Shown: positions 1-24,777 of the stretch, piece after piece
Position numbering within the stretch: the first letter of the stretch is position 1
Layout: every line of letters starts with the position of its first letter
Origin: a virus
Length of the DNA: 24,777 nucleotides
Virus record (IMG/VR): IMGVR_UViG_3300028925_000779
Location: 1-24,777 of that record
Reading direction: 5' to 3' (one strand)
Notes under the pieces: generated by a model
Told to the model about the DNA's origin: nothing
Database searches by the model: none
What the model saw: the letters and a program-made list of their open reading frames with translations, nothing else
Position numbers and translations under genes: made by a program

Positions 1-99
1 GAGAAAAGAGCTATGAGCCGTGCAGTCCTAAAGCTTACAGGGTTTTATGAGTTGGGCGTATTTGGTGAGGACGAATCAGAAAGTTTTAAGAAACAATAA
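1..99 (+). CDS. C-terminal end of an unidentified phage protein (5' partial)
   Basis: The window opens inside a frame that runs to a TAA at 97-99 and encodes the last 32 residues of a protein. The visible part contains KRAMSRAVLKL followed by FYELGVFGEDE and a charged tail. RA-rich motifs like this near a C-terminus recall phage single-strand annealing or related recombination proteins, and the next gene is an ssDNA-binding-like protein, so a recombination role is possible. That is inference from a short fragment and context; the family is not identified. The gene ends 39 nt before the next start. Confidence 0.6.
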   Translation, partial: EKRAMSRAVLKLTGFYELGVFGEDESESFKKQ

Positions 100-138
100 T
101 TTAATTAAAAAAGACCTGCTAAAACAGGCACAATAAAA

Positions 139-453
139 ATGGAAATATCAGGAAAATTAGTAAAGAAGCTAGATGTTGAATCAGGGGTTAGCAAATCAGG
201 AAAAGAATGGAGGAAACAATCTATCTTAATTGATACAGGAGGTGAATTTAATAATGAAGTAGCAGTAAGTGCTTTTGGTGATAAGATGGATTCAATGAAC
301 AAACTAGATATTGGTATGGATGTGAAAATACTTTGTAATGTTTATTCAAGAGAATATAACGGAAGGTACTTTCATAATATAGATGGTTACCACTTTTCAA
401 TTATGGGTAGTGAAGTAGTTGCCCCTGTTCAGTCTGATGACTTACCTTTTTAA
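139..453 (+). CDS. DUF3127 family, single-stranded DNA binding-like protein
   Basis: A 104-residue protein with the pattern of the DUF3127 family: an N-terminal MEISGKLV strand, SKSGKEWRKQ near residue 20, VAVSAFGDKMD in the middle, and VYSREYNGRYFHNI near residue 70. The family is common in Bacteroidota and is expected to have an OB-like fold. The protein ends in DDLPF, closely resembling the acidic DDDIPF tip with which bacterial SSB recruits replication and repair partners. I infer that it coats ssDNA during phage replication or recombination. It lies directly before a DnaA-like protein and a replication initiator, which supports this. The start is preceded by an A-rich leader with no Shine-Dalgarno, normal for this clade. 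Confidence 0.8.
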   Translation: MEISGKLVKKLDVESGVSKSGKEWRKQSILIDTGGEFNNEVAVSAFGDKMDSMNKLDIGMDVKILCNVYSREYNGRYFHNIDGYHFSIMGSEVVAPVQSDDLPF

Positions 454-454
454 G

Positions 455-970
455 ATGACACAAGAAGATAACTTTAAAAACTTATGCAACCTGACAACAT
501 CTTTGTTAGGCTTGCGTAAGGGTTCTCTAGGCTACAAAAGTAGAAAACAAGAACTTCAGGTAGCTAGAACTATTGCAAGTGTGATAGCTAGAATAGAATA
601 TGAAATACCGCATTCAACTATAGCTAAGGTAATTAATAGGGATAGAACTTTAATCTATCACTACGAAAAGAATCATAAACATAATTACTCAACATTTCCT
701 AAATACAGAAATACATTTAATAAAGTCTTTAATGCTTTTCAATCTATAGAAGATTCTAAAAAATCCTTCTTTGATTTACATCAGCTTAACGATTACTTAA
801 GAAAGAATGATGTTGTTAATAGTGCAAAGCACCAAGTAACAATAAGGATTCAATCAGGTGAAGTAGGTACTGATATTAAAGTTTCTTACAGGAACTTCTA
901 TAATCAATTAGAATTAGTTAAGTTAGCCCTCCAGAATTTTAAATATGAAATTGAGATTATAACCTTATGA
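455..970 (+). CDS. DnaA domain IV-like DNA-binding protein
   Basis: A 171-residue protein. Residues 27-75 read like the C-terminal DNA-binding domain of the replication initiator DnaA: SRKQELQVARTIASVIAR, then a helix-turn-helix ending in NRDRTLIYHYEKNH, matching the DnaA pattern in which a basic helix is followed by GRDHTTVLHA. The AAA+ ATPase part of DnaA is absent, so this is a stand-alone DNA-binding module with an unrelated C-terminal half of about 95 residues. An upstream in-frame ATG at 419 would overlap the previous gene by 35 nt; the ATG at 455, just after that gene's stop, fits better. It may mark or regulate the phage origin. Function is inferred from domain and neighbours. Confidence 0.72.
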   Translation: MTQEDNFKNLCNLTTSLLGLRKGSLGYKSRKQELQVARTIASVIARIEYEIPHSTIAKVINRDRTLIYHYEKNHKHNYSTFPKYRNTFNKVFNAFQSIEDSKKSFFDLHQLNDYLRKNDVVNSAKHQVTIRIQSGEVGTDIKVSYRNFYNQLELVKLALQNFKYEIEIITL

Positions 971-1605
971 AAGAAAAGCCTAACTACTATGCTATAATTC
1001 CTGCAGAAGTCAGATACAGTAAAGCCTTAATACCAAACGCTAAATTACTTTATGCTGAGATTACTGCTTTATGCAATATGAATGGTAAATGCACAGCTTC
1101 TACTGAATACTTTTGTAGACTGTATGAAGTTAGTAGGGGTGCAGTTCAAAATTGGCTTAAAATGTTAGATGATAATGGTTATATAAAAAGAACAGTTATA
1201 TATAAACAAGGTACTAAGCAAATAATGCATAGGTACATTAAATTGGTAGACAAGCCTAGTCTAAAAATGTGTACAGATAATACTAATATAAATATAACTA
1301 ATACTAATCTTACAGATAGTAATAAAAAGGCTCTCTTTAAAAAACCTACTTTAGATGAAGTTAAAAATTATTGTATCTTACGCAAAAATAATATAGAAGC
1401 AGAATCATTTATAGACTTCTACGAAAGTAAAGATTGGTTAATAGGTAAAAACAAAATGAAGGATTGGAAAGCTTGTGTTAGAACTTGGGAAAGTAGAGAT
1501 AAAAATAATCCTAAAAATAATTCAAAAGGAATGAGCAAAATACATCAGCATTTACAAAAGAATATTAATGTAAAAGAAAAACTTTTAAAACAATTTAAAA
1601 AATGA
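967..1605 (+). CDS. replisome organizer-like replication initiator (HTH_36 type)
   Basis: A 212-residue protein with the two-part plan of phage replisome organizers. Residues 8-78 are a winged-helix domain of the HTH_36 type: YYAIIPAEVRY, AKLLYAEITALCN, then VSRGAVQNWLKMLDDNGYI. A low-complexity Asn/Thr linker spans about 98-125. Residues 129-177 carry the DnaD-like C-terminal pattern FIDFYESKDWLIGKNKMKDW followed by KACVRTWESR. Such proteins bind the phage origin and recruit helicase or its loader. The start overlaps the previous stop in an ATGA junction. The DNA encoding the linker is itself repetitive and AT-rich and is listed separately as a candidate origin. Confidence 0.8.
   Translation: MKEKPNYYAIIPAEVRYSKALIPNAKLLYAEITALCNMNGKCTASTEYFCRLYEVSRGAVQNWLKMLDDNGYIKRTVIYKQGTKQIMHRYIKLVDKPSLKMCTDNTNINITNTNLTDSNKKALFKKPTLDEVKNYCILRKNNIEAESFIDFYESKDWLIGKNKMKDWKACVRTWESRDKNNPKNNSKGMSKIHQHLQKNINVKEKLLKQFKK
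1271..1326. other. candidate replication origin (AT-rich iteron-like repeats inside the initiator gene)
   Basis: Within the linker-coding part of the initiator gene, TACAGATA occurs at 1272-1279 and again at 1311-1318. Three ACTAAT units lie between them at 1282-1287, 1297-1302 and 1303-1308. The stretch is almost pure A/T. Lambda and several phages with replisome organizers place the origin inside the initiator gene as iterons plus an AT-rich segment, so the position is suggestive. A simple low-complexity Asn/Thr linker could give the same look; this is inference. Confidence 0.35.
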
Positions 1606-1970
1606 GATTAATTAAAACAATGTCAAAGCAAGACTTACTAATGGCTTCAGTAGATTTAGTAAGCAAAACATATATTGAGTTAGGACAAAATAATGTAGAT
1701 GAAGATACTATAAGTATTATGTCGGAAAGTTTATCTTATGACTTATCAAGAATGTTTAAGAATTTTTATTTTGAAGATGCGCAAAAAGCTTTTAATTTAG
1801 GAGTAAGAAGTCCTATTACAAGTGATTTTATACATTTAACAGTTCCAACATATATGAAATGGATTCGTAAACATCAAGAAATAATATGGGATGCAAGGTC
1901 AAGAGTAGACAAAGGAGAAAATCCTAAACAAGTTCCACATTATAGACCTGAACCTAAACTATTAAAATGA
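1602..1970 (+). CDS. hypothetical protein in replication cluster
   Basis: A 122-residue protein I do not recognise. It is predicted to be mainly helical, with a C-terminal half rich in aromatic and basic residues (TYMKWIRKHQEI, then WDARSRVDKGENPKQ). It starts in an ATGA overlap with the initiator gene and ends in an ATGA overlap with the methyltransferase gene, so it is translationally coupled to both. Its place directly after a replisome organizer is where a helicase loader or DnaC-like protein often sits, but no Walker A motif is present, so it is not a standard AAA+ loader. An internal ATG at 1620 is an alternative start. Confidence 0.75.
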   Translation: MRLIKTMSKQDLLMASVDLVSKTYIELGQNNVDEDTISIMSESLSYDLSRMFKNFYFEDAQKAFNLGVRSPITSDFIHLTVPTYMKWIRKHQEIIWDARSRVDKGENPKQVPHYRPEPKLLK

Positions 1971-2617
1971 AGATACTAAATTTATATGCTTGTCTAGGTG
2001 GTAACCGTTACAAGTGGAACGATGTAAAAGAAGATATAGAAGTTACAGCTATTGAGTTAGACCCAGAATTAGCCAGGTTATATAAAGAAAGATTTCCAAT
2101 TGATAAAGTGATTGTAGCTGATGCACATCAATACCTTCTTGATAATTATAAAGATTTTGATTTTATATGGAGTAGCCCACCCTGTCCTAGTCATAGTCGA
2201 GCAAGATTTTGGAGTATTGGTGCAAATGGTAAAAATCCTATATATCCTGATATGAAATTATATGAAGAAATATTGTTACTAAATCATCACTTCAAAGGTA
2301 AATATGTTATTGAAAATGTAATACCTTATTACAAACCTTTGATTGAAGCAAAAGAAAAAGACAGACATTTATATTGGACAAATTTTAATCTACCTAATAC
2401 TTTAAATTCAAGACATTTTACGGGTTTATGTCAGACAAATAATGAATTAAAAAAATTAGAATTGTTTCATAATATAGAATTAAAAAGCTATAAAGGGAAA
2501 CAATCAAAAATTAAAATAGCAAGAAACCTAGTAGACTATGAAGCAGGTAAAACAATCTTTGAAACTATGTTAGGTATTGTAAAAAAAGAAAATATTAATC
2601 AAACTGAATTATTTTAA
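1967..2617 (+). CDS. cytosine-C5 DNA methyltransferase, compact phage type
   Basis: A 216-residue enzyme with recognisable C5-methyltransferase motifs. The SAM-binding motif I is at residues 4-15 (NLYACLGGNRYKW), motif II around E30-D32, and motif III near D52. Motif IV, SSPPCPSHSRA, is at 69-79 with catalytic Cys73, and motif VI is the ENV at 116-118. It would transfer methyl from S-adenosylmethionine to cytosine C5 in phage DNA, probably protecting it from host restriction. It is shorter than classical enzymes of 300-400 residues, so the target-recognition region is small. The sequence after the catalytic Cys is PSHSR rather than the usual QPFS-like form. No partner endonuclease gene is adjacent. 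Confidence 0.82.
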   Translation: MKILNLYACLGGNRYKWNDVKEDIEVTAIELDPELARLYKERFPIDKVIVADAHQYLLDNYKDFDFIWSSPPCPSHSRARFWSIGANGKNPIYPDMKLYEEILLLNHHFKGKYVIENVIPYYKPLIEAKEKDRHLYWTNFNLPNTLNSRHFTGLCQTNNELKKLELFHNIELKSYKGKQSKIKIARNLVDYEAGKTIFETMLGIVKKENINQTELF

Positions 2618-2618
2618 A

Positions 2619-2750
2619 ATGAAAAAAGAAGAATTGTACGAACCTGAAAAAACAGGAACTTTCCAAATGATGTTTGGATTTCCACAGCCTGGAGTTCACA
2701 GACCTAATAAGTGGGTATCAATTAGAAAGCCTAAAGAAGAAAAGAAATGA
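2619..2750 (+). CDS. small hypothetical protein, 43 residues
   Basis: A short frame between the methyltransferase and the next gene: it starts one base after the upstream stop and ends in an ATGA overlap with the downstream start, so it fills the gap exactly. The product begins MKKEELYEPEKTG, has a central GFPQPGVHRPNKW segment and a Lys/Glu-rich end. I recognise no family. The tight junctions on both sides and clean A-rich start region argue that it is a real gene. Confidence 0.6.
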   Translation: MKKEELYEPEKTGTFQMMFGFPQPGVHRPNKWVSIRKPKEEKK

Positions 2751-3007
2751 AAATAAATAATTTTAACGACATTATGAAAAAGTGTTTTGGTAATAGATTG
2801 ATAAATGTAAAGTCTGAAAAAATGGACTATAAAAAAATTGACAATATTGAAGTAGATGGAATAGACACTAAAGACTATCCTGACTTCTGTGATGCATATA
2901 TAGTAAGTGCAGATTATGATGGTAAACCTATGACTGAATCTCAGCTAGATATAATAAATGAAGATGGAGATTTTCAACACGAATGTATAATGAATGACTT
3001 ACAATAA
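2747..3007 (+). CDS. small acidic hypothetical protein
   Basis: An 86-residue acidic protein with the distinctive core EVDGIDTKDYPDFCDAYIVS, then ADYDGKPMTESQLDIINED. This core resembles small acidic proteins often annotated as DUF6926-like in phages and bacteria, but I cannot confirm the assignment. No enzyme motif or membrane segment is visible. It starts in an ATGA overlap with the 43-residue protein upstream. Many small acidic early phage proteins inhibit or mimic host nucleic-acid-binding partners; nothing in this sequence shows which, if any. Confidence 0.72.
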   Translation: MKINNFNDIMKKCFGNRLINVKSEKMDYKKIDNIEVDGIDTKDYPDFCDAYIVSADYDGKPMTESQLDIINEDGDFQHECIMNDLQ

Positions 3008-3053
3008 TGAAGAATACAACACGTCTTACGACTACTAATAGAACTCAGTAAAT

Positions 3054-3350
3054 ATGAAAACAAAAGACAAAGTAAAGTTTTGGCTAGATAAATATCCAAG
3101 TCTAAGAGATGATGACAATAGACTTAGTGCTAATATTTGGTCTGAAGAATTAATTGAAAAAGGTTTTGAAGTAAGTCAGTTTTTAATTGTTTATGCTTGC
3201 GGTAAATTAACTTCAGCTCCAAGTATAAAAAGAGCAAGAGCAAAGCTTCAGGAAGAAGAACCAAGATATAGGGGTGATAAGTATAATATAAGGAAAGGCA
3301 TTTTGCAAGACAAATGGAGAAAAGACTTAGGCTATGAAAAAAACAATTAG
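3054..3350 (+). CDS. conserved phage protein with SIKRARAKLQEE motif
   Basis: A 98-residue basic protein. The middle reads LTSAPSIKRARAKLQEEEPRYRG, a pattern (S-I-x-R-A-R-x-K-L-Q-E-x-x-P-x-x-R-G) that recurs in small proteins of phage replication and recombination blocks. Its biochemical role is not known to me. The N-terminal part is rich in Asp and Lys. The 3' end overlaps the NinG-like gene by 17 nt, placing both in one transcription unit. The 46-nt gap before its ATG contains only a 14-codon frame. Confidence 0.7.
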   Translation: MKTKDKVKFWLDKYPSLRDDDNRLSANIWSEELIEKGFEVSQFLIVYACGKLTSAPSIKRARAKLQEEEPRYRGDKYNIRKGILQDKWRKDLGYEKNN

Positions 3351-3744
3351 CAAGTTAAAGAAGGAACTTGATAAGTGGTTTAGTCTTTACATCAGAATAA
3401 AAGACTCAAATGAATATGGTTACGTACAGTGTACAACTTGTTCGGTGGTTCGCCACTATAAAGATGGTATGCAAAATGGTCATTTCCAATCTAGGCGTTT
3501 TATGGCTACTCGTTTCAATGAAGAAAATTGTTCTACACAGTGTATTAAGTGCAATTTGTATTCTCAGGGTGAACAGTATAAATTCGGTTTAGCTATAGAT
3601 GCTAAGTATGGAGAAGGAACAGCAGAAGAATTAGAGTATTTAGCTAGGACTATTCACAAAGTATCAAGGGTTGAATATGAAGACCAGATAAGTTATTACA
3701 AAAACCTTGTTGAAAACTTAAAAGAAGAAAAAGGTATTTCGTAA
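3334..3744 (+). CDS. ninG: NinG/Rap-like recombination protein
   Basis: A 136-residue protein matching phage lambda NinG (Rap). After a basic N-terminal helix it has a Cys pair (C33, C36), then GHFQSRRFMATRFNEENC around residues 49-66 and QCIKCNLYSQGEQYKFG at 69-85. The Cys pairs probably bind zinc, and the GH...RF.E.N...QC..CN layout is HNH-like. Lambda Rap acts as a structure-specific nuclease on recombination intermediates such as D-loops and Holliday junctions. The gene closes the replication/recombination block; the next 21 nt hold a host-type promoter box. Confidence 0.85.
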   Translation: MKKTISKLKKELDKWFSLYIRIKDSNEYGYVQCTTCSVVRHYKDGMQNGHFQSRRFMATRFNEENCSTQCIKCNLYSQGEQYKFGLAIDAKYGEGTAEELEYLARTIHKVSRVEYEDQISYYKNLVENLKEEKGIS

Positions 3745-3753
3745 CTATTTAAT

Positions 3754-3761
3754 TATCTTTG
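3754..3761 (+). promoter_or_regulatory. candidate host-type -7 promoter box
   Basis: TATCTTTG matches the Bacteroidota primary sigma -7 consensus TAnnTTTG exactly, in the only gap between the NinG-like gene and the next cluster. No TTG sits at the usual distance upstream for a -33 element, so it is incomplete. Its end is only 4 nt from the ATG at 3766, so the transcript would be leaderless or nearly so. If active, it would drive the sigma-factor operon from host polymerase. Confidence 0.4.
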
Positions 3762-3765
3762 GCGT

Positions 3766-4122
3766 ATGACAGAACCGATATACGCAAATAATGAACACCG
3801 AGTAATTGTAGATACTTACATAACAATGTGTAAAGAGTTTGCAAAAGAAGTCAGCACAAAAAGTAGATACAATAATTATTTAGAAGTAGTTGAAATTATT
3901 TTGGAGTATTCAAATCATTATGGAGAAGGACAGAAAGAGAATAATTTTTGGGATTGGATGCTTATTATACCTATAAATTTAGCAGTAGCAACTAATGGAT
4001 TCTTTGCAGGAGTAGAAACAAGAAGCAATGCAGCAGTAGTCAGAGCATATAGAGTAGTTCTTGATGAACTAACACAGGACACCGTAAATAAGATTGACAA
4101 GATAGAACCAATTAATGACTGA
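3766..4122 (+). CDS. hypothetical protein preceding the sigma-like gene
   Basis: A 118-residue, largely helical protein with no recognised family. Residues 60-85 (NFWDWMLIIPINLAVATNGFFAG) are hydrophobic but broken by polar residues, more like a buried helix than a clear membrane span. It is the first gene after the host-type promoter box and overlaps the sigma-like gene by 8 nt. Co-transcription with the sigma factor makes a regulatory partner, such as an anti-sigma or co-activator, a reasonable but unsupported guess. Confidence 0.7.
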   Translation: MTEPIYANNEHRVIVDTYITMCKEFAKEVSTKSRYNNYLEVVEIILEYSNHYGEGQKENNFWDWMLIIPINLAVATNGFFAGVETRSNAAVVRAYRVVLDELTQDTVNKIDKIEPIND

Positions 4123-4687
4123 GATATACGAAGAAATATCAAAGTTATCTGATAAGTTTAGGACTATGGCTTACGGATTAACCTCTGATGAAAATGAAGT
4201 AAATGAATCAGTACAAGAACTTTTATTATATTTACTACAGATGAACCCTGAAACATTAAAAGGTATATATAACAAAGATGGAATATTAGGTGTAACAAGA
4301 TATGGAGCAGTAGCTTTAAGACGTGCCTTGACAAGTCCTAGAAGTAATTACTATTATAAGTATAAAAAGTATTATACTCATATAGATAGTTTAACAAGTG
4401 CAGTTACTTATAACGAAATGGAGTCAGGGGAAACAATACCTTCTAAGCACCTTTATAACCTGCCTAATGAATTAACAGATGATTATGTATGGACTAGCCT
4501 TGAAAAGATAGATGTTGCCTTAGAGGAAAATTTTTCTTGGTACGATAAGAAAGTATTTGAACTTTATTACTATGAAAAAGGAAACACACTAGATTCACTA
4601 GCTAAAAAAACAGGAATAAGTAGAAATAGCCTATATACAACTATAGACAAAGTAAGAACTGAATTAAAATACAAGCTTAGTGAATAA
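4115..4687 (+). CDS. putative phage RNA polymerase sigma factor
   Basis: A 190-residue protein with the organisation of a small sigma-70-type factor. Residues 6-95 form a helical block (DKFRTMAYGLTSDENEVNES, then YLLQMNPE and VTRYGAVALRRAL) resembling region 2, which binds the core enzyme and the -10 element. Residues 144-187 form a region 4-like helix-turn-helix: DKKVFELYYYEKGNTLDSLA followed by KKTGISRNSLYTTIDKVR. It would redirect host RNA polymerase to phage promoters. Five copies of a bipartite promoter-like motif lie downstream before packaging and structural genes, and these are its likely targets. It sits in an operon with overlaps of 8 nt on both sides. Other HTH regulators remain possible. 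Confidence 0.68.
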   Translation: MTEIYEEISKLSDKFRTMAYGLTSDENEVNESVQELLLYLLQMNPETLKGIYNKDGILGVTRYGAVALRRALTSPRSNYYYKYKKYYTHIDSLTSAVTYNEMESGETIPSKHLYNLPNELTDDYVWTSLEKIDVALEENFSWYDKKVFELYYYEKGNTLDSLAKKTGISRNSLYTTIDKVRTELKYKLSE

Positions 4688-5087
4688 ATTTTTCGTACCT
4701 AAAGAAATATATGAAGATAGAATAAGTATCTGTAAGTCTTGCGTATATTACTTTAAGCCTTCAGGACAATGTAAGAGGTGCTTATGTTTTATGAAAGTGA
4801 AGGCAAGAATAGCAACACAAGAATGTCCTCAGAAGTATTGGGGTAAGACATCAGAAGTAGAAGTTAGAACTGATATACCTGAAGAAATAATTGAAGAAGT
4901 ATTGCTTGTATGGCAGGAAGTAAAAACAGGTAGAGCAAAAAGCAAAGAAGCAAAAAGTAAAATGATACAGTTATATAATATAATTTATGGTAGTAATTAT
5001 TCAGATACGAGTAATTGCTCGAGTTGTATTGCGACTTGTTTTGATGGAATAAGAAAAATATATCAAGAATACTCAGGAAATAATTAA
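4680..5087 (+). CDS. cysteine-rich putative zinc-binding protein
   Basis: A 135-residue protein starting at GTG 4680, inside an 8-nt overlap with the sigma-like gene. The N-terminal region has CKSCVYY (C18, C21), then CKRCLCFMKVKARIA (C31, C34, C36) and CPQKYW (C49), a typical metal-binding pattern found in small phage proteins that end this module with CP-x-x-x-W. The C-terminal half adds a second Cys cluster, NCSSCIATCFDG. It has no catalytic signature. Co-expression with the sigma factor suggests a transcription accessory role, but that is inference from position only. Confidence 0.75.
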   Translation: MNKFFVPKEIYEDRISICKSCVYYFKPSGQCKRCLCFMKVKARIATQECPQKYWGKTSEVEVRTDIPEEIIEEVLLVWQEVKTGRAKSKEAKSKMIQLYNIIYGSNYSDTSNCSSCIATCFDGIRKIYQEYSGNN

Positions 5088-5141
5088 TCAATAAAGGGTA
5101 AGACCTAAAAAGCTTTTAATTTTTCAGACCTGTGTAGTAGA

Positions 5142-5163
5142 GGGGGGGTGTGGTTACCTCCCC
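5142..5163 (+). other. G-rich hairpin between the sigma operon and the small-protein cluster
   Basis: A run of seven G followed by TG (5142-5150) pairs with TTACCTCCCC read backwards (5155-5163), with a TGGT loop at 5151-5154. This gives about 9 bp including two G-U pairs. It is the strongest hairpin in the 118-nt gap 5088-5205. No T tract follows, so it is not a standard intrinsic terminator. It may be an RNA-stability, processing or attenuation element. An AAAAGCTTTT palindrome just upstream (from about 5107) followed by a T-rich stretch could be a weak terminator. Confidence 0.4.
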
Positions 5164-5205
5164 AATACAATTAACTAAAATAGTAATAATGAAAATAATA
5201 GTAAT

Positions 5206-5385
5206 ATGGCCGAACTAGAAAGAACATACAAAACAATTAAATGGATATTGAAAGACAATATCAAAAAGAATGTCAGAGCTTTGTGGACTTGGAAGGACGA
5301 CAACTTTACCTGCATATATGAAAACTATGATGGAGATGATAGGATTTATACTAGCAGTCAATTACTTAAACTTTTAACAAAATGA
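5206..5385 (+). CDS. small hypothetical protein, 59 residues
   Basis: A 59-residue frame beginning MAELERTYKTIKWILKDN and ending TSSQLLKLLTK. The composition is protein-like: amphipathic helix, then a WTWKDDNFTCIYENYDGDD segment that could form a small sheet. The stop overlaps the next start (ATGATGA), indicating coupling with the membrane protein downstream. No family recognised. It starts 43 nt after the G-rich hairpin. Confidence 0.6.
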   Translation: MAELERTYKTIKWILKDNIKKNVRALWTWKDDNFTCIYENYDGDDRIYTSSQLLKLLTK

Positions 5386-5561
5386 TGATATTTACATTAC
5401 TTGGAATTATAGTAGCAATATTCTTTTTTATAATTATAATTATGACAATAATAGAAGGAAGAATAAAAAGAAGATCTAAAGAAAGATTACTTTGGAAAAT
5501 GGATAAGGTAGAAACACTAACAGGAGGACTAGCACACGATAGAATTAATGAAAAAAAATAG
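5382..5561 (+). CDS. small single-span membrane protein, 59 residues
   Basis: A 59-residue protein. Residues 3-24 are a very hydrophobic segment (IFTLLGIIVAIFFFIIIIMT), followed at once by basic residues (GRIKRRSKER) and a soluble tail ending HDRINEKK. The positive charges after the span suggest N-out, C-in topology. Its role is unknown; candidates include superinfection exclusion, a lysis accessory or host membrane modification. The start overlaps the upstream stop by 4 nt and the end overlaps the DUF3310 gene by 14 nt, which supports it as a real gene in the operon. Confidence 0.6.
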   Translation: MMIFTLLGIIVAIFFFIIIIMTIIEGRIKRRSKERLLWKMDKVETLTGGLAHDRINEKK

Positions 5562-5757
5562 AATACCAGGTTACTATATAGGAAGTCGGTATAAGATTGA
5601 AGCTCGCAAGGTCATAGAAGACTTTGGTTTATCTTACAACGTAGGAACGGCTGTTACTTACTTGCTGAGAGCTGAGAGAAAACACGCAAGTCCTATTGAG
5701 TGCATACAGAAAGCAATAAACCACTTAGAGTTTGAACTCGATAAACTAAAGAGATGA
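5548..5757 (+). CDS. DUF3310 family protein
   Basis: A 69-residue protein fitting DUF3310, a short phage-associated family. It shows YKIEARKVIEDFGLSYNVG, then AVTYLLRAERKHASPIECIQ and KAINHLEFELDKL, corresponding to the family pattern of a helix ending in G-x-A-x-x-Y-L-x-R-A followed by an amphipathic helix. The function is not established; it often sits beside nucleotide metabolism or replication genes. The start overlaps the membrane protein gene and the stop is in an ATGA overlap with the next gene. Confidence 0.72.
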   Translation: MKKNRIPGYYIGSRYKIEARKVIEDFGLSYNVGTAVTYLLRAERKHASPIECIQKAINHLEFELDKLKR

Positions 5758-6005
5758 CACTATATACTTGTAAATGTGGAAAGACTAGAGAACTATCTAA
5801 GGTTACAATAGTTTTTAGAGATGGAAATTGGGAAGCCAAGGAATCAGAGTGTGAATGTGGTCTTTATATGGATAGCGTACCTGTAGAAGGAATACCTACC
5901 TTACAGAGAACAGAGCCAAGCCTAAGTAAGAACAGAGATAAGCTATGGGCTGGAGCAAAAGAAAAGCTAGTAGGCGAAAGGGGAATCAATGAATCCTTTG
6001 ATTAA
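5754..6005 (+). CDS. small zinc-ribbon-like phage protein
   Basis: An 83-residue protein with two short Cys motifs, CKCGKT (residues 6-11) and CECGLYMDS (about 33-41), spaced as in small zinc ribbons. It is followed by GIPTLQRTEPSLSKNRDKLW, a combination common in small phage proteins of unknown role. It could contact nucleic acid or protein through the ribbon. The start codon overlaps the previous stop in an ATGA junction and its stop overlaps the next start in TAATG. Confidence 0.68.
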   Translation: MTLYTCKCGKTRELSKVTIVFRDGNWEAKESECECGLYMDSVPVEGIPTLQRTEPSLSKNRDKLWAGAKEKLVGERGINESFD

Positions 6006-6388
6006 TGAAGTTTGTAATAAAGTGTGATAAAGATAAGCAAAACCTGATACACTATTTAAAGGAATTAGGCAATGACTATTTAGTAGATGTAAAGAAACAA
6101 AGAAACACAAGGAGCAATATGCAGAATAACTATTATTGGAGTTGTATAGTACAGACACTATCTAATGAACTAGGCTACTACCCAGACGAAATTCACGACC
6201 TTTTAAAATTAAAGTTCTCAAGTGAATGGAATAGCATAGAGGTAAACGATAGGACTGTAGGGCTACAAACAATTAAGAGTACAGCAAGAATGGATAGCAA
6301 AGCTTTTGAGATATATGCAGACCAAATAAGAATATGGGCAATGACTGACTTAGGTATCAGACTAATGCTACCAAATGAATACGAGTAA
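6005..6388 (+). CDS. NinB-like phage recombination protein
   Basis: A 127-residue protein. The segment KKQRNTRSNMQNNYYWSCIV (about residues 30-49), followed by LSNELGYYPDEIHDLLKLKF and a C-terminal DQIRIWAMTDLGIRLMLPNEYE, matches a widespread phage family related to lambda NinB, which binds ssDNA in recombination. The R-x-x-x-QN-x-YYW signature is the strongest point. It is the last gene before the terminase, and its TAA is followed immediately by the first late promoter motif, so it probably ends the early/middle transcription unit. Confidence 0.6.
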   Translation: MKFVIKCDKDKQNLIHYLKELGNDYLVDVKKQRNTRSNMQNNYYWSCIVQTLSNELGYYPDEIHDLLKLKFSSEWNSIEVNDRTVGLQTIKSTARMDSKAFEIYADQIRIWAMTDLGIRLMLPNEYE

Positions 6389-6401
6389 TTTCTATTATAT
6401 A
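6371..6401 (+). promoter_or_regulatory. putative phage late promoter 1 (terminase)
   Basis: CCAAAT at 6371-6376, 12 nt, then TTTCTATTATATA at 6389-6401. The AAA and the TATTATATA part are separated by 17 nt, the spacing of a -35/-10 promoter. The 13-mer lies just after the upstream stop and ends 2 nt before the terminase small subunit ATG at 6404, so the predicted start site falls on or next to the ATG. Confidence 0.65.
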
Positions 6402-6403
6402 AT

Positions 6404-6757
6404 ATGGAAACAGAACAAAAGAGGACACAGGAGGGTAAAAAGAAGCTACTAGCTGCACTAGAGATGTCATTAGGTATAGTAACTGAAGCTTGTGAAAAAG
6501 CAGACATTACAAGAAGCCGACACTATGCTTGGATGCAAAGTGATGAAGAATACAAGAAAGCCGTAGATGATATAGATAGTAAATTTATTGACTTTGCTGA
6601 AACAAGTCTTAAGAAACAAATAAAGGAAGGTAACACAACTGCTACTACTTTCTTCCTAAGAACTAGAGGACGTAAGAGAGGTTATAATGAGAAACAAGAA
6701 ATAGACTTGACTTCAGGTGATGAACGTATCAAAATAAATATTAATCTTGGTGATTAA
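6404..6757 (+). CDS. terS: terminase small subunit
   Basis: A 117-residue protein with an N-terminal helix-turn-helix (LLAALEMSLGIVTEACEKAD, then ITRSRHYAWMQSDEEYKKAV) typical of terminase small subunits, followed by a helical segment (DFAETSLKKQIKEGNTTATT) and an FFLRTRGRKRGYNEK motif that occurs in this family. It recognises the packaging site on phage DNA and regulates the large subunit. The gene directly precedes and overlaps the large subunit. It has no ribosome binding site and starts 2 nt after the promoter-like 13-mer, suggesting a leaderless message. Confidence 0.88.
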   Translation: METEQKRTQEGKKKLLAALEMSLGIVTEACEKADITRSRHYAWMQSDEEYKKAVDDIDSKFIDFAETSLKKQIKEGNTTATTFFLRTRGRKRGYNEKQEIDLTSGDERIKININLGD

Positions 6758-8078
6758 ACCTGACCTATTAGAAATCAATCCACAATTTACACCTAAACAG
6801 AAAGAGTGTTTAAAGTATCTATTTGATGATAAGACTAAAGAGGTTTTATTTGGAGGTGCAGCTGGTGGTGGAAAGTCTTGGGTAGGATGTAGTTACTTAA
6901 TTACTATGTGTCTTCAATATCCAAAGACTAGATACTTGATGGGAAGGTCAAAGCTAGATGCTTTAAAAAAGACTACATTAAATACATTCTTTGAAGTATG
7001 CACCGAGTGGAACTTAAAAGCTATTAAGGACTACACGTTTAATGGATCAAGTAATGTGATAACCTTTTATAATGGTTCTGAGATAATATTAAAGGACTTG
7101 TTCTTATACCCATCAGACCGAAACTTTGATAGTTTAGGTTCGCTTGAAATAACAGGTGCTTTCATTGATGAAGCAAATCAAATTACTGAGAAGGCTAAAA
7201 ACGTAGTAGCATCAAGGCTAAGATACAAGCTTGACGAAAATGGCTTAATACCTAAGATGCTTATGACTTGCAACCCTGCAAAGAATTGGGTGTACTCAGA
7301 GTATTACAGACCTGCTCAAGACAATACAATAAAACATTACAGAAAGTTCATTCAATCTTTAGTGATAGATAATAACTATATCTCTAAGCATTACGAAACT
7401 CAGCTATCTCAATTAGACGAACTAAGTAAGCAAAGACTTTTATTTGGTAATTGGGAATATGATGCTACTGCTGATAGTCTTATAGACTACAATTCTATAA
7501 TGAGTATGTTTAGTCAGAAAGGAATAGAAGGTGATAAATACATAACTTGTGATGTAGCACGATTTGGAAGCGATAAGACAGTTATAATGCTTTGGCAAGG
7601 GCTACACATTAGATACATAAGAACTATCCTTAAATCTGCTGTAAATGAGGTTGTGGACGAGATTAAGAAACTACAACAAGAGAATGGAGTTAATCTTAGG
7701 AATATAATAGTAGATGAGGACGGAGTAGGTGGTGGTGTGAAGGATTACTTAAGATGTCAAGGATTTACAAATAATGCAAGACCTATAAAAGGTGAGAACT
7801 ATCAGAACCTAAAAACTCAATGCTATTACAAATTAGCAGACCAAATAAACAAAGGACAGATAGGAGTAAGTTGTTCAGATGTAAATGTTAAGAATTACAT
7901 AACTGAGGAGCTAGAGCAAGTCAGAACTAAGGACGCAGATAAAGATAATAAACTACAGATAATTCCTAAAGATACAGTCAAGTCTATTCTAGGTCGTTCT
8001 CCTGATTATGCTGATGCTTTAGCTATGAGAATGTTTTATGAGATAGATAGTAACTTTGGAAGGTATTTTGTGCAGTAA
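6750..8078 (+). CDS. terL: terminase large subunit
   Basis: About 442 residues, the packaging motor ATPase and headful nuclease. The Walker A GGAAGGGKSW is at about residues 35-44, Walker B GAFIDEA with the catalytic acid pair near 140-141, and the coupling motif MTCNPAKNW near 173-180. The RNase H-like nuclease carries acidic residues in ITCDVARFGSDKT (about 268), IVDEDGVGGG (about 322) and PDYADALAM (about 420). There is no ATG in frame near the start. TTG at 6747 and GTG at 6750 are possible; I chose GTG because it gives the same 8-nt GTG-to-stop overlap seen at 4680. Length is normal for this family. Confidence 0.95.
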   Translation: MIKPDLLEINPQFTPKQKECLKYLFDDKTKEVLFGGAAGGGKSWVGCSYLITMCLQYPKTRYLMGRSKLDALKKTTLNTFFEVCTEWNLKAIKDYTFNGSSNVITFYNGSEIILKDLFLYPSDRNFDSLGSLEITGAFIDEANQITEKAKNVVASRLRYKLDENGLIPKMLMTCNPAKNWVYSEYYRPAQDNTIKHYRKFIQSLVIDNNYISKHYETQLSQLDELSKQRLLFGNWEYDATADSLIDYNSIMSMFSQKGIEGDKYITCDVARFGSDKTVIMLWQGLHIRYIRTILKSAVNEVVDEIKKLQQENGVNLRNIIVDEDGVGGGVKDYLRCQGFTNNARPIKGENYQNLKTQCYYKLADQINKGQIGVSCSDVNVKNYITEELEQVRTKDADKDNKLQIIPKDTVKSILGRSPDYADALAMRMFYEIDSNFGRYFVQ

Positions 8079-8086
8079 AAAAAATC

Positions 8087-8119
8087 GTTAAACTAAAAAC
8101 AACAAATTTCTATTATATA
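8087..8119 (+). promoter_or_regulatory. putative phage late promoter 2 (tail chaperone)
   Basis: The 13-mer TTTCTATTATATA lies at 8107-8119, 4 nt before the ATG at 8124. The upstream element is the weakest of the five: TTAAAC at 8088-8093, one base farther away (18-nt spacing instead of 17). It sits in the 45-nt gap after the terminase stop. Confidence 0.6.
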
Positions 8120-8123
8120 GTGT

Positions 8124-8726
8124 ATGAAAGTTAAAATTAAAAAAGAAGGGAAAACAGAATCGTTCAATTTAATTAAAAGTTGGAATGATGTTACATTAGA
8201 ATCTTGGTTAAAATTAATGACATTTGATTCGGATATAAATTCTGAAGATGCTGCCAAAACAATAAAAGAATTATCTGATATTCCAAAGAAGTTAATAAAA
8301 GAACTTTCATTATCGGATGTAGCAGTAATGTTGAATTGGATTTCTGAGCTTCAAGCTAAACAAGATACTAAGCTTAAAAGGATAATAGAGATTAATGGTA
8401 TTGAATATGGATGGCATCCTGACCTCGATTCCATAACTTTAGGTGAGTATGCCGATATTGAAACATTTATCAAAAAAGGAATAGAGAAAAGATTACCTGA
8501 ATTGATGTCTGTTCTCTATCGTCCTATCAAACAGAAACACGAAAATGGAGTTTACATAATAGAGCCTTATGATGGTGATATAAGGATGAGAGCAGAAGAA
8601 ATGAAAAAGATGTCAGCAGAACAAGTACAAAGTGCGATGGTTTTTTTTTATCATTTAGGGAAACTATTGTGCGAGATTTTGCAATTATATTCGATTCAGA
8701 AGCAGAAGGAAATGATGAAGCTATAG
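8124..8726 (+). CDS. tail assembly chaperone, short form (lambda gpG-like)
   Basis: A 200-residue protein beginning with a small strand-rich region, then SWNDVTLESWLKLMTF, a form seen in tail assembly chaperones of Bacteroidota phages. Later it has EIADIETF-like helices and RMRAEEMKKMSAEQVQSAMV near 155-173. The frame contains a run of nine T (8641-8649) near its end, and an overlapping -1 frame continues to 8899 with a conserved domain, the arrangement of lambda G and GT. The short form would be made most of the time and the frameshifted form at lower ratio; together they coat the tape measure protein before tail tube assembly. A late promoter motif lies 4 nt upstream. Confidence 0.75.
   Translation: MKVKIKKEGKTESFNLIKSWNDVTLESWLKLMTFDSDINSEDAAKTIKELSDIPKKLIKELSLSDVAVMLNWISELQAKQDTKLKRIIEINGIEYGWHPDLDSITLGEYADIETFIKKGIEKRLPELMSVLYRPIKQKHENGVYIIEPYDGDIRMRAEEMKKMSAEQVQSAMVFFYHLGKLLCEILQLYSIQKQKEMMKL
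8642..8648 (+). other. -1 ribosomal frameshift slip site (T TTT TTT)
   Basis: In the chaperone frame the codons read GTT TTT TTT TAT. The heptamer T TTT TTT at 8642-8648 obeys the X XXY YYZ rule, and a -1 slip leads into the open frame ending at 8899. The fused product would be 258 residues: 175 from the first frame and 83 from the second. I see no convincing stem-loop right after the site. Confidence 0.65.
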
Positions 8727-8899
8727 CAACAAATGATTTCGCAAGTTCTTGGGGATGGTTTGGAGTTATGCACAGATTGTGCGGTGAAGATATTAGTAAG
8801 TTGGAAAGTATTACAAAGCTTAGTCTTTTAAATTGTTTGACTTGGTTAAGTTATGAAACAGATTTAAACTCTCAAAATAAAGTAAAAAGAAATGGTTAG
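8669..8899 (+). CDS. tail assembly chaperone, -1 frameshift extension (lambda gpT-like)
   Basis: This frame is open well upstream of the slip site and closes at TAG 8897-8899. Its only nearby internal start is a GTG at 8669, so independent translation is unlikely; it is best read as the C-terminal part of a fusion entered at 8648. The protein carries FASSWGWFGVMHRLCGEDIS and KLESITKLSLLNCLTWLSYE, the W-G-W-(Y/F) ... G-x-D-I pattern found in the T-part of chaperones in Bacteroidota phages. The T domain is thought to bind tail tube subunits and deliver them to the growing tail. It ends in an 8-nt overlap with the next gene. Confidence 0.68.
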   Translation: MRDFAIIFDSEAEGNDEAIATNDFASSWGWFGVMHRLCGEDISKLESITKLSLLNCLTWLSYETDLNSQNKVKRNG

Positions 8900-9440
8900 A
8901 AATAAAAGTTATAATAATGTCGTCAATACTCTATTAAGACTAGGTGAGTATCACAAGCAAATAAAAACAACTTCGGTAGGAGATATTTTTTCAATCGATT
9001 TGGAAAAGGAAACTAAATTTCCATTACTGCATATTAATCCGACTTCAGTTACGACTGGTGATAGTCAGCTTGTCTACAACTTCCAAATATTCATAATGGA
9101 TATGGTAACGGAAAAGGATAATTGGACAATAAACAATACTGCTGCTGATTTCCCTAAGTTATATAAGACATTAAGCAATGAGCAAGATGTATTTAACGAA
9201 ACATTACAAATAGTAACTGATTTTATTGGTATGCTTAGACATAGTGAAAGGCAATCAATAGCAGGTGTTAATGATATTAATTCACCTATCTATTTTACAC
9301 AAGACCAATTTACAATAGAACCATTCCAAGAAAGGTTTGATAATTTATGCTGTGGTTATGTTTTCAATATAGGAGTCTTAGTACAGAACGACTTTCAGAC
9401 TTGTGATATTCCTGTTGATAAGCTTGGAGCAGGGTATTAA
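8892..9440 (+). CDS. putative virion structural / tail completion protein
   Basis: A 182-residue protein of a type that recurs in the head-tail region of Bacteroidota phages. It opens with YNNVVNTLLRLGEYHKQIKT, followed by VGDIFSIDLEKETKFPLLHI and a central VYNFQIFIMDMVTEKDN strand pair. It ends with LCCGYVFNIGVLVQNDFQTCD. The layout of alternating strands and one helix resembles tail terminator or completion proteins, and the neighbouring gene is HK97 gp10-like, which supports that. The exact role is inferred. The start overlaps the chaperone extension by 8 nt. Confidence 0.68.
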   Translation: MVRNKSYNNVVNTLLRLGEYHKQIKTTSVGDIFSIDLEKETKFPLLHINPTSVTTGDSQLVYNFQIFIMDMVTEKDNWTINNTAADFPKLYKTLSNEQDVFNETLQIVTDFIGMLRHSERQSIAGVNDINSPIYFTQDQFTIEPFQERFDNLCCGYVFNIGVLVQNDFQTCDIPVDKLGAGY

Positions 9441-9511
9441 TGAAATGGAAAATAGGATGGCTAACAATACAGATAGGATGGAAAAAATTTAAAATAACAA
9501 TTAACTTATAA
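9440..9511 (+). CDS. micro-protein of 23 residues (uncertain)
   Basis: A tiny frame whose ATG overlaps the upstream TAA in a TAATG junction, the same coupling used throughout this phage, and which fills the gap to the next gene. The product is basic and aromatic: MKWKIGWLTIQIGWKKFKI plus TINL, an alternating amphipathic pattern. It could be a real micro-protein, for example a small membrane-active peptide, or simply a leader reading frame. Only its position and composition support it. Confidence 0.3.
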   Translation: MKWKIGWLTIQIGWKKFKITINL

Positions 9512-9516
9512 TAAAA

Positions 9517-9966
9517 ATGGCAACACTAACAACTACAATTCAGGAAACAGTATCACTAAACGGAAGTCTTAGAGGCTCTACAATTGCAGTAACTACTGCG
9601 GGAATCAATGATGTATTTGAAAGAATAGTAACTTGTACAGCAAGTGTAGTAACTACAGTAGCAGTATTTGATACGCTACCTTCAACTTCAGCAGGAGCTA
9701 TTAATGTAGCAAAAACTAAATATGTCAGAATCACTAACTTGGAAACAGCTGTAGACATTGAACTAGCAGTAGTTACAACAGCTTCAAATTACCAAGTGAT
9801 ACTTACGGCAGGTCAATCACATATCCTTTGTCAGGGGGCAGACTTAGCTTTAGCTGAAGCAGATACTTCACCTTCTTTTGGAACTATGCAAGACTTAGCT
9901 TCCTTACAGATAAAACCAACAACAGCAGTTACTGCTAGAGTTGAAGTTTTCGTTGGATTAGAATAG
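9517..9966 (+). CDS. beta-rich virion structural protein
   Basis: A 149-residue protein very rich in Thr, Ala and Val with alternating strand patterns (TTIQETVSLNGSLRGSTIAV, YVRITNLETAVDIELAVV, YQVILTAGQSHILCQG). This is the composition of small phage structural beta-sandwich proteins, such as capsid decoration, neck or tail tube accessory subunits. I do not recognise a specific family. It lies between the tail completion candidates, and its stop overlaps the next GTG start by one base. Its preceding sequence has TATAAT at 9507-9512, which may be chance in AT-rich DNA. Confidence 0.72.
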   Translation: MATLTTTIQETVSLNGSLRGSTIAVTTAGINDVFERIVTCTASVVTTVAVFDTLPSTSAGAINVAKTKYVRITNLETAVDIELAVVTTASNYQVILTAGQSHILCQGADLALAEADTSPSFGTMQDLASLQIKPTTAVTARVEVFVGLE

Positions 9967-10505
9967 TGAATACTGACAATATAAAAAGGTACTTAAACAG
10001 CTTTGGTAAACAAGTAGTCAATCGTTCTAAGGGTAACTTACAAAAGGCAGGAAAGGGTGGAAAGCTAGAAAATTCTATTAAGTTTGAAGTAATAACAACT
10101 TCTGATGGGTTTACTGTACAATTCTCTATGTCTAACTATGGTCAATTTGTAGATAAAGGAGTTTCAGGAAATAAGCAATCACAATCTTATAAAGACTATA
10201 CAGGAAAGGTTGTTAAAAGTCCTTTTAAATATACTACAAAACAACCTCCACCTGATATATTATCTAAGTGGATAAAAAGAAAAGGTATAAAAGGTAGAGA
10301 TAAAAAGACAGGAAGATTTATAAGTAATATGTCATTAGCTTTCATAATGGGTAGAGCAATAAAAAGAGATGGTATAAAAAGCCTTAGTTTTTTCCAAAAG
10401 CCTTTAGGACTTGGATTAAAACAGTTTGGTAAAGAATTATTAGGTAATATAAAAGAAGACATATTAAATACTTTAAATAAAGAAACAATAACACAAGTAA
10501 ACTAA
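9966..10505 (+). CDS. HK97 gp10-like tail completion/neck protein
   Basis: A 179-residue basic protein starting at GTG 9966, one base into the previous stop. The region QFSMSNYGQFVDKGVSGNKQ around residues 52-71 is the signature of HK97 gp10-type proteins, where Y-x-x-F-V-x-x-G follows a beta strand. Downstream PPPDILSKWIKRKGI, AFIMGRAIKRDGI and SLSFFQKPLG complete the family pattern, with a helix that contacts neighbouring subunits. Family members complete the tail end or neck before head joining. The long basic middle section (KGRDKKTGRFIS) is somewhat extended. Confidence 0.75.
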   Translation: MNTDNIKRYLNSFGKQVVNRSKGNLQKAGKGGKLENSIKFEVITTSDGFTVQFSMSNYGQFVDKGVSGNKQSQSYKDYTGKVVKSPFKYTTKQPPPDILSKWIKRKGIKGRDKKTGRFISNMSLAFIMGRAIKRDGIKSLSFFQKPLGLGLKQFGKELLGNIKEDILNTLNKETITQVN

Positions 10506-11971
10506 TGGGAACACTAATAGAACAAAAACCTAAACATTCATATTTTCCTGTAGGTCAAGATGTAATTTTTACAGTTTCAAATAATGCAGTAGTTACTAAT
10601 CCTGATTATACTAGAGTCAAGTTTATAGCTGAAGTTCATATCAGTTCAGAATTAGAAGTAAATCTATCGAATAATGATGATGTAGTAGGCGTATTCAAAA
10701 CTACTCCAAATAATGCAGGGGTTGGAATGTTTGATTGTAGACCTATCATTGAAAGCTTTGTAAGTACAGATAATAAAGCTAGAGATAATAGTTCATTTAA
10801 AACAGTTGAAAATACAAACTTAAGAACACCTATTCACATTATAGATAAGTTCTCAGGAAATAACAATTCCTTTCGTTATTTTGCTATACAATTTAAGATA
10901 GAATATTTTGACAACTCTTTATTAACCCCTGCTTTAGTAACAGCAGGTGTAACAAATACAGGAAGTTTTAAGTTATTCAATGGCTATTTAAAGCATTCTA
11001 ATTTGTTAGATATGGGAACAGGGGGTAATATTAATAATTTCGGTTATAATTTAAACGATTTTGATTTAACCTCTGATACTAAAAAGTTTTTATCTAATGC
11101 ACCAACTATACAGTATGCTAATATTGAAGATTATGGAACTACATCAATATTAATGATAAACCCTTTAACTGATATAGAGGTAAATACCGGTACAGCTGCC
11201 GGAGGAACAGCTATGATTAGGTTTGATTATTATGAAGCTAATGGAACTCCAATAACAGGTAATCCTGTAACAAGTTTTGAAACTATTAGATTAGACCAAA
11301 CAGCTACAGGGGGGTTTGCTTATGCCAATGAGGATTACGCTTATAATAAGTTAGTATATGCAGGAGTATTTCCTGCTAATCTAAGGAATTGGAGTACCCT
11401 TTTTAACGATAATATTGATGATATTGCATATTATACATATAAAGTACAAACATTAAATCTTGCAGTAGCAAGTGATATTTCACAAACTTATAGAATAAAC
11501 ATAAACTGTCCTACTTTAAAAGGTTACCAACCAATAAGACTCACGTGGCTTAATCAATGGGGAACTTGGGATTACTACACTTTCAATATGAAATCTACTA
11601 AGTCTATATCAACTAAAGGAAGCACATACCAACAGCTTGAAGGAACTTGGAATGAAGCGGTTTATAAGCTAGATGGATATAAAGGAGGTAAAAAGTCTTT
11701 TAGAGTAAATGCTACAGAAAAGATAAGTATGAATACAGACTTTGTTAGTGAATCAGAATCAGAGTGGTTTGAAGAACTTATAAATAGTCCTGAAGTATAT
11801 ATCTTAGAAGGCTTCCAAAACGATAATGTAAATTCAGCTTTAAATACTTACGTAATACCTACAAGACTTCTAACTTCTAGCTTTACAAAAAAGACTGTAG
11901 CAAACGATAAACTTATGCAATACACTTTTGAAGTGGAAAAGAGTAAGACACTTAGAACTCAATCAATATAA
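10505..11971 (+). CDS. large tail/baseplate structural protein
   Basis: A 488-residue protein with no signal peptide or membrane segment and a beta-rich composition. It begins with a domain containing YFPVGQDVIFTVSNN and later carries YQPIRLTWLNQWGTWDYYTF (about residues 340-360), followed by VNATEKISMNTDFVSESESE and WFEELINSPEVYIL near 415-440. This combination is recurrent in uncharacterised structural proteins of Flavobacteriia phages. It is linked by TAATG junctions to gp10-like and the 920-residue protein, so it likely belongs to the distal tail or baseplate. The precise part is not determined. Confidence 0.68.
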   Translation: MGTLIEQKPKHSYFPVGQDVIFTVSNNAVVTNPDYTRVKFIAEVHISSELEVNLSNNDDVVGVFKTTPNNAGVGMFDCRPIIESFVSTDNKARDNSSFKTVENTNLRTPIHIIDKFSGNNNSFRYFAIQFKIEYFDNSLLTPALVTAGVTNTGSFKLFNGYLKHSNLLDMGTGGNINNFGYNLNDFDLTSDTKKFLSNAPTIQYANIEDYGTTSILMINPLTDIEVNTGTAAGGTAMIRFDYYEANGTPITGNPVTSFETIRLDQTATGGFAYANEDYAYNKLVYAGVFPANLRNWSTLFNDNIDDIAYYTYKVQTLNLAVASDISQTYRININCPTLKGYQPIRLTWLNQWGTWDYYTFNMKSTKSISTKGSTYQQLEGTWNEAVYKLDGYKGGKKSFRVNATEKISMNTDFVSESESEWFEELINSPEVYILEGFQNDNVNSALNTYVIPTRLLTSSFTKKTVANDKLMQYTFEVEKSKTLRTQSI

Positions 11972-14733
11972 TGAGCGTTCAATTAATATTACAGCCTCAA
12001 AACGTACAAGGATTTAGTAATGATATTTCTGTAATTAATGGAGAAATGATTGTTAATGGATCTAGTTTTAGTGGAGTTAATAATGCTACAGGTTATACTA
12101 CTGCCGCAACTAGCCCTTTTCAAGATGTTCTAGATAATGCTCCTGCTACAGTACCTAATACTTGGTACAAATTTAAGAGTGATGCTTCTGCTAATTATCC
12201 TAGTGATAGTTTTAATACTTTATTTTTTAGTCAAGTAGCAGACATCGATATATTTACAGGAATTTACCAACAGATGACAAATTTAATAGTTGGTCAAGTT
12301 TACGATGTTACTATTCAGATTAATGGATCATTATCTGCAAATAGTTATTTTGGATTGTCAGTAAGTAATGTTAATGGAGCTTTAAATACCTTTATTTTTC
12401 CAAATAATCTGATTGCTACTGTTTCATTTACAGCTACAATTACAAATCCAACTATCTTATTTTGGTCTGCTTCTGATACAGTAGAAACTAATCTTATTCA
12501 ATTAATCTCAGTAATAGGTGCTACTCAATTAGTTAATATTGTTAATGGTGACGGTCAAGTTATTTGCGACCTATATGAAGAGGAGGATTTGCCTTTGACT
12601 CTTAGTGTTGATGATTTTAAAAATGTAGCTGAGAAAGTCCAGTCTTATTCAAAGGCTTTTAACTTACCTGCAACTAAAAGGAATAATAAAATATTTGACC
12701 AAGTCTTTGAAATAACAAGAGCTGAAGATGGTATTATTTTTAACGCTTATAGAAGAACTCAATGTATTTTGAAGCAAGATGGATTCATTCTCTTTGAAGG
12801 GTATTTAAGGCTCTTAGATGTAACTGATAAGAATGGAGAGATAAGTTATAACGTAAATCTTTATTCAGAAGTAATAGCTTTAGCAGACTACTTAAAAGAC
12901 TTAGACTTTAGAGCTTTAGGCTTTGAAGAACTAGAACACGTTTATAATAAAGACAATATTAAAGACAGTTGGAATGATGGATCGCCAGGACAAACAACTC
13001 CTATTGCTTATTTAAACCCAAGTACATCAGGCTTTAGAACAAACTTTGAAACTGTAAAATACCCTTTTGTAGATTGGAATCATCAATTTATAGTAGCTGA
13101 TAATCCAGGAGGGGGTCCAGGGCCTACACACGGAAATACTCAGCTACCTACTTTAGAAACAGCATTTAGACCTTTCATTAATATTAAATATTTAATAGAT
13201 AGGATATTTAAAGATTCTCCTTTTACTTATGAAAGTGACTTCTTTAACACTTCAGACTTCAAGAAATTGTATATGGACTTTAATTGGGGAGCTGATAATT
13301 TTTCTAATATTAATACTTCATATGAGGCGACTTGGGATTATAGTGCAGGAGCTGCAGCTAATGTAGGAAATAATTCTTTTAAAGCATTAAGATTAATTCC
13401 TGAGGGAGTTACAGGTGGAGCAGTAGGTTCTACTTTACCACCAAATTATGATACAAATACATATACTATTACAGCTACTACAGATAATGAAATGTATGCA
13501 GTGTATTATAACTTTAGTTTTGAAAATATTAGCCTTTTTGATAAAGTAGTTGATTGTAGATGGCGACTCACAAATGCCTTAGGAAATACATCTTTTAATG
13601 CTTCGTCTATAACTATACAAAACGCATCAGTTTTAGGTAATGGTACTGCTAATTGGGTTGGTTCATTTTTAATTATACTTCAAGAAAACGACACTTTAAA
13701 AGCACAATTTGATGGGGATACATCAACACGGCAAAACCAAAGTGAAGTATCTGAAGCTTTATTTAATGTATCTAATATTAATGTTACATCAGCATCTTTA
13801 AATACATCAAGAGGAGAGTTAGGACAATGGGATTTCTTAAAAGGGTTGCTTACAATGTTTAACTTAGTAACCTTGCCTGATGAAGATAACCCTAACAATA
13901 TAAAGATAGAACCTTACGGAAATATATTCCTTCCAAGCACTGATATTAATAACCCTAATTTCTATGACTTAAATAGTGTTCAGTTAGATTGGACAGACAA
14001 GATAGATGTTTCTCAAATAAAGCTAACACCTCTGACAGATTTAAATAAAAAGACAATGTTTAAGTTTGTAGAAGATGATGATGACTATTCTTTTAATCAA
14101 TATAAGAATCTAGTAGGTGGTCATTTATACGGAAGTGAATTAAGTAATGCAGGAGACTCATTTAATATTCTAGATGGTGAAGAAGAAATAGTAGCAGAAC
14201 CTTTTGCAGCAACAATAGTCAAGCCTTTAATGAGTCAATTTACTCAATTTATAACTCCTGCAGTTTATGCTAGGGGTTCGGAAGATGAATGGGAAGGATT
14301 TGAAAACTCACCTAGAATAATGTATAATAACGGAATCAAAAGTACAGGTTCTTCTTATTATATCCCTGCACAGAATGGATTAGGTAGTGAGAATCAATTT
14401 AATTTTTTACAGTTTAGTCATTTATCAGATGTTCCTGTAGTAACGGCATCAAGAGATTTCCATTTTGGTATTTGTCAATTAATGCCGGGAGTAGGTGGAG
14501 TAGTTGGAGGAACAGTAAATAATTTATTTAACATATATTGGCAGCCTTATTTTAACGAACTTTATAATCCTGATACAAGGACTATGACTATTAAAGTCAA
14601 TCTAAGTCCTGCTGATATCAATACATTTTCATTCAATTTTACCGTATACATTAAGAATAGATTATTTAGAGTAAACAAGATAGACTACAAACCAAACGAT
14701 TTAGCAACAGTAGAATTTATACTTATACCATAA
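11971..14733 (+). CDS. large tail tip/baseplate protein with jelly-roll-like insertions
   Basis: A 920-residue protein, the longest in the window. Residues about 25-180 look like a jelly-roll module (NTWYKFKSDAS, VGQVYDVTIQINGS, VSFTATITNPTIL). From about 185 a conserved tail segment follows: DLPLTLSVDDFKNVAEKVQS, SKAFNLPATKRNNKIFD, CILKQDGFILFEGYLRLLDV and LADYLKDLDFRALGFEELEH. A second beta-rich insert spans about 440-610, and the core resumes at QWDFLKGLLTMFNLVTLPDE. The interrupted core resembles distal tail/Tal-type proteins of Bacteroidota phages, and the inserts could bind host glycans. Starts and ends in TAATG overlaps. Confidence 0.68.
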   Translation: MSVQLILQPQNVQGFSNDISVINGEMIVNGSSFSGVNNATGYTTAATSPFQDVLDNAPATVPNTWYKFKSDASANYPSDSFNTLFFSQVADIDIFTGIYQQMTNLIVGQVYDVTIQINGSLSANSYFGLSVSNVNGALNTFIFPNNLIATVSFTATITNPTILFWSASDTVETNLIQLISVIGATQLVNIVNGDGQVICDLYEEEDLPLTLSVDDFKNVAEKVQSYSKAFNLPATKRNNKIFDQVFEITRAEDGIIFNAYRRTQCILKQDGFILFEGYLRLLDVTDKNGEISYNVNLYSEVIALADYLKDLDFRALGFEELEHVYNKDNIKDSWNDGSPGQTTPIAYLNPSTSGFRTNFETVKYPFVDWNHQFIVADNPGGGPGPTHGNTQLPTLETAFRPFINIKYLIDRIFKDSPFTYESDFFNTSDFKKLYMDFNWGADNFSNINTSYEATWDYSAGAAANVGNNSFKALRLIPEGVTGGAVGSTLPPNYDTNTYTITATTDNEMYAVYYNFSFENISLFDKVVDCRWRLTNALGNTSFNASSITIQNASVLGNGTANWVGSFLIILQENDTLKAQFDGDTSTRQNQSEVSEALFNVSNINVTSASLNTSRGELGQWDFLKGLLTMFNLVTLPDEDNPNNIKIEPYGNIFLPSTDINNPNFYDLNSVQLDWTDKIDVSQIKLTPLTDLNKKTMFKFVEDDDDYSFNQYKNLVGGHLYGSELSNAGDSFNILDGEEEIVAEPFAATIVKPLMSQFTQFITPAVYARGSEDEWEGFENSPRIMYNNGIKSTGSSYYIPAQNGLGSENQFNFLQFSHLSDVPVVTASRDFHFGICQLMPGVGGVVGGTVNNLFNIYWQPYFNELYNPDTRTMTIKVNLSPADINTFSFNFTVYIKNRLFRVNKIDYKPNDLATVEFILIP

Positions 14734-15614
14734 TGGGGCAAATATCAATAGAATATAAAACAGGCTTTAATGTCAAACCTTTATCAGTTTCAGGATTAGG
14801 TATTGTAACTTTTACTTCAGGAGTTTATGATGACTTTGGAATAATTAAAGTTTCACCTAATCAAATGCAATGTGAAGCTTATGGATATACCTATAATCAA
14901 GCAACAGGAACTTGCTCTGCTTTCAGAAACAATACAAATCTAAACATAGCTGTTGCAAATGAAAATAACAAGTCTTTAGGTAAGGGTAATTCAACAGAAA
15001 CAGGAACAAACAATACTTTAGTAATAGGTGAGAACAATACAGTTAAAGGTTTCTCAAGAAATAGTATTATATCAGGAAGTAGAAATGAAATAGCTAATGG
15101 AATAAACAATGCAAACGTATCAGGATTTTTAGGTGAAGCTACAGCAAGTAATTCTATAGTATTAGGGGGAAATAGTAATGGTGATATATTAGGTCAAAGA
15201 CAATTTATTCGCTGTATATATGCTGCCCAAACTACAAGTAACTCATCAGTTTCTAGTTCTTTAAATAATGAAACAGGAGTAAGGTTTGTTATACCTGATA
15301 ATACAATCATATATTTTCACGCTGAAACAGTAGTGGTTAGAACAGGTGGTTCTAATGCAGCCGGTGCGGTTGGTGATTATGGTTCTTATGTAGAGAGGGG
15401 TGTTATAATTAATAAATCAGGAACAACTACTATACAAAGAGAACGAGATACAATCAAGACTTCAGGAACTGTAACTAATTGGAGAATATTAGCTGAAACA
15501 GGAGGAGCTGCAGGAGCAATCTTAAAGTTATCTTGCAGAGGTCAAACAAATATGATACTAGAGTGGTGTATGAATGTAAGTATCACACAAATTAAAACAG
15601 GAGTAACCTTATAA
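14733..15614 (+). CDS. tail fibre/adhesin with YadA-like head repeats
   Basis: A 293-residue protein. Residues about 85-150 contain repeats of the trimeric adhesin head type: NNTLVIGENNTVKGFSRNS, IISGSRNEIANGINNANVSG, then NSIVLGGNSNGD. Each unit is about 14-16 residues with N-x-S/T and I-x-x-G positions, as in YadA left-handed beta rolls. An N-terminal part (up to about 70) probably anchors it to the tail tip and the C-terminal 130 residues, ending in a beta-rich ILEWCMNVSITQIKTG, form a head. It probably trimerises and contacts the host surface. It lies between the tail tip protein and the tape measure. Confidence 0.65.
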   Translation: MGQISIEYKTGFNVKPLSVSGLGIVTFTSGVYDDFGIIKVSPNQMQCEAYGYTYNQATGTCSAFRNNTNLNIAVANENNKSLGKGNSTETGTNNTLVIGENNTVKGFSRNSIISGSRNEIANGINNANVSGFLGEATASNSIVLGGNSNGDILGQRQFIRCIYAAQTTSNSSVSSSLNNETGVRFVIPDNTIIYFHAETVVVRTGGSNAAGAVGDYGSYVERGVIINKSGTTTIQRERDTIKTSGTVTNWRILAETGGAAGAILKLSCRGQTNMILEWCMNVSITQIKTGVTL

Positions 15615-15624
15615 AAATAAAACT

Positions 15625-17274
15625 ATGGGAAACACAACAGAAACTGCTACATTTAATGTAAAATCTAATATAGGGGACGTAGGAAAAGATGCAAAGTCAG
15701 CAGCAGGAGAGTTCAAAGTTATGGGTATTTCTTTAAATGGAGTAAAGGCAGGCTTTGCTTCAGCAGCAGTAACAGCAAAAGGAATGTTCGGTTCTATTAA
15801 GGCAGGTTTAATTTCAACAGGTATAGGAGCTTTTGTAGTCCTTATTGGTTCTCTAATGGTTTTTCTAACTAAGACAAAAAAAGGAGCAGAACTTTTAGAA
15901 ACAGCATTTGCAGGAGTTGGAGCTGCTATAGCAGTTATTACAGACAGGATTTCAGCTATTGGAGGTGCTATTGCAAAAGTATTTTCAGGAGATTTCAAAG
16001 GTGCTGTAAATGATGTAAAAGGAGCTTTAACAGGTATTGGAGATGAGATAAAAAAAGAGCTAACTCTAGCTATGGAATTAGAGAGAGCCTTTCAAAGAAT
16101 AGCAGATAGTGAAAGGGGATTAAATCTTGAAAGAGCTGAAGCAAATAAAATAATTGCAAAGGCTAGATTAGATGCAGAAGATGAAACAAAAACTTTAGAA
16201 GAAAGAATGACTGCTTTGCAGAAAGCAAATGATGAAGAACTAAGAATAACTGCAAAATCTTTAGCATTACAAAAAGAAAAAGTTGAAGCTACTAGGCAGG
16301 AGGTTGGAATGGGGGAAAGTATGTCTGAAGATTTGGAAAAGTTAAACCAAGAAAAGATAAAGCTAATAAATATGGAAACGGCTAGTTTCTCTATGCAGAA
16401 AAGATTAACTACAGGGCTTGAAACTTTAAAGGTTGAAGCAGCTACAAAAGAAAGAGCAAGAGAAAAGACAAGGCAAGACGGAATAAAAGCAGAGGCAAAA
16501 GCTGTTCAAGATAGGGTTGACGCTGAAAAGAAACAAATCCAAGAGTTGATAGACTTAGAACAAGATAGACTTAATAAGTTAATTATAGATGGAGCAGAAT
16601 TGTTAGATAAATTTAACGAATCACAATTAGAAGCACAAGATAAAGAAACAAATGCTATATATGATAAATATTTTGCAATAATAGAAGGCAAAAAAGCACT
16701 AGGAGAATCAGTAGTTGAATTGGAAGAAAACCAACAGGCTGAACTATTTGAAGTTACCGAAAAATATAGAATAATGGAAGTGGATGCTGATGAGGCATCA
16801 GCTAAGAAAAAGAAAGATATTGAAAAATCAAAAGTGGATATGCAAATTGATATGGCAAATCAAGGACTTCAAATTTTAGGAGCTGCGGCGGGAGAAGGAA
16901 CAGCTTTAGCAAAAGCAGCAGCAATAGCACAAGCCACTATCTCAGGAGTTCAAGGAGTACAGAATGCATTTACAGCAGCAAATGCAAATACTGCCGCTAC
17001 AGCAAGTTCTTTTGGTGCTTATCCTATAACTATGGCGGCACTAGCAGGAACATTTGCCGCTATGAATATAGCTAAGATTGCAAGTGGTGGAAAACCTGGA
17101 GGAACGCAACCAACACCACCAACAACTAATACACCTGCACCACAAATGATGTCAGGAGCTTTTGATATATCAGGAGGGGTAGCACCTGAACCTGTAGAGG
17201 CATTTGTACTTACAGATTCAATGACAAACAGTCAAAACCAGCTAGCTAATATAAGAAGAAGAGCTACAATCTAA
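15625..17274 (+). CDS. tape measure protein
   Basis: A 549-residue protein with the organisation of a tape measure. Residues 61-81 form a hydrophobic, membrane-like segment (GLISTGIGAFVVLIGSLMVF), and about 145-395 is long charged coiled coil (LERAEANKIIAKARLDAEDE, AATKERAREKTRQDG, EASAKKKKDIEKSK). A second hydrophobic Ala-rich region spans about 410-490 (IAQATISGVQGVQNAFTAA), followed by a Pro/Thr linker. The end, VEAFVLTDSMTNSQNQLANI plus RRRATI, is a recurrent C-terminus in Bacteroidota phages. The protein sets tail length and later passes into the host during DNA injection. At about 0.15 nm per residue it predicts a tail of roughly 80 nm. Confidence 0.85.
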   Translation: MGNTTETATFNVKSNIGDVGKDAKSAAGEFKVMGISLNGVKAGFASAAVTAKGMFGSIKAGLISTGIGAFVVLIGSLMVFLTKTKKGAELLETAFAGVGAAIAVITDRISAIGGAIAKVFSGDFKGAVNDVKGALTGIGDEIKKELTLAMELERAFQRIADSERGLNLERAEANKIIAKARLDAEDETKTLEERMTALQKANDEELRITAKSLALQKEKVEATRQEVGMGESMSEDLEKLNQEKIKLINMETASFSMQKRLTTGLETLKVEAATKERAREKTRQDGIKAEAKAVQDRVDAEKKQIQELIDLEQDRLNKLIIDGAELLDKFNESQLEAQDKETNAIYDKYFAIIEGKKALGESVVELEENQQAELFEVTEKYRIMEVDADEASAKKKKDIEKSKVDMQIDMANQGLQILGAAAGEGTALAKAAAIAQATISGVQGVQNAFTAANANTAATASSFGAYPITMAALAGTFAAMNIAKIASGGKPGGTQPTPPTTNTPAPQMMSGAFDISGGVAPEPVEAFVLTDSMTNSQNQLANIRRRATI

Positions 17275-17276
17275 AA

Positions 17277-17307
17277 TCAAATAAAAGAACTTAATTTCTA
17301 TTATATA
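17277..17307 (+). promoter_or_regulatory. putative phage late promoter 3 (prohead protease)
   Basis: TCAAAT at 17277-17282, 12 nt, then TTTCTATTATATA at 17295-17307. Spacing between the elements is identical to promoters 1, 4 and 5. It sits in the 47-nt gap after the tape measure gene, with 14 nt between the motif and the ATG at 17322, so a short leader would be made. Confidence 0.65.
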
Positions 17308-17321
17308 AAAAAGACTATACT

Positions 17322-18041
17322 ATGCCTTGCGAAGAATGTTCAGACGGAAAATTTAAATGGGGAAAGACAGGAAGCTGTAAGTATGATTCTATAGCTGAAT
17401 GTGAAGCCGACAATAAAGACTACTATGAAGAAGAAAAGACTACTTCTATAGTTGAGCTTGTTATCGATGAATCAAATGAATCTTTAGCAATAGATGCTAT
17501 AAGTCTTGTGTCAGCTCCTGCCATAGAAGAAAATATGGTCTATATGAGTAAGGCTAAAAACAACTTAACTTTAGCAAAGATAGATTCTGAAAAAAGAGAA
17601 ATAATTTCTCCTGCCTTAATACCTGATAAAAATATCTATAGGTATGATGCTGATACGGATTCTGACTACTATGTGTATTTTAGTAAAGATACAGTTAAGA
17701 AATGTGCTTATAGTTACTTAAAAAATAACAATCACCACAAAGCTACATATCAACACCAAGACAGAGTTTCAGGCGTTCTAACTGTTGAATCTTGGATAAT
17801 AGAAGACCCTAAATTAGATAAGTCTAGTCTTTATGGTTATAATTTACCTTCAGGATCTTGGATGGTCAAAATGTCCATAACAAATGATGAGCTTTGGAAT
17901 AAGGTGAAATCAGGTGATATTCGAGGTCTTTCAATAGAAGGTTTTTTCACTTCAAAGTATGAAGCTATGCAAAAATCAGAACCAACTACCGAAGAAATAC
18001 TCAAAGCACTTAATGAAATAATCACAAAATCAAACAAGTAA
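17322..18041 (+). CDS. XkdF-like prohead protease
   Basis: A 239-residue protein of the XkdF / S78-like prohead protease type. After a Cys-containing N-terminus (MPCEECSDGKFKWGKTGSCK and YDSIAECEADNKDYYEE) that recurs in Bacteroidota phages, it shows AIDAISLVSAPAIEENMVYM, then HHKATYQHQDRVSGVLTVES with a candidate His145. GSWMVKMSITNDELWNKVKS is followed by RGLSIEGFF, where Ser204 is the likely nucleophile by analogy with S78 proteases. It would cleave scaffold and capsid proteins during head maturation. The scaffold and major capsid protein follow directly, as expected. Catalytic residues are inferred from pattern. Confidence 0.8.
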   Translation: MPCEECSDGKFKWGKTGSCKYDSIAECEADNKDYYEEEKTTSIVELVIDESNESLAIDAISLVSAPAIEENMVYMSKAKNNLTLAKIDSEKREIISPALIPDKNIYRYDADTDSDYYVYFSKDTVKKCAYSYLKNNNHHKATYQHQDRVSGVLTVESWIIEDPKLDKSSLYGYNLPSGSWMVKMSITNDELWNKVKSGDIRGLSIEGFFTSKYEAMQKSEPTTEEILKALNEIITKSNK

Positions 18042-18060
18042 CTAACCTTTCTATTATATA
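18030..18060 (+). promoter_or_regulatory. putative phage late promoter 4 (scaffold-capsid)
   Basis: TCAAAC at 18030-18035, 12 nt, then TTTCTATTATATA at 18048-18060. The upstream element overlaps the end of the protease gene. The ATG of the scaffold gene is 20 nt downstream of the motif, leaving a short A-rich leader. Confidence 0.65.
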
Positions 18061-18080
18061 TAGAACCTAAAAAACAAAAA

Positions 18081-18749
18081 ATGGATTTAAAAGAACAAAT
18101 ATTGGTAGCACTTGGTCTTGATAAAGGCGAAGAAGTTTCTCTTGCGTGGCAAGCGAAGTCAGAAGACGGAACTATTTTCGTTTCAACTGCTGAAGAATTA
18201 GCTAACGGTGTGGATATTAGCGTTTTAACTGAAGATGGCACGACAATTTTATTGCCAATCGGAACTTACAAGACTGATACTGGCGTTACTTTTAGAGTAG
18301 AAGAAGAAGGTATCGTTGCTGAAGTTATGGAAACTGAAACTGAAGAAGTAGTTGAAGAAGAATTAGCTGAAGATGATGGAAAAGAAGCTGACGTTGAAGA
18401 TTGGGCAGGAATGGAGAAAAGAATCCAAAACCTAGAAGATGCAGTAGCTGACCTTAAAAGAGATAAAGACGGAGGAGATGATGAGGTTGAAGAAATGGCT
18501 GAAGAAGTAACAGAGCCTTCTACTAATCCTAAAACTATTAAGACTACAGAAGTAGTTGAGTTCTCAGCAGAAGATGAATTAACAAAGTTAAAAGCTGAAA
18601 ATAAAAAATTAAAAACTGAATTATCTGAATCTCCTGCGTCAGCTCCTTTAGACACAAATAAATTTAGTTCAGAAAGAGCAACACCAACAAAACAAGATTT
18701 AAGAAGAATGACAAAACAAGAAAAATTCTTATACAATTTACATAACTAA
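18081..18749 (+). CDS. capsid scaffold-like protein
   Basis: A 222-residue, strongly acidic protein. Residues 1-95 form a small beta-rich domain (DGTIFVSTAEELANGVDISV, LTEDGTTILLPIGTYKT). From about 96 there is a Glu-rich section (EVVEEELAEDDG) with coiled-coil stretches at GMEKRIQNLEDAVADLKRDK and DELTKLKAENKKLKTELSE. The C-terminus is basic (KQDLRRMTKQEKFLYNLHN), like the capsid-binding end of phage scaffolds. Its position between protease and major capsid protein is the classical scaffold position. The N-terminal domain is also found in Bacteroidota phage proteins of this position. It is probably removed by the protease during maturation. Confidence 0.72.
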   Translation: MDLKEQILVALGLDKGEEVSLAWQAKSEDGTIFVSTAEELANGVDISVLTEDGTTILLPIGTYKTDTGVTFRVEEEGIVAEVMETETEEVVEEELAEDDGKEADVEDWAGMEKRIQNLEDAVADLKRDKDGGDDEVEEMAEEVTEPSTNPKTIKTTEVVEFSAEDELTKLKAENKKLKTELSESPASAPLDTNKFSSERATPTKQDLRRMTKQEKFLYNLHN

Positions 18750-18775
18750 TAATATAAACTAAAACAAACAAAAAA

Positions 18776-19702
18776 ATGGCTTTAACAACAACAAGCAATT
18801 TCGCAGGGAAGGCAGCAGGATTTTTCATCAGCAAAGCACTTCTAGGAGCAAACTCACTTGACTATTTAACAATGATAGAAAATATCAAGTATAAAAGTAA
18901 TGTGCAGGCACTAAATCAGACTGTAGCTAGTGTTTCAGCAGCAACGTGCGATTTCACAGGAGCAGGAACACTTGCTTTAACTGAAAAGGTCTTAGAGCCT
19001 GCAAATCTACAAATTAATATGGATTTATGCAAATCTGAACTTTTAGACAGCTTTGAAAGTTTACAAATGAGAGCAGGAGCAGGCGCACCATTTCCAGCTT
19101 CTTTTGACGAGTATGTAATCTCATATATGGGAGATATTATTGCTGAAGCAACAGAAAATTCTATTTGGGCAGGTGTTGCTAATGCAGGTGGGGACTTTAT
19201 CGGATTCACAGGAGCTGGAGCTGCAGGATGGTTAAGAGCTGGTAATGATGCAACAGTAGTGCAAGCAGTTTTAACAGGAGGTGCAGGTGTTGCTCCAGTA
19301 GTAGGAACAATTATTGCTGACATCCAAGCAGGATTAGATGCAGTACCATCAGCAGTTATTGGTAAAGATGATTTACATATCTACTTAAACCAAAAAAATT
19401 ACCAATTATACATCCAAGCAATTTCAGCTTTAGGTTACTTAAACGCTTACAATATGCAGGGTGAGTACGTTCCAATGTTTAACGGAATAAAAATAGCTGT
19501 GTGTAATGGTTTACAAAATGCAGCAATCGTAGTAGCTCAGAAGAGTAATTTATTTTATGGGACTGATTTACTTTCAGATGCAACTAGAATTACTTTGATG
19601 GATATGGCTCAGTTAGATGGTTCAGATAATATGAGATTGGTAGCTCGTTACTCAGGAGGAACACAAACAGGAACAGGAGCTGATTGCGTACTTGTATCTT
19701 AA
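18776..19702 (+). CDS. major capsid protein (HK97-fold type, inferred)
   Basis: A 308-residue protein in the capsid position, 26 nt after the scaffold gene and followed by a terminator. It has a helical N-terminal arm (MALTTTSNFAGKAAGFFISK, then ALLGANSLDYLTMIENIKYK), a central DSFESLQMRAGAGAPFPASF followed by EYVISYMGDIIAEATENSIW, and a C-terminal beta region containing DDLHIYLNQKNYQLYIQAIS, FNGIKIAVCNGL and LFYGTDLLSDATRITLMDM. The order matches A-domain and P-domain elements of HK97-type capsids (the FYGTDL segment corresponds to the late beta strands). A strong gene start with an A-rich leader suits high expression. No fold search was done. Confidence 0.8.
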   Translation: MALTTTSNFAGKAAGFFISKALLGANSLDYLTMIENIKYKSNVQALNQTVASVSAATCDFTGAGTLALTEKVLEPANLQINMDLCKSELLDSFESLQMRAGAGAPFPASFDEYVISYMGDIIAEATENSIWAGVANAGGDFIGFTGAGAAGWLRAGNDATVVQAVLTGGAGVAPVVGTIIADIQAGLDAVPSAVIGKDDLHIYLNQKNYQLYIQAISALGYLNAYNMQGEYVPMFNGIKIAVCNGLQNAAIVVAQKSNLFYGTDLLSDATRITLMDMAQLDGSDNMRLVARYSGGTQTGTGADCVLVS

Positions 19703-19719
19703 TAAATAAATATAAAGAA

Positions 19720-19747
19720 GGGAGGGATAAAATCCTCCCAACTTTTT
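19720..19747 (+). terminator. intrinsic terminator after the major capsid gene
   Basis: GGGAGG (19720-19725) pairs with CCTCCC (19734-19739) around an 8-nt A/T-rich loop, followed by AAC and five T. It lies 17 nt after the capsid stop and 22 nt before the next ATG, so partial termination would lower expression of the downstream gene relative to capsid. Confidence 0.75.
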
Positions 19748-19768
19748 AACCCAAAAAAATAAAAAAAA

Positions 19769-20359
19769 ATGGCACATTGTATAGCACTTACAAAAGGACG
19801 TGAATTAGACTGTTCGAGAATTTCGGGTGGAGTTCGCTACCTTTATTTTGGGGTTTATGACCAATATCTAACTCCAATAGAAACAGCAGGAATAGTACAA
19901 GCAGCAGGAAGCGTATCAGATATTAATATGGATGATGCTGCAATAATTTATAGATATGCAATGCCTTTAGGTGCTGCTTCTGTAACTGAAACTATTACAG
20001 GTTCTACTGAAAACGGAACGATTTTTTACACTCCAACCGTAAATCTAGTTATGAATAAACTTACTGCTATTGATCAAAACGAAATTCGTTTATTAGGTCA
20101 AACTAAAGTAGTAATTTTTGCTCAATTAAATGAAATTATCCCTGCTAATCAGCATAATACTATTATTGCTTTAGGAGTGACTAATGGTATGGCTTTGAAT
20201 ACAGGTACTATGGACACAGGTGCTGCTTTCGGGGACAGAAACGGATACACTCTTACCTTCGATGGTTTAGAGCCTAATCCGTTCCCATTCGTGGCAGATT
20301 ACACAACTGAACCATTTGATAATACTGCATTCTCTAACTTTACAGTAGACACAAACTAA
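19769..20359 (+). CDS. major tail tube-like protein
   Basis: A 196-residue protein. It begins IALTKGRELDCSRISGGVRY and YLYFGVYDQY, then TGSTENGTIFYTPTVNLVMN, KLTAIDQNEIRLLGQTKVVI and, near the end, GMALNTGTMDTGAAFGDRNG followed by YTLTFDGLEPNPFPF. The same order (TKGR-C-GG, NGT-F-TPTVNL, GTA-TGAAFGDRNGYTLTF) occurs in major tail proteins of Bacteroidota phages. It would polymerise into the tail tube. Finding it in the head module, after the capsid gene, is unusual because the other tail genes lie at 8-17 kb. It is followed by a terminator and the structured RNA candidate. Confidence 0.72.
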   Translation: MAHCIALTKGRELDCSRISGGVRYLYFGVYDQYLTPIETAGIVQAAGSVSDINMDDAAIIYRYAMPLGAASVTETITGSTENGTIFYTPTVNLVMNKLTAIDQNEIRLLGQTKVVIFAQLNEIIPANQHNTIIALGVTNGMALNTGTMDTGAAFGDRNGYTLTFDGLEPNPFPFVADYTTEPFDNTAFSNFTVDTN

Positions 20360-20379
20360 TCTTTTTATCTGTTTTCTTA

Positions 20380-20387
20380 TAATTTTG
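20380..20387 (+). promoter_or_regulatory. possible host-type -7 box upstream of the structured RNA
   Basis: TAATTTTG fits the TAnnTTTG consensus of Bacteroidota primary sigma factors. No TTG is present at the -33 distance. A start about 6-8 nt downstream would place the RNA 5' end at the first hairpin (from 20392). In AT-rich DNA this short match may be chance. Confidence 0.25.
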
Positions 20388-20391
20388 AATG

Positions 20392-20415
20392 GGGTATCTT
20401 AATTGATACCCTTTT
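20392..20415 (+). terminator. hairpin with T tail after the tail tube gene
   Basis: GGGTATC (20392-20398) and GATACCC (20405-20411) form a perfect 7-bp stem with a TTAATT loop, followed by TTTT and a C/T-rich stretch. It lies 32 nt after the tail tube stop and looks like an intrinsic terminator. It could alternatively be the 5' hairpin of the RNA below. Confidence 0.65.
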
Positions 20416-20420
20416 CTACA

Positions 20421-20506
20421 CTTAGTGAGGGTGGTGCGGTTAGTCCGTATATAGGGAAACCTAGCGTTCACTATGGGATTAAGGTTGCTTCGGCAGCCTT
20501 TTTCCC
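20421..20506 (+). ncRNA. candidate structured RNA with four stems in the intergenic gap
   Basis: Four stems can be drawn. P1: TAGTGAG (423-429, offset 20000) with TTCACTA (467-473), including a G-U pair. P2: TGCGG (435-439) with CCGTA (445-449), loop TTAGT. P3: TAGG (452-455) with CCTA (460-463), closed by a GAAA tetraloop. P4: AAGGTTGC (481-488) with GCAGCCTT (493-500) around a TTCG tetraloop, extended by GGGA (475-478) and TCCC (503-506) across a 2x2 internal loop, followed by no long T run beyond the T inside the stem. P1 encloses P2 and P3 as a small multibranch junction. No known family was recognised; P4 alone might be a terminator. The rest of the gap 20360-20546 holds the terminator and promoter. 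Confidence 0.5.
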
Positions 20507-20513
20507 TTATTAA

Positions 20514-20544
20514 CCAAACAGAATCATACTTTTTCTATTATATA
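20514..20544 (+). promoter_or_regulatory. putative phage late promoter 5 (lectin-portal cluster)
   Basis: CCAAAC at 20514-20519, 12 nt, then TTTCTATTATATA at 20532-20544, spacing identical to promoters 1, 3 and 4. It starts 8 nt after the end of the structured RNA candidate and ends 2 nt before the ATG at 20547, again implying a leaderless or near-leaderless mRNA. Confidence 0.65.
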
Positions 20545-20546
20545 AT

Positions 20547-21656
20547 ATGATACAAGGATTTACAGAATCAGACTTTACAGCTTACTTATCTACTGAGGAC
20601 AATAGAATCGATACTGAAGTTTCAGTCAGTCAAGTTAGATTGCTAGTAAAGCTTATAAATGATATGAATGGTGATATTGAATATGTATATCCAATTTCAT
20701 TAAAAGGTCCGCAGCAAAGATATACAAAATTAGATTTTCTTTATAATGTAGTTCCTGATAGATATACAGGAAAAGTTAATCTTTTACCTGCGGGTCATTG
20801 GAAGTATGAAGTCTATGAAGTTACTTGGAAAGGTGCTGTAAATGTCGCTTTTGGATTTGCTCCAGCAACAGAAACAGATGTCTTATCTGTTGATGACCCT
20901 CACGGAATAGTGCAAGGATTAGTTACTAAAGGTATCTTAAACTTGACTGAGAAATTAGGAACAGAGCAAGTACAATACAACCAACACGAATCACCAGATA
21001 GTCCTAATTATGTATGGTATGGTCAAGATATTGATGTGTGGAATCCTGCGGATGAAACATCTATGATTGCTTGGTATAAAAATAAAGTAGGAATTACTTT
21101 AGATAGTAGTGGTAATGTAAGTGAATGGATAGATAGTTCTGCGAATACATTTGATTTATCACAAGCGGTATTGGCTTCAAGACCTTCATATACTGCAAGC
21201 ACAGGTGGTCTTATTTTTGATACTACAGGTGTTACTGATGTATTACAATCCTTTGCCAGTTATCAGCTTACATCTCAGTTTACAATTGCTTTTAAAATTA
21301 AATCTAAAAGTATTACAGGAACATCAAACATATTAAGCTCAACAACAAATCAGTCGATAATTGAAATTGGTGGATGCTGTAATGTTGATATATATGGTGG
21401 AACAGGAGTAGGAAAAAACTTATTTACTACAACAGGAACTATTGAAGATGCTTACATAGTACTCACAAGAAACGCTGCCAATACAATAGAATTAACTTTT
21501 AATGGGATAGTTCAAAATACTAATACTTTAACAACTGTTCCTAGATTCAATGAAATAGGAGAAAAATTTGATGGGAGTATTTTTGAAATAATGGTATTTG
21601 ATTCTACTTCACAAGCATTAACAGATTTAATAAACGAAAGACTTTCAAACTTATAA
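20547..21656 (+). CDS. virion protein with C-terminal LamG/concanavalin-like lectin domain
   Basis: A 369-residue protein. Residues 1-155 form a domain with IDTEVSVSQVRLLVKLINDM, YPISLKGPQQRYTKLDFLYN and PAGHWKYEVYEVTW, a conserved N-terminus in structural proteins of Bacteroidota phages. From about 165 the C-terminal half has SMIAWYKNKVGITLDSSGNV, SEWIDSSANTFDLSQA, GGLIFDTTGV and TIAFKIKSKS, then FDGSIFEIMVFDSTSQAL, the pattern of LamG-like beta sandwiches that bind sugars. It is probably displayed on the virion and could bind host glycans. Its location before the portal suggests a head or neck position. It has a late promoter of its own. Confidence 0.7.
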   Translation: MIQGFTESDFTAYLSTEDNRIDTEVSVSQVRLLVKLINDMNGDIEYVYPISLKGPQQRYTKLDFLYNVVPDRYTGKVNLLPAGHWKYEVYEVTWKGAVNVAFGFAPATETDVLSVDDPHGIVQGLVTKGILNLTEKLGTEQVQYNQHESPDSPNYVWYGQDIDVWNPADETSMIAWYKNKVGITLDSSGNVSEWIDSSANTFDLSQAVLASRPSYTASTGGLIFDTTGVTDVLQSFASYQLTSQFTIAFKIKSKSITGTSNILSSTTNQSIIEIGGCCNVDIYGGTGVGKNLFTTTGTIEDAYIVLTRNAANTIELTFNGIVQNTNTLTTVPRFNEIGEKFDGSIFEIMVFDSTSQALTDLINERLSNL

Positions 21657-21657
21657 A

Positions 21658-23652
21658 ATGGATAAAATAATTTCAGTAGATTTAAGCACTTCAACAAGTC
21701 CCTTAGTGCAGGAGGTAAGGGGAAAAGATTGGATTGAATACGGCGACGCTAATGGGCAATGGAGAAACCTCTACCCACAGTTCTTAATTGACCTTTACTA
21801 TTCTAGTTCTATAACGGCTGCTATCGTAAATGCTACTGCTGAAATGATTAGTGCTGAGGACTTAGTTATAACTGATGAAGAAGATAGAGATGAAGAAGCA
21901 AGGGTAAAGCTTCAAAACTTTATGAATAATGCTAATGGAAATGAAACACTACACGAAGTATTGAAAAAGGTAGCATTTGACTTTAAGCTTCAGGGTGGCT
22001 TTGCCCTTAACATAGTATGGTCAAAAGACAGGACTCAAATAGCAGAGCTGTACCACATTCCTGTCGAAAAAATTAGATGTGAACGTCCTGATGAATTTGG
22101 AAAGACTAGAGGTTACTATGTATCAGGAGATTGGGCAAATACAAGAATGAATAAGCCTTATAGAGTACCTGCCTTTAATGTAAACGATAGAACTTCACCT
22201 AATCAAATATTATACACAGGGCTTTACAGTCCTAATATGAATTCTTATTATACTCCCGATTACGTTAGTTGTAATAATTGGGCTTTGATAGACTCAAAGG
22301 TTTCAGAATTTCACCTCAATAACATCTCTAATGGATTCACAGGTTCATTTATGATTAGTTTTGCGAATGGAATCCCGACCGCTGAAGAGAGAAATCAGAT
22401 TGAACAAAGCTTAGAACAAAAATTTACTTCAGAAAAAAACGCAGGAAAATTTGTCTTGACATTCTCAGACGATAAGACTAGAGTACCTGAAATAACTTCT
22501 ATAAGTCCTTCAGATTTGGACAAACAGTATTTGGCACTTCAAGAACTACTTACTAGCAACATCCTCTCAGGGCATAGGGTGACGTCTAAGACACTTATGG
22601 GCTTGGATAGTGCTAATGGGTTCTCAAGCAATGCAGACGAGCTAAACGCAGCTTCTAATTTTTATAAAAATACAGTAGTTGTAGGATTTCAAAATCAAAT
22701 ACTTAAAGTATTGCACAAGATATTTCAAGTAAACAATATGGATATGCCTGTGCAGTTTGTGCAGCTTAAACCTATTACTATTAAGTTTACTAATCAAGAT
22801 TTAGCGGCTGTATTAACTCCTGATGAAATACGGGAAGAAATGGGATATGCTCCTTTAGATGTTAATGTAGATGTAAGAGAGGATTTTTCAAAAGTTGGAA
22901 TGATTGATGGAAAGCCTGTTTTTGATACCATAGAAGAAGCTTTAGCGAGTGCAAAGACTTTAGGGTGTGAAGGGTATCACGAACACGATTATGAAGGTAA
23001 GACAGTCTATATGGCTTGCGAAGGACATACTGAAGCTACACAACTAGCAGAGTGGATAGAAGAATTTGGTGAAGATATGCCTGAAGATTGGGAATTAGTA
23101 GATGAAGAAGTGGTAGATGGTGAGCATAGAGATTTTGATTTTGAGAAAGTATTAAATGAAGAAGCTGACAATAATATAGAACTTGCATCAGCAGTAAGTG
23201 CAACTCCCAACAAAAGAAGTAGTCAAGATGGGGTAAATAAATCTTACAATGACTATTATAAAGTGAGATATGTGTATGCTACTGATAATTTCTTAACAAA
23301 CAAATCAGGTACAAGCAGAGAGTTTTGTAGAGATATGGTGGCAGCTAAAAAGATATATACAAAAGAAGATTTAGTAAATGCTAATAGTTTGACTTTAAAT
23401 CCAGGATTTGGAATTGATGGTAAAAAACGGTACGATTTGTTTCTTTTTAAGGGCGGCCCTCAGTGCAGACATTTCTTCTTGCGTCAAATTTTTAAGACTT
23501 CACTAAGAGGTGCTAAAAGTAAAATATCTAGTAGTCAATTAATATCTTATACTAAAGCTAGGTCTGAAGGATTTACAGCTGAAAAGAATGATAAGCTAGT
23601 AGCAATAGCACCACAAAGAATGAAAAATAACGGATATAACAAACCAAGATAA
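21658..23652 (+). CDS. portal protein with C-terminal cysteine/histidine extension
   Basis: A 664-residue protein, longer than common portals of 400-500 residues. The portal core (about 25-420) includes GQWRNLYPQFLIDLYYSSSI, AFDFKLQGGFALNIVWSKDR, AELYHIPVEKIRCERPDE, a long stem-like helix (AEERNQIEQSLEQKFTSEKN) and the HRVTSKTLMGLDSANGFSSN motif. Residues about 435-458 contain CEGYHEHDYEGKTVYMACEG followed by H, suggesting metal binding. The last 135 residues have YKVRYVYATDN, SREFCRDMVAAKKIYTKEDL and LFLFKGGPQCRHFFLRQIFK, a domain repeated in Bacteroidota phage portals but of unknown role. It forms the dodecameric DNA gate at one vertex. Confidence 0.82.
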   Translation: MDKIISVDLSTSTSPLVQEVRGKDWIEYGDANGQWRNLYPQFLIDLYYSSSITAAIVNATAEMISAEDLVITDEEDRDEEARVKLQNFMNNANGNETLHEVLKKVAFDFKLQGGFALNIVWSKDRTQIAELYHIPVEKIRCERPDEFGKTRGYYVSGDWANTRMNKPYRVPAFNVNDRTSPNQILYTGLYSPNMNSYYTPDYVSCNNWALIDSKVSEFHLNNISNGFTGSFMISFANGIPTAEERNQIEQSLEQKFTSEKNAGKFVLTFSDDKTRVPEITSISPSDLDKQYLALQELLTSNILSGHRVTSKTLMGLDSANGFSSNADELNAASNFYKNTVVVGFQNQILKVLHKIFQVNNMDMPVQFVQLKPITIKFTNQDLAAVLTPDEIREEMGYAPLDVNVDVREDFSKVGMIDGKPVFDTIEEALASAKTLGCEGYHEHDYEGKTVYMACEGHTEATQLAEWIEEFGEDMPEDWELVDEEVVDGEHRDFDFEKVLNEEADNNIELASAVSATPNKRSSQDGVNKSYNDYYKVRYVYATDNFLTNKSGTSREFCRDMVAAKKIYTKEDLVNANSLTLNPGFGIDGKKRYDLFLFKGGPQCRHFFLRQIFKTSLRGAKSKISSSQLISYTKARSEGFTAEKNDKLVAIAPQRMKNNGYNKPR

Positions 23653-23673
23653 CACTTTAAAAATCAGACACTT

Positions 23674-24246
23674 ATGTCATACGTACTATTTATATCAGAA
23701 GCTAAATTAAAGGACTCTACAGCAATCAATCTTAATGTCGATGTAGACCTCCTACTTCCCTATGTACGTCAAGCACAAAAACTGTGGTGTGAGACACGAC
23801 TTGGCACACCTCTAAACAATAAATTGAAAGACTTAATTACTACAGGTACAGTAGGTGCTGTAGGTAATGAAGCTTATAAGACTTTATTAGATGAATACAT
23901 AGGGGATTTTTTGCCAGTGATGGCTATGTATCACGCTATTCCGTTTTTACGTTTTAAAGTGGAAAATGGAAACATATATAGCAAAACGAGTGAAACTGGA
24001 ACTGCCCTTTCAACTGAAGAAGCACAACATTTAAGAGAGGAGTGCAAAAATACTGGTGAATATTATTTAGAGAGAATGATAGACTACATAACTTGTAATA
24101 ATTCACTTTTTCCTGAATATGGAACTTCTACTGGTTCAGATGTGGATGCAAATAGAAATGCGTATTACAATGGAATGAACCTTGAAAGACCAAACAATCA
24201 AGGAAATAAACTTACATTAAGGAACTTTTTAAACGCTTCAGATTAA
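23674..24246 (+). CDS. head-tail connector protein, DUF6712-like
   Basis: A 190-residue mostly helical protein with LLPYVRQAQKLWCETRLGTP near residues 27-46, YKTLLDEYIGDFLPVMAMYH around 69-88 and EEAQHLREECKNTGEYYLER near 113-132. This resembles DUF6712, a family adjoining portals in Bacteroidota phages and related in plan to gp6-like connectors that extend the portal toward the tail. It follows the portal by 21 nt. The Asn-rich C-terminus (NAYYNGMNLERPNNQGNK) is probably exposed. The stop overlaps the next start in a TAATG junction. Confidence 0.75.
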   Translation: MSYVLFISEAKLKDSTAINLNVDVDLLLPYVRQAQKLWCETRLGTPLNNKLKDLITTGTVGAVGNEAYKTLLDEYIGDFLPVMAMYHAIPFLRFKVENGNIYSKTSETGTALSTEEAQHLREECKNTGEYYLERMIDYITCNNSLFPEYGTSTGSDVDANRNAYYNGMNLERPNNQGNKLTLRNFLNASD

Positions 24247-24389
24247 TGAAGAAACACTACAAGACAAAACCAATTAATATTACAAAATTAAAGACATACT
24301 TAAAAGATGCCAATAAAACAGATAGCAAAGGAAACACTAGAAGTAGTGGGGGTAAATGCAACAATACTAAGCGTAACGACCTTCACTAA
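24246..24389 (+). CDS. small basic protein, 47 residues (uncertain)
   Basis: A basic frame coupled to the connector gene by a TAATG junction. The product begins MKKHYKTKPINITKLKTYLK and ends with a polar Ser/Asn/Lys-rich section. It overlaps the holin-like gene by 83 nt in another frame. The N-terminal half looks like a real small phage protein, while the C-terminal half may be shaped by the overlapping gene. I recognise no family. Confidence 0.4.
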   Translation: MKKHYKTKPINITKLKTYLKDANKTDSKGNTRSSGGKCNNTKRNDLH

Positions 24390-24477
24390 TATAGAAGTAG
24401 CTTTAAAGATAATCTTATTACTTGTGTCTATAATCTACACTGTAGATAAGTGGTGGTTTCACAAAAATAATAGATGA
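24307..24477 (+). CDS. holin-like small membrane protein, 56 residues
   Basis: A 56-residue protein with a soluble N-terminus (MPIKQIAKETLEVVGVNATI, LSVTTFTNIEVA) and a membrane segment at about 32-47 (ALKIILLLVSIIYTV) followed by DKWWFHKNNR, basic and aromatic at the membrane edge. The same plan is seen in small putative holins of Bacteroidota phages located before lysis genes. It would form pores or lesions in the inner membrane at the end of infection. Its stop is immediately followed by the next gene in the same frame. Confidence 0.6.
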   Translation: MPIKQIAKETLEVVGVNATILSVTTFTNIEVALKIILLLVSIIYTVDKWWFHKNNR

Positions 24478-24480
24478 AAC

Positions 24481-24777
24481 TTGATTAACTTATTACTCAT
24501 AAGGGATACTTTTAGTGAAATCTCTGTTATTGGTGAACTGTTTTTAAATGGTGAAAGGATGTGTGATACCTTAGAGAACCCTTGGCTAGATAATAAAAGA
24601 AGTATAAGTTGCATTCCTGAAGGGGAGTATAACGTAAGACTAAGATATCCTAGAGAATCAGGCTCAAAAGAATATTTACATTTATTAGTTATGGGTGTTC
24701 CTGATAGAATTCTAGTTTTATTGCATATAGGAAATAAAGCAAAAGATACAAGAGGCTGTATTCTAGTAGGACTCGGG
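24481..24777 (+). CDS. DUF5675 family protein (3' partial), probable TTG start
   Basis: An open frame that continues past the window edge, 99 codons visible. The protein shows LLIRDTFSEISVIGELFLNG, then CDTLENPWLDNKRSISCIPE, GEYNVRLRYPR, LLVMGVPDRILVLLHIGNKA and KDTRGCILVG, a clear DUF5675 pattern (L-E-D/N-PW, C-I-P-x-G-x-Y, H-x-G-N-x-x-x-D-T-x-G-C). The family is phage-associated and often near lysis genes; its role is not established. No ATG is available in frame: the TTG at 24481 is the first usable start after the TGA at 24475. A nearby ATG at 24474, in the ATGA position usual here, is in the wrong frame by one base. Confidence 0.72.
   Translation, partial: MINLLLIRDTFSEISVIGELFLNGERMCDTLENPWLDNKRSISCIPEGEYNVRLRYPRESGSKEYLHLLVMGVPDRILVLLHIGNKAKDTRGCILVGLG

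Follow-up and report, generated by a model that had tools for sequence, protein, structure and literature searches.

The five copies of the 13-mer TTTCTATTATATA were best explained as late promoters, which would be used by the host core RNA polymerase together with an ECF-like sigma factor encoded by the phage (ORF 4115-4687). The probability of this reading was put at about 90%. The DNA analysed, called the window here, comprised 24,777 nt of the virus record IMGVR_UViG_3300028925_000779 (positions 1 to 24,777). The motif, its positions, its conservation, the fixed spacing of its two parts and its co-divergence with the sigma gene were established. The phage group is marine, and its hosts were inferred to be flavobacteria from its kinship with flavobacterial phages. 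The initial annotation had already proposed late promoters. That proposal was supported as the best reading, and as one that does not involve host sigmaA, but the sigma gene, the clade variants, the start site and the near absence of leaders had been missed.

The motif occurred at 6389, 8107, 17295, 18048 and 20532, always on the + strand and each time ahead of a late gene; all five copies given previously were exact and correctly placed. It was the commonest 13-mer of the window. Every other 13-mer had at most three copies, and the remaining ones with three were shifted versions overlapping TTTCTATTATATA. The statement that five copies were very unlikely by chance was in agreement with order-2 Markov simulations, in which windows of the same order-2 composition as the real one contained non-repetitive 13-mers in no more than two copies. 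Furthermore, a position matrix from 183 sites of protein-selected relatives (near-identical contigs included) scored the five sites at 25.5-38.2 bits, the next-best window position at -3.3 bits, and 40 simulated windows at a maximum of 14.5 bits. With two mismatches allowed, the window had seven matches against 5.8 by chance; the excess was gone, so the signal resided in the exact motif. A generic sigma-70 promoter scan returned fewer sites than in shuffles and was uninformative, and an Rfam search gave no matches. The promoters and the units that they would serve are as follows.

6371-6404, + strand: late promoter 1, before TerS; CCAAATGAA at 6371-6379, TTTCTATTATATA at 6389-6401, predicted start 6404, the A of the ATG
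6404-8078, + strand: promoter 1 unit, small (6404-6757) and large (6747-8078) terminase genes, from PHROGs/Pfam
8089-8122, + strand: late promoter 2, before g19; TAAACTAAA at 8089-8097, TTTCTATTATATA at 8107-8119, predicted start 8122, ATG at 8124
8124-17274, + strand: promoter 2 unit, g19 through the tape-measure-like gene; boundaries inferred
17277-17310, + strand: late promoter 3, before the protease gene; TCAAATAAA at 17277-17285, TTTCTATTATATA at 17295-17307, predicted start 17310, ATG at 17322
17322-20359, + strand: promoter 3 and 4 units, protease (Peptidase_S78_2), g29, g30 (coat-like by position) and g31; boundaries inferred
18030-18063, + strand: late promoter 4, before g29; TCAAACAAG at 18030-18038, TTTCTATTATATA at 18048-18060, predicted start 18063, ATG at 18081
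19720-19739, + strand: terminator-like hairpin between g30 and g31; consensus match only
20481-20500, + strand: intrinsic-terminator-like hairpin directly 5' of late promoter 5; consensus match only
20514-20547, + strand: late promoter 5, before g32; CCAAACAGA at 20514-20522, TTTCTATTATATA at 20532-20544, predicted start 20547, the A of the ATG
20547-23652, + strand: start of the promoter 5 unit, g32 and portal; boundary inferred

Of the earlier gene labels, TerS and protease were confirmed by profiles, but tail chaperone, scaffold and lectin-like found no support. Terminator-like sites numbered 13 against 6.8 expected, again by consensus match only. Besides the hairpin at 20481-20500, the 187-nt intergenic region 20360-20546 contained an inverted repeat (GGGTATC...GATACCC) followed by T-rich sequence; this region had no Rfam match.

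The upstream element was TMAAMTAAA, located at -18 to -10 relative to the 13-mer, as derived from 58 non-redundant contexts in relatives, and the AA at -16/-15 was present in 58/58. It described the sites better than the YCAAAY proposed before, which had been placed 12 nt upstream with the copy at 8107 one base out. Because the AA positions were fixed in every site, this exception vanished; 8107 was in register, all five sites shared that register, and a spacing 1 nt longer at one of them was rejected.

The phage sigma factor and its operon

The proposed reader of the late promoters and the proposed promoter of its operon were the following.

3754-3765, + strand: host-sigmaA-type -7 box TATCTTTG, 4 nt before the g09 ATG; proposed promoter of the g09-sigma operon
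4115-4687, + strand: ECF-like sigma factor of 190 aa, from fold and weak sequence matches

The ORF lies upstream of the late genes. Its AF2 model showed two blocks of helices joined by a linker of low confidence, a sigma2-linker-sigma4 arrangement (pLDDT 76, pTM 0.45). Nearly all of the top 50 hits of a PDB fold search (Foldseek) were sigma factors or RNAP-sigma complexes. The best was M. tuberculosis SigL (probability 1.00, E 5.4e-3), with uncertain domain orientation, and none had an E value below 0.001. Viral fold matches included several annotated sigma proteins. The support from sequence was weak: phrog_36 matched at 4e-4, Pfam gave nothing for the window protein at 0.001, and a phmmer/profile search of the PDB by sequence had no significant match. 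Sigma70_r4 was found, below threshold, in 25 of 31 relatives. The test for a phage-encoded sigma-70-family protein was met, in the window by fold and in the cultured Nonlabens phage P12024S above the Pfam cutoff. In architecture the window protein, at 190 aa, also fitted an ECF sigma factor (sigma2 and sigma4 only, a linker, about 150-200 aa), whereas by sequence only the P12024S protein exceeded a cutoff of the Sigma70_r2 or r4 models.

The TAnnTTTG box preceded g09 in 51/52 relatives, 47 of them with the offset of the window. In P12024S, the sole forward TAnnTTTG-N4-ATG precedes gene 29, the head of the sigma-containing operon. A host-type box ahead of the sigma operon makes a cascade from host sigma to phage sigma plausible. 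The sigmaA -7 box spans -12 to -5 (PMC9723704), so the g09 transcript start would fall on the A of the ATG. Judged from this geometry alone, the sigma-operon transcript is predicted to be leaderless. Directly after the sigma gene and overlapping it, positions 4680-5087 encoded a small Cys-rich DUF6171 protein, which was co-conserved with sigma and could be a transcription partner.

Conservation in relatives and co-divergence with the sigma gene

The relatives were IMG/VR contigs retrieved with terminase and sigma queries (144 loci, 1.3 Mb). These protein-selected loci contained TTTCTATTATATA 203 times in forward and twice in reverse orientation, compared with 0-2 occurrences for each of eight permuted control 13-mers. 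For g19, the upstream motif was exact in 62 of 65 relatives and had one mismatch in 3; for g32, the numbers were 46 and 5 of 51. Among 59 distinct sequences upstream of TerS, 39 had the exact motif and 4 had one mismatch, and some of the exceptions carried a different cassette or an intervening gene. The protease and g29 sites of relatives were often degenerate (for instance AATCTATTATATA and ATTCTATTATATT, respectively), and of about 25 other genes in relatives, not one was preceded by the motif. Absence of the motif at the corresponding genes of close relatives had been named beforehand as a refutation; that check was run, and the motif was present. The test for a repeated conserved motif at the heads of late operons, of the phage 7-11 type, was also met.

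Out of 2.9 million viral contigs, the bipartite DNA signature drew almost nothing but this phage group, as 119 of the 120 stretches listed carried its genes. Since the 119 were picked by the pattern itself, they are evidence of specificity and not of frequency. The remaining stretch (L021) was unrelated to the group and was presumably a chance match. A genome-wide prophage scan yielded only two contigs of 29-36 kb (L265 and L266), in Pseudooceanicola and Euryarchaeota MAGs; they were rejected as prophages of these organisms, being probably misbinned phage contigs.

In a subset of relatives, promoters 1 and 2 were kept, and other genes stood between them in place of the terminase cassette. These encode a small protein and a TerL-like protein of a different kind, and their similarity to the window genes was not detectable. 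The leaders of alternative terminase cassettes in clades A and B (see below) had a near-palindrome, TTGATTAATCAA or ATTGAATAATCAAT, then an A/T-rich TTTCAA stretch and the ATG. The near-palindrome is unexplained, and an operator or an RNA hairpin is possible.

L265:12487-14072 and L198:3492-5000: replaced terminase cassettes between two conserved late promoters
L198:3505-3534; L250, L265, L266, L290:8107 onwards: near-palindrome leaders

In the gap between g31 and g32, paired late motifs about 620 nt apart were seen at L023:1863/2493, L063:6262/6892 and L005:5501/6121, apparently marking an additional gene that has a promoter of its own.

The motif changed together with the sigma gene. Clade B, reached from clade A (that of the window) via a g19 homologue, carried CAAAA or TAAAA followed by CGTTATATA (137 forward vs 5 reverse); position +12 was a purine, frequently the A of the ATG. 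Its sigma, a diverged relative of that of clade A, was detected in 25/84 loci (profile E 1e-15 to 1e-9), the other loci being mostly too short upstream to contain the gene; the link to clade A was strong over region 4 only. Clade C, consisting of P12024S and its relatives, had CGTTAATATA or close variants. All six late sites of P12024S (CGTTA-type; record positions 167, 3019, 5400, 23949, 25189 and 26790) had the ATG exactly at +12. The sigma of this Inhavirus (P12024S_33), at the equivalent position, passed the Pfam cutoff for Sigma-70 region 2 (PF04542, 1.4e-5), and clade C contigs with a 48-67% identical sigma had the same or nearly the same motif. The clade A and clade C proteins showed only weak homology (hhalign probability 37%), leaving position and fold class as the grounds for calling them orthologous. 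The motif layout was shared by the three clades, with C at -12 from the predicted start in each.

The test for co-variation of sigma and promoter specificity was therefore met by three clades with three cores, which are few independent contrasts. Since these clades are also phylogenetically related, the co-variation could reflect common descent. The exact motif was missing from the cultured Flavobacterium phage 11b and Cellulophaga phage phi10:1 (TerL 52-54% identical), and a sigma homologue could not be detected in either. A tblastn search of INPHARED with clade A or B sigma queries gave no match. It missed the P12024S sigma too, so the absence from 11b and phi10:1 means only that none was detected.

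Predicted start sites, leaders and rival explanations

The distance from the motif start to the ATG was 15, 17, 27, 33 and 15 nt at the five window sites, two of which abut the start codon. In 180 non-redundant sites, the ATG lay at +15 in 48 and at +17 in 62 (110/180 together), a pyrimidine occupied +14 in 167 and a purine occupied +15 in 178. The purine was kept in 61/61 sites with the ATG at least 20 nt away, which indicates that it is not an artefact of the ATG. On this conservation, and without transcript data, the purine at +15 is the probable transcription start site. The 17295 and 18048 sites have A rather than a pyrimidine at +14, which counts against the preferred explanation. The predicted leaders of promoters 1-5 were 0, 2, 12, 18 and 0 nt, respectively. 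Codons 2-10 of g19 varied chiefly at third positions and in-frame stops lay directly upstream of start codons, so the annotated starts look right.

The proposed course of events is as follows. The TATCTTTG box at 3754 would direct the host sigmaA holoenzyme to the sigma operon, whose transcription would let the phage sigma build up. Its sigma4 domain may read TMAAMTAAA and its sigma2 domain CTATTATATA, and transcription would begin at the purine some 15 nt past the first base of the motif. For TerS and g32 this purine would be the A of the ATG, and for g19 it would lie 2 nt before the ATG, leaving these late mRNAs essentially without a 5' leader. Sigma binding, start site, timing and leaderlessness are all inferences, in the absence of transcript data. 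A broader reading, to which we incline with considerable reserve, is that a large group of marine flavobacterial phages, most of them uncultured, uses such a two-step cascade with the sigma-operon promoter fused to the start codon, that many of its phage-sigma late promoters are fused too, making much of the phage mRNA leaderless (0-2 nt), and that this happens in hosts of which only a small share of the mRNAs lacks a leader. Leaderless mRNAs account for 5.5% in F. psychrophilum (PMC9723704), and most leaders of F. johnsoniae exceed 10 nt (PMC6847099). For phage transcripts at large, frequent leaderlessness has been described (PMC5312081). If true, the lack of leaders would offer a good system for studying ribosomes that start on a 5'-terminal AUG independently of Shine-Dalgarno sequences.

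Recognition of the motif by the phage sigma is only inferred, which leaves room for these promoters to be read by the RNA polymerase of the host with its own sigmaA, or with a host ECF sigma and a phage activator, while the sigma-like protein serves elsewhere. This was considered very unlikely. The motif lacks TAnnTTTG, as noted in the initial annotation; this box is absent from all five late sites, which fail the test for a Bacteroidota host sigmaA promoter (TAnnTTTG -7 box). In addition, the motif changes from clade to clade in step with the phage sigma, and both went undetected in 11b and phi10:1.

The closeness of the ATG, within 15-17 nt of the motif at 110/180 sites, and the lack of Shine-Dalgarno sequences in Bacteroidota (PMC6847099) would suit an element acting at the RNA level, namely a signal for translation initiation or mRNA processing in the 5' part of late mRNAs. 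Such an element would hardly be missing before most late genes, and the ATG distance varied from 15 to 56 nt, yet the +15 purine remained constant. The second upstream element at fixed spacing and the divergence of the motif along with the sigma gene also make this account highly implausible. A repeated site for replication, packaging or recombination could explain an exact repeat with one copy ahead of the terminase genes. However, 4/5 copies lie away from the terminase start, the copies are always codirectional and directly before operon-head genes, and their two-part geometry is promoter-like, so that this idea is scarcely credible. Late promoters read with the phage sigma remained the best account.

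Comparison with known systems

Late (or middle) transcription is directed by phage sigmas in T4 (gp55) and SPO1 (gp28 and gp33-34). These belong to different families with different consensus sequences, and T4 also requires the sliding clamp and gp33. In phage 7-11, which is phiEco32-like, the sigma SaPh711_gp47 drives bipartite late promoters, GTAAtg-(16)-aCTA (PMC8948821). As proposed here, a phage sigma acts on the host core, and sigma and promoters diverged together among related phages (PMC8948821). However, the host phylum and the consensus differ, no sequence relationship was shown, and homology is not claimed. The report on phage 7-11 does not mention leaderless mRNAs (PMC8948821), and the present sets span three clades. 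Compared with phage 7-11, the sigma clades and their specificities are new, as are the breadth and the prediction that leaders are missing. In phiEco32, gp36 likewise takes the place of the host sigma at middle and late genes, but its promoters have a single element, tAATGTAtA, and gp36 has no region 4 homology (PMC8948821, PMC4331800). The present sigma, in contrast, has a region-4-like C-terminal domain and its promoter a -35-like element.

The predicted sigma2-linker-sigma4 layout and the best fold match (M. tuberculosis SigL, 6dv9) resemble ECF sigmas, and the CGT of the clade B and C -10 resembles ECF -10 elements, including that of flavobacterial SM6 (PMC9723704). However, no anti-sigma was identified, the clade A -10 is CTATTATATA, and the similarity stays under Pfam cutoffs. 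The three matched sigma/promoter sets form a natural series for studying how small sigmas select -10 and -35 sequences.

P12024S and P12024L (Inhavirus) share with the window homologous portal (31%), g30 (24%) and g19-like (28%) proteins, and upstream of their terminase they too have a sigma-type gene, which there encodes a protein with Sigma-70 region 2. They differ in the motif core and in having promoters at other junctions, because their TerL gene and g19 homologue overlap. For environmental phages without a close cultured member, the analysis provides a mechanism of late transcription that can be tested, and the cultured P12024S and its host, Nonlabens (Persicivirga) sp. IMCC12024, make it accessible to experiment. 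In addition, positions 419-970 of the window encoded a phage protein with a weak match to the DnaA C-terminal domain (Pfam 6.5e-5, under the curated cutoff); the annotation of Cellulophaga phage phi10:1 likewise includes a DnaA-like gene.
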